Shown here in pieces: positions 1 to 64,000 of a DNA stretch of 64,000 nucleotides. The notes under the pieces are model-generated. The model was not told where the DNA came from and did no database searches. It was given only the letters and a program-made list of their open reading frames with translations. Position numbers and translations under genes: made by a program. How positions within the stretch are numbered: position 1 is the stretch's first letter; every line of letters begins with the position of its first letter. Source of the DNA: Microtetraspora niveoalba (GTDB taxonomy: Bacteria > Actinomycetota > Actinomycetes > Streptosporangiales > Streptosporangiaceae); contig NZ_BBYM01000016.1 in the NCBI RefSeq assembly GCF_001570405.1, positions 54,059 to 118,058 on the forward strand, written 5' to 3'.

Positions 1-653
1 ACGAGCACCCTGATCGCCGCCGGGGCGCGGCGGCACAGCGGCACGAACGGCAGCGCCTCGGCCGCGATGTCGGCGACCAGCACCAGGAGATGGTGCCGCC
101 CGCGCATGTGCGCGCGCTCATGCGCGAGGATCGCGTCGCGCTCGCGCGGGCCGAGCAGGGCCACGCCCCGGGTCGCCACCACCGCGCCGCCGCGCCCGCC
201 CACGCTGTAGGCGACCGGGGTGTCCTCGTCCACCCACAGGACGGAGCGCTCCCGCCGGCAGACCGCGCGCAGCAGCGCGAGGTGCCGCCTCTGCCACCGC
301 CTGCGCCGCCAGGACAGGCGCGCCGCCACCACGGCGCCCCATCCCGCCGCACCGAAGATCGCCGCCGCGCCCGCCGCCCGCGCGACGTGCTCCCCCACCA
401 TCCCGCCGCCCGGGCGCGCGACGTTCACGCAGGCGTGGCTCATCCCGATCAGGCCGTCGACGACGTACGCGCGGGGCGCCAGGAGCACCGCGGCCGCGAC
501 CAGGGCCAGGACGGCCATCAGGGCGATCGAGCTGACCCAGCCGGCCAGGGCGAGGCCGGGCCGTACGCTCGGTTTCACGGCGGCGCGCAGGTAGAGCGGG
601 CCGGCGACGCCGATCACGACGGTGGCGACGAGCAGCCCGAGAGCGAGGGTCAT
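1..653 (-). CDS. M56 (BlaR1-like) metallopeptidase, C-terminus beyond the window edge
   Basis: The minus-strand frame is open from the ATG at 653 to the first base, so only the first 217 or so residues are visible. It begins MTLALGLLVATVVIGVAG, a membrane segment, and has two or three further hydrophobic stretches. The zinc motif HERAH (HExxH) follows near residue 180 in the context LAHERAHMRGRHH, typical of M56 peptidases such as BlaR1/MecR1 and of actinobacterial CPBP/M56 relatives. Its start overlaps the stop of the BlaI-like repressor by 4 bases (ATGA), so the two are co-translated. By analogy with bla/mec systems it would be a membrane sensor protease acting on the repressor. The signal sensed is unknown and no beta-lactamase gene is visible here. 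Confidence 0.85.
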   Translation of the reverse strand, partial: MTLALGLLVATVVIGVAGPLYLRAAVKPSVRPGLALAGWVSSIALMAVLALVAAAVLLAPRAYVVDGLIGMSHACVNVARPGGGMVGEHVARAAGAAAIFGAAGWGAVVAARLSWRRRRWQRRHLALLRAVCRRERSVLWVDEDTPVAYSVGGRGGAVVATRGVALLGPRERDAILAHERAHMRGRHHLLVLVADIAAEALPFVPLCRRAPAAIRVL

Positions 654-1012
654 CCGCGGCCTCCCCGCCGGTTGAGGGCGCGGCGCAGGATGTCGGACTC
701 CTCCGGGGTCGCGGACCTGGCGAAGTGCAGCAGCACCCGCTCGGCGTCCCCGCTGGAGGCGAGCACGTCGCGCAGCAGCTTCGCGCCCGCCTCCTCGCGC
801 GACTCGCTCGCGGTGTAGGCGTAGGCGCGGCCCGAGCGCTCCCGGCGGACCCATCCCTTCCCGTGCAGGTTGTCCAGCACGGTCATGACGGTCGTGTAGG
901 CGAGGGTGCGCGGCGTGTCGAGCCGTTCGAGCACCTCGCGGACCCGCAGGGGTTCGGTCGCGGACCACAGGACGTCCATGACCTTGGCTTCGAGTTCGCC
1001 GAGACCGCGCAT
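650..1012 (-). CDS. BlaI/MecI/CopY family transcriptional repressor
   Basis: A 120-residue winged-helix protein, the usual length for the BlaI/MecI family. It starts MRGLGELEAKVMDVLW, matching the conserved LExxVMxxLW opening. The recognition region reads RTLAYTTVMTVLDNLHGKGWVRRE, the family hallmark (AYTTVxTxLxRLxxKGxV). The C-terminal half is the dimerisation helix. It is first in an operon with the M56 peptidase, with stop and start overlapping in ATGA. Such repressors bind dyads at their own promoter and are inactivated through the partner peptidase. I could not find a clear BlaI dyad in the 290 bases upstream (1013-1302), which hold nothing else recognisable. Confidence 0.92.
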   Translation of the reverse strand: MRGLGELEAKVMDVLWSATEPLRVREVLERLDTPRTLAYTTVMTVLDNLHGKGWVRRERSGRAYAYTASESREEAGAKLLRDVLASSGDAERVLLHFARSATPEESDILRRALNRRGGRG

Positions 1013-1302
1013 GACCTCTCATCCTTCCCGAACGGGACGCGACCGCGCGGCGGGCCCGCGCCTACGGGGGCGTGGCCGCCGCGCGGGCGGGCCGCTCCGC
1101 GCCGCCGCCGTCCGCCACCGACGACAGTAACGGAGGACGGCGACCGCCCCGCGGCCCGCCTTCCGGGGGTGGGAGCGACCGTGATGTGAGCGGACGAGCT
1201 TTTACCACGTCAGGGGAATGACGGGGAGGCGGCGGACCGGGTTCCCTGTTACGAAGGAGACATACCCCCACATTCATCCAAGCCGACGCACAGGAGGTCG
1301 TG

Positions 1303-1704
1303 ATGGTGTGGCTGGACGTCGCGGTGGAAGCGGAGGGCCCGAAAACCGTCATCCATCCCTACGGCGAGATCGACCTGACGACCACGGGCATCTTGTGGGA
1401 CACCCTCGACCGCGTCATCCAGCAGGCGTCGATCCCGAAGATCGAGATCGAGATCGACATGGAGGACGTCGCGTTCATGGACTGCGCGGGCCTGCGCGCA
1501 CTGATCCCGATCAAACAGCACGTCAGGGAGCAGGGCGGCTCCTTCGTGCTGACCCGCGTCCCGCCCGTGGTCGAGCGGCTGCTCTCGGCCGTGGGCCTGG
1601 ACCATGAGCTCGAACCGTGCCGGCACGCCGCCTGGACCCCGATCCGGTCCGCGCCGTCGGGGCCCGAACGGCTCAGCTGGCCCTGGACGCCCTCGCACCC
1701 CTGA
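1303..1704 (+). CDS. STAS-domain anti-sigma factor antagonist without the usual phosphorylatable serine
   Basis: A protein of about 133 residues with a STAS fold: VIHPYGEIDLTTTGILWDTLDRVI, then IEIDMEDVAFMDCAGLRALI. In SpoIIAA-type antagonists the loop reads D-S-[ST]-G; here it is D-C-A-G, so neither residue can be phosphorylated in the usual way. The ATG at 1303 is preferred over the GTG at 1300 because AGGAGG at 1292-1297 is 5 bases from it. The partner anti-sigma kinase is not in the window. After about residue 108 the tail (HAAWTPIRSAPSGPERL...) is not STAS-like. Family is certain; the role as a constitutively active antagonist is inference. Confidence 0.85.
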   Translation: MVWLDVAVEAEGPKTVIHPYGEIDLTTTGILWDTLDRVIQQASIPKIEIEIDMEDVAFMDCAGLRALIPIKQHVREQGGSFVLTRVPPVVERLLSAVGLDHELEPCRHAAWTPIRSAPSGPERLSWPWTPSHP

Positions 1705-1802
1705 GCGGCACGGGAGGCGTCGGCGGGCGGATATTGCGCGATCCGCATAATTACGGAGGAAGAAAGTTTGCGTGAAGCGCAAGAAATGGTAGGTTGCTCG
1801 GC

Positions 1803-2441
1803 ATGGGCACCGAAGGTGAGCGTCTGGGGCTGCGCGAGCGCAAGAAGCAGGAGACCCGCATCGCGTTGAGCTGGGCCGCGATCCGGCTCGCCGTGGAGCG
1901 CGGACTGGACAACGTACGTGTCGAGGACATCGCCGCCGAGGCCGGGGTGTCCCCCCGCACGTTCAACAACTACTTCTCCAGCAAGGGCGAGGCGGTCGCC
2001 GCCCGCCACTTCGACCGGGCCCGGCGGATCGCCGAGGAGCTGCGGGCCCGGCCGGCGTCGGAGCCGCTCTGGGAAGCGGTCACCAACGCGGTGGTCGAGC
2101 GGTTCGCGCTCGGCCAGGAGGGCGCGGGCGAGAGCACGCCCGACCGGCAGTGGCTCGACGGAGTCCGTCTCATGATCAGCGACCCGGCGTTGACGGGGGC
2201 GTTCCTCGCCGCCGCGACCACCGCCGAGGCCGAGCTCGCGGCGGCGGTCGCGGAGCGCACGGGCACCGACGTCGCCGCCGACCTGTATCCCCGGCTGGTG
2301 GCCGGCGCGGTGACCGCGGCCATCAGAGTGGCGATGGAGCAGTGGCTCCGGGCGGATCCCCCCGTCTCGATCGTCCTGCTGCTCCGTGACGCGCTCGGCC
2401 AGCTCGCCGCCGGGCTGCCCACGCCGCCGCACGCCTCCTGA
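1803..2441 (+). CDS. TetR family transcriptional regulator
   Basis: A protein of 212 residues from the ATG at 1803 (an in-frame TTG at 1794 is less likely). The N-terminal helix-turn-helix is clear: RKKQETRIALSWAAIRLAVE, then VEDIAAEAGVSPRTFNNYFSSKGEAV, the standard TetR recognition helix followed by the F-x-N/Y-Y-F-x-S/N-K motif. The C-terminal two thirds is the variable ligand-binding helical domain. It lies 150 bp upstream of, and codirectional with, an FAD monooxygenase, a common arrangement where the regulator controls an oxygenase or efflux gene. The leader at 1735-1790 is relatively AT-rich and may carry the promoter. The ligand is unknown. Confidence 0.93.
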   Translation: MGTEGERLGLRERKKQETRIALSWAAIRLAVERGLDNVRVEDIAAEAGVSPRTFNNYFSSKGEAVAARHFDRARRIAEELRARPASEPLWEAVTNAVVERFALGQEGAGESTPDRQWLDGVRLMISDPALTGAFLAAATTAEAELAAAVAERTGTDVAADLYPRLVAGAVTAAIRVAMEQWLRADPPVSIVLLLRDALGQLAAGLPTPPHAS

Positions 2442-2591
2442 CCCTCCCCGCCCCTCCCTGCGACACCCGGAAGCCGCCCCGGCGCCCCTCGCGCCGCGGG
2501 GCGATGGTGCCATGCCGCGCGCCCCTCACCGGCGGGCCGTCTCCGCCGCCGCTCTCCCCTCCGTCTCCCCCTCCGTATGGGAAGGACCACC

Positions 2592-4169
2592 GTGGACGTC
2601 GATGTCGTCATCGCCGGAGCAGGGCCGAACGGCCTGATGCTGGCCTGTGAGCTGAGCCTCGCGGGAGTCCGGCCGCTGGTGCTGGAACGCCTGCCCGCGC
2701 CCACCGAGGAGAACCGGGCCAACGGCCTGGTCGGCCAGGTCGTGCGGATGCTCGACCGCCGCGGCCTGCACCGGCGGCTCAGCGGCAGCCCCGAGCCGCC
2801 CCGCCCCGGGCCGTCCTTCGTGTTCGGCGCGCTGCCGCTGGACCTGAGCGTCCTTGAGGACAACCCGCTGTACGGGCTGCCCGTGCCGCAGCGCCGCATC
2901 GAGCAGGTGCTGGAGGAACGCGCCGTCGAGCTGGGCGTGGAGATCCGCCGCGGGCACGGCCTCACCGGGCTGACCCAGGACGCCGGCGCGGTCACCGCCG
3001 AGGTCGCCGGGCCCGACGGGCCGTACCGGCTGCGTGCCCGCTATCTGGTCGGCGCCGACGGAGGGCACAGCCTGACCCGCAAGCTCCTCGGCGTCGGCTT
3101 CCCGGGCGTGACGAAGGACGACACCGTCTCCCGCAACGCGCAGGCGGCCGTACCGGCCTCGATGATCGACCCGGTCACCGGCGGGCTGAACGTCCCGGGG
3201 CACGGGCACGTGCCGCCGTTCATTCACCACCGCACCGAGCACGGTCTGTTCGTGTACGCGCCGTTCCCCTCTCGGGCGCCGCTGGTGGGCACGACGGAAT
3301 GGGTCCGGACCGGCGACGGCCTCCCGTCGGCCGACGAGCCGGCGACGCCCGACGAGCCGATGACGCTCGACGAGCTGCGGCGCAGCATCCACCGCGTCCT
3401 GGGAGCCGACCTGCCCATCGCCCCGCCCGACGGCCCGGGACCGCACATGCTGCGCCGGCTCGCCGGCGGCAACAGCCGGCTGGCCGACCGCTTCCGCGCC
3501 GGCCGGGTGCTGCTGCTCGGCGACGCCGCCCACGTGCACTCGGCCATGGGCGGCCCCGGCCTCAACCTGGGCCTGCAGGACGCCGTCAACCTGGGCTGGA
3601 AACTCGCCGCCGAGGTCCGCGGCTGGGCCCCGCCCGGCCTGCTGGACACGTACGAGAGCGAGCGGCGGCCGGTCGCCGAGCGGGTGGTCATGCAGACCCA
3701 GGCCCAGTCGGCCCTGGTCGCGCCGGGAGCCGAGGTCACGGCGCTGCGCCGCCTGTTCACCGAGCTGCTCGGCGACCCGCGCAACGTCCAGCGCATCGCG
3801 GACCTGATGGCGGGAGCCGACATCAGGTACGACCCGGGGCCCGGCGACGCGCATCCGCTGACCGGGCGGTGGGCGCCCGACCTGGACCTCGACACCGGGG
3901 ACGGCCGGGTCCGGCTGGCCGATCTCACCGCGAACGCCCGGCCCCTGCTGCTCGACCTGACCGCCGGCGCGTCGCTCGCGGCCGAGCTGTCCGGCCGGCG
4001 TGACCGGGTGGACGCGCTGGCCGCGCGGTGCGCGGCGTCCCCGGTCACGGCGCTGCTGCTCCGTCCGGACTGCTACGTGGCCTGGGCCTCGGACGCCCCG
4101 GAGCCCGGCCCCGGGGAACGGGCGGCATTGCGCGCCGCGCTGGACCGCTGGTTCGGAACCGCCACCTGA
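2592..4169 (+). CDS. FAD-dependent aromatic monooxygenase (PgaE / rifampicin-monooxygenase type)
   Basis: About 525 residues, class A flavoprotein hydroxylase. The dinucleotide-binding motif GAGPNG lies at about residues 9-14, the DG motif region as YLVGADGGHS, and the FAD ribityl-binding motif as LLLGDAAHVHSAMGGPGLNLGLQDAVNLGWKL split across residues 305-340. A thioredoxin-like C-terminal domain follows, as in PgaE, MhpA and Rox. The GTG at 2592 is chosen because GGAAGGA (2580-2586) is 5 bases before it; the ATG at 2577 sits in pyrimidine-rich DNA with no ribosome binding site. It probably hydroxylates an aromatic or antibiotic-like substrate with NAD(P)H and O2. The neighbouring TetR gene is the likely regulator. 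Confidence 0.9.
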   Translation: MDVDVVIAGAGPNGLMLACELSLAGVRPLVLERLPAPTEENRANGLVGQVVRMLDRRGLHRRLSGSPEPPRPGPSFVFGALPLDLSVLEDNPLYGLPVPQRRIEQVLEERAVELGVEIRRGHGLTGLTQDAGAVTAEVAGPDGPYRLRARYLVGADGGHSLTRKLLGVGFPGVTKDDTVSRNAQAAVPASMIDPVTGGLNVPGHGHVPPFIHHRTEHGLFVYAPFPSRAPLVGTTEWVRTGDGLPSADEPATPDEPMTLDELRRSIHRVLGADLPIAPPDGPGPHMLRRLAGGNSRLADRFRAGRVLLLGDAAHVHSAMGGPGLNLGLQDAVNLGWKLAAEVRGWAPPGLLDTYESERRPVAERVVMQTQAQSALVAPGAEVTALRRLFTELLGDPRNVQRIADLMAGADIRYDPGPGDAHPLTGRWAPDLDLDTGDGRVRLADLTANARPLLLDLTAGASLAAELSGRRDRVDALAARCAASPVTALLLRPDCYVAWASDAPEPGPGERAALRAALDRWFGTAT

Positions 4170-4334
4170 ACGGCCAGGGCAACCCGGCGATGCGGCCGGT
4201 CGGTGTCCTAGGCACGGGGGAGGAACATGCGCGTCACCCTAACAGCGCGACCGAAGCGCCGCCAGGCCCGGCCTTCGCCTCCTCCCCTGCCGCGGCGGGG
4301 GCGGACGAGACCGGGCACGGTGTCGAATGCGGCG

Positions 4335-4856
4335 TCAAACGCGGCGATCGTCACCCGATCCCGGGAAGGAGACCGGGCCCAGGCTCCGTTCGTACCGGAG
4401 CCCCGGACGGCCGTCCAGCACGGTCTCGCCGACGGCGACGAAGCCCGTGCGGGCGAGGACGGCCCGCGACCCGGCGTTGTCCAGTGTGGTGACCGCCCAC
4501 AGGCCGGTCAGGCCGTACTCGGTGGCGGACAGGTCGCAGATCCGCCGGACGGCGCTCGTGGCCAGGCCCCGTCCGGCGGCCGACTCCGCGATCCGGTACC
4601 CCAGCTCGGCCGAACCGTCCGCGACGTCGACGAGGTTCACCCGGCCGACCACCGCGCCTCCGTCGTCCACGAGCACGTGGAAGTGGCACGCCCCCGTTTC
4701 CTGCTCCGCGAGCAGGGCGGCGTGCCGCTCGTCGAACCGGGCGAAATAGTCGTCGCCCCGGTCGGGAATCGACGCGGCGAAGTAGGCCCGGTTCTCCTTC
4801 TCGAACGCGAGCAGAGCGGGGGCGTGGTCAAGGCGGAGGCGCTGGAGCTCAGGCAT
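4335..4856 (-). CDS. GNAT family N-acetyltransferase (RimJ/RimL type)
   Basis: A 173-residue protein of typical RimJ/RimL length. It starts MPELQRLRLDHAPALLAFE. The acetyl-CoA binding motif A is ESAAGRGLATSAVRRI at about residues 90-105 (R-x-x-G-x-A), followed by LWAVTTLDNAGSRAVLARTGFVAVGE, the conserved N-x-x-S-x-x-V/L-x-x-x-x-GF segment. The predicted activity is acetyl transfer from acetyl-CoA to an amine, either an N-terminal residue or a small molecule. It is convergent with the FAD monooxygenase and alone in its transcription unit. The substrate cannot be told from the sequence. Confidence 0.92.
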   Translation of the reverse strand: MPELQRLRLDHAPALLAFEKENRAYFAASIPDRGDDYFARFDERHAALLAEQETGACHFHVLVDDGGAVVGRVNLVDVADGSAELGYRIAESAAGRGLATSAVRRICDLSATEYGLTGLWAVTTLDNAGSRAVLARTGFVAVGETVLDGRPGLRYERSLGPVSFPGSGDDRRV

Positions 4857-5009
4857 CGGGCGATGCTACATCGGCGCCTCCAGGCCGCGCACTCGGGACG
4901 TCCCGGCTCGGACGCCACCGCGGCTCGGACGGCGCCGCCGGCGCAGGTCGTCGAGACGGGTCACACGTCCGTGCCCTCATAGGGTGACCACGTCGGCCTG
5001 GCTGTGGTG

Positions 5010-5426
5010 CTAGCCGAGTGACGTGCGCAGCGCCTCGAGGCCGTCGCGGTAGATGCCGGTGAACAGGGCGACGACCTCGTCGTCGCCGGCTCCCCGGGGC
5101 ACGAAACGGCCCGACCACTGGACCTCGGCGACATCGGCGTTGCCGCTGACCTCATGCACTCGCAGGGTCGACAGGTAGTCGACGACCGGGAAAGGCGCCT
5201 GCAGGATCTGGTAGCTGTAGAAGCGCTGTTCTTCGTTGAACTCCATCAGGCGTTCCACAATGGTGTCGCCGTCGGGGTTCTTCAGGTGCCGTACCCGGCC
5301 GCCTTCGGAAAACGTGCTTTCAGGGATGTACGGCAGCCAGTCAGGCAGCGATCCGAACCCTCCGATCAGCTGCCAGACGCGTGCGGGCGAGGCCGGAACC
5401 ACCCGGCTCACCGATGTCGATGCCAT
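5010..5426 (-). CDS. SRPBCC (START-like) small ligand-binding protein
   Basis: A 138-residue protein of the SRPBCC / polyketide cyclase-like superfamily. It opens MASTSVSRVVPASPARVWQLIGGFGSLPDWLPYI, the signature V-x-A-S-P-x-x-V-W-x-x-I-x-D/G-F...W-x-P of this fold. GRVRHLKNPDG and later the long C-terminal helix TGIYRDGLEALRTSLG follow. GGAGGAACGTC places a good ribosome binding site just before the ATG at 5426. Members bind hydrophobic ligands; some are cyclases, most are uncharacterised. It sits 50 bases downstream of an aldo/keto reductase on the same strand, so the two probably share a transcript. Confidence 0.88.
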   Translation of the reverse strand: MASTSVSRVVPASPARVWQLIGGFGSLPDWLPYIPESTFSEGGRVRHLKNPDGDTIVERLMEFNEEQRFYSYQILQAPFPVVDYLSTLRVHEVSGNADVAEVQWSGRFVPRGAGDDEVVALFTGIYRDGLEALRTSLG

Positions 5427-5476
5427 GACGTTCCTCCACGACTCGTCATCGGACAGTGGTCGACGGGCGGCCGGGC

Positions 5477-6487
5477 CTACGCTCCACCGGGCAGGGGCGC
5501 CAGCGGGCTGACCAGGCCGGAGGCGCGCAGGGCGGTCCAGAAGTCGGCCGGGATGTCCTCGCCGAGAGCGGCGAGGTCTTCGGCGATGCGGCTGGGCTTG
5601 GTGGCGCCCGCGACGACCGCCTTGGAGACGGGGTGGGCAAGGGAGAACTGGAGAGCCGCGGCCTTGATGCTCACGCCGTACTCGTCGGTGAGCTGCTTGA
5701 GCCGTCGGACCTTCTCCACGATCTCCGGCGGCGCGTCCTGGTACTCGAAGTGGGTACCGCCGGCAAGGATGCCGGAGCTGTAGGGACCGCCGACGACCAT
5801 GCCGACGCCCTGCTCTTCAGCCATGGGCAGCAGCCGCTGCAGGGCGTGCTCGTGGTCGAGCAGCGAGTACCGGCCGGCCAGCAGGAACCCGTCGGGCCGC
5901 GGCTCGTCCAGGGCGAGTGCGAGCTCGATCGGCTCGGTTCGGTTGACGCCCAGCCCCCAGGCCTTGATGACCCCTTGGTCACGCAGTCTGGACAGCACCC
6001 GGAAGGCGCCCGTGCGGGCCTCTTCGAACTTCTGCAGCCAGGCATCGCCGTGGAAGTCCTGGGCGATGTCGTGCACCCACAGAATGTCCAGACGGTCGAC
6101 CCCCAGCCGCTCGAGACTGCCCTCGATGGAGCGCTCTGTAGCCTCGGCCGTCCACTCGTGGACGATCTTGTTGGGGCGCCCGTGCTCGAAGAGGCTGCCC
6201 TTCTCGCCGAGGTCGCGGGACTCGCTCTCGACCTCGTCCAGGATGACGCGGCCGACCTTGGTCGAGAGCACGAACGAGTCCCGCGGCTTCTGGGACAGCA
6301 GCCCACCGAGCCGAATCTCGGAGAGACCGGCACCGTAAAGCGGGGCCGTATCGTAATAGCGGATTCCTTGATCCCATGCGGCGTTCAGCGTAGCCGCCGC
6401 CTCGTCGTCCGGAACGGGACGGAACATGTTCCCCAGCGGCGCCGAACCGTATCCGATGCGCCCGGGAAGGATCTGGTCGAGCTCCAC
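5477..6487 (-). CDS. Aldo/keto reductase (aldose or pyridoxal dehydrogenase-like)
   Basis: A 336-residue TIM-barrel oxidoreductase. Visible catalytic tetrad elements: Asp and Tyr in YYDTAPLYGAG, Lys in FVLSTKVGR, His in DILWVHDI. The C-terminal NADP-binding segment VVAGATKPSRIAEDL is present. The long insert after the catalytic Lys (ILDEVESESRD...) resembles the AKR group containing D-threo-aldose 1-dehydrogenase and pyridoxal 4-dehydrogenase. The GTG at 6487 is the start, with AAAGGAAA five bases upstream. It probably forms an operon with the SRPBCC gene. It is divergent from the SoxR-controlled MFS gene across a 469-base gap. Confidence 0.92.
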   Translation of the reverse strand: MELDQILPGRIGYGSAPLGNMFRPVPDDEAAATLNAAWDQGIRYYDTAPLYGAGLSEIRLGGLLSQKPRDSFVLSTKVGRVILDEVESESRDLGEKGSLFEHGRPNKIVHEWTAEATERSIEGSLERLGVDRLDILWVHDIAQDFHGDAWLQKFEEARTGAFRVLSRLRDQGVIKAWGLGVNRTEPIELALALDEPRPDGFLLAGRYSLLDHEHALQRLLPMAEEQGVGMVVGGPYSSGILAGGTHFEYQDAPPEIVEKVRRLKQLTDEYGVSIKAAALQFSLAHPVSKAVVAGATKPSRIAEDLAALGEDIPADFWTALRASGLVSPLAPLPGGA

Positions 6488-6888
6488 GACGATTTCCTTT
6501 CAGGAGGTGCGTGAGCGGCCTGCCTGAGTGAAGCCAGATTCATATTACTACAGCCGGGATTTGTGATCTCATAATTCCGGATCACGGCCGTTCCTCTCAC
6601 CGTCGAAAAACTCGCCAGGCCCGTCCAGCACGACCATGAACTGCGGCGTCCCAATGGAAGCGCCGCCCGAATGAGCGAAGTAATAGCAAATTTTATTTCG
6701 GATAAGAGCACCTGCCACGTGGAAACGTCGTCTTGCGCATGTCCGAGGGTCTTCCGCCGAGCGACGCCCAGGCGACGAGACCGCGTTCAGCATGACGGTG
6801 CGGCGACCCGAGGAACGCGGCAGTGGCGTCGCACGGAGCACGGCCTGTGCCGGCGCGACACCCTCCGACTCCGTTCCGGCCAGCGCAT

Positions 6889-6919
6889 TTGACCTCAACC
6901 TCGGTTGAGCTGATGGGCT
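6889..6919 (+). promoter_or_regulatory. SoxR box within an over-spaced promoter
   Basis: CTCAACC-TC-GGTTGAG at 6894-6909 is a perfect 7+2+7 palindrome matching the consensus SoxR operator (CCTCAAG/CTTGAGG-like half-sites). It is preceded by TTGACC at 6889-6894, a good -35. With the 19-base spacer expected for SoxR/MerR promoters, the -10 would start at 6914 (TGGGCT). It lies 38 bases before the MFS start and the gene after the MFS encodes SoxR, so autoregulated control of pump and soxR is likely. The rest of the gap 6488-6888 is partly AT-rich (6670-6715) and I see no gene in it. Confidence 0.85.
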
Positions 6920-6956
6920 GCCCGCCAGAGTCCGAGGACCAGGGAAAGCGAGCAGT

Positions 6957-8441
6957 ATGGACACCACCACAGATACGTCCCACCTCCCGCCCGCTGTGGA
7001 CCGGCCGTCCCCGCTGACGCTCCCGGTGGTCCTGGTCGGCGTCGTCCTCGTGGCGATGTCCATCTCCGGGACCGCGGTCGCGCTGCCGAGCATCGGCCGC
7101 GATCTCGACACCTCGGGGGCCCCGCTGAACTGGGTCGTCGCCGGATACAACCTGGCCTTCGCCGCCATGACGCTCATCGCGGGATCGGCCGCCGACCGGA
7201 TCGGCCGTCGGCGCGTGTTCATCGTCGCGACGCTGGTCTTCGCGGCCGGATTTCTCGCGACGGCGCTGAGCCCGTCGATCATCGTCATCGACATCGCCCG
7301 CATCGTCTCCGGCGCCGGCGGCGCCGGGATCATGGCCGCCGGTGGCGCAATTCTCGCCTCCAGCCACGAGGGCGCGGCCCGCAACCGGGCCTTCGCCCTG
7401 ATGGGCACCATGGCGGGCATCGGCATCGCCGTCGGCCCCACCCTGTCCGGGCTGCTGATCGACGCCACGGGATGGCGGGGCGGTTTCGCGGTCTTCACCG
7501 TCGTCAGCCTGCTGGTGGCCCTGGGCGCCACCCGTGCCCGCGAGTCCCGGGCGAACGTCAGCGGCCCGGTCGACTGGGCGGGCAGCGCCTTGTTCGTCGC
7601 CGCGCTGTCCCTGCTCATGTTCGCGCTCCTGGAGGCGCCCGCGCTCGGCCGGCTCCACCCGGGCATCCTGATCACCGGGATCGCCGGTCTGGTCGCCCTG
7701 CTCCTCTTCGGCGTCGTCCAGCGGCGCAGCCCCGCTCCGGTGCTGGCCCCTGCTTTGGTCGCCAACCGGGGCTTCATGGGCTGGAGCCTCGCGACCCTGA
7801 CCACCTCGATCGGATTCCTCGGCGTTCTGGTCTTCCTGCCCACCTACCTGCAGGCGGCGGGACTGTCCACCTCGGCGGCGGGGGTGGCGATGCTGCTGCT
7901 GACCGCGCCTGTACTGGTCGTGCCCATGGCCGCCGTGACCCTGGTGAACCAGGGCGTGCCGGCTCGCCTGCTGATCACGATCGCTCTGGTCCTCGTCGTG
8001 GCCGGGAACCTGTGGCTGATGGCGCTGAACGCCGACCACGCGGTCACGGCCGTCGCGGCTCCGCTGGTGATGATCGGCGTCGGCATGGGAGCCTCCTTCG
8101 GCATCACCGACGGCCAGGCCATGGCCCTGGTCCCGGCCGACGCCGTGGGCATGGCGGCCGGATTCCTCAACACCCTGCGCGGCGCGGCCGAGGCTCTCGC
8201 GATCGCCGCGTTCAGCGCGTCCCTCGTCGGGCTCCTCGCCGCGAAGCTCGGTGACACGAGCCGCGCCGCCGCGGTCGGCGCCGGACGCCTCACCAGCGGG
8301 GCCGAGACCGAGGAACTCAACGCGTTCACCTGGTCCTGGCACCTGACCCAGCTCGGTGTCGGGCTACTCTGCCTCGCATTGTCGGTCGTCGCGGTGACCC
8401 TGATCCGTGGCCGCGCCGAGACGCCCCGAAGCACCGCCTGA
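6957..8441 (+). CDS. MFS drug efflux transporter (DHA2-like, about 14 TM)
   Basis: A 494-residue integral membrane protein with about 14 hydrophobic segments, the size and topology of the DHA2 (EmrB/QacA) proton antiporters. Motif A appears as GSAADRIGRRRVF in the first cytoplasmic loop, and motif C-like glycine-rich GTMAGIGIAVGPTLSGLL follows in TM5. The ribosome binding site AGGGAAAG lies at 6941-6948. The promoter contains a SoxR box and soxR follows 39 bases after the stop, so it is best read as a redox-cycling-compound efflux pump induced by oxidised SoxR. Substrates in actinomycetes are often the producer's own redox-active antibiotics. Confidence 0.93.
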   Translation: MDTTTDTSHLPPAVDRPSPLTLPVVLVGVVLVAMSISGTAVALPSIGRDLDTSGAPLNWVVAGYNLAFAAMTLIAGSAADRIGRRRVFIVATLVFAAGFLATALSPSIIVIDIARIVSGAGGAGIMAAGGAILASSHEGAARNRAFALMGTMAGIGIAVGPTLSGLLIDATGWRGGFAVFTVVSLLVALGATRARESRANVSGPVDWAGSALFVAALSLLMFALLEAPALGRLHPGILITGIAGLVALLLFGVVQRRSPAPVLAPALVANRGFMGWSLATLTTSIGFLGVLVFLPTYLQAAGLSTSAAGVAMLLLTAPVLVVPMAAVTLVNQGVPARLLITIALVLVVAGNLWLMALNADHAVTAVAAPLVMIGVGMGASFGITDGQAMALVPADAVGMAAGFLNTLRGAAEALAIAAFSASLVGLLAAKLGDTSRAAAVGAGRLTSGAETEELNAFTWSWHLTQLGVGLLCLALSVVAVTLIRGRAETPRSTA

Positions 8442-8480
8442 CCACCACCGCTGCCTCGATCACGATGAAGGAGAGATGCC

Positions 8481-8939
8481 GTGCCCGCCAGGCCGGACGA
8501 CCACCTCACGATCGGTGAGGTCATCCGCCGGACCGGCGTACCCGCCTCCGCCCTGCACTTCTACGAACGCAAGGGCCTGATCTTCAGTGAGCGCGGCAGC
8601 GGCAACCAGCGGATCTTCCCCCGGCACATGCTCCGCCGGATCTCCTTGATCATCGTGGCCAAGCGCCTCGACATCCGGCTGTCGGACGTCGCCGAGGTCT
8701 TCACCACCCTGCCCACCGATCGGGCCCCCACCCACAAGGACTGGCAGAGGGTCTCCCGTATCTGGAAGAAGCAGCTTGAGGAACGCCGCCGAGCCATCGA
8801 GAACCTCGAACAGGAGCTCACCGGCTGCATCGGCTGCGGCTGCCTGTCGATGAAGGCCTGCCTGCTCCTCAACCCCGACGACGCTCTCGGGGGCCGGGGC
8901 CCCGGTCCGGTGCGGCTCCAGAGCGCCCCGCCCCCTTGA
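8481..8939 (+). CDS. soxR: SoxR, redox-sensing [2Fe-2S] MerR-family activator
   Basis: A 152-residue MerR-type regulator. The N-terminal HTH reads LTIGEVIRRTGVPASALHFYERKGL, and the diagnostic cluster ligand motif CIGCGCLSMKAC is C-x2-C-x-C-x5-C (Cys116, 119, 121, 127), which is specific for SoxR. A dimerisation helix separates them. The start is the GTG at 8481 with AAGGAG at 8468-8473; the ATG at 8476 is out of frame. In actinomycetes SoxR responds to redox-active metabolites rather than superoxide in general. The target here is evidently the upstream MFS gene through the box at 6894-6909. Confidence 0.96.
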   Translation: MPARPDDHLTIGEVIRRTGVPASALHFYERKGLIFSERGSGNQRIFPRHMLRRISLIIVAKRLDIRLSDVAEVFTTLPTDRAPTHKDWQRVSRIWKKQLEERRRAIENLEQELTGCIGCGCLSMKACLLLNPDDALGGRGPGPVRLQSAPPP

Positions 8940-8960
8940 CGGAGGGTGGCGGGGCGCTCT
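8920..8960. terminator. Rho-independent-like terminator of the MFS-soxR unit
   Basis: Perfect 13-bp arms, AGAGCGCCCCGCC (8920-8932) and GGCGGGGCGCTCT (8948-8960), with a 15-base loop that contains the soxR stop codon. The same hairpin with 12-bp arms occurs at 18373-18410 in the second copy of the duplicated block, so it also ends the minus-strand secretory gene on its other side. Confidence 0.75.
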
Positions 8961-9144
8961 GCCGTAGATCAGGCCGCCGGCTCCTGTAGCGGCCGGCAGG
9001 TCCGTTCGCCGTGGTCCATAGATGGCAGGAGTCAAGCGCTTCGTGGATGTTCAGGTTCTGCGGATCGGTACGCGTCCCTGCGCCGTTCCTCCTGCCGGCC
9101 TTCGAGTGCGGCGGCGGCACATGCCGCCGGCCGACTCGGTGGCC

Positions 9145-9690
9145 TTACGGCTGGGTCGCCCTGAACGGGATGGGCAGGTCGGAATCGGCGACGCCTGCGG
9201 CGTTGCCGTTGCCGCCGTTGCCGCCGTTGGCGTTGGAGTTGGTGGAGCCGGCGATCGTGCCCCCGTTGCCACCGTTACCACCGCGGGCCGCGATGAGCTG
9301 GGCGAGAAGGGCGGCAGCCGGGATGTCGAAGCCCCGCTCCTCCCTGACTTCACGCTCCCGCCGCACCTCCGGCTGGCTGACCCGGATGTTGTTGATCACA
9401 TTCTGACGCTGCCGCTGGTGCTGGCGCTGGTCCTCGCGCTGGTGCTGGCGGTTGCGGTTGTGGTTGCGGTTCCAGTTGCGGTTGCGGCTGTTGCCGCCGA
9501 CCCATCTGGTGACGCCGACCGCCGGCGCCACCGCGACCGGCTTCGCCGCCGGTGGGGGGATGTAGCCGCCGGCCTGGACGACGGCGGCGCTCGCCGCGGT
9601 GGCCGTGGTGGCGGCGCCCAGCGCGACCGCCCCGCCGGTCAACGCGGCGCTCACGGCGAGCAGCCCGACGAGACTCTTGAACTTGGACAT
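9145..9690 (-). CDS. Secreted low-complexity N/R/Q- and N/G-rich protein, copy A
   Basis: 181 residues from the ATG at 9690, chosen because GGGGGAG lies 6 bases upstream and because MSKFKSLVGLLAVSAALTGG is a good Sec signal peptide (K near the start, hydrophobic core, cleavage near ATA-A). The mature part has a short proline segment (GGYIPPPA), then a basic run of N-R and Q-R pairs (SRNRNWNRNHNRNRQ), a helical middle with VRREREVREERGF, and a C-terminal GGNGGN-type glycine/asparagine region. No known domain is recognised. A paralogue of the same architecture is at 18604. Function unknown; an envelope or extracellular nucleic-acid or polymer-binding role is conceivable from the charge but unproven. 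Confidence 0.75.
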   Translation of the reverse strand: MSKFKSLVGLLAVSAALTGGAVALGAATTATAASAAVVQAGGYIPPPAAKPVAVAPAVGVTRWVGGNSRNRNWNRNHNRNRQHQREDQRQHQRQRQNVINNIRVSQPEVRREREVREERGFDIPAAALLAQLIAARGGNGGNGGTIAGSTNSNANGGNGGNGNAAGVADSDLPIPFRATQP

Positions 9691-9708
9691 AGCGATTCTC
9701 CCCCGAAA

Positions 9709-9722
9709 AGGAATCGATTCCT
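9709..9722. promoter_or_regulatory. 14-bp palindrome upstream of copy A
   Basis: AGGAATCGATTCCT is a perfect palindrome 19 bases upstream of the start codon and just before the ribosome binding site. It is identical at 19210-19223 before copy B although surrounding DNA has drifted, suggesting an operator or an mRNA leader hairpin. The remaining gap 9748-10241 is upstream DNA shared with copy B to 9976, then promoter-like sequence with no gene that I can support. Confidence 0.5.
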
Positions 9723-10241
9723 CTAGACGCTCGGGCATCTCCGCCATTCATGCCGAAGAATGCCCCGGATAACCCTCGATGGGGCCATTTCCGTACCGTG
9801 TGGATCTCCGGTACCGCGAGACCACAAACGCCGCCATACCGTTCTTAGGCAGCTCTTGTGGTGCCATTGATCACGCCTCGCGAGCCGGTCGTCACATCAG
9901 CGCTGCCGGATATTTCAGGCTTCGCCATCTCATGTCATAAAGAACCACTCTGGTGGCGAACAGCCGCACAGCCCGGCAAATCATGGGCGCACACGGTCGA
10001 GCGGCCGGCGCTCTCCGGGACGCGCGGCTCCTCGTCGACCGGAAGCACGGGAGCGGCCGGGACCTCCCCCTCGTCCTGCCGCTGGACAGGATCCGCACGG
10101 GCGTGTCGAGGCCGGCGGCGAAGCCCGGAAGCGCTCTCACCAGACCAACACCGATGATCGCAAAGAGTGTGCATTCGAATGCGGTCGGTAGTTCTATCTT
10201 GAGGGCGGCGAACGCAAGATCCGTAACCCTCAGACGGGAGA

Positions 10242-10817
10242 GTGCATGCACGCCCCTACCCCCGGCCCGGCCACCCGCGGACCTGTCACCTCATCGCCCG
10301 CACGGCAGGAGGGATCGCGGGAGCCGCGGCAGCCGCCGGGCTACTGCTGCTGGCCCTGGCCGCCCCTGCACCCGCCTATGCCGCGACGACGAAGGCGTAC
10401 ACCACAGCAGGGCGGCACACCTTCGTCGTGCCCGACGGCGTGTCCCAGATCAGAGTGACCGTGACCGGAGGCGGTGGCGGCGGAGGGGGCGCCCACCCCG
10501 GCGACGACACTGCACGCGCGTGGGGCGGCGGAGGGGGAGGCGGCGCCGCCACAGTGTCCTGCACCTTCAACGTCCGTCCCGGCAATGCGCTGCTCATCAA
10601 CGTTGGCGCCGGCGGCGCCGGAGGCTCCATTTTCGACGAAAGCGCCCCTCAGGGAGGAAGGTCGACCGCAACCCTCCCCGACCGCGGAAGCAGCGCCGAA
10701 GGCGGCTACGGCGGTGAGGCAGGCCGCAGAACCCGCAGCGGCGCCGGCGGTGTGGGAGACACCCTCCGTCGAGTCGCGGCTGCCCGTCACGGTCACCGAA
10801 CTCGAGGCCGCCGGTGA
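10242..10817 (+). CDS. Secreted glycine-rich protein
   Basis: 191 residues from the GTG at 10242 (GGGAGA just upstream; the ATG at 10246 opens another frame). A long signal peptide with hydrophobic core AAAAAGLLLLALAAPAPAYA is followed by YTTAGRHTFVVPDGVSQIRVTVTGGGGGGGG, the start of a family of extracellular glycine-rich beta proteins, then more GGGGGGG and GAGGAGG runs. The C-terminal 40 residues lose this pattern (RRTRSGAGGVGDTLRRVAAARHGH), which could mean a shifted reading frame. It is convergent with the ParA-like gene across a terminator. Function unknown. Confidence 0.65.
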   Translation: MHARPYPRPGHPRTCHLIARTAGGIAGAAAAAGLLLLALAAPAPAYAATTKAYTTAGRHTFVVPDGVSQIRVTVTGGGGGGGGAHPGDDTARAWGGGGGGGAATVSCTFNVRPGNALLINVGAGGAGGSIFDESAPQGGRSTATLPDRGSSAEGGYGGEAGRRTRSGAGGVGDTLRRVAAARHGHRTRGRR

Positions 10818-10827
10818 ACGGGGCCCG

Positions 10828-10853
10828 GCCCGGTTCCGAACGCGGAACCGGGC
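10828..10853. terminator. Bidirectional terminator between convergent genes
   Basis: GCCCGGTTCC (10828-10837) pairs with GGAACCGGGC (10844-10853) around a 6-base loop. It lies 11 bases after one stop codon and 15 bases before the other. Confidence 0.75.
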
Positions 10854-10867
10854 TTCGTCGCTCCCTC

Positions 10868-11983
10868 TCAGTCGGCGACCACGGTCTCGTCCCGATTGAC
10901 GGCTTCGTTGTCGAGCTCGGGCGAGGGGAAGAACTCCGACGGCGGCGGAGTGGCGGGCTCCTCATGCTCGCCCAACGAGTGGCGCTGCTGAGAGAAGGCC
11001 GCGCCCACCGTGGCGGCGAGGGTCAGGTAGGCCTCGTACGTCGCGGGGTTCAGCTGGTCCAGCTCGACTTCGGAGTCTTCCTCCAGATGCGGATCGAACG
11101 GGATGCCGATCACGGTGCGGCAACGCTCGTCGAAGTGGCCGCGGAGTGCGTCCGTGTCCACGGTGGACCTGCTCTCCTGGCGCACACTCGACAGGACCAC
11201 GGTCGCCGATCGCGCCAGGTCGGCATGACCGTGGGCTTCCAGCCAGTCCAGGGTCGCACCGGCCGACCGGGCGGCGGCCACGGAGGGGATGGTCACCAGC
11301 ACGATCTGGTGGGCCAACTCCAGGGTCGCGGACATGGCCGAATGCAGGAGACCGGTGCCGCAGTCGGTGATGCAGATCGAGTAGAAGTACTCCAGGAGCG
11401 TGGCGACGGTCCGGTAGTCGTCGGCACTGAACGCCTCGGAGACGGCCGGGTCACGGGAGGACGCCAGGATCTCCAGCCTGCTCGACGCCGACTGCGAGGT
11501 GAACGCGCGGACGTCGGCGTACCGCGGCTTGTCCATCGTGAGAAGCTCGGTGAGCAGATCGCGGACGGTCGCGGGCGTCTCGAGTCGAACCCGGTCCGAG
11601 AGGGTTCCGCGGTCCGGATTGGCGTCAAGCGCGATGACGCGGTCACCTCTGACGCTGCTGAGCATGGCCCCCAGCCCCACTGCCGTGGTGGTCTTGCCGA
11701 CGCCCCCTTTGAGGCTGAGTACCGCCACGCGATGGTGACCGCCCGCCACCGGAGTCCGAGCGAGGCCGATCAGGCGGCGACGGTGCACCTCTTCCGGCGG
11801 CTCGCCGGGGTGCACGAGTCCTCCGGTGGCCTGGTAGACCATGCGACGCCAGCCGCCCTCGGGGGCGTTCCGCTTGGGCCGGAGAAGGAGCTCCGGGGTG
11901 AGGAGGTCCGTCAGAGTGGCGGTGGCTCCATCGTCCAGCGCCACCGATCCCGCTACTGAGCCTGGTACCTGATCCTGGACCAC
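10868..11983 (-). CDS. ParA/MinD-like ATPase (EspI-like, type VII secretion-associated class)
   Basis: 371 residues from the GTG at 11983, chosen because GGGGAGGT is 4 to 5 bases upstream. The deviant Walker A is LSLKGGVGKTTTAVGLG, with the signature lysine, followed by VIALDANPDRGTLSDRV (Walker A' region) and ICITDCGTGLLHSAM. This DANPD-x-GTL pattern is typical of the actinobacterial MinD-like ATPases found with ESX/WXG100 loci and with cell-envelope genes. No ESX genes are visible here. An upstream in-frame GTG at 12160 would add 59 residues and lies just after a promoter, so the start is not certain. The acidic, proline-rich C-terminal tail ends NRDETVVAD. Confidence 0.85.
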   Translation of the reverse strand: MVQDQVPGSVAGSVALDDGATATLTDLLTPELLLRPKRNAPEGGWRRMVYQATGGLVHPGEPPEEVHRRRLIGLARTPVAGGHHRVAVLSLKGGVGKTTTAVGLGAMLSSVRGDRVIALDANPDRGTLSDRVRLETPATVRDLLTELLTMDKPRYADVRAFTSQSASSRLEILASSRDPAVSEAFSADDYRTVATLLEYFYSICITDCGTGLLHSAMSATLELAHQIVLVTIPSVAAARSAGATLDWLEAHGHADLARSATVVLSSVRQESRSTVDTDALRGHFDERCRTVIGIPFDPHLEEDSEVELDQLNPATYEAYLTLAATVGAAFSQQRHSLGEHEEPATPPPSEFFPSPELDNEAVNRDETVVAD

Positions 11984-12179
11984 AGCTACCTCCCCGATGA
12001 TTACCGTGCGTGCGTACCGGGTTTCCGCGTACCGCCGCGAAAGATCGACCAGCTCGGGCCCCCTGTCGCGGCCGGTCGACAGCAGTAGGGCGCGGCTGTG
12101 GAACTCCCGCTGGAATCGGCCCGAGACACCCTTGATCTCGTGTCGCGTCGTACACGACACACATACGCTACGAAAAGCA

Positions 12180-12208
12180 CCTATATGACTACTAGTCGTG
12201 ACAGGCAA
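12180..12208 (-). promoter_or_regulatory. Sigma-70-like promoter for the ParA-like gene
   Basis: On the minus strand TTGCCT (12203-12208) and TATAGG (12180-12185) are separated by 17 bases in a locally AT-rich patch. Transcription would start near 12173, giving a leader of about 190 nt if translation starts at 11983, or 13 nt if it starts at the GTG at 12160. The gap 11984-12339 holds nothing else I can support. Confidence 0.5.
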
Positions 12209-12339
12209 GCTTCGTGGAGATTGCCGGTGATGATCGGCGGTGAGCGGGCATCGCCGTACGGCGTCGATCCCCCGGCTCCGCCGCGCGTACCGACACCTGT
12301 GGCTGACGCCTCTCGGCGGGGCCCGCTGAACCGGGACGG

Positions 12340-12858
12340 TCACCTGGAGGCCGGGCCGCTCCAGACCTCGGCGTCGGCGAGGAACGCGTGTGTCGCGTCC
12401 CCGACCACCGGGATGCCGCCGACGGCCAGCGTGCCCGCCGGGCAGGGCATGTAGACGTTGGTCAGCAGATGCGAGACCCCGCCGAGCTTGAAGTCCTCGA
12501 CCCGGCAGGCGCGCCGCTCCAGCGGGGGCCCGTCGATGGTCACGGTCACGTCGGCCGCCGACGCCCTCAGGCCGGCGGTGAGGTCCAGCTCCATGTCCAC
12601 CGGCGCGACGGTGACCTCGGGCTCGGACCAGGGCAGGCCCGCCACCTCGGGGAAGTGCCGGGTGAACTCCTCGGCCAGCCAGCGGGCCAGCGCCGGGTCG
12701 GGGCCCAGCACCCTGGTGTGGCCCTCGTGCCACAGCACGACCGCCCTGCCGCTCCCGGCCTGCGACCAGTCGGCGCGCCAGACGGAGGCGAACGCCACAC
12801 GCCGCCCTCCGTCGGACACCGTCAGGCCGGGGTTGGCCCCGATCAGCCGAATCGACAT
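12340..12858 (-). CDS. Conserved-looking hypothetical protein
   Basis: 172 residues from the ATG at 12858, with GGAGGACGGAGCGTCG before it. It begins MSIRLIGANPGLTVSDGGRRV and contains ALARWLAEEFTRHFPEVAGLPW and RRACRVEDFKLGGVSHLLTNVYMPCPAG. Codon use is normal for the window and no signal peptide or membrane segment is visible. I do not recognise the family. It could bind a ligand or be a small beta-barrel enzyme, but nothing in the sequence proves this. It may be transcribed with the ParA-like gene, although that gene has its own promoter in the 356-base gap. Confidence 0.65.
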   Translation of the reverse strand: MSIRLIGANPGLTVSDGGRRVAFASVWRADWSQAGSGRAVVLWHEGHTRVLGPDPALARWLAEEFTRHFPEVAGLPWSEPEVTVAPVDMELDLTAGLRASAADVTVTIDGPPLERRACRVEDFKLGGVSHLLTNVYMPCPAGTLAVGGIPVVGDATHAFLADAEVWSGPASR

Positions 12859-13086
12859 CGACGCTCCGTCCTCCCGCGTTCGGTCAGTAGCCGCCCGGTG
12901 CGGCGGCCGACGACCGGCATTCGGCCGGGCGGCCTCAAGGACGGTACAACGGCCGGCCCGCGCGCGGGAGGCCCAGCGCGAACCGGGTCCGCGCGATCGA
13001 GCGCGGCCGTCCGAACTCCCCGGGCCGGACGTGGTGCCGGCCTTTGCCCGGCCGGGCCCCTCTTCGACAGGGCACTCCGACCACAC

Positions 13087-13314
13087 ATGAGGAGGAAGAC
13101 GCCACTCGTCAGCGACATCGATCTTTCTGGGGCCGTCTGGCGTAGAAGCATCCGAAGCAAACCGAACGGGGTCCGCGTCGAAGTGGCGGAGCTCCCCGAG
13201 GGGCACGTCGGGGTCCGTGACAGTGAGGACCAGGACGGCCCCGTCCTGGTCCTCACGCCCGGCGAGTGGGACGCCTTCATCGGCGGCGTCAACGACGGTG
13301 AGTTCGACTCGTGA
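13087..13314 (+). CDS. DUF397 family protein
   Basis: 75 residues with the full DUF397 signature: GAVWRRSIRSKPNGVRVEVAEL, then HVGVRDSEDQDGPVLVLTPGEW and DAFIGGVNDGEFDS. These small actinobacterial proteins normally sit next to an XRE-family regulator and modulate development or antibiotic production, as with the WhiJ and AbaA systems of Streptomyces. No XRE partner gene is adjacent here, so this is an orphan copy. The ATG at 13087 is the only sensible start; an AGGAGGA string lies inside the first codons rather than upstream. Confidence 0.88.
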   Translation: MRRKTPLVSDIDLSGAVWRRSIRSKPNGVRVEVAELPEGHVGVRDSEDQDGPVLVLTPGEWDAFIGGVNDGEFDS

Positions 13315-13345
13315 GAGTCGGCTTCAGCTTCTAATGGCCGCTGCG

Positions 13346-13837
13346 CTAATGGTGACGGTGGTGCTGACGATGGCGCGCCTCCCAGAACTCGCGTTCCCGC
13401 TCGGCGCGACGGCGATGCTGCAGGCGCTCGCGCTCGCGCTGCTCTCCGACGTAACCGCCGTGCAGATAGCGTTCACGTTCGCGCTCGGCGCGACGGCGAT
13501 GCTGCAGCCGCTCGCGCTCGCGCTGCTCTCCGACGTAACCGCCGTGCAGATAGCGTTCACGTTCGAGCTTGGCGCGATGGCGGCGACGCTCGCGCTCCCC
13601 TGCGAGACGACCGCGCTCCCGCTCGCGCCTCCCTTCGCTGCAGGTGATCCGGACTGCCTGGCCGTTCTCCGTGCAGTACATGCAGCCCTTCCGCCACCAG
13701 CAGTCTCCGTCACTGGCGGTCGAGGCGGGGCGTGCCGCCGGGGGTGCGGCGGCGGCGTTCGCCGACTGGGCGAGTACGGCCGGGGGGACGAGCGCGGAGG
13801 CCACCAGCGCACCGGTGGCGAGTGCGTGTCTGAGCAT
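13346..13837 (-). CDS. Secreted Arg/Glu-rich protein with internal 28-residue repeats
   Basis: 163 residues from the ATG at 13837 (GGAG 8 bases upstream). It has a signal peptide (MLRHALATGALVASALVPPAVLAQ), then a compact cysteine segment, CWWRKGCMYCTENGQAVRITC, with four cysteines, then an extremely basic/acidic tail. The tail holds two near-identical 28-residue units, RERYLHGGYVGEQRERERLQ plus HRRRAERE, and ends in a His-rich HRQHHRHH. No known domain is recognised. The architecture (signal peptide, small Cys knot, charged repeats) recalls the N/R/Q-rich proteins at 9145 and 18604, but the sequences are unrelated. Confidence 0.7.
   Translation of the reverse strand: MLRHALATGALVASALVPPAVLAQSANAAAAPPAARPASTASDGDCWWRKGCMYCTENGQAVRITCSEGRRERERGRLAGERERRRHRAKLERERYLHGGYVGEQRERERLQHRRRAERERERYLHGGYVGEQRERERLQHRRRAEREREFWEARHRQHHRHH
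13401..13568 (-). repeat. 84-bp tandem repeat, two units plus a partial third
   Basis: Units 13401-13484 and 13485-13568 differ at only one or two bases. A degenerate third unit begins at 13569 (TTGGCGCGAT against TCGGCGCGAC). The period is 28 codons, so copy number can change without breaking the reading frame of the secretory protein. Confidence 0.85.
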
Positions 13838-14164
13838 GGATATCACTCCGTGCGTGACGGTTCCCCGGCCCTGCTCGGTGACGGGGCCGGCTCTCGTGGT
13901 GTCGGGTCCGCGGAGCGGCGCGGCGAGGCCGCGGGCGGGTGCGGACGGACGGAGCGTCGAATCGGTCTCCCGGGATGACGCCGAAACGGCGTGTCGACCT
14001 AACGCAACCGTAGGTGTGCGCATCACCGGTGGTCACCCGGAAGCGGCAAAGGGCACGGTCGGGGTGAATTACCGTTTGTTCGGTTCGCCTTCCCTGGCCT
14101 CGGCTCCCGGGCCGCGCCCATCTCAGCCCGGCCCGGCTGGAGGAATCGACCGCCTGAAGCCCGG

Positions 14165-14204
14165 CCGAGGCCGGGCGGAGCTTCGGTGTTCCGCCCGGCC
14201 TCGG
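14165..14204. terminator. Strong terminator hairpin after the vWA gene
   Basis: Perfect 15-bp arms, CCGAGGCCGGGCGGA (14165-14179) and its complement (14190-14204), around a 10-base loop, 26 bases beyond the vWA gene stop. The rest of the gap 13838-14164 shows a small palindrome, ACGCCG-AAA-CGGCGT (13978-13992), upstream of the Arg/Glu-rich gene and no other gene. Confidence 0.8.
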
Positions 14205-14229
14205 GGTTGATCGGTTCAGGTGGGTCGGG

Positions 14230-16080
14230 TTACGGGCAGTTGCCGATGTCGCTTTCGGCGGAGGCCAGGACGACGTTGGTCTTGGCCAGGCCGAGGGCGT
14301 CGACGGTGACGTGGACGGCGTTGACGGTCAGGCCCTTGTCGGGGGTGGTGAACGCGGTCTGCTCGTTGAGGACGAGCTTGACGACGCCCACGTCGACCTT
14401 GGTGTTGGGTTGGATATTGGTGGGTTCTGCGATGACCACCGTGTTGCCGACCTTGAGGAAGGCGATCGTGGTGGTTCCGGTGGATCCGGCGCAGGTGGTG
14501 GTGGAGCTGGAGTTGATGGTCTTGACGGTGATCACCGGGATGCCGGTGATCCCGATGGTCGTGTCGTCGATGGAGGCGGTGGCCACGGATTTGCCGGGGA
14601 ATTCGGTGGTGGCGACCTTGGCGCACAGGGCGTGCGCGGTGATCAGTCCGCTGAGGGTGGCGGTGCAGGGCACCGAGGTTGCGCCGGTCGAGGTGGTGGA
14701 GATGTGGCCGGTGTCGGGGATGGGTGCGATGTTGACCAGTTGGATGCCGGCCAGGGAGGCGTCGGCGGTCAGGCCGTAGGCCCGGCCGGTCAGCCGTTGC
14801 GGCGTGACGGTGACTTGTTCGGCGCTGCACGGTGAGGTGACGGAGTTGTTGTGGGCGTCGCCGCTGTAGGTGGCGGCCCACCGGTAGGTGCCGGCCGCGC
14901 CGATGGTCACGTTGCCGGATGCGGCGGTGCCGCTGCCTGACACCGTCCCGGTACGAGTCGCGATGGGCGTCGCGCAGCCGGTGTCACCGGGCTCGAACAG
15001 CTGGAACGTGACGGTGCCCGTCGGGTGGTACCCACCGGACAGGGTCGCCGTATCAGAGACGTTCCCGCCCGCGGGCACCGGGCCCGATGGCGTCGTGGCG
15101 ATCGACGGGGTCGCCTTCGGGACGTGTTCGATGATCGTTTCAGTGAAGCCCGGTGACAGGGCGCCGTTGAGCAGGAAGTCCACCTTGCAGGTAACGGTGC
15201 TTCCCGGCACGGCTCCGGCGCCGACGGAGACGGTCTCAGTGAAGGTGGCATCGTCGCCGCTGGTCACCGTCCGGCTGGCCGGGGTCAAGGACACCGACAG
15301 GTTCGGGTCGCAGTCGCGCAGCTGGTGGGTGACCGTGACCGGCAGGTTGCGCAGGGCCGCCAGGATGGTGTCACTGACCTCCGAGGGGTTGAGGCCGGAG
15401 AACAGCCGGCCACCCGTGGCGTTGGTGATCGTGGTCGCCTGCCCGGTCGAGTCCAGCCCGGACAGGTCGAACGCGAGCACGGTGATGTGGGCTGCCTGCA
15501 GGGCGCTGACCGCATCGGCCAGCGTATGGCCGTTGCTGGGGTCATGGCTGGGGGCGTCCCCGATCAGCAACACGACCCGAGAGCTGTTCGGCCGGAAGTC
15601 GACCGCCCCGGACGCGACCTGGAACAGACCGTTGATGCCGCCCTCGGGGTAGTCGCCGCCGCCCGACGCGACCAGCGAGTTGAGACCGTTGGTGACGTCG
15701 GTCTGGTTGGCGGTGAGGTTCTGCGCCACCCGGAACGACGTCGCGTCCGACACGTCCTTGTACTCGGCAACCGCGAACTGCGCGTCCGGCTGCGCCGAAG
15801 CGACGTTGGACAAGATGGCGTTCGCATTGGTCTGCACGTTCGAGATGACCCCGCCCATGCTCCCTGTTGTGTCGATCAGGAAGGTGATATCCGGCTTGGG
15901 CGGGATCGCCGGAGTGGACACGGTCTTGGCGATCTTCGTCGATGCGCCCGGGGCCAGGTCCAGCGTCACCTCCGCCGGGGTGACCCCGGGCGCGGCGGAC
16001 GCCGTCCCCACCCCGGCGACCAGCATCGCACCGGCCACCACCACGCACACGGCGGCCCGTAATCTTCGCGTCATTCTCAC
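14230..16080 (-). CDS. Secreted vWA-domain protein with Ig-like and choice-of-anchor-P-like regions
   Basis: 616 residues from the GTG at 16080, with AAGGAA 7 bases upstream. A signal peptide (RLRAAVCVVVAGAMLVAGVGTASA) is followed by a von Willebrand A domain with the MIDAS motif DTTGSMGG near residue 70, and VVLLIGDAPSHDPSNGH as the later metal-site strand. From about 260 to 420 come Ig/SdrD-like beta modules (LSVSLTPASRTVTSGDDATF; TATLSGGYHPTGTVTFQLF). The last 190 residues (TGRAYGLTADASLAGIQL ... VVLASAESDIGNC) match the choice-of-anchor P type. No sortase motif is visible. It probably binds metal and a protein or matrix ligand at the surface. Confidence 0.85.
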   Translation of the reverse strand: MRMTRRLRAAVCVVVAGAMLVAGVGTASAAPGVTPAEVTLDLAPGASTKIAKTVSTPAIPPKPDITFLIDTTGSMGGVISNVQTNANAILSNVASAQPDAQFAVAEYKDVSDATSFRVAQNLTANQTDVTNGLNSLVASGGGDYPEGGINGLFQVASGAVDFRPNSSRVVLLIGDAPSHDPSNGHTLADAVSALQAAHITVLAFDLSGLDSTGQATTITNATGGRLFSGLNPSEVSDTILAALRNLPVTVTHQLRDCDPNLSVSLTPASRTVTSGDDATFTETVSVGAGAVPGSTVTCKVDFLLNGALSPGFTETIIEHVPKATPSIATTPSGPVPAGGNVSDTATLSGGYHPTGTVTFQLFEPGDTGCATPIATRTGTVSGSGTAASGNVTIGAAGTYRWAATYSGDAHNNSVTSPCSAEQVTVTPQRLTGRAYGLTADASLAGIQLVNIAPIPDTGHISTTSTGATSVPCTATLSGLITAHALCAKVATTEFPGKSVATASIDDTTIGITGIPVITVKTINSSSTTTCAGSTGTTTIAFLKVGNTVVIAEPTNIQPNTKVDVGVVKLVLNEQTAFTTPDKGLTVNAVHVTVDALGLAKTNVVLASAESDIGNCP

Positions 16081-16416
16081 GGTGTCATTCCTTCCGGTGT
16101 GGCTTTACGCCATAACGAATTCGGGACAGTTGACCGTGCAGAATTTCTATGATTGCGCTACCTGGAACACCCTCTCCTCACGTGTCGGCGCGAACGGATA
16201 CCAAATCGCATTGGTACAACCTCGATGCCCTTTTCGGCACCGGCCGCTGATCGAAGAGGCGGGGTGTGGCCACCGCCATATGGTGACCGGTCGACGAATA
16301 GATGTAAATAGGCCGCTTACGGCAAGTTCCTGGGCGCAGTCGGCCAGTCCTCGCCGACGAGAGGCGCCCGCGAGAAGCGGTCTTCGCCAAGATATTTTTA
16401 GGTGTGCCCGATAAAA

Positions 16417-16572
16417 TTAGCGATCCGCACTTTGCCGCTTCGAAAAGAGCGACCGTTTCCAGTCCTCCGGACCGTCTGAATTGCGGTCATGAGCATCGCC
16501 GCATAGTCGGCCGACGGCGTCCCACGCCAATTCGGCATCGGTCAGATCCGACGGATACGCCGGCTTCCGGCC
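16417..16572 (-). pseudogene. IS5-like transposase N-terminal fragment
   Basis: A minus-strand frame reads GRKPAYPSDLTDAELAWDAVGRL, resembling the YPSDLTDAEW start of IS5-family transposases, then degenerates within about 50 codons. It overlaps the 3' end of the carboxylesterase in another frame. The gap between the two flanking genes (16081-16541) otherwise holds only promoter-like DNA. Confidence 0.45.
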
Positions 16573-18200
16573 ATGGCACCGGCACTCGGCGAGGCACAAC
16601 CGCCGGCGTCCGAAGCCGCGGGCGTGTAAACAGACACCACGGGCTCCCGGATGCCGAGTTGCGTAGACGCGCGCGAACGATGCCCGGCCGCCTGCCGGGG
16701 CCGCAGCGGGTCGAACCGGACGTCGCGCCACAGGGCGCGGAGCCCGGACGTGTCGTCGGCGGCCAGGTGGTCGCCGGGGACGGCCCAGGACCTGACTGGC
16801 GTGGTGCCGGCGGTGACCGCCGGCCAGCCAGGGTCACCGGTGGCCGCGAAGCCGGCCCAGGAGCGGAGCATACGGCGGGACAGGGCACGGTCGTGGTCGT
16901 CGGGGGCACCCCCGATGAGGAAGTCGGCGCCGACGGCGTCCAGGTTGCCGAAGGCGAAGGGGATGTCCGCGGTGTGCCAGGGCCTGGCCTCTCCGCGCCT
17001 GCGGGCGAAGCGGGCCAGGTACGCCCGGCCGCCGGCCCTCGCGTGGTGCTCGGCGAGGCGGGTGGTGTACTCGCCGAACTGCGCGTCGCCGAAGATCGCG
17101 AGGTAGCGGTCGAGTACCGGGGAGTCCGGCATCAACGCACGGTAGCCGTCCACCAGGTGGACCGGGAGGTGCAGGGCCGCGGCGAAGTCCGTCAGTTCCG
17201 CCTCGGTGATGACCTCCCGTACGGCTCCCACCGTGTGGAGGAACCAGTGTTCCTCCAGCGTGTGGCACACCAGCAGGTCCACCTCCCGCGCCGCCCCGGA
17301 GGCGAGCGCGCTGAGCGGATCCGCGGCCAGCACCTCGCCGTCGACGACGGGTTGGAAGATCACAGGGTCGAAGGCGTGGATCGCCGCCACGGGGTCGGTC
17401 CCGCAGTTCGCGGTGGCCTTGTCCGAGGCGGCCACCAGCGCCTCGGGCGGCACGGACAGCAGTCCCTCCGCCGTCGGGGCGACCCCGGCCTCCGCCGCGA
17501 TCCGCTCGGTGACCGCCGCGGCGAGCTCGACTGTGAAGAACGCACTGGGCACGCTGTGGGCGATGGCCCGCCGGAACAGCCCCCGTGCCTGTTCCATGGC
17601 CATCAGGCAGGCCACCGAGCCTCCTCCGGCAGAGTGCCCGGCGACGGTGACGTTCCCAGGGGCGCCGCCGAAGGCCGCGATGTTCTCCCGGACCCAGCCC
17701 AGCGCGGCGGCCTGGTCCAGCAGCCCGCGGTTGCCGGGAAACCCGGATACATTGCCGAAGCCCTCGAAGCCCACCCGGTAGTTGCAGCTGACCACGACCA
17801 ATCCAGCGCGGGCCAGGGCTGTCCCGTCGAAGTCGGGCTGGGCGGAGGAGCCGAAGGTGTAGGCGCCGCCGTGGATCCAGAAGAACACCGGCAGCCCGCC
17901 GCCATCCGCACGCTCAGGCACCCACACATTGACGGTGAGGATGTCCTCGTCGCCGGGGCGCCATACCGGCGCTCCGGGCAGCTCCGCCGACTGCGGGGCG
18001 GTGGGGCCGAAGGCCGTGCAGTCCCGGACCCCGCGCCAGGCCGGCACCGGTTGCGGCTCCCGGAACCGGCGGGCGCCGAAAGGCGCGGCTGCGTACGGGA
18101 TGCCGAGCACGGCGGTGACACCGTCGCCGGCCCCTCTGCCCCGCACACGGCCGCTCGTCGTCCGAAAGGCTGCTTCAACACCGCGAGGCTGCTCACTCAT
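16542..18200 (-). CDS. Type B carboxylesterase/lipase
   Basis: 552 residues, alpha/beta hydrolase of the carboxylesterase B family. The oxyanion region is FFWIHGGAYTFGSS (residues 106-119) and the nucleophile elbow GHSAGGGS has Ser190. A Glu near HTLEEHWF and His in RPWHTADIPFAFGN are the likely remaining catalytic residues. No signal peptide is visible, so it is probably cytoplasmic. After RDVRFDPL the last 45 residues are not family-like and run into the IS5-like fragment, so the natural C-terminus may have been replaced by an insertion and deletion. The substrate is unknown; related enzymes hydrolyse esters or carbamates. Confidence 0.88.
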   Translation of the reverse strand: MSEQPRGVEAAFRTTSGRVRGRGAGDGVTAVLGIPYAAAPFGARRFREPQPVPAWRGVRDCTAFGPTAPQSAELPGAPVWRPGDEDILTVNVWVPERADGGGLPVFFWIHGGAYTFGSSAQPDFDGTALARAGLVVVSCNYRVGFEGFGNVSGFPGNRGLLDQAAALGWVRENIAAFGGAPGNVTVAGHSAGGGSVACLMAMEQARGLFRRAIAHSVPSAFFTVELAAAVTERIAAEAGVAPTAEGLLSVPPEALVAASDKATANCGTDPVAAIHAFDPVIFQPVVDGEVLAADPLSALASGAAREVDLLVCHTLEEHWFLHTVGAVREVITEAELTDFAAALHLPVHLVDGYRALMPDSPVLDRYLAIFGDAQFGEYTTRLAEHHARAGGRAYLARFARRRGEARPWHTADIPFAFGNLDAVGADFLIGGAPDDHDRALSRRMLRSWAGFAATGDPGWPAVTAGTTPVRSWAVPGDHLAADDTSGLRALWRDVRFDPLRPRQAAGHRSRASTQLGIREPVVSVYTPAASDAGGCASPSAGAMAGSRRIRRI

Positions 18201-18372
18201 CGCGCGTCAGTCTCGCTCATCGACAGGCACCAGCGCGACCGGGTTCGGACTCCGCCGGACAGGCTGCCGGACGACAGGGCGCCGTACACGGCCGCAGGTG
18301 TCGGCTTCCGGATGTCCGGCCGAAGCATCGGCGTACACAGCCGGCCCCGGCGGTAGGGCCGCGCACACAGTC

Positions 18373-18448
18373 GAGCGCCCCGCCCCCTGACGAAGGGTGG
18401 CGGGGCGCTCTGATGTAGATCAGCAGGCCGGCTCCGATATGAGCCGGC
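18373..18448. terminator. Double hairpin downstream of copy B and of the esterase region
   Basis: GAGCGCCCCGCC (18373-18384) pairs with GGCGGGGCGCTC (18399-18410). A second stem, GCCGGCTC (18427-18434) with GAGCCGGC (18441-18448) and a 6-base loop, follows. They would end transcripts of the minus-strand secretory gene. Confidence 0.65.
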
Positions 18449-18603
18449 GGCTTCGTTCGCGGTCCTCCGCTAGATGGCAAGAGCCGACCGATTCGTGGAC
18501 GTTCGGGTCCTGCGGATGGATACGTGTCCCTCCGCCGTTCCTCCTACCGGCCTTTGAGTGCGGCAACGGCGCATGCCACCGATTTTCAATTGAGCGAGAC
18601 CGA

Positions 18604-19191
18604 CTATCTCAGCACCGCGTCCCCGATGAGCCCGTCGAACCGGCCTGCCGCGTCGCCGTTGGCGCCGTTGCCGCCGTTGGCGTTGGCGTTGGTGGAGCCG
18701 GCGATCGCGCCCCCGTTGCCGCCGTTGCCGCCGCGGGCCGCGACGAGCTGGGCGAGAAGGGCGGCAGTCGGGATGTCGAAGCGCCGGTTCTCCCTGACCT
18801 CCCTGTTCTCACGCTCCCGCCGCACCTCCGGCTGGCTGACCCGGATGTTGTTGATCACGTGCTGGCGCTGCCGCTGGTGCTGGCGCTGGTCCTCGCGCTG
18901 GTGCTGGCGGTTGCGGTTGTGGTTGCGGTTCCAGTTGCGGTTGCGGCTGCTGCCGCCGACCCATCTGGTGACGCCGACCGCCGGAGCCACCGCGACCGGC
19001 TTCGCCACCGGGACCGGCTTGGCCACCGGGACCGGCTTCGGCGCCGGGGCCGGCGGGGGGATGTAGCCGCCGGCCTGGACGACGGAGGCGCTCGCCGCAG
19101 TGACGGTGGTGGCGGCCCCCAGCGCGACCGCCCCACCGGTCAACGCGGCGCTCACGGCGAGCAGCCCGACGAGACTCTTGAACTTGGACAT
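18604..19191 (-). CDS. Secreted low-complexity N/R/Q- and N/G-rich protein, copy B
   Basis: 195 residues from the ATG at 19191, with the same GGGGGAG ribosome binding site as copy A. The signal peptide is nearly identical to copy A. It differs in a longer proline/lysine linker in which PVPVAK occurs twice, in NREVRENRRFD replacing the shorter helix of copy A, and in the last 15 residues (RFDGLIGDAVLR), which diverge completely. The conserved middle (RWVGGSSRNRNWNRNHN..., then VINNIRVSQPEVRRERE) suggests selection on the protein rather than mere duplication. Function unknown. Confidence 0.75.
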   Translation of the reverse strand: MSKFKSLVGLLAVSAALTGGAVALGAATTVTAASASVVQAGGYIPPPAPAPKPVPVAKPVPVAKPVAVAPAVGVTRWVGGSSRNRNWNRNHNRNRQHQREDQRQHQRQRQHVINNIRVSQPEVRRERENREVRENRRFDIPTAALLAQLVAARGGNGGNGGAIAGSTNANANGGNGANGDAAGRFDGLIGDAVLR

Positions 19192-19209
19192 AGCGATTCT
19201 CCCCCGAAA

Positions 19210-19223
19210 AGGAATCGATTCCT
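19210..19223. promoter_or_regulatory. 14-bp palindrome upstream of copy B
   Basis: AGGAATCGATTCCT, identical in sequence and position to 9709-9722. Upstream DNA to 19476 is shared with copy A. A further inverted repeat, CCCCATGA (19509-19516) with TCATGGGG (19530-19537), lies beyond the block. Confidence 0.5.
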
Positions 19224-19640
19224 CTAGACGCTCGAGCATCTCCGCCATTCATGGCGAAGAACGCCCCGGATAACCCTCATAGGGCTATTTCCGCATCATC
19301 TGGATCTCCGGAACCACGCGGCGACAAACACCGCCATACCGTTCTTAGGCAGCTCTTGTCGTGTCATTGAGCACGCCTCGCGAGCCGGTCGTCACATCAG
19401 AATTACCGGACATATCAGGCTTCACCGTCTCATATCACGAAAAACCACCCCGTTGCGAACAGCCGCACAGCGCGGCGCAGTCGCGGACACCCGCGTACAG
19501 CAGAGCGACCCCATGACCGCAATTCGTGATCATGGGGCGTCATTGCGCTGGACGGCGAGACGGTTGGGTCGCTGCGTGGCTATGAGCAGGGCCGGCGGAG
19601 CTACGACCCTTCTGGCGACCTTGTCGAGTCTGGTGCGGCG

Positions 19641-19824
19641 TGCTCCCAGCAATCTCGTCCTTGGACCGGTGGCGCCGATAGAGGCCGGCGATGCCGACTC
19701 CGGCGCACGCGGCGATCGACGCCACCGACGCATGCGCTACGCCCACGGCCAGGACCTTCTTGGCGGCCTCCAGCAGGGCGTGGTCGTTGCGTTCGGCTTC
19801 TGCGTGCCTGAGGGCTGTCCTCCC
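19641..19824 (-). pseudogene. TetR-type regulator remnant
   Basis: The minus strand reads RHAEAERNDHALLEAAKKVL, then VASIAACAGVGIAGLYRRHRSKDEIA, an unmistakable TetR helix-turn-helix. There is no usable start (a TAA lies just upstream at 19825-19827) and after the HTH the sequence loses any resemblance, so only about 60 codons remain. Confidence 0.7.
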
Positions 19825-19982
19825 TTAGGCCGGAGACGAGTCCTCCCTTAGGCCGCAGATGATCACCTTCTGGGAGGAGTCCGGATCGCTGTCACTGGCC
19901 GAAAATCGGCAGTGCGGCATCGGAGATTATCGGGGCATCCGGTGGCCGCCACAGATGCAGGGAAGTAACAGGAAGGATCGTC

Positions 19983-20222
19983 ATGCGTCACGCACGTCGC
20001 CTCGTCATCGCCTCGCTACTGGCCGCCGCGTGGATAGTCCCCGCCACCGCTCCCGCCCAGGCTGCCGCCCAGGCCGAGTGCTATCAGATCTACAACAACA
20101 ACTACAACGTCCTCCGCAGTTGGGGCTGGAGTCACGAGAAGGCGTCCGCTGAGGCGCTCGCCGTCTATGAGGAGTGCCTGCGCCTCAACGAGAACCCCGC
20201 GACGGACACCCCGACGGACTGA
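19983..20222 (+). CDS. Small secreted protein with two cysteines
   Basis: 79 residues from the ATG at 19983, with AGGAAGG about 5 bases upstream. MRHARRLVIASLLAAAWIVP begins a Sec signal peptide, probably cleaved after APAQA or AAAQA. The mature protein is about 50 residues (ECYQIYNNNYNVLRSWGWSH..., then VYEECLRLNENPA) with two cysteines that could form one disulfide around a helical hairpin. No family is recognised. It is monocistronic and followed by a clear terminator. Size and secretion suggest an envelope-associated or extracellular peptide. Confidence 0.75.
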   Translation: MRHARRLVIASLLAAAWIVPATAPAQAAAQAECYQIYNNNYNVLRSWGWSHEKASAEALAVYEECLRLNENPATDTPTD

Positions 20223-20244
20223 TACAACGGCGAACCACCCTGCG

Positions 20245-20282
20245 GCTGCTTCTACGGACAGCGGAGCGTGCGTAGAAGCAGC
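20245..20282 (+). terminator. Terminator of the small secreted protein gene
   Basis: GCTGCTTCTACG (20245-20256) pairs perfectly with CGTAGAAGCAGC (20271-20282), with a 14-base loop, 22 bases after the stop. Confidence 0.8.
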
Positions 20283-20396
20283 CTCTCCCGCAGTCCTTCT
20301 ACTCCTTCCGATGAGGTCTGATGACCAATTGTGGCCGTGCGTGTGACGTACGGCAGACTGAAAACATCCACCTTGGTCACGGATAGGACATCGAAG

Positions 20397-20978
20397 ATGC
20401 GCACGCTGATCTACACGGCCTTCGTCTCGCTGGACGGCGTCGTCGACTCTCCCGGCGGCGGCACCCGCTCGGAGGCCCACCGCAGCGGCGGATGGACCTA
20501 CAAGGACATCGAGTTCCTGCCCGAGGCGTACGAGCTCAAGGGCCGGGAGACGGAGGAGGCCACCGCGCTGATGTTCGGCCGGGCCAGCTACGAGGCGTTT
20601 TCACCGTTGTGGCCGGACATGGAGGATTTCGCCGCCCTCAAGGAACTGCCGAAGTACGTCGTCTCGACCACCCTCGGCCAGGACGCCCTCGTCGACAACT
20701 GGGGTGACATCACGATCCTGCGCTCCCTTGAGGACGTCGTGAAGGTCAAGGAGACCGACGGTGGCCCCATCATCATCCACGGCAGCGCCACCCTCGCCCG
20801 CAACCTCTCCGACGCCGGCCTGATCGACCGCTACCACCTGCTGGTCTTCCCCGTGCTGCTCGGAGCCGGCAAGCGGATGTTCAGCGACACCGACAAGGAC
20901 AAGCAGATGCTGAAGGTGGTCGAGTCCGAGACGTACGCCAACGGCATCACCAAGCTCGTCTATGACGTCGTCCACTGA
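20397..20978 (+). CDS. RibD C-terminal/dihydrofolate reductase-like protein
   Basis: 193 residues from the ATG at 20397. It begins MRTLIYTAFVSLDGVVDSPGG, the standard opening of the RibD_C/DHFR-like family (YTxxSLDGVxxxPGG). Further hallmarks are ALMFGRASYEAFSPLWP, KYVVSTTL, PIIIHGSATLARNLSDAGLIDRYHLLVFPVLLGAGKRMF, split here for length, with the nucleotide-binding G-S-x-x-L near residue 128. These proteins are small NADPH-dependent reductases of mostly unknown substrate in actinobacteria. It stands alone between a terminator and a stretch of gene relics. Confidence 0.9.
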   Translation: MRTLIYTAFVSLDGVVDSPGGGTRSEAHRSGGWTYKDIEFLPEAYELKGRETEEATALMFGRASYEAFSPLWPDMEDFAALKELPKYVVSTTLGQDALVDNWGDITILRSLEDVVKVKETDGGPIIIHGSATLARNLSDAGLIDRYHLLVFPVLLGAGKRMFSDTDKDKQMLKVVESETYANGITKLVYDVVH

Positions 20979-21038
20979 GGTGCCCCCCGCGAATCGATGA
21001 CGGCGGCCCTGCCTGCAGCGTACGAATGACTGCACGCA

Positions 21039-21170
21039 TACAGGCCGGAGTTCGGCGGCGACGAGGAGGGCAACCACGGGATGACCAACCACGGTCCGAT
21101 GACCGTGGAGGTCATGGTCCGGCGGAGGGGCGACATCGTCATCGCCCACTCCGACAAGGACCAGGTCATG
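21039..21170 (+). pseudogene. Fragment resembling questin oxidase-like proteins
   Basis: The frame reads YRPEFGGDEEGNHGMTNHGP, then MTVEVMVRRRGDIVIAHSDK. The NHGPM-x-x-E-x-x-x-R string is typical of the N-terminus of questin oxidase-like (DUF4243) proteins. There is no start codon in a suitable context and the frame ends 30 codons later. A shifted frame continues as SLRNPPVGDFTQNVHGRSAV. A decayed gene is likely; the family call is moderate. Confidence 0.4.
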
Positions 21171-21315
21171 ACACCAGCCTGCGCAACCCGCCCGTGGGTG
21201 ACTTCACCCAGAACGTCCACGGACGCTCCGCCGTGCGGCTCGCGCCGGGGCAGGGCGTCGTAGAGGCGTGGGACGGGACCCACCGGGTAAACCAGTCTGC
21301 CCAACGCCGAGCAGC

Positions 21316-21530
21316 TCAGCCGATGGGGCAGGGAGCGGGGCCGAGGCTGAGGTCGGCCCCGGCGACAACGATGCCCAGGAGGCCCAGGAGCTGGCTGGTG
21401 GGGTGGATGTGAGCGTTAGCCCTGACATCAGGGTCGATGCAGGCAGGCGGGGCCGCGGCCGCCGGGGTGCTGGCGATCAGAATGGCGAGCCGGCAAGGGC
21501 GGCTGCGGCCGTCAGTTGGAGTCGCGTCAT
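21316..21530 (-). pseudogene. Small secretory protein gene with a frameshift in the signal peptide
   Basis: An ATG at 21530 with AAGGAA before it opens MTRLQLTAAAALAGSPF then stops. The neighbouring frame continues the signal peptide and a plausible mature part (LAILIASTPAAAAPPACIDP, then IHPTSQLLGLLGIVVAGADLS) to the stop at 21316. A one-base change near 21490-21500 would join them. It is either a recent null mutation or a sequencing error. Confidence 0.5.
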
Positions 21531-21638
21531 GAGGTTCCTTCTTTCGGTACCGAGCGGCAGAACCGCTCGCCACGCCAGACACAAAGAGTGAAAGATATAT
21601 TACGTTCAGTGGTGGGCCCGGCTGGCAGTGAACGATCA

Positions 21639-21770
21639 ATGGAGGACCACGACCTGGTCTTCCCAGGGCCGACGGGCCGGCCCTCTTCTCCGGACTGGGT
21701 GTCAGAGCGGTTCAGGACCATCGCGAAGACGGCGGGACTGCCTGTGATCAAGCTGCATGAGGCGCGCCAC
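21639..21770 (+). pseudogene. Tyrosine integrase fragment
   Basis: EDHDLVFPGPTGRPSSPDW, then [20 protein letters not shown] is the catalytic-domain middle of an actinomycete phage/AICE integrase, ending at the conserved H-x-x-R box (HEARH). Sequence before about 21612 and after 21770 is unrelated. Confidence 0.75.
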
Positions 21771-21958
21771 GCGAGGCGGAGGTGCTCACCCTGGTCGCCC
21801 ACGGCCTGTCCAACCAGGAGATCGCCGAACGGCTCGTCCTGTCCGAGCAGACGGTGAAGACCCACGTGGGCCGCATCCTGGCGAAACTCGGCCTCCGCGA
21901 CCGGGCCCAGGCGATCGTCCACGCGTACGAGACGGGCCTGGTGCGCCCAGGTGAGTGA
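21770..21958 (+). pseudogene. NarL/FixJ response-regulator C-terminal HTH fragment
   Basis: The frame [20 protein letters not shown], then [20 protein letters not shown] is the LuxR-type HTH of a NarL response regulator and runs to a natural stop at 21958. It is joined directly to the integrase fragment at base 21770 and has lost its receiver domain and start. Confidence 0.8.
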
Positions 21959-22115
21959 ACCCGGCGGCACCGCCCGATCTCCGTGCTCCTGAACGGCCGG
22001 AGGTAGGCGCCGGTCGCGTGAAGTGACGACGCGCCGTCCCCGTGCCCGACGCCGTACGAGCCGTGCTCCGGCATCTGCACGATCGTGTCCGGCCTATCCC
22101 CCGGGGAAGGTGGGG

Positions 22116-25100
22116 TCACGTTCTCCCGTCGGGAAAGAGTGCATGTCCTGGCAGCGCTTCCACCGCGGTTTTCGCGCGGTTGCGCCACCAGGTTAGCTCG
22201 TTGTCTTCCGCCTGTCGGCGCAAGTCGGTGAGGTGCCGGACAGCGGTGTGGTGTTCGCCGCCCGCGGAGGCGAGCAGGGCCAGGTACCAGTCGACCGGGC
22301 CCATGCACATCACGGCGGACACCGCCGAGATGCGTCCGCTGTATGGCAGCAGGGTGGTGTACCCAGCCCGGCAGTCGTCCACGTGACCGATCGCCGCTTT
22401 GGCGGCGGCCTGCAGGCAAGTCGCCGACAGCCATGACCAGTCGTGTGGTGGCATCGGCCAGCCGTTCCGGACCAGGGCGCGGGCCTCGTCGCCACGGCCT
22501 TGGGCGTACAGGTGCAGGACGCGGGCGTCGTGGTCGAGGGTGGGGTGGATCCCGGTGATGGTGTCAATCAGCGGGCCTGCGTCTGCCATGGTTTCCTGTT
22601 GCATGCGCATGACGATGCGGCCCATGGCCACCAGCGCCCGCGCATGATACACGTCGAGCCGCTCGGCTTGGCGTTCGGCCTCGCCGCGTAGTGTCTCGGC
22701 CTCCCTGAACCGGCCGTCGAGGGCGAGGCGGTTGGACCGCCATAGGATGTGCTGGAAGCGGGGCCAGGGCAGCGGAAGCCGGTCCAGCAGTGCCTCGCAC
22801 CGGGCAGCGGCGCGGTCGGCGCCGACGATGTCGAACAACTCCAGCCGGTTGTGGGTGTGCAGCATCTGTGCCAGCAGTTCGAACCCCGGAGCCTGCACGC
22901 GCGCCGCCAGCTTCTGCATCTCGTCGGCAATCCGTACCAGATCACCGATATGCAGCGGCTGGGGCAGCGCCAGGTGCCGGGCGTTGAGCAGGTGCATCAG
23001 CAGGTATGGGTCGCCCAGGCGGCGGGCCATCGCCACGGCCTCGGCGGACAGGGTGTCGCAGCGGGGGTTGTTGCTTCCGTCGTACAGTTCCTGGGCCAGG
23101 CAGCCCATTAGCCGGGCCTGCTCAGGGCTGTCCCCCTCCTTCAGGAGGCTCAGTGCAGTCTCGAAGCGGTGCACCAACCGCAGTTCCATGGCCTCATAGG
23201 GATCATGCAGCGACCACAGTGACGGAGCGTCCAGTGCCGTCAGTGCCCGGGCCGCCATCTGCGGGCGAGACGGAAACCGATCTGCCGCCCGGATGGCCTC
23301 GGCCCGGGCCTGCCGGGCCCCGATCTGGTCGCCTGCCTCCAGCAGGGCACGTACTCGTCGCAGCAACAGCTCCACGTGGGTGTCCGGGTCGCCAGCGGAG
23401 GCATTATGAGCCTCGATGGCTCGGTCCCACCATGTCGCCGCCTCCTCGTAGGCCAGACGAAGACTGGCCTGTTCGGCTGCCACGCAGGCCCAGCGCGCCG
23501 CCTCACCATAGGCCGCCGGACCGGCCTCGACCGCGTGATGGGCGATCACCGCCACATCGGTGCCGGGACGTGCGGACAAAGCTGCCATGACATCGCGGTG
23601 GATAACGGCCCTGGTCAGCGGGGCCAGGTCGCTGAGGAGCGTCTCCCGGACCAGATCGTGAGCGAAGGCCATCCGGGTCCCGCGGGAAACGAGCAACCCG
23701 CCCTGGGCCCCCTGATCCAGCAGGGCGTACACGTTGCCACCGCTCGACCGGCTCCCGGCGACCTCGACCACCACGGCAGGGTCGAAGTCCCGGCCGATAA
23801 CGGCGGCAATGCCCAAGACTTCTCCCATCTGCGGACCATGGGCGGCCAGACGCTGGCGGACCAGCTCGGCCACCGCCTCCGGAACCATCTCCAGAGGCCG
23901 ACCCTCGACCATCAGCCGGACGCTTTCCCGGACGAAGAAAGGATTGCCCCCGGTGCGGTTGGTCAGGCGGGCGACGACCTGATCGTCCACCTCCACCCCC
24001 ATCTCCTCCGCGATCTCCCGCACCGCCTCGAAATTCAGCCCGCCCAGACGGATCCGGACCCGGTCGTAGCCGGCCAGGCGAACAAGCAGCTCATCCACTG
24101 GTAGGCCGCCGGCATCACCCGTCCACGGGCGCGGGGGCATCGTGTCGCGGAAGGCAGTCACCAGCGACAACGGCAACCCATCGGCCATCCCGCCGAGCAG
24201 CACCGTCACATCCTGCAGTAGCTCCAGCGAGGCTGGGTCTGCCCACTGCACATCGTCAAACACGATGACCACAGGCTGGACTCGTGCGGCGGTCACGAGC
24301 CACTGCGCGATCACCTGATTGCGTCGCAGCAACGCCGCGGCGGTCGAGCCGGTGGGCTTCTCATCGTCCAGCAGCCCCGCCAGCGCGGAGCGATCCGGCG
24401 GCGGGTAATGTTCCTGCAACGTTCCGAGCACCTGCAACCAGGGCCACAAGGCAGGCGTGCCCTGTGTGTCGTGACACCGCCCCCACACCACCAGGTGCCC
24501 CGCGGCGGCGCACCAAGCGGCGAAGGTCTCCAGCAGGCACGTCTTGCCTATGCCCGGCTCGCCGCTCACCGCCGCCAGCGTCACCCCCCGACGCGTGGCC
24601 GTACTCGTCAGCTCCAACAGCTCGGCCAGCGGCCCCTCCCGCCCCCGCGCCCTCCTCGGTGGAAGGGAAGCCTGCGAGGTCGTGAGCGCCACCGACGAGA
24701 CGACCGGCCCCAGCGACTCGACGTGGCGCAGTATGCCGTCCTCCAGTTCCCGCAACTCCGGCCCGGGATCAAGCCCCAGTTGGTCGGCCAACAGTTCTTT
24801 GACGCGTCGCAGGACGGCCAGGGCGTCGGCCTGACGGCCGGTGCGGTAAAACGCCAGCGCGAGCAGACACCACAACCGTTCCCTCAGCGGATTGGCCGCC
24901 GTCTCGGCCTCCAGGTCGGCGATCGCCGCCTGCGGCCGGCCCAGATCGAGCAACGCCTGCGCCCGCCGCTCTATCGACACCAGTCGCAACTCCCGTAATC
25001 GGCCGACCTCAGCCAACGCCCACGGCTCATCACAGAACTCTCCATACGGCACGCCCCGCCACAACGCCAGCGCCTCCTCCACCGGCGCCAGCGCCTCCAT

Positions 25101-25451
25101 CGGGGACAGGAACTCCGCGCGATTCACCAAGTCCGCGAACCGGACCGCGTCCACATTCTCCGCCAGCAGCGCATAACCCGACGGCCGCCCCACCAGGACC
25201 CGCGGCTCGCCACGCGCCGGCCGATCAGGCTCGATCGCCCGCCGCAGATGCGACACATACGACTGCACGGTCGCGACAGCACTCGCCGGCGGCGCTTCCC
25301 ATACAGCTTCAATCAACGTCCTGCTGGGAACCAGCACTCCGTGCGCCACCAGGAGCCTTGCCAGCACGGCCCGCTGACGCGGCCCGCCCAGGTCGACGCG
25401 TGCCCCGTCATCGTCGTAGACCTCCAGAGAACCAAGAACTCGAAACTTCAC
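22116..25451 (-). CDS. AfsR/SARP-type regulator with BTAD, ATPase and helical-repeat domains
   Basis: 1111 residues from the GTG at 25451 (GGAGG, 5 bases upstream). Residues 1-95 are an OmpR-like winged helix (MKFRVLGSLEVYDDDGARVD; GGPRQRAVLARLLVAHGVLV), 100-245 the bacterial transcriptional activation domain (FADLVNRAEF... RRAQALLDLGRPQAAIADLE). An AAA/NB-ARC-like ATPase follows with Walker A GEPGIGKT near 298 and Walker B VVIVFDDVQWAD near 400. The last 450 residues are TPR-like helices. Large SARPs of this kind activate secondary-metabolite or morphogenesis genes. No biosynthetic cluster is adjacent. TCAAG heptamers 550 bases upstream are a possible target. Confidence 0.93.
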   Translation of the reverse strand: MKFRVLGSLEVYDDDGARVDLGGPRQRAVLARLLVAHGVLVPSRTLIEAVWEAPPASAVATVQSYVSHLRRAIEPDRPARGEPRVLVGRPSGYALLAENVDAVRFADLVNRAEFLSPMEALAPVEEALALWRGVPYGEFCDEPWALAEVGRLRELRLVSIERRAQALLDLGRPQAAIADLEAETAANPLRERLWCLLALAFYRTGRQADALAVLRRVKELLADQLGLDPGPELRELEDGILRHVESLGPVVSSVALTTSQASLPPRRARGREGPLAELLELTSTATRRGVTLAAVSGEPGIGKTCLLETFAAWCAAAGHLVVWGRCHDTQGTPALWPWLQVLGTLQEHYPPPDRSALAGLLDDEKPTGSTAAALLRRNQVIAQWLVTAARVQPVVIVFDDVQWADPASLELLQDVTVLLGGMADGLPLSLVTAFRDTMPPRPWTGDAGGLPVDELLVRLAGYDRVRIRLGGLNFEAVREIAEEMGVEVDDQVVARLTNRTGGNPFFVRESVRLMVEGRPLEMVPEAVAELVRQRLAAHGPQMGEVLGIAAVIGRDFDPAVVVEVAGSRSSGGNVYALLDQGAQGGLLVSRGTRMAFAHDLVRETLLSDLAPLTRAVIHRDVMAALSARPGTDVAVIAHHAVEAGPAAYGEAARWACVAAEQASLRLAYEEAATWWDRAIEAHNASAGDPDTHVELLLRRVRALLEAGDQIGARQARAEAIRAADRFPSRPQMAARALTALDAPSLWSLHDPYEAMELRLVHRFETALSLLKEGDSPEQARLMGCLAQELYDGSNNPRCDTLSAEAVAMARRLGDPYLLMHLLNARHLALPQPLHIGDLVRIADEMQKLAARVQAPGFELLAQMLHTHNRLELFDIVGADRAAARCEALLDRLPLPWPRFQHILWRSNRLALDGRFREAETLRGEAERQAERLDVYHARALVAMGRIVMRMQQETMADAGPLIDTITGIHPTLDHDARVLHLYAQGRGDEARALVRNGWPMPPHDWSWLSATCLQAAAKAAIGHVDDCRAGYTTLLPYSGRISAVSAVMCMGPVDWYLALLASAGGEHHTAVRHLTDLRRQAEDNELTWWRNRAKTAVEALPGHALFPDGRT

Positions 25452-26424
25452 CCCAACCTCCTCTGTGGTACAACGAACACCGCCAGTCGCCCCGGCTCGC
25501 CCCTGACAGTCTGTGGGGCCTGGGCGTCCGGGGAGCTGGGCCTGATCAGCCTCAACGCGCGGTTTCGGAAACAGTGTGGCCGGGCCTGCCAAAGCCCTGC
25601 TCGGGGCTACTTGGCGGAACGCCCGGCGGTCCAGCCAAACTCCCGCAGATCATGGCTCGTCTTCGTCACCTGAGGCGAGCGCCTACTCGCGGGGGACGTC
25701 CCCGCCGCCGCCCCGGCCATGGCCGCCGGGCTGGCCGAGATCAGCGAACTGGCCGACAGGATGAACCGGGCCTGGGCCACCGTACTCGGCGCCTGCCGCC
25801 CCCGACTCAGGTCGTCGAACTACCTCTTGCGAGGTTGCTCCTTCCGGAACTGCTCAGGTCCGGATGGCGCAAGCGAAGCCGTCAGCGAGGATCTCGGGAT
25901 GGTCGGGAGGGAGCTGTTCATGTCCATCCTCATCTGTCGCTGCGTGGATGACGAAACAGTTGTCGCATCCCCCGCTTGGACCGTGCTTGCCCCCTGCTCA
26001 GCGGTCGCTCAAGAGACCTTCAAGCCATCCTCAAGGGATATCTCGCGCACGTTGGGGCGTTGTCTTCGCTCGTTGACAGGCGAGCTGCCCGCCGGAGAGT
26101 CGGGGACGGCCCGTCCGCCCTCACCCCGCCGGGCAGGCTGTAGCTGCGCGGGGTGCTCGCGCACGCGGGTGCCGGCGCCCTGCGCAAGGTGCAGGCCGCC
26201 CGCTCCCGCCTGTATGTGCTGGTCGACCTCGCCTATCCGGAGACCGCCTCCCCCTGGCGGGCCGCGGCCGACGGCACGACCGCAATCCGGATGAGTATCG
26301 CCTACTCATGACCGCAGCCCGGCGTTCGACGACGCTGGTCGACGACAGACACCAGCGGCACGCGACCCTCTGGTCCACATGGCCTGCTCGGATGATCGTT
26401 CCCCAACATGTGAGGAAGGTTCAC
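25452..26424. other. 970-base gap between the SARP gene and the secreted DUF3103-like gene
   Basis: It holds the heptamer array at 25998-26037 and a plus-strand open frame from about 26143 to 26310 (RGVLAHAGAGALRKVQAARS..., then WRAAADGTTAIRMSIAYS) that looks like coding sequence but has no start or ribosome binding site. It may be the tail of a lost gene. I see no other gene. Confidence 0.4.
25998..26037 (+). promoter_or_regulatory. SARP-type heptamer direct repeats
   Basis: TCAAGAG (26009), TCAAGCC (26020) and TCAAGGG (26031) are spaced exactly 11 bases, preceded by a weaker TCAGCGG at 25998, also 11 bases away. Heptamers separated by 4 bases are the known binding pattern of SARP activators such as ActII-ORF4 and DnrI. 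A -10 is not obvious on either strand. Confidence 0.5.
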
Positions 26425-27561
26425 GTGAAGAAAATCGCGGCATGTGCCGCACTCCTCCTGGCCGCCACCCTTTCACACTCACCCGCCGCGCTGGCCTCAC
26501 CGCCCCCGTCCCAGCAAGTCACGGGCGCCTCCGCCGCCGACGCCCGGGCTGCCGCGATCGACGGCTACAAGCGCCACCTCGCCGAGGGGGTCGCCCGCCA
26601 ACTGAGCGAGCGGCAGTTCCGGGACGCGCTCAGGCGCGAGCTGGCAGACGATGGCGAGGCCGACCTGGCGGCGCTGCTCGGCTCGGTACCGAACACGCAG
26701 GACCTGGCCGCGTACGCCCGCAATGCCAACAGCGAGATCCTCAAGCTCAAGGGCATGCAAGCCGAGGGATCGCTGCTGCAGATCCGGATCGACCCGCAGC
26801 TGGTCAAGCGCATCTCGGCGGGCGGGACTCTGGTGATGGCCACCCCCTCGGGTGACGAGAAGACGATCCGCACCGTCGTCGCCTTCGACGGCAACGGCCT
26901 CAGTCAAGAGCTCGATGCTTTCAAGATGCCCAAGCGCCCGGTGCTGATCGTCGGCCTCGACGAGCACAAGTCCGCAGAGCTGGCGCAGCAGACCATCCGG
27001 AAGTACCTGACCGAGGCTGGCATCGGCGGGACCGACCGGTCGGCCGCTAGCGAGCCCCAGCAGACGAACGTCCTGGCGTCGCGGCCGGTGTCCCAGATCT
27101 TCCGCATCGTAAACCGGAACGACCACGAGCCGTGGTACAAAGGCGGGCCGGAGATCTACGCCTGGGTCGCGGGCGCGGGGCTCGACGGTAAGGCCCGCGT
27201 CGACCAGGTGGAGATGCCGTACATCCAGGAGGAGGGCACCGTCTACTCCCCGGGTCAGACCCTGATCGACTGGTCCAACTTCAGCTGGACCTCCGTGGAT
27301 GTGATCTTCATGGAGCACGACGACAACGCCAACCTGTCCGGGCTGGTCCGCGCCATCGTGGATGGCGTGCTCGTCGTGAGCGGCAACGGCCAGTATGTCC
27401 AGGTCGCCGACCAGATCGTCGCCAACCTGCCTACCGGCTGGGTCACGGATGACGACGACTGGGTCGACTCCTGCTACAACATCAACCGCCAGACCACCGA
27501 CGTATACTGCGCCGCCATCCCCACCGGAATGAGCCTCGTCCTCACCTACCGCGTGGTCTGA
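26425..27561 (+). CDS. Secreted protein, possibly DUF3103 family
   Basis: 378 residues from the GTG at 26425, with GAGGAAGG upstream. The signal peptide is MKKIAACAALLLAATLSHSP with cleavage after ALA. Residues 30-130 are helical (YKRHLAEGVARQLSERQFRD; DLAALLGSVPNTQDLAAYAR). The second half contains RPVLIVGLDEHKSAELAQQT, QIFRIVNRNDHEPWYKGGPE, IYAWVAGAGLDGKARVDQVE and acidic IFMEHDDNANLSG. The latter region resembles proteins labelled DUF3103, function unknown; that match is from memory and uncertain. The acidic runs suggest metal binding. A two-stem hairpin follows the stop. Confidence 0.7.
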   Translation: MKKIAACAALLLAATLSHSPAALASPPPSQQVTGASAADARAAAIDGYKRHLAEGVARQLSERQFRDALRRELADDGEADLAALLGSVPNTQDLAAYARNANSEILKLKGMQAEGSLLQIRIDPQLVKRISAGGTLVMATPSGDEKTIRTVVAFDGNGLSQELDAFKMPKRPVLIVGLDEHKSAELAQQTIRKYLTEAGIGGTDRSAASEPQQTNVLASRPVSQIFRIVNRNDHEPWYKGGPEIYAWVAGAGLDGKARVDQVEMPYIQEEGTVYSPGQTLIDWSNFSWTSVDVIFMEHDDNANLSGLVRAIVDGVLVVSGNGQYVQVADQIVANLPTGWVTDDDDWVDSCYNINRQTTDVYCAAIPTGMSLVLTYRVV

Positions 27562-27596
27562 CGAAATCGGCTGCCGACCGTGACGCAAGCGCCAAC

Positions 27597-27639
27597 GGCG
27601 GCCCGACCCTGTGGCGGCTCCGGCGACGCCGGGGCCGCC
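27597..27639 (+). terminator. Terminator of the DUF3103-like gene
   Basis: GGCGGCCC (27597-27604) pairs with GGGCCGCC (27632-27639), and a nested stem (CCGGCG/CGCCGG) fills the loop. Confidence 0.6.
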
Positions 27640-27744
27640 ATTCGGTGAGCTCCCCTAGTGGGCTAGCCTCTCGCGCGGGCTGGTCCCCACTCGAATCTGG
27701 ACCCCTTGCGGGGCGGCAGCTGCGTCAGCACCGCGATGAGGCCG

Positions 27745-28344
27745 TCACGAACGGCTTGCGCAACGCAGGTAGCTCGTCAGCGCGGCACGGTCAGCGAGCA
27801 GGCTCCTGACCGCAACCGGGTACTGGTAACCCCGTGCCTGGGCGAAGGCGTCGATCCGCCGCTGCACCGGCTCCAGCGGCTTCTGACCAGGTTCGATTTC
27901 CTCGCCGACCTCGCGACCTCGCCGGTGTCGCAAGATCTGCCAGTAGGCGACCTTCACTGAGGCCTGGTCGCTGGCGCTCACCTTCGGCAGCACGTTACGA
28001 GCGCGGCGATTCAGAAACCTCCGGCGCAGGGGCGCGCGGGAAGACTGCTCGACCGCTCCGACGAGACCGGGTGCGCCATCGGAGACGACCAGCAGCGGCG
28101 AGGCGAGCACGCGCATCACCAGGCCGGTCAGGAAGTCGTTCCAGGCATCGGTGGACTTCGATCCGGCGATGGCAGACCAACGAAGAGCGTCTTGCCCTCG
28201 GTGGTGATGCCCCAGGCGGCCAGCACCGGCTCGGGGCGGGCATCTTCGTGCAGCGCGCAAGAACCAGGCGATCACGCAGATTGCTCCCGGGCCGACGAGC
28301 GCGTCGCGGTGTCCGCATTTGCGTTCGGCGTCGGCTGCTTCCAC
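27745..28344 (-). pseudogene. IS256-family transposase remnant
   Basis: The frame includes GSKSTDAWNDFLTGLVMRVL, ASPLLVVSDGAPGLVGAVEQ and EPVQRRIDAFAQARGYQYPV, the DDE-domain core of an IS256/MULE-type transposase. Start, N-terminal third and C-terminus are missing, and small frameshifts interrupt it. The element is dead and its ends cannot be recognised. Confidence 0.8.
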
Positions 28345-28383
28345 GCGCTGCTCACGGGGTTGTCAACCTCGCTACGGCGCCGC

Positions 28384-31206
28384 TCACGGTGACAGCAAAA
28401 GCGCGTCGGCGAGCTGCCGTCGGTCGTGGATGCCAAGCTTGTGATAAGCCCTGCCCAGAAGGTTGGTCACTGTACGAACCGAAATGCCGAGATTGGCGGC
28501 GATGGCGGAGTTGCTGAGCCCCGCCGCCGCCAGCTCGCACATCTCTCGTTCCCGGCTGGTCAGAGACGGGAGATTCCCTGAGGAGGACGGCAGCGGCGCG
28601 GAGATGGGCGGCAGCCAGGGGGGACGGTAGCCGTCGCAGCGGTCGGCGAGATCGTTCAGGTAGCGCCTCGCTGCGTGGCCGCCCCCCGGCATCGCTTGGG
28701 CGGCCTCGAGAGCCAGCCCCGCGTAGCCGAGTTCGGCGAACCCCTCGGCGAGCTCGCGCAGCACAGGGCCATTCCGCGCGACCAGCGCATCACCGTGCGC
28801 AGCGAACAGCGCGAAGAGCGGGCTGTCGCACGCCTCTGCGGCCTCGCGAAGGCGGGCGGCCGCCCTGTGCGAGGGACGGAGCCGGACATGGTAGTAGGCG
28901 CACTCGACGCCGGTTGTGAGCCGCGACTCGCGTAGATAGAGGTCGGCGAGCCGGTTGGCCAGCTCGGCGGCGTGGGCCGGCCTGCCGGAGTAGGCGAGCA
29001 ACCGGATCCGGCTGAACTCCAGCCTTTCGTGCAGGCTGAGACTCCTGGGGATGAGAGCGCGGATCTGGCCGAGCTCCTCAAACGCCTCCCGTGGGCGGCC
29101 GAGGGCGGCCAGGCATACGGCGTACTCGCAACCGATGAAGACCCGCAGCGGAAACGGCGTGTGCTCGTCGACCAGGGCCCGCGCTTCGCGGAGAGGGGCG
29201 AGCGCTCTACTGGGCCGCCCCTCCCACATCCAGCAATGACCGCGCATTTGCCCTGCAATCGCGACTTCGGACGGCTCCGCACGCTGTATGGCCTCCTCGT
29301 AGTAGATCTCGACGAGGGAGAACGCCTGGCGCAGCTTCCCCGCGAGTATGAGCGCGTTGACATGACAGGCCGCGGCCGACCCCCGCATGGCCGGCCACCG
29401 GGCGGGCAGCTGCAGCGACCCGCGGTCGAAGTCCTCGGCCGCCTGGGCCGGCCTGCCGCGGAAGGTGAGTTGGTAGGCCCTTAATACCGTGGCGGCATCG
29501 GCGACCAGCGGGTTCAGGGGGCCCTGGTTCATGGCCGGGCGCTGGGTCGTCTCGGCGAACGGCACGCTTTCGCGGGCCTGAGCGCCACCGGTGAGCGGGG
29601 CTGTTCTGGTGAACAGCGCCAGCCCGAGCTCGGCCACGCCGAGGTCGGCGGACCGGGCCGCGTCAGATGGGAGTGCGCGGGCCATCTCCTCCTGTGCCTC
29701 CGCGGGCCGGTTAAGTCCCCAGAACAGGTTCAGCGAGCGCAGCGCGACCGTCTCCGCACCGTCTCCGCCGTGGTCCGCCAGCAGACGCTCGGCCTCCGCC
29801 GCCCGGCCCTGTGCGATCAGGGCCTGGCCCCTGAGGGCTGACCCGGGTGAGCCGTGGACATGCTGGGCAAGATTTTCGGCGAGCACGGGGTCTCCCGAGG
29901 CGAGGGCGAGCCGGCTGGCGACGACCGCCTGTGACACGGGTACGTCCAGGCCGGCTTCCAGCCGCCACAGCACGGTTGCCGGGTCGTCGCGGTCGGGAAC
30001 GCCGGTCTCGGCGGCGGCGGCCACCAGCTGCCGGTACCTCTGCCGGCGGCGCAGAAGGCCCAGCCGGGCCATCAGGGCCTCACGCTGAAGCGCATGGGAC
30101 ATGACGACCGCGTCCGCTCCCGCACGAGAGGTGATGGCGACGACGGCGCGGTCCACCAGCTCGCTGATAGTGGATGATCCGGCCAGGTGTTCGGCCGTCA
30201 CCCGGGGGATGAGGCCTGTCAGGGCAACGTACTCCAGTGCCTCCGACTCTGCAGCGGAGAGCGTGGCGAGGTCGGCGGCGACCAGACCGTGCAGGCGGGG
30301 GGGCTTGCCGGGAGCCTCTCGCCAGGACCAGACGCCGCGCTCCGGAGAGAGGTCGCCGGTATCGAGGCCGATGCCGACGACACGCCGCAGCAGCAACGGG
30401 TTGCCCCGGCTGATTCGCCAGAGCACGTCTGCGGTGAGCCCGTCGACCGGCCCTCCCAGGACGCGGGTGAGCAGACGGAGAACCACCGCGCGGGAAAGGT
30501 TCGCCAGGCGCAGCACCATCAGTGGGGCCTCGCCGTACATGTGGGCGAGCCGCCCGTCGAGGCGCGATCCGGCGCGCGCGGTGAGAAGCAGCGTGACGCG
30601 CGTGGTCCTGACGAGGTCGCCCACAACGGCTGCCGAGGCCGCGTCGATGTGCTCGATGTCGTCGATGCAGAGCAGGATTCGCCCCGCCGTGGGGCACCCG
30701 TCGGAGGCGCCACGGCGGGCCTCGTCGAGAACGCGCGAAAGGCCGGAGAGACCGTGGCCAGCGGCGGCGGAGGATCGGCCGACGATGTGAAGGCCGGCGA
30801 CCCCCAACCCTGAGATGTTCCTGGTGGCCTCGGTTGCGGCTCCCCGGACGATCAAAGTGCCCGCTTCCGCGCACCTGTCGAGGACGTGGTCCAAGAGGCG
30901 GGTTTTCCCCACTCCCGGTTCGCCGGTGATGAGCACCCCCGGTCCCAAGGGCGTCCTCAGCGCCGAGATGATCTGCCGCGTCTCTTCCTCCCGGCCGATC
31001 ACGGGCCATTCCATGGCGTCCACCGAGTGGTCGACGGCAGTGTCGATCATGTCCTCTCCGAGGCTAAGAGCATCCTCCCGTTTCCCCTGGATCGCCTCCC
31101 GTTCCCCTGTCAGCAGATCTTCTGCCCATCGTTCTCCGGGCAGTTCCGTGACCGGACCGCCGTCCAGTTTCGTCGTTTTGACTTCAATTAATGGCTTTTG
31201 TCCCAT
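28384..31206 (-). CDS. LAL-type LuxR regulator, minus-strand paralogue
   Basis: 940 residues from the ATG at 31206, though no good ribosome binding site is visible and a start further in is possible. Walker A GEPGVGKT lies at 95-102, Walker B is GRILLCIDDIEHID, helical TPR-like repeats follow, and the C-terminus is a LuxR HTH (LTSREREMCELAAAGLSNSA, then ISVRTVTNLLGRAYHKLGIH). It ends immediately after the HTH, which is normal. The gene at 31261 is homologous throughout (for example LGGPVDGLTADVLWRISRGN here, LGGPVDGLTVDRMWRVTRGN there) and starts 54 bases away on the other strand. LAL regulators usually activate secondary-metabolite or sugar-uptake genes. Confidence 0.92.
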   Translation of the reverse strand: MGQKPLIEVKTTKLDGGPVTELPGERWAEDLLTGEREAIQGKREDALSLGEDMIDTAVDHSVDAMEWPVIGREEETRQIISALRTPLGPGVLITGEPGVGKTRLLDHVLDRCAEAGTLIVRGAATEATRNISGLGVAGLHIVGRSSAAAGHGLSGLSRVLDEARRGASDGCPTAGRILLCIDDIEHIDAASAAVVGDLVRTTRVTLLLTARAGSRLDGRLAHMYGEAPLMVLRLANLSRAVVLRLLTRVLGGPVDGLTADVLWRISRGNPLLLRRVVGIGLDTGDLSPERGVWSWREAPGKPPRLHGLVAADLATLSAAESEALEYVALTGLIPRVTAEHLAGSSTISELVDRAVVAITSRAGADAVVMSHALQREALMARLGLLRRRQRYRQLVAAAAETGVPDRDDPATVLWRLEAGLDVPVSQAVVASRLALASGDPVLAENLAQHVHGSPGSALRGQALIAQGRAAEAERLLADHGGDGAETVALRSLNLFWGLNRPAEAQEEMARALPSDAARSADLGVAELGLALFTRTAPLTGGAQARESVPFAETTQRPAMNQGPLNPLVADAATVLRAYQLTFRGRPAQAAEDFDRGSLQLPARWPAMRGSAAACHVNALILAGKLRQAFSLVEIYYEEAIQRAEPSEVAIAGQMRGHCWMWEGRPSRALAPLREARALVDEHTPFPLRVFIGCEYAVCLAALGRPREAFEELGQIRALIPRSLSLHERLEFSRIRLLAYSGRPAHAAELANRLADLYLRESRLTTGVECAYYHVRLRPSHRAAARLREAAEACDSPLFALFAAHGDALVARNGPVLRELAEGFAELGYAGLALEAAQAMPGGGHAARRYLNDLADRCDGYRPPWLPPISAPLPSSSGNLPSLTSREREMCELAAAGLSNSAIAANLGISVRTVTNLLGRAYHKLGIHDRRQLADALLLSP

Positions 31207-31260
31207 ACTCGTAACGCGTAGAGATCGGTCGGCTGGAGGTCCAACAGCGGGGAGGGTTTT

Positions 31261-34062
31261 GTGCGGCCGTACAGCGACGTGCAGGATGACGCCGACTTCA
31301 GCCGGATTCTTCGGCCCGCCTGGCCCTTCGTCGGGCGGACGGCCGAGATCCGGACCGCTGTGGCCCAGCTCAGACGGCAAGGCGAGCCTGGCATACTGCT
31401 CGTCGGGGAGGCCGGGGTCGGCAAGTCCCGCCTGCTGAACTCGATCGTGTCGTACTGCCAGGACGAGGACATGCACGTCGTCGTCACAGCCGGGGCCGAG
31501 GCGTCGCGTGGGCTGCCCTTCGCGACGATGGCGGCCCTGCTGCCAGAACAGGACGACCGGGACGCAGCGAACGTTTTCGGCGCCGCCGTGGGCGCGTTGC
31601 GCGAGGCTGCGGGCGGCCGCACCTGTGTAGTGGCCATCGACGACCTGGATCACCTTGATGACGTTTCCGTCGCTTTGGTCCAACATCTGGCCGTTACCGC
31701 CGGGGCCCGCGTTCTGGCCGCGGTCAGGGCAGGCTCCACGGACGCGCCTGCTGTCAAGGCGTTGCTGCGCCGGCCGTTCGTCCAGGCGTCGGTGGTGGAG
31801 ACACTGGACCGCACGACGATCGGTGCCCTCCTCGACACGGCACTGGGCGGGCCGGTCGACGGACTGACCGTTGACAGGATGTGGCGCGTGACGCGAGGCA
31901 ACCCCCTGTTCGTGCGGCATCTCGTGGAGGAATGCCAGGCCTCTGGCAACCTCCGCCAGGTCAGGGAGGTATGGCGGTGGAGGGGGCAGATGCCTGCCCG
32001 ACGCGGGCTGCGCACCCTGGTCGCGGATCTTCTTGGCGGCCTCACGGATGACGAGGCCCGCACGCTTTCGTACGTGGCGCATGCCGAGCCGGTGCCGCTC
32101 GACGTGATCGAGGCGCTCGCCGACACGTCCGTACTGGTGCGACTCGAACAGCGCTCGCTCATCACGGTCGAGCGGGTCCGCCGCGAGCTGCTGGTGCGGA
32201 TGGGGCACCCGTTGTACGGAGAGGCGGTTCGGGCCCGATCCGGCGAGGACAACCGTCGAAGCCTCTACCGAGCGCTCGCCCACGCGGTGATGCAGGCTCC
32301 CCCAGCGATGGACGGGATAGGCCTGCGCGCCGTGACGTGGCAGCTGTCCGCAGGCGACCCAGTGCCCGGCGGGCAAGTGGTGCACGCTGCCTCCGAAGCG
32401 CTGGCCCGGTGCGACGCTCCCCTGGCCGAGCAGCTGGCGCGCCACTCGGGCCTCGACGCCGCCGTCGATGTGCTGGCGCGGGCTCTGGTGGCCCAGAACA
32501 AGGCAGACGAGGCGGAGGACCTGCTGAGCGGACGCATGGACGGCGGGCCGGGTTCGCCGTCGGAGCTCGCCCAGGTCGCGGCGTTGCGCGCGCTCAACCT
32601 GTTCTGGAACCTGCGACGGCCCGCCGAGGCCGAGGAGGTGCTCCGGGCGGCTCGTGCCATCGGCCCTCTCACAAGCGACGCCGCCGCCGAGCTGGCCGTC
32701 GCCGAGCTGGCCCTGGCCGCCTTCGGCGCCGGTGCGACCGGCCTCGCCTCGGCTGGTTTGACCCACCTGCCCGCCGGGGTGCGGGACAGTGTGATCGCGA
32801 GCGTCAGCGAGCCACTCCGCGCCTACCTGAACATCTACCTCGGCCGGCCGGCTCTGGTCGCCGACGACTACGCCTCGGGACGGTTGGGCGCACCGCGGGT
32901 ATGGAGCGCGATGGGGGCCGCCACGGCAGCCTGCCACGTGCAGGCTCTCGCCCTTGCCGGCCGCCTCGAGGAGGCCTTCGCCACGGCCCGCTCCGGCTAC
33001 CGGGCGGCAATCGAGCAGGAGGACTGCGCCTGCGCCGCCCTGCTGTCCTTCGAACTGGGCATCTGCGAGGTGTGGGCGGGACGGCCGAGCCGAGCGCTGC
33101 CCCATTTCCGGGAGGCCCATGCGCTCCTCGATCACCATGTGCCCTTCCCGATCCAGGTCTACGTCTTCGCCGAGCACGCGACCTGCCTCGCCGCCGTGGG
33201 CCGGCTCGACGAGAGCCGCCGGATGCTCGAGGACATCGCTGGTCGGCTTCCCGATAGGTCGAACCTGCACCACCATCTGACTCTGGCGAGGATCCGCATT
33301 GACGCGCTGGCCGGCGTGGAGCGGGCGGAGGCCGCCGAAGCCGCAGCCTCGCTGGGCGAACGCTACCGATCGGAGGGGTGGCTCACCAAGGCGGTCGAGG
33401 CCTTTTACCACTCCGTGCGACTGCACCCCTCGCCTTCCGTCGCGGAAGCTCTGCACGAGGTCGCCGGCCGCTGCGACAGCGAACTGTTCCTGCTGTTCGA
33501 CCGGCACGCCCAAGCGGTCGTCGGGGGAGACGCCGAGGGCCTGGCCGCGGTGGCCGAAGTTCTGGCGGAGCACGGCTACAACGGCCTGGCCGGTCAGGCC
33601 GTGTCGACCGCGGCCGAGATCGCCGCGGAACGGCGCGAGCGCCGCCTCGCGGCCCGCTTGCGGATCCGAGTCCGGGAACTGGCTCAGTTGTGCGAAGGCT
33701 ACTGGCCGCCATGGACAGCGAGGCCCGAGCCCCAGGCGGTTCTCAGCCAGCGCGAGCGCGAGACATGCGAGCTCGCGGCCGGTGGCATGACCAACGACGC
33801 CATCGCCGCGCACCTGGGCCTGTCCAAGCGGACCGTCGCCAACCACCTCCAGCACGCCTACGGCAAGCTCGGCATCCGGGGCCGGCAGGACCTGGCCCAG
33901 GCCCTGGGCCTGCCCCGGCCGGTACCTCCCGTCGGGCCCGCCTGGGCCGCGGACAGTCCACCACGTGACGGTACCGGCGCGGTCGATCCGGATCAGTTGC
34001 ACGGGACAGGGCCTCCGCTGTCGAGGATTTCGCCGTCGTCCCGCACGAACTGCCACGAGTAG
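31261..34062 (+). CDS. LAL-type LuxR regulator, plus-strand paralogue
   Basis: 933 residues from the GTG at 31261 (GGGAGG, 5 bases upstream). Walker A GEAGVGKS is at 49-56, Walker B CVVAIDDLDHLDD near 121-133, then TPR-like helices, then the LuxR HTH LSQRERETCELAAGGMTNDA, IAAHLGLSKRTVANHLQHAY. Unlike its paralogue it continues for about 50 residues after the HTH (PRPVPPVGPAWAADSPPRDG...). This tail overlaps by 70 bases the 3' end of the convergent phosphoesterase gene and looks like read-through after loss of the ancestral stop. The 54-base space between the two starts must hold both promoters. Confidence 0.92.
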   Translation: MRPYSDVQDDADFSRILRPAWPFVGRTAEIRTAVAQLRRQGEPGILLVGEAGVGKSRLLNSIVSYCQDEDMHVVVTAGAEASRGLPFATMAALLPEQDDRDAANVFGAAVGALREAAGGRTCVVAIDDLDHLDDVSVALVQHLAVTAGARVLAAVRAGSTDAPAVKALLRRPFVQASVVETLDRTTIGALLDTALGGPVDGLTVDRMWRVTRGNPLFVRHLVEECQASGNLRQVREVWRWRGQMPARRGLRTLVADLLGGLTDDEARTLSYVAHAEPVPLDVIEALADTSVLVRLEQRSLITVERVRRELLVRMGHPLYGEAVRARSGEDNRRSLYRALAHAVMQAPPAMDGIGLRAVTWQLSAGDPVPGGQVVHAASEALARCDAPLAEQLARHSGLDAAVDVLARALVAQNKADEAEDLLSGRMDGGPGSPSELAQVAALRALNLFWNLRRPAEAEEVLRAARAIGPLTSDAAAELAVAELALAAFGAGATGLASAGLTHLPAGVRDSVIASVSEPLRAYLNIYLGRPALVADDYASGRLGAPRVWSAMGAATAACHVQALALAGRLEEAFATARSGYRAAIEQEDCACAALLSFELGICEVWAGRPSRALPHFREAHALLDHHVPFPIQVYVFAEHATCLAAVGRLDESRRMLEDIAGRLPDRSNLHHHLTLARIRIDALAGVERAEAAEAAASLGERYRSEGWLTKAVEAFYHSVRLHPSPSVAEALHEVAGRCDSELFLLFDRHAQAVVGGDAEGLAAVAEVLAEHGYNGLAGQAVSTAAEIAAERRERRLAARLRIRVRELAQLCEGYWPPWTARPEPQAVLSQRERETCELAAGGMTNDAIAAHLGLSKRTVANHLQHAYGKLGIRGRQDLAQALGLPRPVPPVGPAWAADSPPRDGTGAVDPDQLHGTGPPLSRISPSSRTNCHE

Positions 34063-35348
34063 CCGGTCGCCGCCAGATCGAGCTTGACAACTCCGTGCGC
34101 CAGCAGCCGCTTCTGACTGTTGACCCGGATCGTGCCGAAGGGCTTCAGCGATGAGCCCCCGGTGCCGACGACGAACTGCCGGATTCCCGACGCGGATGCC
34201 TCGGCGGTCGGTGTCTGCTTCGCGAACCGCTCGTAGTCGTGGTCGTGGCCGTTGAGCACCAGGTCCGCGCGGACGCCGTACAGGGCGTCCCAGAACGGCT
34301 TCATATTGGGGAAATCGCCGTGCTCGGAGCCGGAACTGAACATCGGGCGGTGCCAGTAGGCCAGCACGCAGGGTCTGGTGTTCCGGCTGAGGTCGTTTTG
34401 GAGCCAGGTGACCTGCTCGCTGCCTGCGTTACGGCTTACTTCGGAATTGAGCGACACGATGTGCCAGTCGCCCAGGTCGAAGCTGTACCAGCTCTTACCC
34501 GCTGGCGCGGCCGCGCCGCCGAAGTACTCCAGGTAGCCCGCAGCGCCGTCGCCGAGCGCGTACTCGTGGTTGCCCGGCGTTGGCTTCGTCTTCGACTTGA
34601 AACGGCCCCACGTCGGCGCGTAGTAGCGGGTGAACTCGGCATAGGCCCCGCTCTCATACTGGTTGTCGCCCAGGGCCAGCACGGCGGCGGGATTGATGGA
34701 GAGGACCCGGTCGGAGGTGCGCGTGTGCGGGCAACCGCTGCCCTCGCAGGCGGTGACGATGTCACCGGCCGCCACAACCACGTGATCGCCACCCTGGCCC
34801 GGATCGGGGCCGAGGGCGGCCGTCTCCAGAATGCTGCCCCAGGAGCCCTCCCGGCTCTGCCAGAACGAGATCCGCACGTAGCGGGCGCTCACCGGCGCGG
34901 CGTACGGGTAGCTCTCGAACCCGGCGGTGCTCCCCGAACTGCGGCCGGCCCAGACCACGGTGTAGTTCGTACCGTCCGTCGAGGTGTAGATGTTGAAGTC
35001 GTTCCACCGCAGGTCACCGCGGTGCCAAGCGATCTTCAGCCCGCACAGGCTGCGCGTTTGGCCGAGGTCCAGCACTAGGCTCGCGCCGAGCCCCTGCCCT
35101 GACCAGCGGGTGGTCATGTCGCCGTCGACCGCCTGTTGCGGCGGGTTCACCGCCTCCCAGGTGCTGGCCGTCACGGCCGAGACCGGCTGAGTCGTGGTGC
35201 ATCCGGGAAAAGTCGGGACGACCGTCGAGGAGACATCGGCGGCTCGGCTGCGGGCACCTTCGTCGGCTCGCGCGGTGTCCCCGATGGCGAAAGTCGACAG
35301 CAGGAGGAGGGCACCGAGCGCGGCCCGCAGCGGTTTCTTGCGTAACAT
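33993..35348 (-). CDS. Secreted metallophosphoesterase with N-terminal F5/8C domain
   Basis: 451 residues from the ATG at 35348 (AGGAAG upstream). A signal peptide (RAALGALLLLSTFAIGDTARA) is followed at about 45-180 by an F5/8 type C (discoidin) carbohydrate-binding module (ASTWEAVNPPQQAVDGDMTT, RWSGQGLGASLVLDLGQTRS). The calcineurin-like phosphoesterase has all its metal motifs: AAGDIV, ALGDNQY, PGNHEY, YWHRPMF and NGHDHDYE. It would hydrolyse phosphoesters outside the cell while anchored to a glycan. The last 70 bases overlap the LAL gene on the other strand. It is the last of three genes on this strand carrying the same F5/8C module. Confidence 0.92.
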   Translation of the reverse strand: MLRKKPLRAALGALLLLSTFAIGDTARADEGARSRAADVSSTVVPTFPGCTTTQPVSAVTASTWEAVNPPQQAVDGDMTTRWSGQGLGASLVLDLGQTRSLCGLKIAWHRGDLRWNDFNIYTSTDGTNYTVVWAGRSSGSTAGFESYPYAAPVSARYVRISFWQSREGSWGSILETAALGPDPGQGGDHVVVAAGDIVTACEGSGCPHTRTSDRVLSINPAAVLALGDNQYESGAYAEFTRYYAPTWGRFKSKTKPTPGNHEYALGDGAAGYLEYFGGAAAPAGKSWYSFDLGDWHIVSLNSEVSRNAGSEQVTWLQNDLSRNTRPCVLAYWHRPMFSSGSEHGDFPNMKPFWDALYGVRADLVLNGHDHDYERFAKQTPTAEASASGIRQFVVGTGGSSLKPFGTIRVNSQKRLLAHGVVKLDLAATGYSWQFVRDDGEILDSGGPVPCN

Positions 35349-35447
35349 CTTTCATCTTCCTGTCGGCGTTGGACGGCGGTGAGCGTCCGGCCCGGACGGG
35401 TCAGCGGTGCTTGACGAGTGGTGCCAGGGGCGCGCCGAACGGCCCGG

Positions 35448-36767
35448 TCAGGACGCGCCGAACACGGCGGCCTCGGTGATGCTGGCCCAGCCGTTGCCCG
35501 CGGAGTTGTCCCACCAGGCGATGCGGAGGTATCTGGCCTGCCGCTGCGAGAAGCGGTACGGCTCCGGGTTCAGAGTTGTACCCGAGCTGCGGCCCTCCGC
35601 CGCCTTGGTGTAGGTCACGTTGTCCGTCGAGGTGTAGACGGTGTAGTCGTTCCACCGCACGTCGCCCTGGTACCAGGCGACGTTCACCCCGCACACTGGC
35701 CGCGACGCACCCAGGTCGAGTGTCAGGTACGCTCCGGACCCGCTGCCCGACCAGCGCGTCGCCAGGTTGCCATCTGTCGCGTTCGAGGGTGGGTTGATGT
35801 CCTCCCACGTGCTGGCGGTCACACCGGTGGAAGCCAGTTTCGCCGGGCAGGCGGCCTGGTTGCCCGGGGCGATCTCCCGGACGCTGAGCTTGGCCAGGTC
35901 GACCCTGGTGGCCTCGTCCCAGCGGAACGCCGCCTTCGGGCCGCCCCAGGTGACCCTCTCGTCGCGGGCGCCACCGCAGGGATTGGCCGTGTCGATGGAC
36001 CACCCGCCGGTGTCGTCGCGGGTCGACACGAGGGTCCACGTGCCGTTGTTCGCCCGGTCGAGGTATGCCTCCAGCCGCACGCCGCCCGGGATGTTGTACA
36101 TGACCATCTTGAAGCCGACCATCTGGCCCTTGATCGTGGCACCGCCGCCTTGGTAGGAGCCCTTCGCGTAGCCGGCCCCCCCGTCGTGGTAGATCTCCTT
36201 CTCGAACTTGACGCCGCCGTCGGAGAAGCGCAGGTCGCCCTTGTAGGCGGTGCCCCAGCAAGCCTCCGGGGCCACGCCCTCGCCGGTGTGCCGGCCACCG
36301 CGTGCGTACCAGGTGAAGGCGTCTCCGTCGTTACCACTGACGTAGCGGACATATCCGGTGATCTCAACGTCCCGCCAGTCGTTGGCATCGTGCATGTAGC
36401 CCTGGGAGCGCAGATCGGGCTGGCGCCAGGTGAGGAAGTCCTCCTGCGTGCGCTGATCGTAGGTCGTCGTGGAGATTCCGATCCGGGTCTTGATATCGCG
36501 GACGGTGAATGTGCCGTCCGGGTTGGACGTCATGGGTGTCCCGCCGAGGCGGGGATCGCCGGAGGGATTCGCCGACAGGTGCCAGACCTGCCCTCCTGGT
36601 TTGGTGGGATAAATCATGCCGACGCCGTCGACGGGGTCGATCCCCGCCGACGGGACCGAGGCCGATGCCGTGGCTGGGGTACGGGCACCGGAGGTGAAGC
36701 CGGTGACGCAAAAGGCGCCGGCGATGGCCAGCACGATCATCAGGTACGAGGTACGGCATCGTCGCAT
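35448..36767 (-). CDS. Secreted protein of unknown catalytic type with C-terminal F5/8C domain
   Basis: 439 residues from the ATG at 36767; the ribosome binding site is weak. A signal peptide or anchor (SYLMIVLAIAGAFCVTGFTS) is followed by a 260-residue beta-rich domain: GVGMIYPTKPGGQVWHLSAN, DAFTWYARGGRHTGEGVAPE, CWGTAYKGDLRFSDGGVKFE, VGFKMVMYNIPGGVRLEAYL. This looks like a jelly-roll carbohydrate-active or lectin-like domain, but I cannot name the family. The C-terminal 125 residues are an F5/8C module (STWEDINPPSNATDGNLATR; YTVYTSTDNVTYTKAAEGRS). It lies between two other F5/8C proteins and probably degrades or binds an extracellular polysaccharide. Confidence 0.8.
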   Translation of the reverse strand: MRRCRTSYLMIVLAIAGAFCVTGFTSGARTPATASASVPSAGIDPVDGVGMIYPTKPGGQVWHLSANPSGDPRLGGTPMTSNPDGTFTVRDIKTRIGISTTTYDQRTQEDFLTWRQPDLRSQGYMHDANDWRDVEITGYVRYVSGNDGDAFTWYARGGRHTGEGVAPEACWGTAYKGDLRFSDGGVKFEKEIYHDGGAGYAKGSYQGGGATIKGQMVGFKMVMYNIPGGVRLEAYLDRANNGTWTLVSTRDDTGGWSIDTANPCGGARDERVTWGGPKAAFRWDEATRVDLAKLSVREIAPGNQAACPAKLASTGVTASTWEDINPPSNATDGNLATRWSGSGSGAYLTLDLGASRPVCGVNVAWYQGDVRWNDYTVYTSTDNVTYTKAAEGRSSGTTLNPEPYRFSQRQARYLRIAWWDNSAGNGWASITEAAVFGAS

Positions 36768-36809
36768 CGGGAACCGCCTGTTGTCGTGAGGAGGTCGTCG
36801 GAGGGAGGA

Positions 36810-36852
36810 CCGCTCTCGTGCCACCCGGCGCGGCAGGGCGGCACAAGAGCGG
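36810..36852 (-). terminator. Terminator downstream of the polysaccharide lyase-like gene
   Basis: CCGCTCTCGTGCC (36810-36822) pairs with GGCACAAGAGCGG (36840-36852), with one mismatch and a 17-base loop, 23 bases after the stop at 36875. Confidence 0.65.
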
Positions 36853-36874
36853 CAGGACGATGAGGGGGCCGGTG

Positions 36875-38071
36875 TCAGGAGCCGAGAACGGCCGCTTCTG
36901 TGATGCTCGCCCAGTCGTTTTGGGGGTTCTGCCAGAAGGAGATCTTGATGTATCGGGCGTCGCGCGGGCCGTTCGTGAACAGCGCCTGCTCCAACCCGGT
37001 CGTCGTGCCCGAGCTGCGGCCCTCCCATGCCTTGGTGTAGGCCGCGCCGTCCGTCGAGGTGTAGGTGGTGTAATCGTTCCACCGCTGGTCGCCCAGGTGC
37101 CAGGCGACTCCCGTCCCGCAGACGCGGCGTACCGACCCCAAGTCCAGGATCAGCGAGGCGCCGAAGCCCTGCCCCGACCAGCGGGTGGACAGGTTGCCGT
37201 CGATCGCCTGCGCCGGCGGGTTGATCGCCTCGTAGGTGGTCGCGGAGGCGGACGCCACCGGGACGGTGGCCGTGCAGGATGATCCGCCGCCGGGTTTCAC
37301 GTCGTCGTAGGTGGCCCGCTGGTCACCCAGCCGCAGCGAGTCGTAGAACATGACCCGCTCGTCGGTGTCGGACGGCTTCGTGGGGTCGTTCCAGTCCCAC
37401 TTGTAGATGCCGAACTTGAAGTACGGCGAGCGCGGCCCGCCCGCGTGCGTGGCGCCGGTTCGCTGCAGGACAGGCTGTCCGTTGCGCCACACTTCGAACA
37501 TTCCCTGGCTGTCGGTACGCCACTTGACATGGAAGACCCAGTCGGTCCACGTGCCCGTGGCGTAGGGGCCCAGGTCGATGATGTCCCCGCGGAAGTCGAT
37601 CTTCCAGCGTCCCTCGTCCGTCAGCAGCGCCAGCGGCGGTGAACCACCCCCGCAGTCATCGCACTGGTGCCACTGGCTCACGATCTCCGCGGACACGTCG
37701 GGGACCCAGCTCGTGGGCAGGTTGACGCTGAAGCCGTACCACCGCTCGGCGTTGAGGGGCTGCTCGTCGCGCTGGCTGATCTCGGCGCGCTTGCTGCCGG
37801 ACTGGATGGGGTCGCCGCGGTTGAGCTGGAACCGCGCCGCGTAGGAGCCATCCCGCACGGGGCTGGTCACGGCGGCGGCGCCGTGGTCCGCCACCCACTG
37901 CTTGAGGAAGTTGGGGGGAGCCGCCACCGGCATGGTCCGGTCGGCGGCGACTTCCCAGTTCAGGGTCCTGAAGACACCCGCCGGATCGGCGTGCGCGGGC
38001 AGTGGCGAACTCCCCAGTGCTGCCACCAGTGCCGCGGTCAGCGCTGCGGCTCTCTTCCAGATCATTGTCAT
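36875..38071 (-). CDS. Secreted polysaccharide lyase-like (heparin lyase I fold) protein with F5/8C domain
   Basis: 398 residues from the ATG at 38071 (AGGGAG just upstream). The signal peptide is MIWKRAAALTAALVAALGSS plus PLPAHA. The catalytic domain (about 35-255) reads GSKRAEISQRDEQPLNAERW, YGFSVNLPTSWVPDVSAEIV, SQWHQCDD, GTWTDWVFHVKWRTDSQGMF and PYFKFGIYKWDW, the pattern of heparin lyase I-like / PL20-like beta-jelly-roll lyases. The C-terminal F5/8C module follows (SATTYEAINPPAQAIDGNLS). It would cleave uronic-acid-containing polysaccharides outside the cell; the true substrate is unknown. Confidence 0.88.
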   Translation of the reverse strand: MTMIWKRAAALTAALVAALGSSPLPAHADPAGVFRTLNWEVAADRTMPVAAPPNFLKQWVADHGAAAVTSPVRDGSYAARFQLNRGDPIQSGSKRAEISQRDEQPLNAERWYGFSVNLPTSWVPDVSAEIVSQWHQCDDCGGGSPPLALLTDEGRWKIDFRGDIIDLGPYATGTWTDWVFHVKWRTDSQGMFEVWRNGQPVLQRTGATHAGGPRSPYFKFGIYKWDWNDPTKPSDTDERVMFYDSLRLGDQRATYDDVKPGGGSSCTATVPVASASATTYEAINPPAQAIDGNLSTRWSGQGFGASLILDLGSVRRVCGTGVAWHLGDQRWNDYTTYTSTDGAAYTKAWEGRSSGTTTGLEQALFTNGPRDARYIKISFWQNPQNDWASITEAAVLGS

Positions 38072-38311
38072 CGACTCCCTGGCGAACGAGGCCTTCGCCA
38101 CTCGGACGAGGGCCATTCCTGGTCTCCGTGTGGCGACAGCGTCTCGGAGCGCGGGCCGACGGTCATGAGTAAGCGATGCTCATTCGGATTCCGACCCCCA
38201 AGGCGACCGCGACGAGGGCACCATCGATGTCGCGTCGATCCGCATCTGGCTTTGAGACCCAGTCGCGTAGGGGGCGAAGGGGTTGACGATAACGGGTTCA
38301 GGAATGGCTGT

Positions 38312-38351
38312 GCCTGCTCAGGCCGTTCCGAGTGCAACGGCCTGAGCAGGC
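38312..38351 (-). terminator. Terminator of the giant secreted protein gene
   Basis: Perfect 16-bp arms, GCCTGCTCAGGCCGTT (38312-38327) and AACGGCCTGAGCAGGC (38336-38351), with an 8-base loop, 26 bases past the stop at 38378. Between it and 38072 there is only promoter-like DNA for the lyase-like gene. Confidence 0.85.
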
Positions 38352-38377
38352 GTGGGGTTTGCCCGGGCGGGCAGGCG

Positions 38378-41300
38378 TCAGCCGCTGATACGCAGCACGC
38401 CGCTCACCGGAGACGGTGAGCCGGTGGGCTGGTTGTCGTAGATCCGCGTGCCCTTGTCATCCCAGACGACCAGGTGGAACTGGTCGGCCGGGCCGGCACC
38501 GGTGTCCACAGCGGTGATCTCGTAGGTGACTTTTCCGGCCTCCTTGGCCTTTCCGGTTCCGCGCAGGATCGCGGTTCCGTCGGCCGCGGACAGCACGGTG
38601 AAGGACGTGCCGTGCAGGGTCAGGCCGGGCGCCGTGTAGGTCAGCTCACCCGTGGGTGCCTTCCCCTTGCGCGGGTAGCGGGCCGTGACGGTGAAGGACG
38701 CCTTGCCCTCTTCCTTGGCGCACTCGCTGTTCAGCATGCATGCCTTGGCGGGGGTCGCGATCGTACCGGCCCCAGTCACCGACGCGGTCCGGTCATAGAC
38801 CAGCACCCGCACCTTCCCGCCGCCGACCGTGTCGGCCATGGCACGGCCCCCATGATCATCAGCGACCGTGACCGCCACCTCATACAGGCCCGGCTCGGTG
38901 AACACGTGCGGCAAACCCACAGTGCCCTTGCCGCCGTGCTCGGCCACCGCACCGGCGATCTGCCGCTCCCCGATGGTCCAGGTGGCGGTGTGGGAGTCAC
39001 CCCTGCCCGTGTCGGTGAACGAGGCGGACAACACCACCGGCTCACCCACCTCCACCATCGCCGGCGGCGCCTTCAGCGCCACCTGCGGATCGGCGTTGGT
39101 CACCTGGACCACCACCTGCGCACTACTGGCACCGCCCTTGTCGTCGGTGACCGTCAGCACCACCGTGTAATCACCCGCCGAAGCGAAGACGTGCTCCAGC
39201 TTCAACTGGTCGGCGGTCGGCGTCAGCGGCTGCGGCCCCAACCCGTCCCCGTAGTCCACCGTGTAGGTCCAGGAACTGGAATCGGGGTCGGTGAACGAGC
39301 CCAGCCCAACCCAGCTGGCTCCCGCCTCAACGGTCTCCGTCGTTGACCGCACCGTCACCTGAGGGGCCTGGTTCGGCGTCTGCGCATCCTTGACCGTCAC
39401 GGTGAAACTCGCCGTGCCCTCCAGGCCGCCGTCGTCCTTCACCTTGACGATCACCGTGTAGGAGCCAGCGCCTCCCCACTGGTGCTCCAGCGCGATCTGC
39501 TTGGCAGCGGCGGGCGTGACCGGCTGCGGGCCGGACCCGTCGCCGTAGTCCACCGTCGCGGTCCAGGAGGTGGAGTCGGGATCGGTGAAGGTCACCGTCC
39601 GCTGCAGCGTCTCACCCGTGCTCACCTCCGCATCCGGCCCCGCCGACAGCACCGGAGCGGTGTTCGGCCCCGCCTCCTCGATCACATACTCGACGTTCGC
39701 CCCACCGACGTCCTTGCCGTCGCTGACCATCACGGTCGCGCGTCCACGCGTCGGAGCGGTGAACGTCTTGGCCTTCGACGTGACAGTCCCGCCACCCGGC
39801 CGTTGGGCCACCGTGGCCTGCTCCGGACCAGCACCCAACACCACCTGCGCCGTGTGCGTGTCACCGGTATCGGCGTCGGTGAACTCCACCGTCAATGTGA
39901 ACGGCTTGCCCACCACACCCCGCACCGGAGCAGACGGCACCTCCACCACCGGCACGGCGTTCGCCACCGCCCCGGTACCGGTCAACGGCAGCGTGTAAGC
40001 CGGCTCAGCACCATCCGCCGTGGTGAACGTCAGCGCACCACTGGCCGGACCCTCCTGCGTCGGAGCGAAACTCACCTCCACCGTGCAGGTCTGACCGACC
40101 GCCAGCTCCACCGGGCAGGCGTTCGTCTGCGCGAACGGCCCGCTGACCGCGATCGCCTTCAACGGGATCGGGTCGTTCAACCGGTTGGTCAGCTTCACCG
40201 CGTACGAATGGCTGACCGACCCCACCTTCACCGGCACGGGCCAGTTGACACCCGGGGTGTTGAACAACGGCCGCACCGTCGCAGACGCCGTCGCGGTGTT
40301 GTCACCCGGCTTCGGATCGGCCACCGCCATGCTGTAGCCGTGGGCCTGAACCTTCAGCTCCGTCCCATCGGCCGTATCCGCCGGGATCGTCGCCGTCACC
40401 TCAACCCTGGCGCTCCACCCCGGCTCCAAAACCTTGACCGTGTTACGGAACCCACCCTTGATCGGCGCGCAGATCCCCCGGAAGGTCTCACACGCGCTCA
40501 CACCGGCGGCCTGCGGCACGAGTACATCCAGCCGGACATCGGTCGCGGTGTCAGGACCGGCGTTGGTCACCGTCGCCGTCCAGGTCACCTTCGACCCCGG
40601 CCCCGGCTCAGACGCCGACACCTCGGTCGTGACCTGGAGATCCGCCTGCGCGGTGGTCGGGCTCAGCAGGAACGAACGGGCCGACTCGGTGAAACCATCC
40701 CCGTCCGGCGAGCGGTCACGCACGGAACCCTGGATCAGGATCTGACCCGAGGAGTTGACGTCCCGCACGTACAACATGGCCATACACGGCTGGGTCGTCT
40801 TGGTTCTGTCGTCCGGGCACCACGGCCGAGAGAGCAGATCCTTCAGCGGGTACTTCGTGCCGTCCACCCACATCACCGGCGACCTGTGCGAGGGGTTGAG
40901 ACGAAGCCCCGACTCGAACCCGACGATCAGTTCGTTGTCGTTGACCGCGGCCGCCTCACCGATACCCAGATCAGTCGGCTTGCCGCCCCTCCACGCATAG
41001 GCGCGCTTGACCGTCTTACCCTCATAGGCGCCGCACCGCAGAGTGCCGACCACCAGGCCGGCGCTGTTGACATCGGAGGCCCGGCCGGCCGTCTCAGCGC
41101 ATCCTTCAACCGTGCCCGGCAGCTTGGTGAGCACACCGTCCGTGTAAAGCGCCGGACCCGTGTCCCGAGCGGTACCGTTGGCATTCCGGCCGATCGCGTA
41201 GCTACCCGAGACCACGCCCCAGGCGTTCAGACGCGCGCCCCCCCAGTTCTGAAAGTCCTCACCGTCGTAGCTGCGACCTGTGACATAGTCCGGAGGCGCC

Positions 41301-44300
41301 GCAACCGCGGTCCCCCGATCCCACATCACAAACCTGCCCGGACTCGTATAACCGAACGTCTTACCGTTGTCGTTCAGGGTCTCGGCCATGCCATGCACCG
41401 TGCTATTGCCCGGCTGCAGGTCGGTGACCGACCCGCCATTGCGGTAGACGACAGCGTGCTCGGCGTTGCTGCCGTTCACCGACGCCACGGCCCAGCCGGA
41501 CACGTCACCGGCCTCGTTGATGCCTATAGCACCGGACTCGCACTTGACCGCGCCATCGGTGCAGGCCAGACCACCCAGCTCGGTGAACGTCCCGTCCTGC
41601 CAACGCACCGCGCGCTTCTTACCGTCCTCGCCGGTCACCGTGGCGGCGACCTGACCGCGGTCGTTCAACGACCACACCTCGGTCCTCGAGGCGTCCCCGC
41701 CAGGCAGGGTGCCGATCTCGGTCACCTTGTAGGTCCCGAACCGGGCCTTCACCGTGTGCGGGCCGTCCATCGTCAGCGTCAGCGGCCCCGCGCCCCGCTC
41801 CTCACCGTCGACCACCCATCCGATCGGGACACGCCCGGCGTCCGGGGTCGCGGTCACCTTCACCTTCGTCCCGGCCCGGTAGCTGTCCTGCGCCGGCGAC
41901 GCCGACACCGAACCCCCTGACCCCGCCGAGAGCGTCAGCACGAACTCCCGCGTGTCCGGCTGCTTCACCTCGATCACATCGAACGCCGTACGCAGCCCCT
42001 TGGCGGTGTCGACCTTCACCGTGACCGAATACACACCGTCAGGCAACGACTCAGAGGTGACACCGTACACACCGTCATCGGCGGCGCCGTCACCACTGTT
42101 GCCGTCATCCTTCAACGGCAGTTCGACGCGCGCGTTGCCCTCACCAATCACGATCGCCTGCACCGGCACCCCGGTCACCGGCTGACCCCCATCGGTGACG
42201 GTACCCGTCACCGTGATGCGGCCATCCTCCGACGGCTGCTCCACCTTCGCGGTCACCTTCACCGGATTACCGGCCACCCAGGCACCCAGATCGGCCGTAA
42301 CCAGCTCCGTGGCCGTGTTGGTGATCTCCAGCTTCCACGCACCCGCCTGCGGCTTGGCCACGCTCAGCCCCTGAAACGGCTGCTTGGCCTCATCGCCGCC
42401 CGCCGCATACTGCGCGGCCGGCTTCCCCGATGGATCGCGCAGCACCAGCCCCACGGTCGACGGCAACGCCCCGGTCACACCGAACGCCGCGCCCTGCGGC
42501 ACATCCAGCGGTACGCTCACCGTCTTACCCGGCTCGACCGCAGCAGACGGCGTGGCGAACAACGAACCACCGTCCACGCCATCGGCGTCGGCACCAGTGG
42601 CTGTGGCCTTCGCGGTCGCCAGAGCGTCGGCACCCGAGTTGCCGGCGACTTCCTTGGTCAGGCCGGGCAGACTCGGGCCAGCGGCCTTGCCCGGCACCGA
42701 CGCGAGCCGAGGCTTGACATAGGCCTGGAAATCCGGCACCGAATCGGTCATCGACATGTGAACCGTTCCGGTCTTGGGGGTGTCGGGATAGAACTGCGCG
42801 CTCCAGAACGGAACAATCAGATCACCATCCCAGAACGAGGTGACGCCTTCCGCTATGTCCTTGTTCCACGGAATGGGTCCCATGCTGAAACAGGGCACGA
42901 TCCTGCCCACACCCGCCAGATTAGCGGGCGACACACCCTTGAGGTTCATATAGTGCTCGTTGAACACACCCCGCACGAACGCCGTGGTGTTCTGCTCCGA
43001 CGCCGGGGAGTACGGAACGGGAAGACCCCTGATCGCGGCCTGTTCCACCACCATCTCCGCACAGGGAGTCCCCCGATTCGGAGTCCCCAGCTGCAACATC
43101 CGGTTCACCACCGGCTTGTCATCCGGCGAGCTCGGCATGTCATCCTGAATGTACTGCCGAGTGATAAGACCACCCATCGAGTGGGCGATGACATCGACGT
43201 GCCACGCCCCCGTCCGCGTGCGCACGTTCTCGATATACTTCGCCATCTCGTTGGCGTTCTGCGTAAGCGTGTTGGTCAGCTTTAACGGATCCGTCAAGGT
43301 ACCGGTGTTAAGGGTGCCGCCACCGGAACCGAACTGACCGTCACCCACAGCGAAAGACGCCATATTGGGGTGGAAGTCTCTGATAATCGCATGGGTGTAT
43401 CCCCACGAAGACACCGCGTCGGTCTTATATCCGTGCACCAGAACCACGGGCTTCGGCTTGGTGAGGATGCTCGCCGACTCGGCGAAATCCTTCCTGGCCT
43501 CGCCGACGAAGAGCCGCGCCTTGACATACCGCGCCAGATTCGCCTCGCCCCTCTCCCAGGCGACCCCCGCGGTGTCCCAGTTCACCCGTACGTTGACGGT
43601 CTCGTTCGCAGCGAGCTCGACCTCGACCGGATCCACCTTGGGCAACGGCGTGTAGTCCACGGCCTCGCCCGGTTCCGGCGCCTGATACAGCTTGAGCCGC
43701 GCGGTGACGGGCACGTCGTCGGGATTGGTCACCGATACCATAATGCGCGCCGGGTTGCCATCGGTCACCGCCTCCGCCTCGGCCCACTCCCCGGACGGGT
43801 AACTCTTCGTCTCAAGCTTGACTGAATCGATGACGGGCCCGCTTGCCAGCTCGAGCAGGAAGCCGTGGTCCACGTCGGCTCCCTCAGGCCGGCCGACGCC
43901 GACGATCTGGTCGACATCGTTGATGCCGGTGGCCTTCTTCAGGGTCCAGCCCGAACCCGGCGGCAGCAGGCTGTTCAGATCGATTCCCACGCCATTTCGA
44001 TACAGAGCGGCATGCTCGTAGTACATGCCGGAGTCGGTGTACATCACCCCGACGCCGATTCCGGACTCGTTGATCGCCTCCACCCTGCCGCCGTGAGGGG
44101 TGTCCTGTACGTGGAATCTTCCCTCCACATCCCAGATGATGGGGATATCACCGGCGTCCTCGTACGGATGCCCGTCCACCTGGCCTGCGACCACGCCCTT
44201 TTCATTGATGTCGTTGGCCCGGGTACTTACGGCGCCGGGGACCGCCAGGCGGTCTCTGTCGATGTCCAGGGGCTGACCGGGCCTGGTCCGGAAGGCTTGC

Positions 44301-44956
44301 ATAGAGATGCGCGGACCAGGGTCCATGTCAGCCCAGCCGACAACCGAACCGGAATCGGCCAGCGCCGTGGGCTCCAGAACCTGCCCTTTGAACGATCCCA
44401 GCTTCAGTTCGGAACCGTCGGGATCGCGTATATAGCCACCGCCCGCGATTTGACCGCGATCGTTGATGGCTAATGCCCATTTACCCAAGGGAGTTATCTT
44501 GTCTTTTTTGACGAGCCAGGCTTTTTCCGTGTCCGAGCCGTTGGTGACAACCGCCACGCCGTTGTCGTTGATCTCCCAGGGCACGCTCGCGCCGATTTTG
44601 GGGTCGAGGCCGAGGAGCGCGTGAACGTCCGTGACCGACCCCTCGAAGAACAGCCTGGCCTGAGGACGTTCGCCCTGCTCGAGCCCGGCGACCCCGACCG
44701 CGAAGGTGACCTCGCCGTAGTTGTTGATGTCAGTGACTCTGCCACCCCTGCCCCCGAGGGAACCAAGATCGGTGATCTTCTTGACCTTTGGCCCGGCGGC
44801 CGCCACTTTCGTGGCCGGAGGCGATGTCGGGCCGGACGCGGCCAGCGCGGGTAAGGGCATGGCCAGAGAGGCCACGGTGGCGGCCAAGCCGACCACCCCG
44901 GCGGTCAGAGTGGTCGCGATCCGCCGAGCGGACACGCGACAGGTTGACGGGTTCAA
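38378..44956 (-). CDS. Giant secreted multidomain protein: HAF repeats, lipase-like hydrolase, PKD/Ig repeats
   Basis: 2192 residues from a TTG at 44956, chosen because GAGGAG is 7 bases upstream and a signal peptide follows (ATTLTAGVVGLAATVASLAM, PLPALAA). Order: HAF-type repeats (LGSLGGRGGRVTDINNYGEV) to about 330; an alpha/beta hydrolase at 490-760 (VVLVHGYKTDAVSSWG, nucleophile VIAHSMGGLITRQY); a pre-peptidase-like beta domain; an InlB-like repeat near 1010-1070; a second HAF block to 1390; DUF11 (TWTATVTNAGPDTATDVRLD) near 1435-1545; a choice-of-anchor-D-like domain; four PKD/Ig modules at 1665-2055; a C-terminal beta domain. Likely an extracellular esterase/lipase with adhesion modules. 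Confidence 0.88.
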   Translation of the reverse strand: MNPSTCRVSARRIATTLTAGVVGLAATVASLAMPLPALAASGPTSPPATKVAAAGPKVKKITDLGSLGGRGGRVTDINNYGEVTFAVGVAGLEQGERPQARLFFEGSVTDVHALLGLDPKIGASVPWEINDNGVAVVTNGSDTEKAWLVKKDKITPLGKWALAINDRGQIAGGGYIRDPDGSELKLGSFKGQVLEPTALADSGSVVGWADMDPGPRISMQAFRTRPGQPLDIDRDRLAVPGAVSTRANDINEKGVVAGQVDGHPYEDAGDIPIIWDVEGRFHVQDTPHGGRVEAINESGIGVGVMYTDSGMYYEHAALYRNGVGIDLNSLLPPGSGWTLKKATGINDVDQIVGVGRPEGADVDHGFLLELASGPVIDSVKLETKSYPSGEWAEAEAVTDGNPARIMVSVTNPDDVPVTARLKLYQAPEPGEAVDYTPLPKVDPVEVELAANETVNVRVNWDTAGVAWERGEANLARYVKARLFVGEARKDFAESASILTKPKPVVLVHGYKTDAVSSWGYTHAIIRDFHPNMASFAVGDGQFGSGGGTLNTGTLTDPLKLTNTLTQNANEMAKYIENVRTRTGAWHVDVIAHSMGGLITRQYIQDDMPSSPDDKPVVNRMLQLGTPNRGTPCAEMVVEQAAIRGLPVPYSPASEQNTTAFVRGVFNEHYMNLKGVSPANLAGVGRIVPCFSMGPIPWNKDIAEGVTSFWDGDLIVPFWSAQFYPDTPKTGTVHMSMTDSVPDFQAYVKPRLASVPGKAAGPSLPGLTKEVAGNSGADALATAKATATGADADGVDGGSLFATPSAAVEPGKTVSVPLDVPQGAAFGVTGALPSTVGLVLRDPSGKPAAQYAAGGDEAKQPFQGLSVAKPQAGAWKLEITNTATELVTADLGAWVAGNPVKVTAKVEQPSEDGRITVTGTVTDGGQPVTGVPVQAIVIGEGNARVELPLKDDGNSGDGAADDGVYGVTSESLPDGVYSVTVKVDTAKGLRTAFDVIEVKQPDTREFVLTLSAGSGGSVSASPAQDSYRAGTKVKVTATPDAGRVPIGWVVDGEERGAGPLTLTMDGPHTVKARFGTYKVTEIGTLPGGDASRTEVWSLNDRGQVAATVTGEDGKKRAVRWQDGTFTELGGLACTDGAVKCESGAIGINEAGDVSGWAVASVNGSNAEHAVVYRNGGSVTDLQPGNSTVHGMAETLNDNGKTFGYTSPGRFVMWDRGTAVAAPPDYVTGRSYDGEDFQNWGGARLNAWGVVSGSYAIGRNANGTARDTGPALYTDGVLTKLPGTVEGCAETAGRASDVNSAGLVVGTLRCGAYEGKTVKRAYAWRGGKPTDLGIGEAAAVNDNELIVGFESGLRLNPSHRSPVMWVDGTKYPLKDLLSRPWCPDDRTKTTQPCMAMLYVRDVNSSGQILIQGSVRDRSPDGDGFTESARSFLLSPTTAQADLQVTTEVSASEPGPGSKVTWTATVTNAGPDTATDVRLDVLVPQAAGVSACETFRGICAPIKGGFRNTVKVLEPGWSARVEVTATIPADTADGTELKVQAHGYSMAVADPKPGDNTATASATVRPLFNTPGVNWPVPVKVGSVSHSYAVKLTNRLNDPIPLKAIAVSGPFAQTNACPVELAVGQTCTVEVSFAPTQEGPASGALTFTTADGAEPAYTLPLTGTGAVANAVPVVEVPSAPVRGVVGKPFTLTVEFTDADTGDTHTAQVVLGAGPEQATVAQRPGGGTVTSKAKTFTAPTRGRATVMVSDGKDVGGANVEYVIEEAGPNTAPVLSAGPDAEVSTGETLQRTVTFTDPDSTSWTATVDYGDGSGPQPVTPAAAKQIALEHQWGGAGSYTVIVKVKDDGGLEGTASFTVTVKDAQTPNQAPQVTVRSTTETVEAGASWVGLGSFTDPDSSSWTYTVDYGDGLGPQPLTPTADQLKLEHVFASAGDYTVVLTVTDDKGGASSAQVVVQVTNADPQVALKAPPAMVEVGEPVVLSASFTDTGRGDSHTATWTIGERQIAGAVAEHGGKGTVGLPHVFTEPGLYEVAVTVADDHGGRAMADTVGGGKVRVLVYDRTASVTGAGTIATPAKACMLNSECAKEEGKASFTVTARYPRKGKAPTGELTYTAPGLTLHGTSFTVLSAADGTAILRGTGKAKEAGKVTYEITAVDTGAGPADQFHLVVWDDKGTRIYDNQPTGSPSPVSGVLRISG

Positions 44957-45343
44957 ATGTGTTTCTCCTCGACTACGAACGCGCCTTCCGGCGCGACAGT
45001 GAATCTCCGCGCAGGATTTGGTGTGCCGGAGCAACCGGTCCGCTCCCGCGGTTCGCCACCCATAAAGGCGGGATAAAGATCCGGTACGGATTCTTACCGA
45101 ACCCCCCTGCAAATCGCATGAGCCGCCTTGCAGGACACTGGTAGTCGGACATCGTGTGAGCTGATCGCGGCGTCTCCATGCCGGGCGCACTACGACGTCG
45201 CGCGCAAAGCTGCTGCACCGTCGACTTCGTCGCGGCATCGGACGGGCCGCATAACCAGGTGAGAGCCCGGGCCCTCCCCCGGAGGCATGGACATCTTGAC
45301 TGCCGGACGACAGACATCCGGCGGCAAGAAGTTCCGCGCGGCG

Positions 45344-45470
45344 ATGAAGCCGTACTCGCCTGAGTTCAAGGCGGACGCCATCGCGTTGTAGCCGGCTGAC
45401 CCGACACGGACGTACGTCGGCGCCCCGGGACCTGGGCATCAACAGCGAGACGCCGCGTCTTCGGGTGCGC
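45344..45470 (+). pseudogene. IS3-family OrfA N-terminal fragment
   Basis: MKPYSPEFKADAIAL then a stop, followed in shifted frames by ADPTRTY and a RDLGINSET-like stretch, matching the start of an IS3 OrfA protein. Too short and broken to act. Confidence 0.55.
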
Positions 45471-45631
45471 CAGGCCCGCTCGGCTGAGACCCCCCGGTGA
45501 GTCACCGCCGGGGGTCGTCCGATAGGGGGTTCGGTACCGCTGGCCGCGCCGCCGATCCGGCGCACCCCAGCCGGGGCGGCGATCTTGTCTCGGTTCGCTC
45601 GCGTACGGCTCAGAAGAACGAGCGTTCCTTT

Positions 45632-45815
45632 GAAACGCACCACGATGTGGAGCTGATGGACACCTCGGGTCGGCGGCTAGAGCCAAGGCCCGGCTGCCGG
45701 AGCGCGTGGCGGGGATGACGCGGCTGGACACGCTGATCGCCGAGCAGCTCGGGGACCAGGAGACGAGGGCGAGGTGATCGTCGCGTACGCGGCCGGTTTC
45801 ATGCCGACCACCAGC
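45632..45815 (+). pseudogene. IS110-family transposase N-terminal fragment
   Basis: Broken frames read ETHHDVELMDTSGRRL, KARLPERVAGMTRLDTLIAE and QLGDQETE, the N-terminal DEDD-domain region of IS110 transposases. At least two frameshifts are visible and the rest of the gene is missing. Confidence 0.6.
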
Positions 45816-45906
45816 GGCCTCAATGAGCGCTTAAGGGCGGCCGTCCACACTGAGCAGCATTCGACGGCTCGCCATCCGGACGGGCCGCTGACGCGAGGAG
45901 ATCCAT

Positions 45907-46125
45907 ATGTCCAATGACCGACCGACGGCCATGCACACGCGCGGGCTGTCCCTGAACCACAGCGAGCAGGTGCTCAAGGGCCTGTCCCTGAACCACAACG
46001 AGCAGGTGCTCAAGGGCCTGTCCCTGAACCACAACGAGCAGGTGCTCAAGGGCCTGTCCCTGAACCACAACGAGCAGGTGCTCAAGGGCCTGTCCCTGAA
46101 CCACAACGAGTCCCTCATCGGCTGA
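45907..46125 (+). CDS. Repeat peptide: five GLSLNHNEQVLK-type units, candidate precursor or signal peptide
   Basis: 72 residues. The ATG at 45907 has GAGGAG 6 bases upstream, so translation is well supported. A 12-residue leader, MSNDRPTAMHTR, precedes GLSLNHSEQVLK, three exact GLSLNHNEQVLK units, and a last GLSLNHNE ending SLIG. There is no signal peptide, membrane segment or cysteine. Each of the first four units has one Lys, one Glu, two Asn or Asn/Ser, and one His. An MFS gene follows after 109 bases, then an overlapping TPR gene. The form (short leader, tandem identical cores, exporter, acyl- and methyltransferase nearby) fits a multi-core RiPP or a processed signal. No family is recognised; function is inference. 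Confidence 0.75.
   Translation: MSNDRPTAMHTRGLSLNHSEQVLKGLSLNHNEQVLKGLSLNHNEQVLKGLSLNHNEQVLKGLSLNHNESLIG
45943..46110 (+). repeat. 36-bp in-frame tandem repeat, 4.7 units
   Basis: Units at 45943, 45979, 46015, 46051 and 46087. Units 2 to 4 are identical at DNA level; unit 1 differs at two bases (one silent, one Asn to Ser); unit 5 is 24 bases long. Identity at silent sites implies recent expansion or gene conversion. Confidence 0.95.
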
Positions 46126-46234
46126 ACGAGTCACCGTGATCCGGCGAGGAGCTGATCCGAAGGGCGGCTGACCGCACCGAGCGGTCTCCGCCGGACGGGG
46201 AGCTCGCCCTGGACCGGGAAGACAGGTGGAACGA

Positions 46235-47521
46235 ATGTCACTGCGCCGGTTAGTGCCGGACCTGCCTCGAGAGGCGTGGTGGATACTCGCCGGCGACGCG
46301 GTATCCGCTTTCGGCAGCGGCCTGACGCTGCCCTTCTTTCTGGTCTATCTGCACAACGTCCGGGGGATAGAACTCGGCCTTGCCGGGCCGATACTCTCGG
46401 CGGTCGCATTCGCGGGACTCGTCGGAAATCCACTGGGCGGCCTGCTCGCGGACCGTTTCGGTGCGCGGCAGGCCGCCGTCGCGGGCCTCGTGGTCGCGGC
46501 GGTCGGGACCATCGGGATGGCCGGTGTCCGGTCCGCCTGGCAGGGGCTGGTGGCGGCCATCGTGTACGGGCTCGGCGTCGCGGTCACGACGCCGTCGTTC
46601 CAGGCGCTCGTCGGGGTCTGTGTCCCCAGGGAGCGGCGGTCGCAGATGTTCGCGGTCCAGTACGCCATGATGAACGCCGGCTTCAGCGCCGGGGGCCTGC
46701 TGGCCGCGGTGCTGGTGACCTCGTCGCCCCGTAGCTTCGTCACGCTGTACCTTCTGGACGCGGGCACGTTTCTCGCCTTCGCCGTGTTGCTCGCCCGATC
46801 GTCCAGGGGCCGCGTCACAGGAGTCCGGTCCCCGGCTACCGCCCCCCGGGGCGGGTATCGCGAGCTCCTCTCCGACCGGCTGCTCATGCGGATCTGTGTG
46901 CTGGTGGTCGCAGTGTTCTCCTGCGGCTACGCGCAGTACTACAGTGCCTACCCGGTCTACGCGATGGAGGAGGGCCGGCTGGACGCCGCCGCGTTGCGGC
47001 TCACCTTCCTGGCCAACACCGTCACGGTCATCATCGTCCAGCTCCTCGTGCTGCGCCTGATCCGAGGCCGGCGCCGCACCCGGGGATTCGCCCTGTCCGC
47101 CGCACTCATGGCCGTCGCGTGGGTAACGGTGCTGTGGGCGGCGACCGCGGGAGGAGGAGCGGCCGGCATGGCTGGGTTCGCGGTCGCGATGGCCCTGTTC
47201 GCCGTCGGAGAGACGCTCATGGCTCCCACCGTGCCCGCCATCGTCAACGACCTGGCGCCCGACTCGGCGCGCGGCCGATACAACGGGGTCTACAGCCTGG
47301 CCACCACGCTCGGCTTCATCGCCGGACCCGCGGTCGCCGGCATCGCGATGTCCGCGAGCCTCGGAGCGGCTCTCTTCACCGCCATGGCCCTGGCGCTCGG
47401 GCTCGTCGCCGTACAGGCGCTGCGGCTCGAGCGGCACCTTCCACCCGCCGTGAACCTCGTCGCCTCGGCGGACGACCGCGCCGTCGGCGTGCGGCAGACG
47501 GAAGGCGCCGGCAATGGGTGA
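46235..47521 (+). CDS. MFS transporter, candidate peptide or metabolite exporter
   Basis: 428 residues from the ATG at 46235, with AGGTGG 5 bases upstream; a GTG at 46226 is the alternative. Twelve hydrophobic segments are visible in two sets of six, with motif A GGLLADRFGARQAA between TM2 and TM3 and the equivalent loop DSARGRYNGVYSLATTLGFI in the second half. It belongs to the DHA1-like drug/metabolite exporters. Its position between the repeat peptide and the TPR gene, overlapping the latter by 8 bases, suggests it exports the mature product or confers self-immunity. Confidence 0.9.
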   Translation: MSLRRLVPDLPREAWWILAGDAVSAFGSGLTLPFFLVYLHNVRGIELGLAGPILSAVAFAGLVGNPLGGLLADRFGARQAAVAGLVVAAVGTIGMAGVRSAWQGLVAAIVYGLGVAVTTPSFQALVGVCVPRERRSQMFAVQYAMMNAGFSAGGLLAAVLVTSSPRSFVTLYLLDAGTFLAFAVLLARSSRGRVTGVRSPATAPRGGYRELLSDRLLMRICVLVVAVFSCGYAQYYSAYPVYAMEEGRLDAAALRLTFLANTVTVIIVQLLVLRLIRGRRRTRGFALSAALMAVAWVTVLWAATAGGGAAGMAGFAVAMALFAVGETLMAPTVPAIVNDLAPDSARGRYNGVYSLATTLGFIAGPAVAGIAMSASLGAALFTAMALALGLVAVQALRLERHLPPAVNLVASADDRAVGVRQTEGAGNG

Positions 47522-48368
47522 GGCCACGCCCGGAACCGGCAGCCGGACCGACGCGCTGCTCACGCTCTCCCAGACGCTGCGCGAGCAGGGCCGGTACCGG
47601 GAGTGCGACGGCACGCTGCGGCGCGCGCTGGACATCGCCGAGCGGGAGACCGGCCCCGATTCCCTCCTCGTCGCCCGCGTCTGCAACGACCTCGGCGTGC
47701 TGCATAAGTACACCGGCCGGTTCGGCGATTCGGAGCGGTTCTACCGGCGCGCTCAGGTGATCATCGAAGCGGACGTGGAGCGGGGCCATCCGTTTCTGGC
47801 CGACATCTACCACAACCTCGGCGGACTCAACCACGCACGCGGCACGTACGCGCAAGGCGAGCCCTTCGCCCGCCGTTCGGTGGAGATACGGCAACGAATC
47901 CATGGTCCCGACCATCCCAAGGTGGCCGCGGACAAGGCGGCGCTCGCCGCGATCCTGCAAGCGCTCGGCGACAGCGAGGCGGCGGAGCGGCTGCTGCTGG
48001 ACGCTCTCGCGGTGTTCGAGAAGGTCCTCGGCCCCGAGGACTACGAGGTCGCCTCGTGTCTGAGCAACCTCGCCGCCATACGGTACGCGAAAGGCGACCT
48101 TGACGGCGCGGAGGCGGGATACGCCAGGGTGGTCGACCTCAGGGAGAAGATCCTCGGCGAGACCAACCCCGACCTGGCCGTGCCTCTGCACAACCTGGGG
48201 GTCACCGCCTCGAGACGGGGCCGGCCGGAGGCGGCTGCGGCGGCCTTCCACAGGGCGCTCGCCGTGCTCGGCGACGAGGTCGACGCCGAGCACCCCCTAC
48301 GGCTCTCCTGCCTGCGCGAGCTGGGCGCCGTTCGCCGCGCGGCGAAGAGCGAGCACGACGGCGGGTGA
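47514..48368 (+). CDS. Kinesin light chain-type TPR protein
   Basis: 284 residues, starting inside the last codons of the MFS gene (8-base overlap), so translationally coupled. It consists of about six 42-residue TPR units of the TPR_10/12 type: VARVCNDLGVLHKYTGRFGD, FLADIYHNLGGLNHARGTYA, VASCLSNLAAIRYAKGDLDG, LAVPLHNLGVTASRRGRPEA. There is no HTH, kinase or signal peptide. The concave TPR surface usually binds peptides, and the gene is in a unit with a repeat peptide, so a peptide-binding chaperone or receptor role is attractive but unproven. Confidence 0.88.
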   Translation: MGEATPGTGSRTDALLTLSQTLREQGRYRECDGTLRRALDIAERETGPDSLLVARVCNDLGVLHKYTGRFGDSERFYRRAQVIIEADVERGHPFLADIYHNLGGLNHARGTYAQGEPFARRSVEIRQRIHGPDHPKVAADKAALAAILQALGDSEAAERLLLDALAVFEKVLGPEDYEVASCLSNLAAIRYAKGDLDGAEAGYARVVDLREKILGETNPDLAVPLHNLGVTASRRGRPEAAAAAFHRALAVLGDEVDAEHPLRLSCLRELGAVRRAAKSEHDGG

Positions 48369-48617
48369 CCCGGCGCGGGGACGCGAGGCGAACGACGACT
48401 GCCACGCTGCTGGCGACTATGACGGGCTCAGCGTGCTCGGGCTGCGGTACCCAGACCTGGAGGTCGCTCATGCCGGGCCCGTACGGCTGGCCGGTGGCGA
48501 GCTCGCCCAGGACGCGCGCCCTGGCCGCTCGTGAGACTCTCGACCACCAGGCGCGAGGCGAGGTGTGATTCATGTACCGCTGTGACCTCGGCCCAGGCGT
48601 CGGCGTATGACACAGAG

Positions 48618-48665
48618 GGGACGCCGGTCGACGGGCGCCGATCGGGCACGGTCGACCGGCGTCCC
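48618..48665. terminator. Strong bidirectional terminator
   Basis: Perfect 15-bp arms, GGGACGCCGGTCGAC (48618-48632) and GTCGACCGGCGTCCC (48651-48665), with an 18-base loop. It lies 17 bases from the acyltransferase stop and 250 bases after the TPR stop, separating the two convergent halves of the peptide locus. The gap 48369-48617 shows nothing else. Confidence 0.85.
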
Positions 48666-48682
48666 GCGGTCCGGACGTGTGG

Positions 48683-49399
48683 CTACGCGACCGGGGAGCT
48701 CTCCCGGCCGAGACGGATCCGGGTGAGCTCGTCGAGCACGGCAGGGGCGACCTGCGCGGCGAGCCGCGGATGGTTGCCGAGCAGCTGCTCCGGCCGGCAG
48801 GCCAGCAGCTTGACCATGTCGCCCACCTCCGGCATCGGATGGCTGTCGGGCGAGGCCTCCCAGAAACCGAAGTGGCGAAGGATCGCGTCCTGTCCCGCGA
48901 CCGTGCCGGCCAGCACCCAGATCAGGCTCCGCCCCAGCCGCTGCGCCAGGACGTTGCTGGCCACGACGAGGAGCTGGCCGATGTTCTGACGGCGGTGGTG
49001 CGGGTGGACGACCCAGCGGGCGCCCTCCAGGACATCCGTCCGGCGAAGCCGCTCCTTGCTCAGCAGGCGCGTCGCGCCCGGCTCGTCGAGCGCCATCACC
49101 TTGCTCGGAGCGAGCAGCTCGGCCGGGGCGAGCCGGGCCGAAGCGATCAGCTCTCCCGTGGAACGCAGCCGTGCCAGGACATGGTAGGCGTGCCGGTCGT
49201 GCTCGTCGGCGTCGTCGAACTCCCCGTCCTCCATCCGGAAGTGCGGAAAGCGGCCGTTCTCGTAGATCACCTCACCGCGGAATGATCTGATCTCGCGCTG
49301 CCAGGGCTCGCTTCCGAACGATGAGCTGTATGAGGACGGTGGCTGGATCTCGAGATGTACCGCCGCCGGAAGGCGTACGTCCGTTGTGTCGTTACGCAT
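48683..49399 (-). CDS. GNAT-fold acyltransferase resembling LuxI/FeeM autoinducer or N-acyl amino acid synthases
   Basis: 238 residues from the ATG at 49399 (GGAG 8 bases upstream). The N-terminal half reads WQREIRSFRGEVIYENGRFP, then DEHDRHAYHVLARL (Asp65, Asp68) and GELIASARLAP (Arg89), the spacing of conserved Asp and Arg residues in LuxI and FeeM proteins. The acyl-donor binding turn is VVHPHHRRQNIGQLLVVASN (130-149). Such enzymes transfer long acyl chains from acyl-ACP to an amine; the classic LuxI triad is not fully conserved. It follows a methyltransferase by 126 bases on the same strand, and faces the repeat-peptide unit across a terminator. Acylation of the repeat peptide's lysines is a testable idea only. 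Confidence 0.8.
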   Translation of the reverse strand: MRNDTTDVRLPAAVHLEIQPPSSYSSSFGSEPWQREIRSFRGEVIYENGRFPHFRMEDGEFDDADEHDRHAYHVLARLRSTGELIASARLAPAELLAPSKVMALDEPGATRLLSKERLRRTDVLEGARWVVHPHHRRQNIGQLLVVASNVLAQRLGRSLIWVLAGTVAGQDAILRHFGFWEASPDSHPMPEVGDMVKLLACRPEQLLGNHPRLAAQVAPAVLDELTRIRLGRESSPVA

Positions 49400-49525
49400 G
49401 GTGTTTCTCCGGGTGGCCGTGAAGGCGAATGGTGTGACGGTCCGTCTGCGTGTGCCGTACGCCTGCGGACCGATGACATGCGGGGCTGAGCGGTCGGGCT
49501 CAGCCGGGGTGAACCGCCTGACTGG

Positions 49526-50344
49526 TTAGGCCTGACGACGTTTTGTCGCGATGGCCACGTATACGGGTATGGCCATCAGGAACTGTCCGCGCGTGTCGGC
49601 CAGTTCAAGGGAGTCGAACCAGGCGGCCCGATCGGCCTCCGCGACCAGGTCGGCCTGCCGCCGGTCGAGGACGGGGATGACGGACTCGGCATCCGCCAGG
49701 CTGGTGGACACCGCGTGAACCGAGCGCACCGCCGGATTGATGAGGCCCGCTCGTACGAGCCGGCGGCGCAGCGTGCGGCCGATGGTCGGCTGGCGCACCT
49801 TGAGCTGGAAGGCGTCCAGGACCCGCGCTGTCATGGCCTCGTCGACTCCGTCGACGACCAGCGCGCCCCAGTCGACGTCGAGGAGGCAGGCGCGCCCTCC
49901 GGGAGCCACCGCGCGTGTCAGTGAGCCGACCGCCGCCTCGGGATCGGGGACATGCTGCAGGACCCGCTCGCACCACACCACGTCGAAGTCGCCGCTGTAG
50001 CCCAAGGAGGCCACGTCCGCTACCTCGTACTTCACTACCGCGTCCTCCGGCGCCGCCGTGTGCCTGTCCTGGGCCGCGGCCACCATGGCGGGATTGAGGT
50101 CGATGGCGGTGACCGATCCGTCCGGCCCTGCCATGGAGGCGAAGGCCCGCGACATCTCACCGAGCCCGCATCCCACGTCCAGGACGCTGCTGCCGGCCGC
50201 CACGGACAGCACCTCCACGGCCATGGCGCGGACCGCCCGTATCACCGTGTGCTTGGCAACCTCCGCGAGATACGTCTCCGCCGCCGTCTGTTGCGCCGAC
50301 GTCGAACTTCCCTGAAACACCTTGCCGCCCACGGCACTACTCAC
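49526..50344 (-). CDS. Class I SAM-dependent methyltransferase
   Basis: 272 residues from the GTG at 50344. Motif I is SVLDVGCGLGEMSR (about 53-66), the ribose-binding acid is Asp82 in AIDLNPAM, motif II-like FDVVWCERVLQHVPDPEAAV follows, and the C-terminus is helical. This is the small-molecule methyltransferase fold (UbiE/Methyltransf_11). Its start lacks a good ribosome binding site but overlaps by 8 bases a 15-codon leader ORF that has a perfect one, so it is probably translated by coupling. It likely forms an operon with the LuxI-like acyltransferase. The substrate is unknown. Confidence 0.9.
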   Translation of the reverse strand: MSSAVGGKVFQGSSTSAQQTAAETYLAEVAKHTVIRAVRAMAVEVLSVAAGSSVLDVGCGLGEMSRAFASMAGPDGSVTAIDLNPAMVAAAQDRHTAAPEDAVVKYEVADVASLGYSGDFDVVWCERVLQHVPDPEAAVGSLTRAVAPGGRACLLDVDWGALVVDGVDEAMTARVLDAFQLKVRQPTIGRTLRRRLVRAGLINPAVRSVHAVSTSLADAESVIPVLDRRQADLVAEADRAAWFDSLELADTRGQFLMAIPVYVAIATKRRQA

Positions 50345-50384
50345 CGCCCATCCCGTGGTCTTCCGAATTCATTCGGAAATTCAT
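50337..50384 (-). CDS. 15-residue leader ORF coupled to the methyltransferase
   Basis: AGGAGG (50389-50394) stands 4 bases before an ATG at 50384, encoding MNFRMNSEDHGMGGE and ending in TAG at 50337-50339, 8 bases inside the methyltransferase gene. No Trp, Leu or other attenuator-type codon run is present. It may serve only to load ribosomes, or it may be a regulatory peptide. Confidence 0.55.
   Translation of the reverse strand: MNFRMNSEDHGMGGE
50361..50378. promoter_or_regulatory. 18-bp perfect palindrome in the leader of the methyltransferase unit
   Basis: TTCCGAAT-TC-ATTCGGAA, 8+2+8, inside the leader ORF and 17 bases before the methyltransferase start. It could be an operator for a dimeric regulator or an RNA hairpin. 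No second copy was found in the window. Confidence 0.5.
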
Positions 50385-51056
50385 GTGTCCTCCTGACCGA
50401 ACTGTCCTGGGTCCACAGCCGCCCTGAATTTTCCGCCGTCGACCTGTCGGGTGAATCCGTTGGACATGCGGAATTGGGCGACTCACCCCTAGCGTGTCCG
50501 ATTCCCCATGAAAGATACTTGTGGCAGTATGCGGTGACCTTTGAATGGCTCGCCTGCCGGCTCGGCCGGTGGGCACAACCTGGCTCAAGTGGTTCTCAAG
50601 GCCGCTCGGACCGTGGCCCGGGCGTAGGGGACGGAAGGGTGAGCCGGACGCCCATTCAGCGGCCGCAAGTCTCCACAATCGCCTTCGAGTTCGCCACAAG
50701 AGGCGCCCGAATACTGATATTCGACCATGTCGATCTACATACTGAGGGCTGCGTAGCCTCGAAGGGGCCGCACAAGTCGATGGCGAACGACGCCGTCACG
50801 CCGATTCCCCGTACGGGCCTCCCGGGGCCCGTCATGCGCGCCAACAGATTCGGCCACGCAGTCTGCACAATTCCGCCTTCCAGGCATCCGTGAGCGTTTT
50901 CCAACCTGAAGTGGCAGGTCACAAGCCCCTTGCAGATCAGTCGACCAAGAGCAACACCACTCCAGGTAATGTAGGCCCAAGGCAGGGTAGTTAGCGTTTT
51001 GGCGGCTTTGGCAAGGGAACCGGCGAGTGCATAGCGGCGGTGTGAACCGCGCCGAG
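50385..51056. other. 670-base gap between the methyltransferase leader and the IS3 element
   Basis: Lower GC than its surroundings. It must carry the promoter of the methyltransferase unit. Open frames here show no recognisable domain or ribosome binding site. Nothing else is supported. Confidence 0.5.
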
Positions 51057-51072
51057 TTTCGTGGAGGCCGGG

Positions 51073-52012
51073 TTAGCTGGCTGGGGTGAGGATAGCCGGG
51101 CCGGTTTGTGTTTGGTAGTGGGTCTCGAATTCGGCTGGTGGGAGGTCGTTGCAGGCGCTGTGGAGGCGCCGGTTGTTGTACCAGTCGACCCATTCCATAG
51201 TGGCGATCTCCAGCTCGTCCAGGCCGTTCCACGGGCCGCGGCGGTGGATCAGCTCGGTCTTGCACAACCCGATGGTGCTTTCGGCCAGGGCGTTGTCGTA
51301 GCTGTCCCCGCGTGAGCCGACCGAGCAGACCGCCCCGGCACCCGCGAGGCGCTCGGTGTAGCGAATCGACAGATAGTGGCAGCCGCGGTCGGAGTGATGC
51401 ACCAGACCATCCAGTCGCCGGCCGTCACCGCGTCGCCGGATGGCCATCTCCAGCGCGTCCAGTGCCAGGTCGGTGCGCAGGTGATCGGTCAGCCGCCACC
51501 CGACGATCATCCGCAAGAACGCGTCGATCACCAGCGCCGCGTAGACGAACCCCGACGCGGTGGGGATGTAGGTCAGGTCGGCGACCCACAGCCGGTTCGG
51601 GCGGGGGCGGTGAAGTCGCGTTTGACCAGGTCGGCGGGCCGGCCGGTGAGCGCTTCGGCGATCGTGGTCCGCGTCTTGTGGTCCCCGCGGGCCGCACCGG
51701 CCAGCCCCAGGCGCTTCATCAGCCGGGCCACCGTGCACCGCGCCACCCGGATGCCGCGCCGGTTGAGTTCCTTCCACATCTTGCGCACGCCATACACCTC
51801 GAAGTTGTCGTTCCACACCGTGGTGATCTCGGCCATGAGCTGCTGGTCCCGCACCTGGCGGGCAGACGGTGGGCGGGACTTGGCCGCGTAGTACGTCGAT
51901 GTGGCCACCTGCAACACCTGGCAGATCGGCTCGACGCCGAAAGCGTCGCGGTGGACGTCGATGAAGGCGACTACCTGGGCGGCCGTGGGTCGAGTTCCGC
52001 CGCGAAAAAAGC
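51073..52012 (-). pseudogene. IS3 OrfB transposase, broken by a one-base deletion
   Basis: The rve integrase core is clear: AFIDVHRDAFGVEPICQVLQ, then VADLTYIPTASGFVYAALVI, HHSDRGCHYLSIRYTERLAG and ALAESTIGLCKTELIHRRGP give the D, D and E of the catalytic triad. Near 51601-51606 a run of C has lost one base: the first frame ends FTAPARTGCGSPT while the next frame continues RPNRLWVADLTYIP. OrfB would normally be made by -1 slippage on six U residues (plus-strand A run 52005-52010) at the end of OrfA. As it stands the transposase is inactive. Confidence 0.85.
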
Positions 52013-52291
52013 GGCCGCGGCCTTCAGAATCTCGTTGGCGCGGCGCAGCTCGCGCACCTCGCGCTCCAGTTCGGCGATCCGCTGGGCGTCGGTGGTCGAG
52101 GTGCCCGGCCGCTGTCCCTCGTCGATCTCGGCCTGGCGCACCCACCCCCGCAGTGCCTCACGGTGAACGCCGAGCTGGTCGGCCACCCGGGCGATCGCGC
52201 CGGGAGCGCCGCCGGTCTGCCGACGGACCTCAAACACCATGCGCACCGCGCGCTCGCGAAGCTCTTGGGGGTACTTCCCCGGGGCTGGCAT
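51971..52291 (-). CDS. IS3 OrfA, HTH protein
   Basis: 106 residues from the ATG at 52291. KYPQELRERAVRMVFEVRRQ starts the HTH_Tnp_1 domain (RVADQLGVHREALRGWVRQA), followed by a leucine-zipper-like coiled coil RIAELEREVRELRRANEILK. The frame ends AAAFFAAELDPRPPR over the slippery U run used for the OrfAB fusion. It appears intact although OrfB is not. Confidence 0.88.
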   Translation of the reverse strand: MPAPGKYPQELRERAVRMVFEVRRQTGGAPGAIARVADQLGVHREALRGWVRQAEIDEGQRPGTSTTDAQRIAELEREVRELRRANEILKAAAAFFAAELDPRPPR

Positions 52292-52360
52292 CGTTTCGTC
52301 GTTCTCCCTTCCGCCAGCAGATGATGCTGGCTTCAGGGCCTCCACGAAAGTCGGAGTGGT

Positions 52361-53095
52361 TCAGACCGCCCGCAGCGCGGCGACCAGGCCGGCGTGCGCG
52401 TCGGAGATGACCAGTTGGACACCGCCCAGGCCGCGGGCTTTCAGTGAGCGCAGGAACTCGGTCCAGAACGCGCCGTCTTCGCTGTCGCCGACAGAGAAGC
52501 CGAGGATCTCCCGGTGGCCGTCAGCCGAGACGCCGGTGGCGATGACGACGGCTTGGGAGACGACCCGGTGGTTCACGCGGGCTTTGCAGTAGGTGGCGTC
52601 CAGGAACACGTATGGGAAGGTCGTGTGCGATAGCGGCCGGTCGCGGAAGGCGGCGACCTCATTGTCGAGGTCGGCGCAGATGCGGGAGACCTCGCTTTTA
52701 GAGATCCCGCTGTCGGCGCCGAGGGCTTTGACCAGGTCATCGAGGCTTCTGGTGGACACTCCTTGGAGGTAGGCCTCCATCACCACCGCGAATAGTGCTT
52801 GGTCGATGCGGCGGCGGCGTTCCAGCAGGGAGGGGAAGAACGACCCGGACCGCAGTTTGGGGATCTTCAGTTCCAGGTCTCCGGCTGCGGAGGTGAGCAG
52901 CCGGTCGCGATAGCCGTTGCGGCGCGTGGTGCGCTGTTCGGTGCGCTCATGGGGTGCGGCGCCGATCACCGCGGTCGCCTCCGCTTCGATCAGCGCCTGG
53001 AGCATGGCTTGGAGCGCTTGCCGGATGACGTCGTCGGCGTCGGCGGCTTTCAAAGACTCCAGCAACTCGAGCAGGGCAGACTGGTCCAGAGCCAT
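52361..53095 (-). pseudogene. IS256-family transposase truncated at its C-terminal half
   Basis: 244 of the usual 400 or so residues: MALDQSALLELLESLKAADA, TTRRNGYRDRLLTSAAGDLE, LQGVSTRSLDDLVKALGADS, FLDATYCKARVNHRVVSQAV (first catalytic Asp) and VISDAHAGLVAALRAV (second Asp). The frame stops 11 bases from the IS3 end, so the C-terminal part with the catalytic Glu has been lost, presumably deleted during or after IS3 insertion. The other half is not on the far side of the IS3 element. Confidence 0.9.
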
Positions 53096-53152
53096 CGTGT
53101 GATGTCCTCCGCGAGAACCTTGGCGGGAACTCGCTGACCGTCACACGATGGC
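53091..53152 (-). promoter_or_regulatory. Inverted repeat covering the IS256-type transposase start codon
   Basis: GCCATCGTGTGA (53091-53102) is perfectly complementary to TCACACGATGGC (53141-53152). In a transcript entering from outside, the stem would hide the ATG at 53095 and nearby bases, a known strategy by which IS elements block translation from read-through RNA. Confidence 0.55.
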
Positions 53153-53209
53153 TCGCCCCATGTCCGGGACTTGCTTTGTCAGCTTGGAGTTACACCACCC
53201 GAGGGGACG

Positions 53210-53860
53210 TCAACTTTGCGGCAGCAAATCGGGGTTGGCCCGGCCGTATATCTGCCGCTTGAGCATCTTGATGCGGTTGACATGACCTTCGACCTTCCCG
53301 GAGCTGTGGGCCAGGGTCAGGCCGGCTTTGGCGGCGTCGAAGTCGCGGCGCAGCCCGGTCACGAAGCAGTGCAGTTCCGGCAGGTCGTCGGCCTCAACGG
53401 CGTTCATCCACTGCTCCAGGCCGTCACCACCGAGCCGGAGCATCATGTGGGCCAAGGCGCGGACGTGATCGCGGAGCGCGGCCAGGGCCGGGCATGTCGT
53501 GGTCAAGGCCTGCAGGTGCTGTAGTTCGTCAGTGTCGAGGCTGTCGGGGTTACGGAGGAACCAGCCGGTCGCCTGGCGGACGGTGGGCGGTGCTGGCGGT
53601 AGGGCGATGGTGGTCTGCGTCCTCCAGGGGCGGAGGTACTCGCGCACTGCGTTGCCTTTGCCGCGGTAGCCCATGGCTTTGATCTCCTGGTAGAGCTGCT
53701 CGGCGTTGGTGCAGCCCTGCTCCCAGCGTTGTTGCAGGTAGCAGGCGAACTCCTCGATCGCCCTGGGGCGTTTTCCGGTGCCGGTGTTCGCGAGCAGCTC
53801 CTCCGGGCTGGTCACGTGGGCGAAGCGTCGGACGGTGTTGCGGGCCAGGTCGAGCTCGCG
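53210..53860 (-). pseudogene. ISL3-family transposase, C-terminal half
   Basis: LARNTVRRFAHVTSPEELLA, RPRAIEEFACYLQQRWEQGC, ATGWFLRNPDSLDTDELQHL and LAHSSGKVEGHVNRIKMLKR identify the C-terminal half of an actinomycete ISL3 transposase. The N-terminal half is missing beyond about 53860. The end (ANPDLLPQS) is altered by a small change next to the IS256 boundary. Confidence 0.88.
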
Positions 53861-53862
53861 GC

Positions 53863-54019
53863 CGCCGTCGCTGCCGGAGCCCGGCACGGCGCCCACGTCA
53901 CCCGCGCTGTCGCCCCCGCCACCGACCATCCCCTCCTGGCCGACCTGCGCCTGCTCGGCCTCACCGCAGTGGACGCCATCTGCTACTACCAGGCGCCCAC
54001 CAGCAGCGCACGCCAGTAG
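53863..54019 (+). pseudogene. C-terminal fragment of an unknown gene
   Basis: The plus frame AAVAAGARHGAHVTRAVAPA, then LADLRLLGLTAVDAICYYQA ends at a stop at 54019, 107 bases before the radical SAM start. It has coding character and lost its 5' part to the ISL3 element. It was probably in one operon with the radical SAM gene. Family unknown. Confidence 0.4.
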
Positions 54020-54126
54020 CCCACCGCCCGACTGCACCCGTACGCCTTCACCTGGCGGCCCCGACCGGCCCGCAGGTCCCTTCGCACCCCATGACGCAAG
54101 TCACCAGCTCGACGAAAGGATCCCCC

Positions 54127-54328
54127 GTGAAGCGCCCGCTCATCATCGACACCCACGCCAGCTCCTGCTACTTCCGCACCTCCGTCGAGGGCGACGAGCG
54201 TAAGGCCCTCGTGCAGATCACCGAACGGTGCAACCTGCACTGCGCCCACTGCTTCGTCTCCTCCGGCGACTGGGGCGACCACATGCGCCTGGAGGACCTC
54301 ACCGAGAAGGTCTTCCCCCGCCTGCGGC
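54127..54328 (+). pseudogene. Radical SAM enzyme, N-terminal 67 codons only
   Basis: GTG start at 54127 with GAAAGGA upstream. KRPLIIDTHASSCYFRTSVE, then LVQITERCNLHCAHCFVSSG holds the CxxxCxxC iron-sulfur motif (CNLHCAHC) in the context typical of peptide-modifying radical SAM/SPASM enzymes. After KVFPRLRRA the sequence switches to an integrase fragment, so more than 80 percent of the gene is gone. Confidence 0.75.
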
Positions 54329-54449
54329 GCGCCCCACCATCACGCGGGACCTGTACCAGCACGTGCGCCGTGCCGTGCAGGACGAAGCAGCTGAGAGAGT
54401 CGTGGCCCTCCTCCCCGAACGAAGGAACTCCACTGGGACAAGACCGTGA
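54329..54449 (+). pseudogene. Tyrosine integrase C-terminal fragment
   Basis: PTITRDLYQHVRRAVQDEAA, then ERVVALLPERRNSTGTRP contains the region around the catalytic Tyr (DLYQHV) and the C-terminal helix. It lies about 100 bases from the 3' end of a tRNA gene, the usual place for an int gene of an integrated element. Confidence 0.75.
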
Positions 54450-54501
54450 CGCGCTGTTCCCCATTTGTTCCCCATCGGCCCCTCGGGGAGATCATTTCGG
54501 C

Positions 54502-54532
54502 GGGAAGCCGTGATCGTCTCTCACGGCTTCCC
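54502..54532 (+). terminator. Rho-independent terminator
   Basis: GGGAAGCCGTGA (54502-54513) pairs with TCACGGCTTCCC (54521-54532), 7-base loop, followed by CGCGCGTTTT. Confidence 0.75.
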
Positions 54533-54551
54533 CGCGCGTTTTGCTTGGTAG

Positions 54552-54644
54552 CGGAGGCGGACGGGAATCGAACCCGCCAGGCCGAGATCCTCGGCCTCGA
54601 CGATTTTGAAGATCGCGGGGGCCACCAGGCGCCCGGACGCCTCC
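54552..54644 (-). tRNA. selC: tRNA-Sec (anticodon UCA)
   Basis: The minus-strand sequence folds as a long tRNA of 93 nt. The acceptor stem GGAGGCG pairs with CGCCTCC. The anticodon arm GCGAT-CTTCAAA-ATCGT places UCA in the anticodon. A very long variable arm pairs AGGCCGAG with CTCGGCCT around GATC, and the T arm GCGGG-TTCGATT-CCCGT follows. Length, UCA anticodon and 8-bp variable stem are specific for selenocysteine tRNA; no CCA is encoded. A selenocysteine-type formate dehydrogenase gene lies about 3 kb away. An integrase relic beside its 3' end suggests past use as an attachment site. Confidence 0.95.
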
Positions 54645-55054
54645 AGGGGAGAACGTACCGGCGGGCGGGTAACGGCCGTCACGAAGCGCGCCCATGAACG
54701 CGTCCGCTTCCGTCCAGTTCGACACCCGGCCTCCTGCCACGATGCCGGGGCGAGCGGCTTGGCTCGGCGTTCCGTGGACGGTCCCGGGCGTTCCGGCGGA
54801 ACGTGACGATGCCCTGCTCATCCCCTATGCGTAGTGCCGCCACATTCTCAGCGGCGGCCCCTCATCGTTACGGTCGCCACGCCATCAAGGCGCCGGAAAC
54901 CCCTTGTCGGTCGCGGGCATGGCCGTACCCCCGGCCGGGTTGAGATCGTGACCGTGCTCCCGCCCCGCCCGGACCGTGCTGGACAGCCGTTCCGGGAGGG
55001 GGCGGAGAGCGCCTCCCCGTCATTTCCCCAGGCAAGAGAAAGGGACCACCGGCC
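54645..55054. other. 410-base gap upstream of selC
   Basis: Should contain the tRNA promoter on the minus strand and the leader of the inhibitor-like gene on the plus strand. No gene supported. Confidence 0.5.
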
Positions 55055-55375
55055 TTGCGTACACGTCTCAGGACCGCACTCTCCGCGACCAGTCTCGGCG
55101 TCGGCGTCTGTCTCCTCGCCTTCCAGGGCACCGCCACGGCGTCCGCGTCGGCGATGCCCACAGGCAACGCCCCGTCCTGCGTCGCCGTCTGGCAGCAGAC
55201 GGGCACCATCACCAAGACCGGCTACGCCCGCAACGACTGCGGCTACTCGATGAACCTGAAGATCGTCTGGTCGCACGGCGTGGACGGGAGCTGCCAGACC
55301 GCGCGGCCCGGCGACACCGTCAAGAGCAAGGTGCCGCGCGGTCCCAGGAACTTCGACGGCGCCAACCTCTGCTGA
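55055..55375 (+). CDS. Secreted alpha-amylase inhibitor-like protein (tendamistat family, atypical)
   Basis: 106 residues from a TTG at 55055 (AAGGGA upstream). A signal peptide (LRTALSATSLGVGVCLLAFQ, GTATASA) precedes a mature part of about 74 residues with four cysteines: APSCVAVWQQTGTITKTGYA, RNDCGYSMNLKIVWSHGVDG, SCQTARPGDTV..., ending GANLC. Size, two disulfide pairs and the P-S-C-V opening match Streptomyces alpha-amylase inhibitors such as tendamistat. The inhibitory W-R-Y triplet is absent from the expected place (QQTGTITK), so the target may differ. Fold assignment is by eye. Confidence 0.65.
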   Translation: MRTRLRTALSATSLGVGVCLLAFQGTATASASAMPTGNAPSCVAVWQQTGTITKTGYARNDCGYSMNLKIVWSHGVDGSCQTARPGDTVKSKVPRGPRNFDGANLC

Positions 55376-55448
55376 CCGCACCGTCCCGTGTGTCCGGACG
55401 CGGCCGCACCGTCGCCGACCCCGCTGCCCGGCTCGGGACCGTCCGAAC

Positions 55449-56399
55449 TCACCGACCGGGTACGGAGGCCGGCTCGGCCGCGGCGAGGCGTTCCCGCTGC
55501 GGCACCACCGTGTATTCGGGGTCGGCGGCGGAGGCGCGCCCCGCCTCCAGGACCCCGAACCGGGTGCACAGCGCCCCGGCGGTGAGGGCGAGACCGGACG
55601 CCGCGGTGGCGGCGCGGCCGCGCCCGGCGAGCAGCGCGAGCAGGCCGCCGGCGGCGGTCAACGCGCGGGCCGCGCCCAGCAGGCGTCCCGCCCTGCCCCG
55701 CCGGTACGGCTCGCCGACGAGGCCGAGCCGCCGTTCCAGGATCGTGGCGGCGGCGGTCTCGACGGCGGCCCCGAGCACCGCGACGGCGCGGGCGGGACCG
55801 GCCTCGGCGCGGGGCGTGGCGAGCATCGCGGCCGCTCCGGCGCTCGCCAGCGCGCTCCCGGCGAACAGGAACGGCAGCTCCCGGTAGCCCGCGTGCCAGG
55901 CCGGCACGGCGGTGTCGGCGACCAGCACGGCCGTGTACGTCGCGGTCAGCGGGCCGGTCACCGCGGTCGCCAGCGCGGCGGCGTCGCCGACGGCGGGCAG
56001 GATCCCGGTCACGTCGGACGCGGCGGCCGCCGCCGACAGGCCGCCCTGGGCGGCGAGGATCCAGGACCCGACGCTCATCGGGGACGAGGGTTTGAACACG
56101 CGGAGCATGTTCAGGAACCGGGCGGGCCGGCCCAGCTCGGCGATCAGGAACACGGACCCGGCGGCCGCGCCGGCCGCGGCGGTGATCCGGGCGGTGCGGG
56201 CCAGGCGCGGCCGTCCGGTGGCCGTGGCGAGGACGGCGGTGAGCGAGGAGGCCCCGGACAGCCCGCCCAGGTACAGGTAGGCCGGCATGTGCGGCACGTG
56301 CCAGATCGGCTGTTTGATCACCGGCCGCCCGTAGTACGACCGGAAGTCCGCCTCTGGGGTCGTCTCGGGTGTGGCCCGCTCGCGCGTGCTTCTGGTCAT
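55449..56399 (-). CDS. nrfD: NrfD/PsrC-like membrane anchor subunit of formate dehydrogenase
   Basis: 316 residues from the ATG at 56399 (GAGAGG 6 bases upstream). It opens MTRSTRERATPETTPEADFR, then SYYGRPVIKQPIWHVPHMPA, YLYLGGLSGASSLTAVLATA, the characteristic NrfD start in which the first helix follows PxWxxxxxxYxFLGGLAG. Eight to nine hydrophobic segments follow, including RFLNMLRVFKPSSPMSVGSW, conserved in actinobacterial FDH-linked NrfD. It would pass electrons from the Fe-S subunit to menaquinone. It is the third gene of the fdh operon, after a 220-base G/C-repeat gap. Confidence 0.9.
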   Translation of the reverse strand: MTRSTRERATPETTPEADFRSYYGRPVIKQPIWHVPHMPAYLYLGGLSGASSLTAVLATATGRPRLARTARITAAAGAAAGSVFLIAELGRPARFLNMLRVFKPSSPMSVGSWILAAQGGLSAAAAASDVTGILPAVGDAAALATAVTGPLTATYTAVLVADTAVPAWHAGYRELPFLFAGSALASAGAAAMLATPRAEAGPARAVAVLGAAVETAAATILERRLGLVGEPYRRGRAGRLLGAARALTAAGGLLALLAGRGRAATAASGLALTAGALCTRFGVLEAGRASAADPEYTVVPQRERLAAAEPASVPGR

Positions 56400-56619
56400 C
56401 GGCGCCTCTCTCGCGACCGCGTCATAGGAACCGGAACCCCCCGGGAACCAGGACGACCCCGAAGGCCGGGGCAACCTCGGAAACCAGGGTGGCCCTGGAA
56501 GCCAGGGCGCCCCCGAGGACCGGGGCGACCGGGGGAAGCCGGGAACGCGCGGGAACCGGGGGAACCGGGGGAACCGGGGGAAGCCGGGAACGCGGGGAAA
56601 CGCCCCCGCACGGTCCGGC
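56400..56619 (-). repeat. G/C-rich short tandem repeats between fdhB and nrfD
   Basis: At 56551-56583 the plus strand repeats GGGAACCGG with G-runs of 3 to 5 separated by AACC, enough for a four-tract G-quadruplex. Related units extend across most of the gap. On the transcript it is C-rich. Confidence 0.75.
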
Positions 56620-57480
56620 TCACCGCAGCCTCCAGGGGCGCGCGGCTCCGCCGGGGCGGCCGGACGCCGCGAGGAACGACAGGGCCACGGCGCCCGCCAT
56701 CGTGAGCGCGGCCGCCCCGGCCCACCGCCACATCGCGGGCAGGTCGCGCGTCGGCACCACGGGGTCGGGCGGCAGGCCGTACACCTCGGGCTCGTCGAGG
56801 AGCAGGAAGAACGCGCCCATGCCGCCCACGCCGTCGTCGGGGCTCTCGCCGTACAGGCGGGCCTCGGTACGGCCGGCGGCGTGCAGGGTGGCCACGCGGG
56901 CGGCCGCCCGCTCACGCAGCTCGTCGAGCGGGCCGAACTGGATCGAGTCGGTCGGGCACGCCTTGGCGCAGGCGGGTTCGAGGCCACCGCGCAGCCGGTC
57001 GTAGCACATGGTGCACTTCCAGGCCCGGCCGTCGCCCTCCCTGCGGTCGATCACGCCGAACGGGCAGGCGGGCACGCAGTATCCGCAGCCGTTGCAGATG
57101 TCGGCCTGCACGACCACGGTGTCGAACTCGGTGCGGAACAGCGCGCCGGTCGGGCAGACGTCGAGGCAGCCGGCGTGCGTGCAGTGCTTGCACACGTCCG
57201 ACGACATCAGCCAGCGTCCGTCCGGGCCGATCCCGAACGGGTCGCCGGTCTCGGCGCCCCGTTCCCCGGCTCCGCCGTCGGGCGTCCAGACCGGCTGCTG
57301 CTCGATGAAGGCGACGTGCCGCCAGGTGCTCGCCCCGAGCGCGCCGGTGTTGTCGTAGGAGGTCGCCTGGAACACGAACCCGTCGTCGGGGACGCGGTTC
57401 CACTCCTTGCAGGCCACCTCGCACGCCTTGCAGCCGATGCAGATGCTCGTGTCGGTGAAGAAGCCCATCCGCTCAGCCAT
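56620..57480 (-). CDS. fdhB: Formate dehydrogenase Fe-S subunit (4x[4Fe-4S], membrane tail)
   Basis: 286 residues. Its start overlaps the fdhA stop by 8 bases. Four cysteine groups are complete: CIGCKACEVACKEW, CKHCTHAGCLDVCPTG, CNGCGYCVPACPFGVID and CTMCYDRL...CAKACPTD, giving four [4Fe-4S] clusters as in FdnH/FdoH. A C-terminal hydrophobic helix (WAGAAALTMAGAVALSFLAA) anchors it. It carries electrons from the molybdenum or tungsten site in FdhA to the NrfD subunit and the quinone pool. Confidence 0.95.
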   Translation of the reverse strand: MAERMGFFTDTSICIGCKACEVACKEWNRVPDDGFVFQATSYDNTGALGASTWRHVAFIEQQPVWTPDGGAGERGAETGDPFGIGPDGRWLMSSDVCKHCTHAGCLDVCPTGALFRTEFDTVVVQADICNGCGYCVPACPFGVIDRREGDGRAWKCTMCYDRLRGGLEPACAKACPTDSIQFGPLDELRERAAARVATLHAAGRTEARLYGESPDDGVGGMGAFFLLLDEPEVYGLPPDPVVPTRDLPAMWRWAGAAALTMAGAVALSFLAASGRPGGAARPWRLR

Positions 57481-60400
57481 GCCGGTACTCCTCGATCAGG
57501 CGGAGCAGGTCCGCTCCCCTCGGCCGGCGGCCGGGCCGCACGTCGCAGGTGGTCGCCTTGCTCTCCTGGATGAAGACGTTCGGGTCGAGCACGATCGGCA
57601 TGAGGTCGTTGGCGATGTCGCCGGTGACCAGGCCGCCGCTCCCCCAGCCCCAGTGGTACGGCAGGCCGATCTGGTGGACGGTCCGCCCCTGGATGCGCAG
57701 CGGCCGCACGCGTTCGGTGACCAGCACCCGGGCCTCGATCGCGGTCCTGCTGGTCACGATCGTGGCCCAGGCGCCGTTCGCCAGGCCCAGCTCGGCGGCG
57801 AGCGACGGCGACATCTCGCAGAACAGCTCCGGCTGCAGCTCGGCCAGATAGGCCAGGGGCCGGCTCATGCCGCCCGCCGTGTGGTGCTCGGTCAGCCGGT
57901 ACGTCGTGAGCACGTACGGGAAGCGGGGCGAGAGCTCGGGGTTGTACGGCGACTCGGGGCGCGGGTAGGTGTGCGCGCACGGGTTGGACTGGACGCCGTA
58001 CAGGCTGTTGCGCACCGGCGACTCGTAGGGCTCGTAGTGCGCGGGCAGCGGCCCGTCGGCCAGGCCGGCCGGGGCGAAGAGCCAGCCCTTCCCGTCCGCC
58101 TGCATGATGAACGGGTCGGTCCCGGACAGCGCGTCCTCGGCCAGGGCTCCCGCGGGCGGCCGGTAGCCGGGGGGCTTGCCCTTCTCGAAGTCGGGCACGT
58201 CCGGCCCGGTCCACTCGCCCCGCTCGCCGTCCCAGACGATGTACGCCTTGCGCTCGCTCCAGGGGCGGCCCTCGGGGTCGGCGGAGGCGCGGTTGTAGAG
58301 GATGCGCCGGTTGGCCGGCCAGGCCCAGCCCCATTCGAGGGCCTCGGGGTTCTGCTCGCGTCCGGGCCTGCGCCTGGCCGCCTGGTTGACCTCGTCGGCG
58401 TAGACACCGCAGTAGATCCAGCAGCCGCAGCGGGTGGAGCCGTCCGGCCGCAGCTCGGTGTACGCGCTGAGGGCCCGGCCGTCGGGCCCGATCCCGCCGA
58501 TCTCCCGCAACACGGCGGCGGCCGACGGGTCGCGGTGCTCGCCCTCCTCGGGATAGTCCCAGGTGAGCTCGCGCAGCGGCCGGTCGACCTCGCCGGAGGA
58601 CGCGCGCTGCCTGAGCAGCCGGCCGAGGTGGTAGTAGAACCACAGGTCGCTTCGGCAGTCGCCGGGCGGGTCGAGGGCCTTCTCCCGCCACTGGAGCAGC
58701 CGCTGGGTGTTGGTGAAGGTGCCCTCCTTCTCCACATGGCTGGCGGCGGGCAGGAAGAACACCTCGGTGCCGATGTCCTCGGTGCGCATCTCCCCGGTCT
58801 CCAGCTCGGGGCCGTCCTTCCAGAAGGTCGCCGTCTCCACCAGGGTCAGGTCGCGTACGACGAGCCAGTCGAGGTTGGCCAGGCCGAACCGCTGCGCGCG
58901 CCCGCCCGAGGAGCCGACGGCGGGGTTCTCCCCCACCACGAAGTAGCCCTTGACCGTGCCGTCGATCATGCCCATGACGGTCGTGTAGTGGCCGTGGTCG
59001 CCGGTGAGGCGCGGTAGGTTGTCGAAGCGGAAGTCGTTCGCCTCGGTCGCCGCGTCGCCCCACCACGCCTTGAGCAGGCTCACCATGTAGGCGCGCTTCC
59101 TGCCCCAGAACCCGGTGTCCCCTCCCGCCCGCGTCAGGTAGTCGTCCAGGTTCTCGTCGATGTGCGCGTACGGCATCGGCAGGTATCCCGGCAGGATGTT
59201 GAACAGCGTCGGGATGTCGGTCGAGCCCTGGATGCTCGCGTGGCCGCGCAGGGCGAGGATGCCGCCGCCCGGCCGCCCGATGTTCCCGAGCAGGAGCTGC
59301 AGGATGGACGCCGTCCTGATGTACTGCACGCCCACGGTGTGCTGGGTCCAGCCGACCGAGTACACCCAGGCGGTGGTGCGCTCCCTGCCGGAGTTCGCCG
59401 TGATCGCGTCGGCCAGCTCGGCGAAGTCGGCCCGGGACACGCCGCACAGCTCCTCGACCGTCTCGGGCGTGTAGCGGGCGAAGTGCCGTTTGAGGATCTG
59501 GTACACGCAGCGCGGATGGTTCAGGGTCGGGTCCGTCTTCGGCCGCGGGTGCGCGGCCGCGCCGCCGGCGCCGTACTGGTCGGGGCCGGCGGCGCGGGCG
59601 TGCGGCCGGCCTCCTTCGAGCTGCTCGGCGCGCAGCCCGGCCGCGGGCTCCTCCCCCGCCCCCTCGTACGACCAGGTCGACGGGTCGTACGCGCGGGTCT
59701 CGTGGTCGAAGCCGGAGAACAGGCCGTCGAGGTCCTCGGTGTCGCGGTAGTCCTCGGACACGATCATCGGCGCGTTCGTGTAGGCCAGCACGTACTCGCG
59801 GAAGTCCAGCCCGTTCGACAGGACGTGGTTGATCAGCGCGCCGAGCAGCACGATGTCGCTGCCCGCGCGGATGTTCAGGTACCGGTCGGCGAGCGCGCTG
59901 GTCCGTGTGTAGCGCGGGTCCACGTGGAACACCTTCGCCCCCCGGGCCTTGGCCTCGACCACCCACTGGAAGCCCACGGGGTGGCATTCGGCCATGTTGG
60001 AGCCCTGGATGACGATGCAGTCGGCGCGCTCCAGGTCCTGCTGGAACGTGGTGGCGCCGCCGCGCCCGAAGCTGGCCCCCAGACCGGGGACGGTGGAGGA
60101 GTGTCAAATACGGGCCTGGTTCTCCACCTGGACGGCGCCGAGGGCGGTGTACAGCTTCTTCATCAGGTAGTTCTCTTCGTTGTCGAGCGTCGCCCCGCCC
60201 AGGCCGGCGATGCCCAGGGTGCGGCGCACGACCTTGCCCTCGTACTCCTGCTGCCAGGTGTCCCGCCGAGTCCGCGCGACCCGGTCGGCGATCATGTCCA
60301 TCGCGGTGCCGAGATCGAGCGGCTCCCACTCGGTGCCGTACGGTCGGCGGTAGAGCACGGTCGTCTGACGGCCGGCGTGGGTGACGAGCTGCTTGCTGGC

Positions 60401-60664
60401 CGAGCCCTTCGGGCACAGCCGGCCCCGCGAGATCGGCGAGTCGGGGTCGCCCTCGATCTGGGTGACCGCGCCGTCCTTGACGTAGACGAGCTGGCCGCAG
60501 CCGACCGCGCAGTAGGGGCAGACCGACCGGGCGACGCTGTCCGCCTCCTCGACCCGGGGCCGCAGCGCGTCGGTGCGCGCCGACCGCGCGGCCGCGCCCC
60601 TGCCGTCCTGTCCCCGGAGCTGCCGGATCACCGGCCACCGGGCGAGCCATCCCCCACCTGCCAT
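57473..60664 (-). CDS. fdhA: Selenocysteine-containing formate dehydrogenase catalytic subunit
   Basis: 1063 residues when the in-frame TGA at 60104-60106 is read as selenocysteine (residue 187). Before it the protein reads SVCPYCAVGCGQLVYVKDGA, with the proximal [4Fe-4S] ligands, LCPKGSASKQ, and VENQARI; after it HSSTVPGLGASFGRG, exactly the FDH active-site context NQARI-[U/C]-HSxTV. The rest is the molybdopterin guanine dinucleotide fold (VFHVDPRYTRTSALADRYLN; GRPGGGILALRGHASIQGST; C-terminal MGD cap with VLTTYRLTEHHTAGGMSRPL). A bSECIS-like hairpin starts right after the UGA. The operon order is fdhA-fdhB-nrfD. No twin-Arg motif is evident at the N-terminus, so membrane side is unclear. 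Confidence 0.95.
60077..60106 (-). promoter_or_regulatory. Sec UGA codon and bSECIS-like hairpin in fdhA
   Basis: On the coding strand the TGA (60104-60106) is followed 14 bases later by CCCC-GGTCT-GGGG (60089 down to 60077). The apical GGUCU loop about 19 nt from the UGA matches the bacterial SECIS of fdhF, where SelB binds the GGU-bearing loop. Confidence 0.8.
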
Positions 60665-60820
60665 GACGCGTGTCTTGCCCGGCTACGTCCGGGTCTAACC
60701 GCGCTCCGCGGCGCGGCGGCCGACCGTGCCCGAACCGTGCCTCGTCGCGTCCGGCGGCCGGGCCGGACGCGAGGAGTGTCGTCCCCGGATCCGGCCGGGA
60801 CCCCGGCTTACGCTGGGGCG

Positions 60821-61660
60821 ATGGACTCCGGTTTCGGCTACTTCGCCACACACGACGCCGTCGATCCCGCCACGCTCGCCCGGTTGGTCGAGGAGCGGGG
60901 CCACATCTCGCTGATGTTCAGCGAGCACACCCACATCCCGGTGAGCGGCGCGGCGCCGCTCGGCCCGGACGGCGAGCCGCTGCCCCGCAAGTACTGGCAC
61001 ACCTACGATCCGCTGGTGGCCTGCATGGCCGCCGGAGGGGCCACGACCCGGCTGCGGGTGGGCACCGCCGTCTGCCTCATCCCGCAACACGAGCCGATCG
61101 CGCTCGCCAAGGCCGTGGCCAGCGTCGACGTCCTGACGGGCGGCCGGTTCGAGCTGGGGGTGGGCGCAGGCTGGAACGAGCCGGAGATCCGCGACCACGG
61201 CGTCGACCCGGCCCGCCGCTTCGCCGTGATGAAGGAGCGCGTCGAGGCGATGCGGCGGATCTGGACGCAGGCCGACGCCGAGTACCACGGCGAGTTCGTG
61301 TCGTTCGGCCCGATGTGGTCGTGGCCGAAGCCGGCCCAGCGGCCGCACCCGCCGATCCTCGTCGGCGGGACCGGGCCGCGCGTCTTCGACCGGGTCCTCG
61401 CGTACGGCGACGCCTGGCTGCCGAACTACGGCCCCGGCGTCCTGGAGCGGGTGCCCGAGCTGCTCGCCCGCGCCGACGACGCGGGCCGGCTGGTCCAGGT
61501 CGTGATGTTGTCGGCGCCCGCGGACCCCGCCGTGCTGGAGCAGTGCGAGAAGGCCGGGGTGTCGCGGGTGATGGCGTGGCTGCCGTCCGCCGGGCTCGGC
61601 CGGATCGAGCGCGAGATGGACGCGTTCGAGGCGGCGCTCGCCGACATGCGGGGAGAGTGA
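60821..61660 (+). CDS. LLM class F420-dependent oxidoreductase
   Basis: 279 residues, TIM-barrel luciferase-like fold. Typical blocks: SLMFSEHTHIPVSGAAPLGP, LRVGTAVCLIPQHEPIALAK, ASVDVLTGGRFELGVGAGWN, VEAMRRIWTQADAEYHGEFV and RPHPPILVGGTGPRVFDRVL. This is the pattern of TIGR03619-type probable F420-dependent enzymes of actinobacteria. The ATG at 60821 follows GCTGGGGCG, a modest ribosome binding site. It is divergent from fdhA by 156 bases. The substrate is unknown. Confidence 0.92.
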   Translation: MDSGFGYFATHDAVDPATLARLVEERGHISLMFSEHTHIPVSGAAPLGPDGEPLPRKYWHTYDPLVACMAAGGATTRLRVGTAVCLIPQHEPIALAKAVASVDVLTGGRFELGVGAGWNEPEIRDHGVDPARRFAVMKERVEAMRRIWTQADAEYHGEFVSFGPMWSWPKPAQRPHPPILVGGTGPRVFDRVLAYGDAWLPNYGPGVLERVPELLARADDAGRLVQVVMLSAPADPAVLEQCEKAGVSRVMAWLPSAGLGRIEREMDAFEAALADMRGE

Positions 61661-61669
61661 CGAGGCCGG

Positions 61670-62605
61670 CTACGCCGCGATCTCGTCCAGCTCGGCCAGC
61701 GCCGCCGCCTCGGGCCGCCATGCCCCGGCGGCGGCGTTGGCCCTCACCTGCTCGGGCCGGGTGGCTCCGGCGATCACCGAGGCCACCGCGGGCCGGGCGA
61801 GGAGGCCGCCGATGGCGACGTCGAGCAGGCCCACGCCCTGCCGCTCCGCGAACGCCGCGAGCCGTTCCACGGTGTCGAAGCGGGCGTCGGTGAGGTAGTC
61901 GGGCCGGGCGGCGAGCCGGGTGCCCTCCGGGGGCGTCGCGCCGCGCCGGTACTTGCCGGTCAGCAGGCCGTTCGCCAGGGGGAAGTAGGGCAGCACACCG
62001 ACGCCGAAGCGCCCCGCGGCGGGCAGCAGCTCCCGCTCCGCCCGCCGGTCGAGCAGGCTGTACTCGTTCTGCGCCGAGACGAAGCGCTCGTGCCCGGCGG
62101 CGCGGGCGATGTGGTCGGCGTCGGCGACCTGCCAGGCGGCGAAATTGGACGAGCCTATGTAGCGCACCTTGCCCTCGCGCACCAGCTCGGTGAGCGCGGC
62201 GAGCGTCTCCTCCACGGGGGTCGCCGGGTCGGGGAAGTGGAGCTGGTAGAGGTCGATCCAGTCGGTGCCCAGCCGGCGCAGCGACCGCTCGACCGCCTTG
62301 CGGATGTAGCGGCGGGAGGCGCGGGCGCCCCAGTCGGGGCCGTTCGCGCCGCCGGTGTCTCCGCCGAACTTGGTGGCCAGAACCACCTCGTCGCGGCGGC
62401 CGCGCAGCACCTCGCCGAGGAACGCCTCGGACTCGCCGTAGATGTCGGCGGTGTCGATGAGGGTGACCCCCGCGTCGAAGGCGGCGTCCACCACGGCGCG
62501 GGTCGCCTCGATGTCGATCCGCCGGCCGAAGTTGTTCGCCCCGAGGCCGACCGCCGAGACGACCAGACCGGAGTCGCCCAGGCGGCGGTAGGACATGTCT
62601 GTCAC
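61670..62605 (-). CDS. Aldo/keto reductase
   Basis: 311 residues. MSYRRLGDSGLVVSAVGLGA (an alternative ATG at 62596 begins this line), catalytic Asp and Tyr in LIDTADIYGESE, Lys in VVLATKFGG, His in LYQLHFPD, then GSSNFAAWQ and VIAGATRPEQVRANA for NADP binding. It belongs to the YajO/YdjG-like group. It is unlike the AKR at 5477 except in fold. Only 69 bases separate it from the upstream dehydrogenase gene on the same strand, so a shared transcript is likely. Confidence 0.93.
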   Translation of the reverse strand: MTDMSYRRLGDSGLVVSAVGLGANNFGRRIDIEATRAVVDAAFDAGVTLIDTADIYGESEAFLGEVLRGRRDEVVLATKFGGDTGGANGPDWGARASRRYIRKAVERSLRRLGTDWIDLYQLHFPDPATPVEETLAALTELVREGKVRYIGSSNFAAWQVADADHIARAAGHERFVSAQNEYSLLDRRAERELLPAAGRFGVGVLPYFPLANGLLTGKYRRGATPPEGTRLAARPDYLTDARFDTVERLAAFAERQGVGLLDVAIGGLLARPAVASVIAGATRPEQVRANAAAGAWRPEAAALAELDEIAA

Positions 62606-62674
62606 GAGAACGCTCCTCGTTGTCGTCTGCCGCGTACGCCGATCACCGCGTGCGGCCCGGCCCGCTCCCGGCGC

Positions 62675-63544
62675 CTACTCACCGGCCCCTTGCGGCGGAC
62701 GCCGTCCGCGGAGGAGTTCCACGACCGCCCCGATGTCGGCGTCGGCCCAGCCGAGCTCGGCCGCCTCCTCGTAGCGCCGTTCGACCAGCCGGGCGATCGG
62801 CAGGTCGAGCCCGGCCTCCCTGGCGACGTCCCCGGCGAGCCGTACGTCCTTGGCGCCGAGCCTGGTCGTGAACCAGCCGCGATGATCACCGCTGAGGATA
62901 TCGTCGATCCGGTTGTGGGCCGCGGGCGGGACGGTCGGCCAGCCGAGGAGGAAGTCACGCAGCAGCATGTCGTCCACCCCGGCGGCGAGGCCGGTGGCGG
63001 CCACCTCGCCGAGCACGGCGACGCTCGACATGAGCAGGTAGTTGTTCAGCAGCTTGAAGACGACCGCGTGGCCCGGGTCGCCCCCGCAGTAGCGGTAGGC
63101 CGCGAACGCCTCCGCCCACACCGGCCGCAGATCGTCGACCAGCGACCGGTCGCCGCCGACCAGCGTGAACGCCTGCCCGTCGACGACGGCGGCCGGCCCG
63201 CCGATGATCGGCGCGGCCACGAACCTGCCTCCCGGCGCGCTCTCGCGCAGCGCGCGGGACGTGCCCGGGGAGACGGTGCTCGTGTCGGCGAAGATCGGGC
63301 CCTCGACCCCGGCGAGCCGGGCCATGACCTCGCGCACCGCCTCGTCGCCGGCGAGCGAGAGCAGCACCGCGTCGGCGTCGCGCGCCGCCTCCGCCGGATC
63401 CGCCGCCTCGGCCGCGCCGAGCGCGGTCACCTCGCCGGCCCGGCCCGCCGTACGGTTCCACACCGTGACGGTGAAGTCCCGCGCGAGCAGCCGCTCGGCC
63501 AGCGCCCGCCCCATCCTGCCCATCCCGAGCACCGCGACGCGCAT
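62675..63544 (-). CDS. 3-hydroxyisobutyrate dehydrogenase-like NAD(P)-dependent oxidoreductase
   Basis: 289 residues. The Rossmann motif VAVLGMGRMGRALAERLLAR (GxGxxG) starts at residue 3, the NADP-recognition strand ends VWNRT, the substrate-binding block is APIIGGPAAVVDGQAFTLVG (a variant of the family's D-A-P-V-S-G-G), and the catalytic lysine lies in AVVFKLLNNYLLMSS. The C-terminal helical domain has GAKDVRLAGDVAREAGLDLP. It probably oxidises a beta-hydroxyacid or reduces a related carbonyl or imine. It is the first gene of a two-gene unit with an aldo/keto reductase. Confidence 0.93.
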   Translation of the reverse strand: MRVAVLGMGRMGRALAERLLARDFTVTVWNRTAGRAGEVTALGAAEAADPAEAARDADAVLLSLAGDEAVREVMARLAGVEGPIFADTSTVSPGTSRALRESAPGGRFVAAPIIGGPAAVVDGQAFTLVGGDRSLVDDLRPVWAEAFAAYRYCGGDPGHAVVFKLLNNYLLMSSVAVLGEVAATGLAAGVDDMLLRDFLLGWPTVPPAAHNRIDDILSGDHRGWFTTRLGAKDVRLAGDVAREAGLDLPIARLVERRYEEAAELGWADADIGAVVELLRGRRPPQGAGE

Positions 63545-63724
63545 ACGGCATCCCCCCTTCCGCCCATTGTCCCCGGCGTTTCCCCGCGGGAACGTCCCGG
63601 GTCGCGGGCTGTGGAGAACCCCGGACGCGAGGCCGTCACGCCGGCGGGCCCGCGATTTACGCTGGAACGGTCAGGAGCCGCCCGTACGAACCCGATGCTC
63701 ATACGACCGCGAGGGAGCTGACGA

Positions 63725-64000
63725 ATGCCGGAGCCCGAGAGCACGACCTGCGCCATATCCGGCGGCGGACCGGCGGGGGTGATGCTGGCCCTGCTGCTGG
63801 CCCGCGCCGGAGTCGAGGTGACGGTCCTGGAGAAGCACGGGGACTTCCTGCGCGACTTCCGCGGGGACACGGTGCACCCCTCGACGCTCGAACTGCTGGA
63901 CGAGCTGGGGCTGGCGGACGAACTGGAGCGCATCCCCCACCGCGACCTGACCACGGTCCGGATGGACACGCTCGACGGCACGCTGGTGGACGCCGACCTC
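63725..64000 (+). CDS. FAD-dependent monooxygenase (UbiH/PHBH type), truncated by the window end
   Basis: 92 codons are visible from the ATG at 63725 (GAGGGAG, 7 bases upstream). CAISGGGPAGVMLALLLARA is the FAD-binding GxGxxG motif, VTVLEKHGDFLRDFRGDTVH, PSTLELLDELGLADELERI the typical continuation in actinobacterial FAD-dependent oxidoreductases. It is divergent from the dehydrogenase gene across 180 bases. Unlike the PgaE-like enzyme at 2592 it has the RGDTVHPST variant common to a 400-residue group. Confidence 0.9.
   Translation, partial: MPEPESTTCAISGGGPAGVMLALLLARAGVEVTVLEKHGDFLRDFRGDTVHPSTLELLDELGLADELERIPHRDLTTVRMDTLDGTLVDADL

Follow-up and report, generated by a model that had tools for sequence, protein, structure and literature searches.

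Small diffusible molecules are the main known means by which actinomycetes control natural-product formation. A precedent for peptide signalling of the kind considered here comes from certain SHP/Rgg loci, which control RiPPs encoded next to them (PMC12445099), and a precedent for the export of peptides by MFS proteins comes from MccC, which exports the peptide antibiotic microcin C (PMC9239234). Here we analyse a trio of peptide, MFS and TPR genes found in a 64,000-nucleotide stretch of Microtetraspora niveoalba DNA (hereafter the window; positions 54059-118058 of contig 16, from a genome of 8.47 Mb). The original prediction had joined five genes in a single locus: a well-initiated 72-residue ORF of five 12-residue units, an MFS gene, a TPR gene overlapping it and, on the other strand behind a shared terminator, a LuxI/FeeM-like GNAT and a class I methyltransferase. 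Each of these genes was confirmed (Table 1); their union in one locus was not.

Table 1. Window features discussed in the text, with positions counted from the first nucleotide of the window.
Feature	Position	Strand	Evidence
SARP/AfsR-like activator (AAA_16)	22116..25451	-	54-63% identity to the BTAD+AAA_16 SARPs alongside other trios
Tandem-repeat peptide, 72 aa	45907..46125	+	Five 12-aa units; peptide homologues at the 13 other trio loci
MFS exporter (putative), DHA1-like	46226..47521	+	PF07690, E 2e-37
TPR protein, kinesin-light-chain type, proposed peptide receptor	47514..48368	+	PF13424, E 1.5e-47
Decayed scrap of 354-aa protein gene	48412..48622	+	blastn, 48412-48594 = L046 8714-8898; tblastn, 51-63% identity
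Inverted repeat, terminator-like, between convergent modules	48618..48665	.	
GNAT, AHL-synthase/FeeM-like fold, second gene of MT-GNAT operon	48683..49399	-	PF13444, above cut-off
Class I SAM methyltransferase (MT), first gene of MT-GNAT operon	49526..50344	-	

The peptide ORF is preceded by a GGAG ribosome site 7 nt 5′ of its ATG, and its DNA is a near-perfect tandem array with a period of 36 nt (4.6 copies, 99% match by TRF). It encodes MSNDRPTAMHTR followed by GLSLNHSEQVLK, three copies of GLSLNHNEQVLK and a final GLSLNHNESLIG. Because homologous repeat peptides adjoin homologous MFS and TPR genes elsewhere, this is no chance ORF. Matches of the peptide to Staphylococcus Sdr plasmids were attributed to chance.

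A protein search for relatives of the peptide, inspection of their neighbourhoods and later searches gathered 14 trio loci, spread over 13 genomes or records, with all three genes together each time. The hosts comprise eight Streptosporangiaceae genomes, four from the Streptomycetaceae and, in a third family, one genome with two copies. Besides the window, the loci lie in Acrocarpospora catenulata (L039), G180 (L040), Microbispora siamensis (L041/L046), Microtetraspora glauca (L042/L047; placed in one genus with the window genome), G119 (L043), G206 (L044), G316 (L064), G568 (two copies, L101 and L102), G441 (L103), G585 (L141) and plasmids of Streptomyces sp. NBC_01334 (L143) and 3211 (L144). 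Approximately 13 of them are independent, since the NBC_01334 locus is nearly the same as that of G585 here (98% over the LuxR-type regulator). The trio is sparse, being carried by 8 of the 347 genomes in an order-level search and matched, in a class sample of 395 genomes, in the window genome, G155, G441 and G568; sensitivity for divergent peptides was limited, as G585 was missed in the class sample and recovered later by a unit profile.

None of the peptides recovered lacked the MFS and TPR genes, whereas the GNAT predicted to accompany them was absent from 12 of the loci and the methyltransferase from most. MFS relatives at 35-40% across the class had no NHxE peptide in their flanks. Twelve loci have the order peptide-MFS-TPR; L040 has peptide-TPR-MFS and L043 has MFS-peptide-TPR. 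MFS distances between trio loci correlated with TPR distances (r=0.88, permutation p=5e-5), which fits the expectation of co-inheritance, and comparison of the window and M. siamensis copies of both genes gave dN well below dS. On this comparative sequence evidence, the three genes of the trio form a single functional unit. The unit appears undescribed in the literature searched, which held nothing relevant on the motif or on combinations of TPR, MFS and peptide, many subscription papers being outside the scope of that search.

The trio peptides share a repeat core, G[LI]Sx-N-H-[N,S,V,T]-[E,Q]-x-[V,L]-[L,I,V], in which the position after the His reads [NS] when the core is written in its shorter form. 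The Asn and His of this core are invariant in 32 distinct units, as is V/L at +5, and the linkers between cores differ (VLK, VLEP, VLEDG, RRRG, EEGVAPQR). The leader before the units is short and not conserved. Between one and five units were present in the 12 peptides counted and seven in L144; the L044 peptide, a single unit, is also the shortest at 24 aa in total.

Multi-core precursors typically have tandem identical units whose copy number varies from species to species, and the trio peptides likewise place repeated core units after a leader. The peptide might be such a natural-product precursor (RiPP-like, or unmodified and bacteriocin- or siderophore-like), in which case the MFS protein would export the cut units, as has a precedent in MccC (PMC9239234), and the TPR protein would be a carrier or chaperone presenting the peptide. 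In M. siamensis, M. glauca and G206, the trio is also located within or next to a RiPP cluster. However, those clusters have separate canonical Cys precursors, namely a GG-leader pair in M. siamensis and MELD[IV]TALDMLP...C peptides in the LanKC regions that enclose the trio in M. glauca and G206. Moreover, no modifying enzyme was common to the 14 loci, whose shared genes were the MFS and TPR genes only, and the aligned units had no conserved Lys, Cys or Ser/Thr in the core. Neither Lys acylation nor the usual Ser/Thr/Cys chemistry therefore explains the conservation, and we regard a precursor role for the peptide as unlikely.

Several trios lie inside RiPP clusters, and the clusters examined had their own precursors. 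The NHxE peptide is therefore probably not the product of these clusters but an accessory to them, most simply a signal. The LanKC just upstream of the trio in M. glauca was considered as an enzyme acting on the NHNE peptide; this is unlikely given the cluster's own MELDVTALDMLP...C precursor, and related LanKC clusters carry such Cys precursors without an NHNE peptide.

The MFS protein of the window has a drug-efflux-type profile, and its best NCBIfam model, YdeE efflux, scored far below the cut-off. In E. coli, YdeE is reported to be a dipeptide exporter. The MFS gene shares 8 nt with the TPR gene. For the TPR family profile, the top PDB matches were KLC1 and KLC2, including complexes with cargo peptides (E to 7e-44), and the next was bacterial KLC. 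An AF2 model of the window TPR protein (pLDDT 93.7) contains 13 helices, which form six TPRs and a capping helix. With VIA-align, the top structural matches of this model included degron-bound APPBP2 at Z 30.8, complexes of KLC1 and cargo peptides at Z 23, pheromone-bound Rap at Z 23, and NprR at Z 20-22.

Alignment of 14 TPR proteins, down to 32% overall identity, placed most of the invariant residues in helix A3 (A96, H100, N101, L102, G104, L105, H107 and R109), and R126 and D140 are invariant too. The distribution of these residues would suit a conserved ligand site in the groove. The patch also occurs outside the trio, however: a stand-alone TPR protein in G180, with neither a peptide nor an MFS gene beside it, retains the HNLxGLxHARG part of the patch, which weakened the idea of a trio-exclusive TPR signature. 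In a check for E/Q covariation between peptide and TPR, only a single column differed in the two NHxQ loci. Pfam and the model showed TPR repeats only, with no HTH or Rap-type effector domain. Two described systems were rejected as assignments: the FxSxx-COOH system, since the FxsT model scored 96 bits against a cut-off of 300 (NCBIfam) and the peptide lacks the FxSxx terminus, and a defence system, for which PADLOC matched the TPR protein only generically and the methyltransferase only weakly.

A repeated short motif together with a KLC-type TPR protein also fits multivalent motif binding. The peptide, which has no signal sequence, might stay inside the cell and, as a multivalent ligand made of short linear motifs, titrate the TPR protein; the TPR protein would in turn control the MFS pump or the SARP. 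The efflux-type profile of the MFS protein suits a pump with other cargo, for example the product of the neighbouring cluster. However, multivalency is not required, since L044 is down to one unit, and the trio is kept in L039 and L040, where no nearby product cluster was recognised. We consider titration of this kind quite unlikely.

In the signalling reading, the target would be an activator close to the trio. The window SARP is 20 kb from the trio, the block at 26308-45643 being rearranged relative to M. siamensis, and linked relatives in four other genomes are 0.1-13 kb from a trio. SARPs are found near the trios of the window, L040, L042, M. siamensis (L046, at a contig edge) and G206 (12-13 kb), with more distant relatives near L101 and L102, and LuxR-type AAA activators are found near L043, L101, L141 and L143; most trios have a nearby AAA-type activator of one type or the other. 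AAA_16 genes number approximately 9-33 per genome here, roughly one per 350 kb, and activators near trios thus exceed the chance expectation, though related loci do not count as independent. Further copies of the trio-linked SARP clade adjoin RiPP clusters, with ATP-grasp, a 354-aa relative and C39 in L126 and with LanKC in L130 and L135.

We give an even chance to a model in which the peptide serves as signal or regulator and the MFS and TPR proteins are, respectively, its exporter and its receptor. Within the cell, the repeat peptide would be processed to short NHxE units, or it would act whole, and the MFS protein would export it. The TPR superhelix would bind an NHxE unit in its concave groove and pass density or export state to the adjacent AAA-type activator, either SARP or LuxR-type, which in some genomes lies inside a RiPP gene cluster. 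Such an actinomycete peptide signalling module would work like RRNPP or SHP/Rgg circuits, built of different parts. More tentatively, the trio could define an undescribed actinomycete signalling class, in which MFS-exported tandem NHxE peptides and a KLC-type TPR receptor control SARP/LuxR-type activators of natural-product (often RiPP) clusters; we hold this broader proposal to be possible and somewhat short of probable.

Several observations count against signalling. Sequence reading of the trio peptides gave a 12-residue hydrophilic N-terminus and no Sec signal, no protease was common to the trio loci, and no activator was found near the L064 and L103 trios. The trio-linked regulators are not one orthologous family, and many copies of the same SARP clade occur without a trio. 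The earlier proposal of an undescribed peptide-signal locus survives in part: the peptide family travels with the MFS and TPR genes, for which TPR signalling is plausible and the best reading, and the GNAT and methyltransferase are not members.

The assignment of the GNAT as LuxI/FeeM-like is supported at the level of fold and by residues. The best PDB matches of its predicted structure were the AHL synthases RpaI, TofI and BjaI, at Z 17-18, while FeeM scored Z 15.9, and the family retains W33, R41, D63, D68, R89, E125 and R128, in keeping with an AHL-synthase fold with conserved W/D/D/R/ExxR residues. In Pfam, PF13444 was matched and PF00765 was not among the matches. The methyltransferase gene is directly 5′ of the GNAT gene in G107, G131 and G084, where there is no trio and both proteins are 43-51% identical to those of the window. 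Judged by this gene order, the GNAT and methyltransferase genes are an MT-GNAT operon of their own, outside the trio. Relatives of the window methyltransferase are found near LanKC clusters of Microtetraspora glauca and G206. Sequence reading also recognised IS-type transposase ORFs just past the methyltransferase gene.

How the two modules came to be neighbours can be read from M. siamensis, with which the window DNA is collinear (82-85%) save for the interval between the TPR and GNAT genes. In M. siamensis, this interval holds a C39 ABC transporter, two GG-leader peptides, an MvdD-like ATP-grasp enzyme and the 354-aa protein, whose intact gene is the last of a C39/ATP-grasp RiPP cluster. The window has lost ~4.4 kb, with a second gap of ~0.24 kb inside the 354-aa protein gene. 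Because it retains a scrap of the RiPP cluster that lies between the modules in M. siamensis, the juxtaposition of trio and GNAT is a deletion scar. The hairpin between the convergent gene ends has a counterpart at the equivalent place in M. siamensis (L046 9165-9205).

These results bear on the original model, in which the GNAT acylates the Lys of each unit and the MT methylates it, giving a lipo-RiPP or a lipopeptide signal. While the five genes are adjacent in the window, M. siamensis has the same module order, interrupted, and the GNAT has an AHL-synthase/FeeM-like fold, the deletion scar accounts for the adjacency and the MT-GNAT operon occurs without the peptide in three genomes. In addition, a GNAT orthologue adjoins only 2 of the 14 trios, and Lys, the proposed acceptor, is missing from half of the homologous peptides and lies outside the conserved core. 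Lys acylation and a single five-gene locus were accordingly given up, and a lipidated product of this kind is highly improbable. The case shows that deletion can make two unrelated modules resemble one biosynthetic locus.

If the signalling model is true, the trio would offer a genetically compact set of peptide, exporter and receptor, tied to SARP-type activators of RiPP clusters, through which silent clusters could be woken. The trio yields a directly testable pair, a synthetic peptide (GLSLNHNEQVLK, or the consensus GLSTNHNEVVL) and a soluble putative receptor.

Compared with described systems, the window GNAT resembles the LuxI-type AHL synthases and FeeM in fold (Z 18 for RpaI/TofI, 15.9 for FeeM) and in its key D, D, R, ExxR pattern, but comes from an actinomycete and is paired with a methyltransferase. 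With multi-core RiPPs and the GNAT-acylated selidamides, the window shares tandem units and a nearby AHL-synthase/FeeM-like GNAT. Unlike them, the trio has no conserved modifying enzyme or acceptor residue, and the GNAT, which in selidamides acylates a conserved core Lys/Orn, is outside the conserved unit here, with Lys not conserved and an orthologue at 2 of 14 trios. The minimal microcin C-type cluster (mccA-mccB-mccC) also pairs a tiny peptide gene with a following MFS exporter, whereas the trio has a TPR protein in place of the MccB-type ThiF enzyme, and a long repeat peptide. The TPR protein is of the same 42-residue TPR type as the kinesin light chain and bacterial KLC (BtubC), its best PDB sequence matches, yet its operon partners are a repeat peptide and an MFS protein, not tubulin or kinesin.

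The RRNPP systems of Bacillota (Rap-Phr, NprR-NprX, Rgg-SHP) resemble the trio in having a small peptide gene beside a TPR protein, and the TPR model matches Rap and NprR (Z 20-23); by fold and gene adjacency, the trio pairs a TPR domain of the peptide-binding type with a small peptide gene. Some SHP/Rgg loci, moreover, control adjacent RiPP clusters (PMC12445099). Unlike RRNPP receptors, the trio TPR protein has no HTH and is KLC-type by sequence, and the precursor, without a signal peptide of the Sec/PptAB type, carries tandem motifs. The trio further differs in having a dedicated MFS exporter, and its hosts are actinomycetes.

Besides the Microtetraspora niveoalba genome, three Streptosporangiaceae genomes contain the operon pairing the class I methyltransferase (MT) with the GNAT acyltransferase, the product of which may be an acylated signal. 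Transposase ORFs directly past the MT gene are consistent with a scarred locus, and, compared with Microbispora siamensis, the block at 26308-45643 has undergone rearrangement. The short ORF beyond the transposases, similar to the beginning of a radical SAM enzyme, gave no Pfam match and is possibly truncated.

Features of the window and of compared gene neighbourhoods (L-numbers)
Feature	Coordinates	Remarks
Short radical SAM-like ORF (ALVQITERCNLHCAHC)	54091-54513	window
MT-GNAT operon; GNAT, AHL-synthase/FeeM-like acyltransferase	48683-50344	window, actinomycete host
Transposase ORFs, IS3-type and others	51073-54037	window
DUF3103 protein	26308-27561	window; homologues in L130 and L133
Haem-oxygenase-like, GNAT and P450 gene set	L121 8259-11046; L140	adjoins SARP in two genomes
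Cys-rich peptide family, MELDI(N/T)ALDMLP leaders	L047 20604; L121 18889; L152 6586; L130 13606; L127 136	
Stand-alone TPR protein	L150 8097-9038	HNLxGLxHARG signature
Microbispora siamensis RiPP cluster	L046 4340-9154	C39 ABC transporter, two GG-leader peptides, MvdD-like ATP-grasp enzyme, 354-aa protein

The signature of the L150 protein is common to the TPR proteins encoded beside the repeat peptide and MFS exporter (the trio), yet neither partner accompanies it there. A single clade of SARP activators is represented in one 7.8-Mb genome (G180) by about nine full-length copies and one truncated copy, the latter adjoining the trio. Some of the copies inspected adjoin RiPP clusters, and others were inspected in part only. 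Most of the Cys-rich peptides have LanKC genes, ABC transporter genes or both as neighbours, along with SARPs from a single clade. G180 also carries, in neighbourhood L126, a cluster resembling the Microbispora siamensis RiPP cluster.

Follow-up and report, generated by a model that had tools for sequence, protein, structure and literature searches.

The locus raises the question of how an actinomycete could use a formate dehydrogenase gene, fdhA, whose reading frame is crossed by a UGA codon and which has the gene for a selenocysteine (Sec) tRNA, selC, as its neighbor. The window analyzed here is a stretch of 64,000 nucleotides (bases 54059-118058 of contig C16) from a genome of 8.47 Mb in 98 contigs, estimated to be 99.9% complete. 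A previous, sequence-only reading had described selC and a UGA-containing fdhA as neighbors, and both are indeed found there, with tRNA-Sec at 54551-54644 and the in-frame UGA at 60104-60106; its coordinates are correct to within one base. The explanation favored here, with a probability of roughly 0.92, is that fdhABC encodes a formate dehydrogenase with Sec at residue 187, decoded by the native selC together with foreign SelD, SelA and SelB by means of a GGUCU hairpin. The product would be a membrane-bound, quinone-linked enzyme carrying the Sec in its catalytic subunit. SelD would make selenophosphate, SelA would convert Ser-tRNA-Sec, based on the selC adjoining fdhA, into Sec-tRNA-Sec, and SelB would bring the latter to the UGA by binding the hairpin with the GGUCU loop 12 nt past the codon.

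The catalytic subunit, fdhA (57473-60664, minus strand), is predicted to have 1063 residues when UGA is read as Sec. Its frame contains exactly one TGA, at codon 187 (minus strand) and in the context QARI-U-HSSTV, as previously proposed; frame translation, homologues and the alignment with the formate dehydrogenase of PDB entry 1H0H, in which U187 falls on the Sec ('X'), agree on this position. By its profile score (1921.8 bits against a cut-off of 1400), FdhA is assigned to the named actinobacterial family NF041513, 'formate dehydrogenase', and such Sec enzymes are already known in relatives. The TGA is kept at the homologous place in 52 fdhA genes of the host family, the protein downstream of it maintains 90% identity with sister genomes, and the gene shows no sign of decay. 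The iron-sulfur subunit, fdhB (56620-57480, minus strand), has 4Fe-4S domains and matches TIGR01582 with 171 bits, below the cut-off of that profile, and fdhC (55449-56402, minus strand) encodes a NrfD-type membrane subunit (PF03916, 49.7 bits). Beside fdhC lies a small ORF (55055-55375, plus strand) with a weak alpha-amylase-inhibitor match, which is kept in sister genomes. The catalytic subunit, the Sec position and the surrounding motif resemble those of E. coli formate dehydrogenase N and the D. gigas W-FDH (1KQF, 1H0H). It differs from these enzymes in its NrfD-type membrane subunit and in a variable insert around residues 335-373. The same genome also carries a Cys paralogue of fdhA (C44:13519-16716, QARVCHSSTV, 66% identical).

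The tRNA gene, selC (minus strand), occupies the same position in sister genomes. ARAGORN calls it tRNA-Sec(tca), it scores 71.7 bits against Rfam RF01852 (cut-off 47), and its fold (z = -3.0) has an 8-bp variable arm with a 3-nt loop, all of which bears out the UCA anticodon and the variable arm first read from the sequence. This is the sole match of sister-selC strength in a genome-wide search for tRNA-Sec; the next one, on C10, reaches 48.4 bits, and comparable weak matches occur in many genomes. Had an island integrated at selC, a second copy of the selC 3′ end would be expected; a search of the window allowing up to 3 mismatches found none.

Decoding of UGA as Sec would depend on a SECIS element, and the CCCC-GGTCT-GGGG stem-loop noted earlier behind the codon (60075-60091, minus strand) proves to be real. 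Folding energies do not single it out: the 57 nt after the UGA are not more stable than shuffled sequences (z = +0.63), and the isolated 20-nt hairpin folds with an energy of -10.8 kcal/mol. Because the longer region is thermodynamically unremarkable, comparative evidence was used, setting 52 TGA-fdhA genes against 14 Cys (TGC) homologues of the same family. Over the 11 codons following the UGA, synonymous codon entropy is 0.26 bit in the Sec genes, compared with 0.87 bit in the Cys genes and 0.66 bit in the flanks of the Sec genes. With the U of the UGA codon as nt 1, the hairpin is a 6-bp helix running from pair 16-32 to pair 21-27 and closed by the loop RGUCU at nt 22-26 (GGUCU in the host). 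All pairs of the helix are intact in 51 of the 52 Sec genes, with compensatory changes of C18-G30 to U-A in two genes and of G16-C32 to A-U in one, whereas the hairpin sequence is not preserved in the Cys homologues. These patterns indicate that selection maintains the hairpin in Sec genes alone. In the E. coli SECIS element U17 is bulged. The hairpin described here has the same distance from the UGA as the E. coli fdhF element and the same G23-U24 in a GGUC(U) loop, but it has a GC-rich helix of 6 bp and a 5-nt loop, and its U17, invariant in 52 of 52 genes, stands opposite A or G31, so that it can pair instead of bulging out. A search of the host genome for the hairpin pattern returned exactly one occurrence, in fdhA. 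Independent support for a SECIS element comes from Amycolatopsis acidicola, where a selenoprotein gene of the UGSC family (PF24696, 165 bits against a cut-off of 25), unrelated to fdhA and located beside a sel cluster, has a hairpin with the loop AGUCU at the equal position after its UGA. The 19-nt and 23-nt forms of this hairpin give z = -3.5 and -4.0, with the folding program closing the loop by two more bases.

The sequence-only reading had placed selA, selB and selD elsewhere in the genome if the trait works, and had named their absence as its refutation; a genome search found all three, on C2 and C52, and the claim stands. Each exceeds its curated cut-off: SelA on C2 (TIGR00474, 377.9 against 267.9 bits), SelD on C2 (TIGR00476, 371.5 against 125 bits) and SelB on C52 (TIGR00475, 269.2 against 242.25 bits), the last with a recognizable SelB-wing_3 domain. 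The active-site motif of SelD, GGGCACK, contains Cys and not Sec. The selA gene (minus strand) runs off the start of C2, with about 84 C-terminal residues beyond the edge, and selB (minus strand) begins near the end of C52. We infer that C2 is followed by C52, giving the order selD, three further genes (the trio), selA, a gap and selB, with selA and selB adjacent. Read-through scans of the neighborhoods of these sel genes revealed no second selenoprotein.

The arrangement differs from that of close relatives. In two sister genomes (G118, G096) and a close relative (G038), selD lies between selC and the small ORF beside fdhC, and in G118 and G038 selA-selB are flanked by genes for CcdA and for a zinc alcohol dehydrogenase. 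In the host genome the site between selC and the small ORF (54645-55054) is a gap of 411 nt, compared with 1625 nt in G118, where it contains selD, and the CcdA and alcohol dehydrogenase genes, situated on C16 just left of the window, are 267 nt apart and without selAB. Neither a remnant of selD between fdhC and selC (best match E = 0.05) nor remnants of the native selAB at the CcdA/alcohol dehydrogenase locus were detected. In trees of SelA, SelB and SelD, the host proteins group with those of Streptomyces hyderabadensis (L143) and A. acidicola (L145), apart from their own genus, with support of 96/93, 100/100 and 99/96, respectively. The loci of these two species share the order selD, three genes, selA, selB, and end with a selC. 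On C52 there is no selC after selB, and the incoming set must therefore work with the resident one. Gene order and phylogeny thus indicate a chimeric system: fdhA and selC are the genus's own, whereas selD, selA and selB arrived as a foreign cluster, and their native counterparts have been lost. The host SelB is 51-53% identical to the SelB of sister genomes. In A. acidicola, SelB of the host type occurs together with an fdhA that has this hairpin, so the incoming SelB should be able to read the element and is plausibly compatible with it. Earlier work has described horizontal transfer of the Sec trait among actinobacteria (PMC5029168); here a resident set was exchanged. The Cys paralogue of fdhA, the loss of selD beside selC and the foreign selD-trio-selAB cluster were all beyond the view of the sequence-only reading, which was borne out on each point open to checking.

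Two other explanations of the locus have to be weighed against decoding. The UGA may be a true stop that leaves fdhA broken, or a Cys codon (TGC) misread in sequencing, and with a functional Cys paralogue in the same genome the loss of fdhA could be tolerable. However, the same TGA recurs in 52 independent genes of the family, protein identity with sister genomes continues past it, and the codons that follow are constrained in Sec genes only; this explanation is scarcely credible. Alternatively, the selD-selA-selB set of C2 and C52 might serve another selenoprotein, with a foreign SelB that no longer decodes the native fdhA, now heading to loss. The divergence of SelB from its sister-genome counterparts points this way, as does the related cluster of S. 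hyderabadensis, which resides in a genome with no close FdhA. Against it, A. acidicola unites the same type of SelB with an fdhA of the same hairpin, the pattern search of the host genome gave no further gene with this hairpin, and its fdhA is free of decay, so that this alternative, too, is highly improbable. Decoding of UGA as Sec accords with the gene content: every part of the Sec system is present, and the UGA occupies the Sec position of solved enzymes. The host thus very probably makes a Sec-containing formate dehydrogenase by reading UGA as Sec. Selenium would actually be inserted into FdhA, and formate would be oxidized to feed respiration.

The Sec trait itself is ordinary for the host family. 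Use of Sec had been called patchy, which is right, yet among 150 sampled genomes of the family TGA-fdhA occurs in 63 and selA in 92. The two coincide in 59 of the 63 TGA-fdhA genomes (Fisher p = 4e-13), and the four exceptions are fragmented drafts. Full-length Sec and Cys forms of fdhA occur together in 3 of the 150. A published counterpart is the FDH-O of Streptomyces incarnatus NRRL8089, which likewise has a UGA-containing fdhA followed by a SECIS and selA, selB, selC and selD in the genome (PMC4498112). In S. incarnatus, however, selABCD are clustered near fdhA, whereas here selC alone adjoins fdhA, the selD-trio-selAB genes are of foreign type and lie on other contigs, and a Cys paralogue is present. 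S. hyderabadensis and S. tibetensis, for their part, carry selA, selB and selD but no close match to FdhA.

The three genes between selD and selA encode an acyl-CoA-dehydrogenase-like flavoprotein, a PhnD-type binding-protein-like protein and a fusion of a TusA-like part with a diiron oxygenase. The second protein, from its sequence, has no apparent signal peptide and resembles a cytosolic oxyanion-binding protein; its AlphaFold model (pLDDT 91) matches the phosphite, phosphonate and arsenate binding proteins PtxB, PhnD and ArrX. Related sequences are found in TIGR04553, a putative selenate ABC-transporter binding protein, and in the Rv1679/Rv1680 families NF049984/NF049985, with the PhnD/PtxB-type oxyanion-binding fold in common, but the host proteins stay far below all three cut-offs (52.5 of 250, 369 of 600 and 232 of 400 bits). 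A further difference is that the trio lacks transporter partners and an apparent signal peptide. Some distant homologues of the binding protein are listed with in-frame stops, which are probably real C-terminal stops inside extended alignments. In the third protein, the C-terminal part has a diiron-oxygenase fold (model pLDDT 87), matching VlmB (Z 19.9, 3.8 Å over 255 residues) and aldehyde-deformylating oxygenase (Z 19.2, 2.5 Å over 214 residues), and the expected ligands E172, E204, H207, E254, E284 and H287 show at least 97% conservation across 82 homologues. In 42 of 43 members the N-terminal part has a Pfam TusA match at E up to 1 (best 3.5e-7), and a PDB search gives TusA with E = 0.045; this part seems to lack the catalytic Cys that is usual in TusA proteins.

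The gene order of the trio is kept in most of the 80 closest loci, where its commonest neighbors are SelD (21), SelA (15) and SelB (14), followed by an ABC-transporter ATPase (12), an SDR family (11), FdhB, FdhC and SenA (9 each), and FdhA and SenB (7 loci each, tied with other families). Both senA and senB adjoin the trio in three genomes, and senA does so in one more; these SenA and SenB proteins pass curated cut-offs. The selenoneine cluster of senA/senB with SelD/SenC (NF041186, TIGR04348) is thus alike in having the trio as a neighbor and in needing selenophosphate, but it makes a small molecule and not a selenoprotein, and the host cluster has no adjoining senA/senB. The trio occurs with Sec genes as well as with selenoneine genes, and is therefore most simply read as a module that provides SelD with selenium. 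There may be an even chance that the trio is an undescribed selenium-supply module of Actinomycetota, for salvage or activation, that hands selenium in a usable form to SelD, for selenocysteine or for selenoneine; its chemistry might, as a guess, be an oxidative release of selenium from an organic or oxyanion source. No description of the trio in selenium metabolism was found in the reviews and candidate-gene papers searched, the coverage of which is incomplete.

The link between the trio and SelD is the part of the supply reading that was tested. Among trio genomes with no sel or sen neighbor within 10 kb, 40 of 42 have selD, both exceptions being Saccharothrix, compared with 9 of 29 same-class genomes listed in the phylum sample (Fisher p = 7e-9), a baseline that is incomplete, some unmatched genomes being unlisted, and neither set is phylogenetically independent. 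Within the host family, selA occurs in 14 of 14 trio genomes against 92 of 150 overall (p = 0.0007). These associations, together with selenium genes being the top neighbors and the adjacency to senA/senB, argue against the trio being mere passengers with no role in selenium metabolism. The passenger explanation can point to the 59 of 80 trio loci that lack sel and sen genes within 10 kb and to the phylum level, where, with distant homologues included, selD is not enriched (9/12 vs. 188/296). The missing enrichment at that level arises because the comparison takes in distant Rv1680-type proteins and because selD is present in most of the sampled lineages in any case. Mycobacterium tuberculosis possesses distant relatives (Rv1679/Rv1680) and is not known to have a Sec system, which also counts for passengers. 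On balance, a passenger role is rather unlikely.

Taken together, it is settled that the genome holds a complete gene set for Sec decoding. The locus shows that the machinery for decoding can be replaced as a whole, with the selenoprotein gene, the SECIS of that gene and the tRNA left in place. This replaced machinery is worth following, and the three genes linked to selenium are even more so. A 2022 review states that a high-affinity transport system for selenium has yet to be identified (PMC9312934). Should the trio indeed supply selenium, it would be relevant to the way in which aerobic actinomycetes acquire this element.

In M. niveoalba (G000), selD and selA lie outside the window and flank a trio of genes (contig C2, 1134-4297, locus L015:1134-4297) encoding an ACAD-like protein, a PhnD-like protein and a TusA plus diiron fusion. 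The trio is widely distributed and tied to selD. It also accompanies selA, selB and selD in Amycolatopsis acidicola, where these genes adjoin a gene for a UGSC-family selenoprotein (PF24696; L160:4041-4577, plus strand) with an in-frame TGA at 4332 and a hairpin identical in position and loop to that of fdhA. Complete sel sets, together with selC and the trio, occur in Streptomyces hyderabadensis (L143) and S. tibetensis (L175), and searches of both genomes returned no FdhA match at E 1e-100. Within the Streptosporangiaceae, 33 of the 92 selA-bearing genomes lack a TGA-containing fdhA. The selD-selA-selB-selC cluster also comes in a second type, which is divergent (G033, contig C1, 117033-123547; G100, contig C1, 2352176-2356577; G020, contig C638; loci L126, L140 and L141) and has a conserved block of uncharacterised genes after it; both cluster types are present in several genomes.

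To the left of selC, IS3-type, Mutator-type and ISL3-type transposase genes and remnants are clustered on the minus strand (window 51073-54037). The IS3-type element contains an ALIL pseudoknot (RF01497, 54.5 bits; 51902-52013, minus strand), a programmed frameshift signal. A short piece resembling a radical SAM protein, with a CNLHCAHC motif, lies at 54091-54350 (plus strand) and is ended by a frame break.

Between fdhB and fdhC there is a tandem array of about eight copies of a 9-bp GC-rich unit (56519-56603). M. niveoalba also encodes an FdhA paralogue with Cys (QARVCHSSTV; contig C44, 13519-16716, L223), 66% identical to the Sec protein, so that a single genome holds a Sec/Cys pair. In all 52 TGA-containing fdhA genes the Ile or Val codon preceding the UGA (window 60107-60109 in M. 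niveoalba) is ATT, ATA or GTT, with T or A as its last base, counter to their GC-rich codon use; Cys genes have GTC, GTG or CTG at the same position. This pattern suggests a possible context effect of the T/A-ending codon 5' of the UGA on its decoding.
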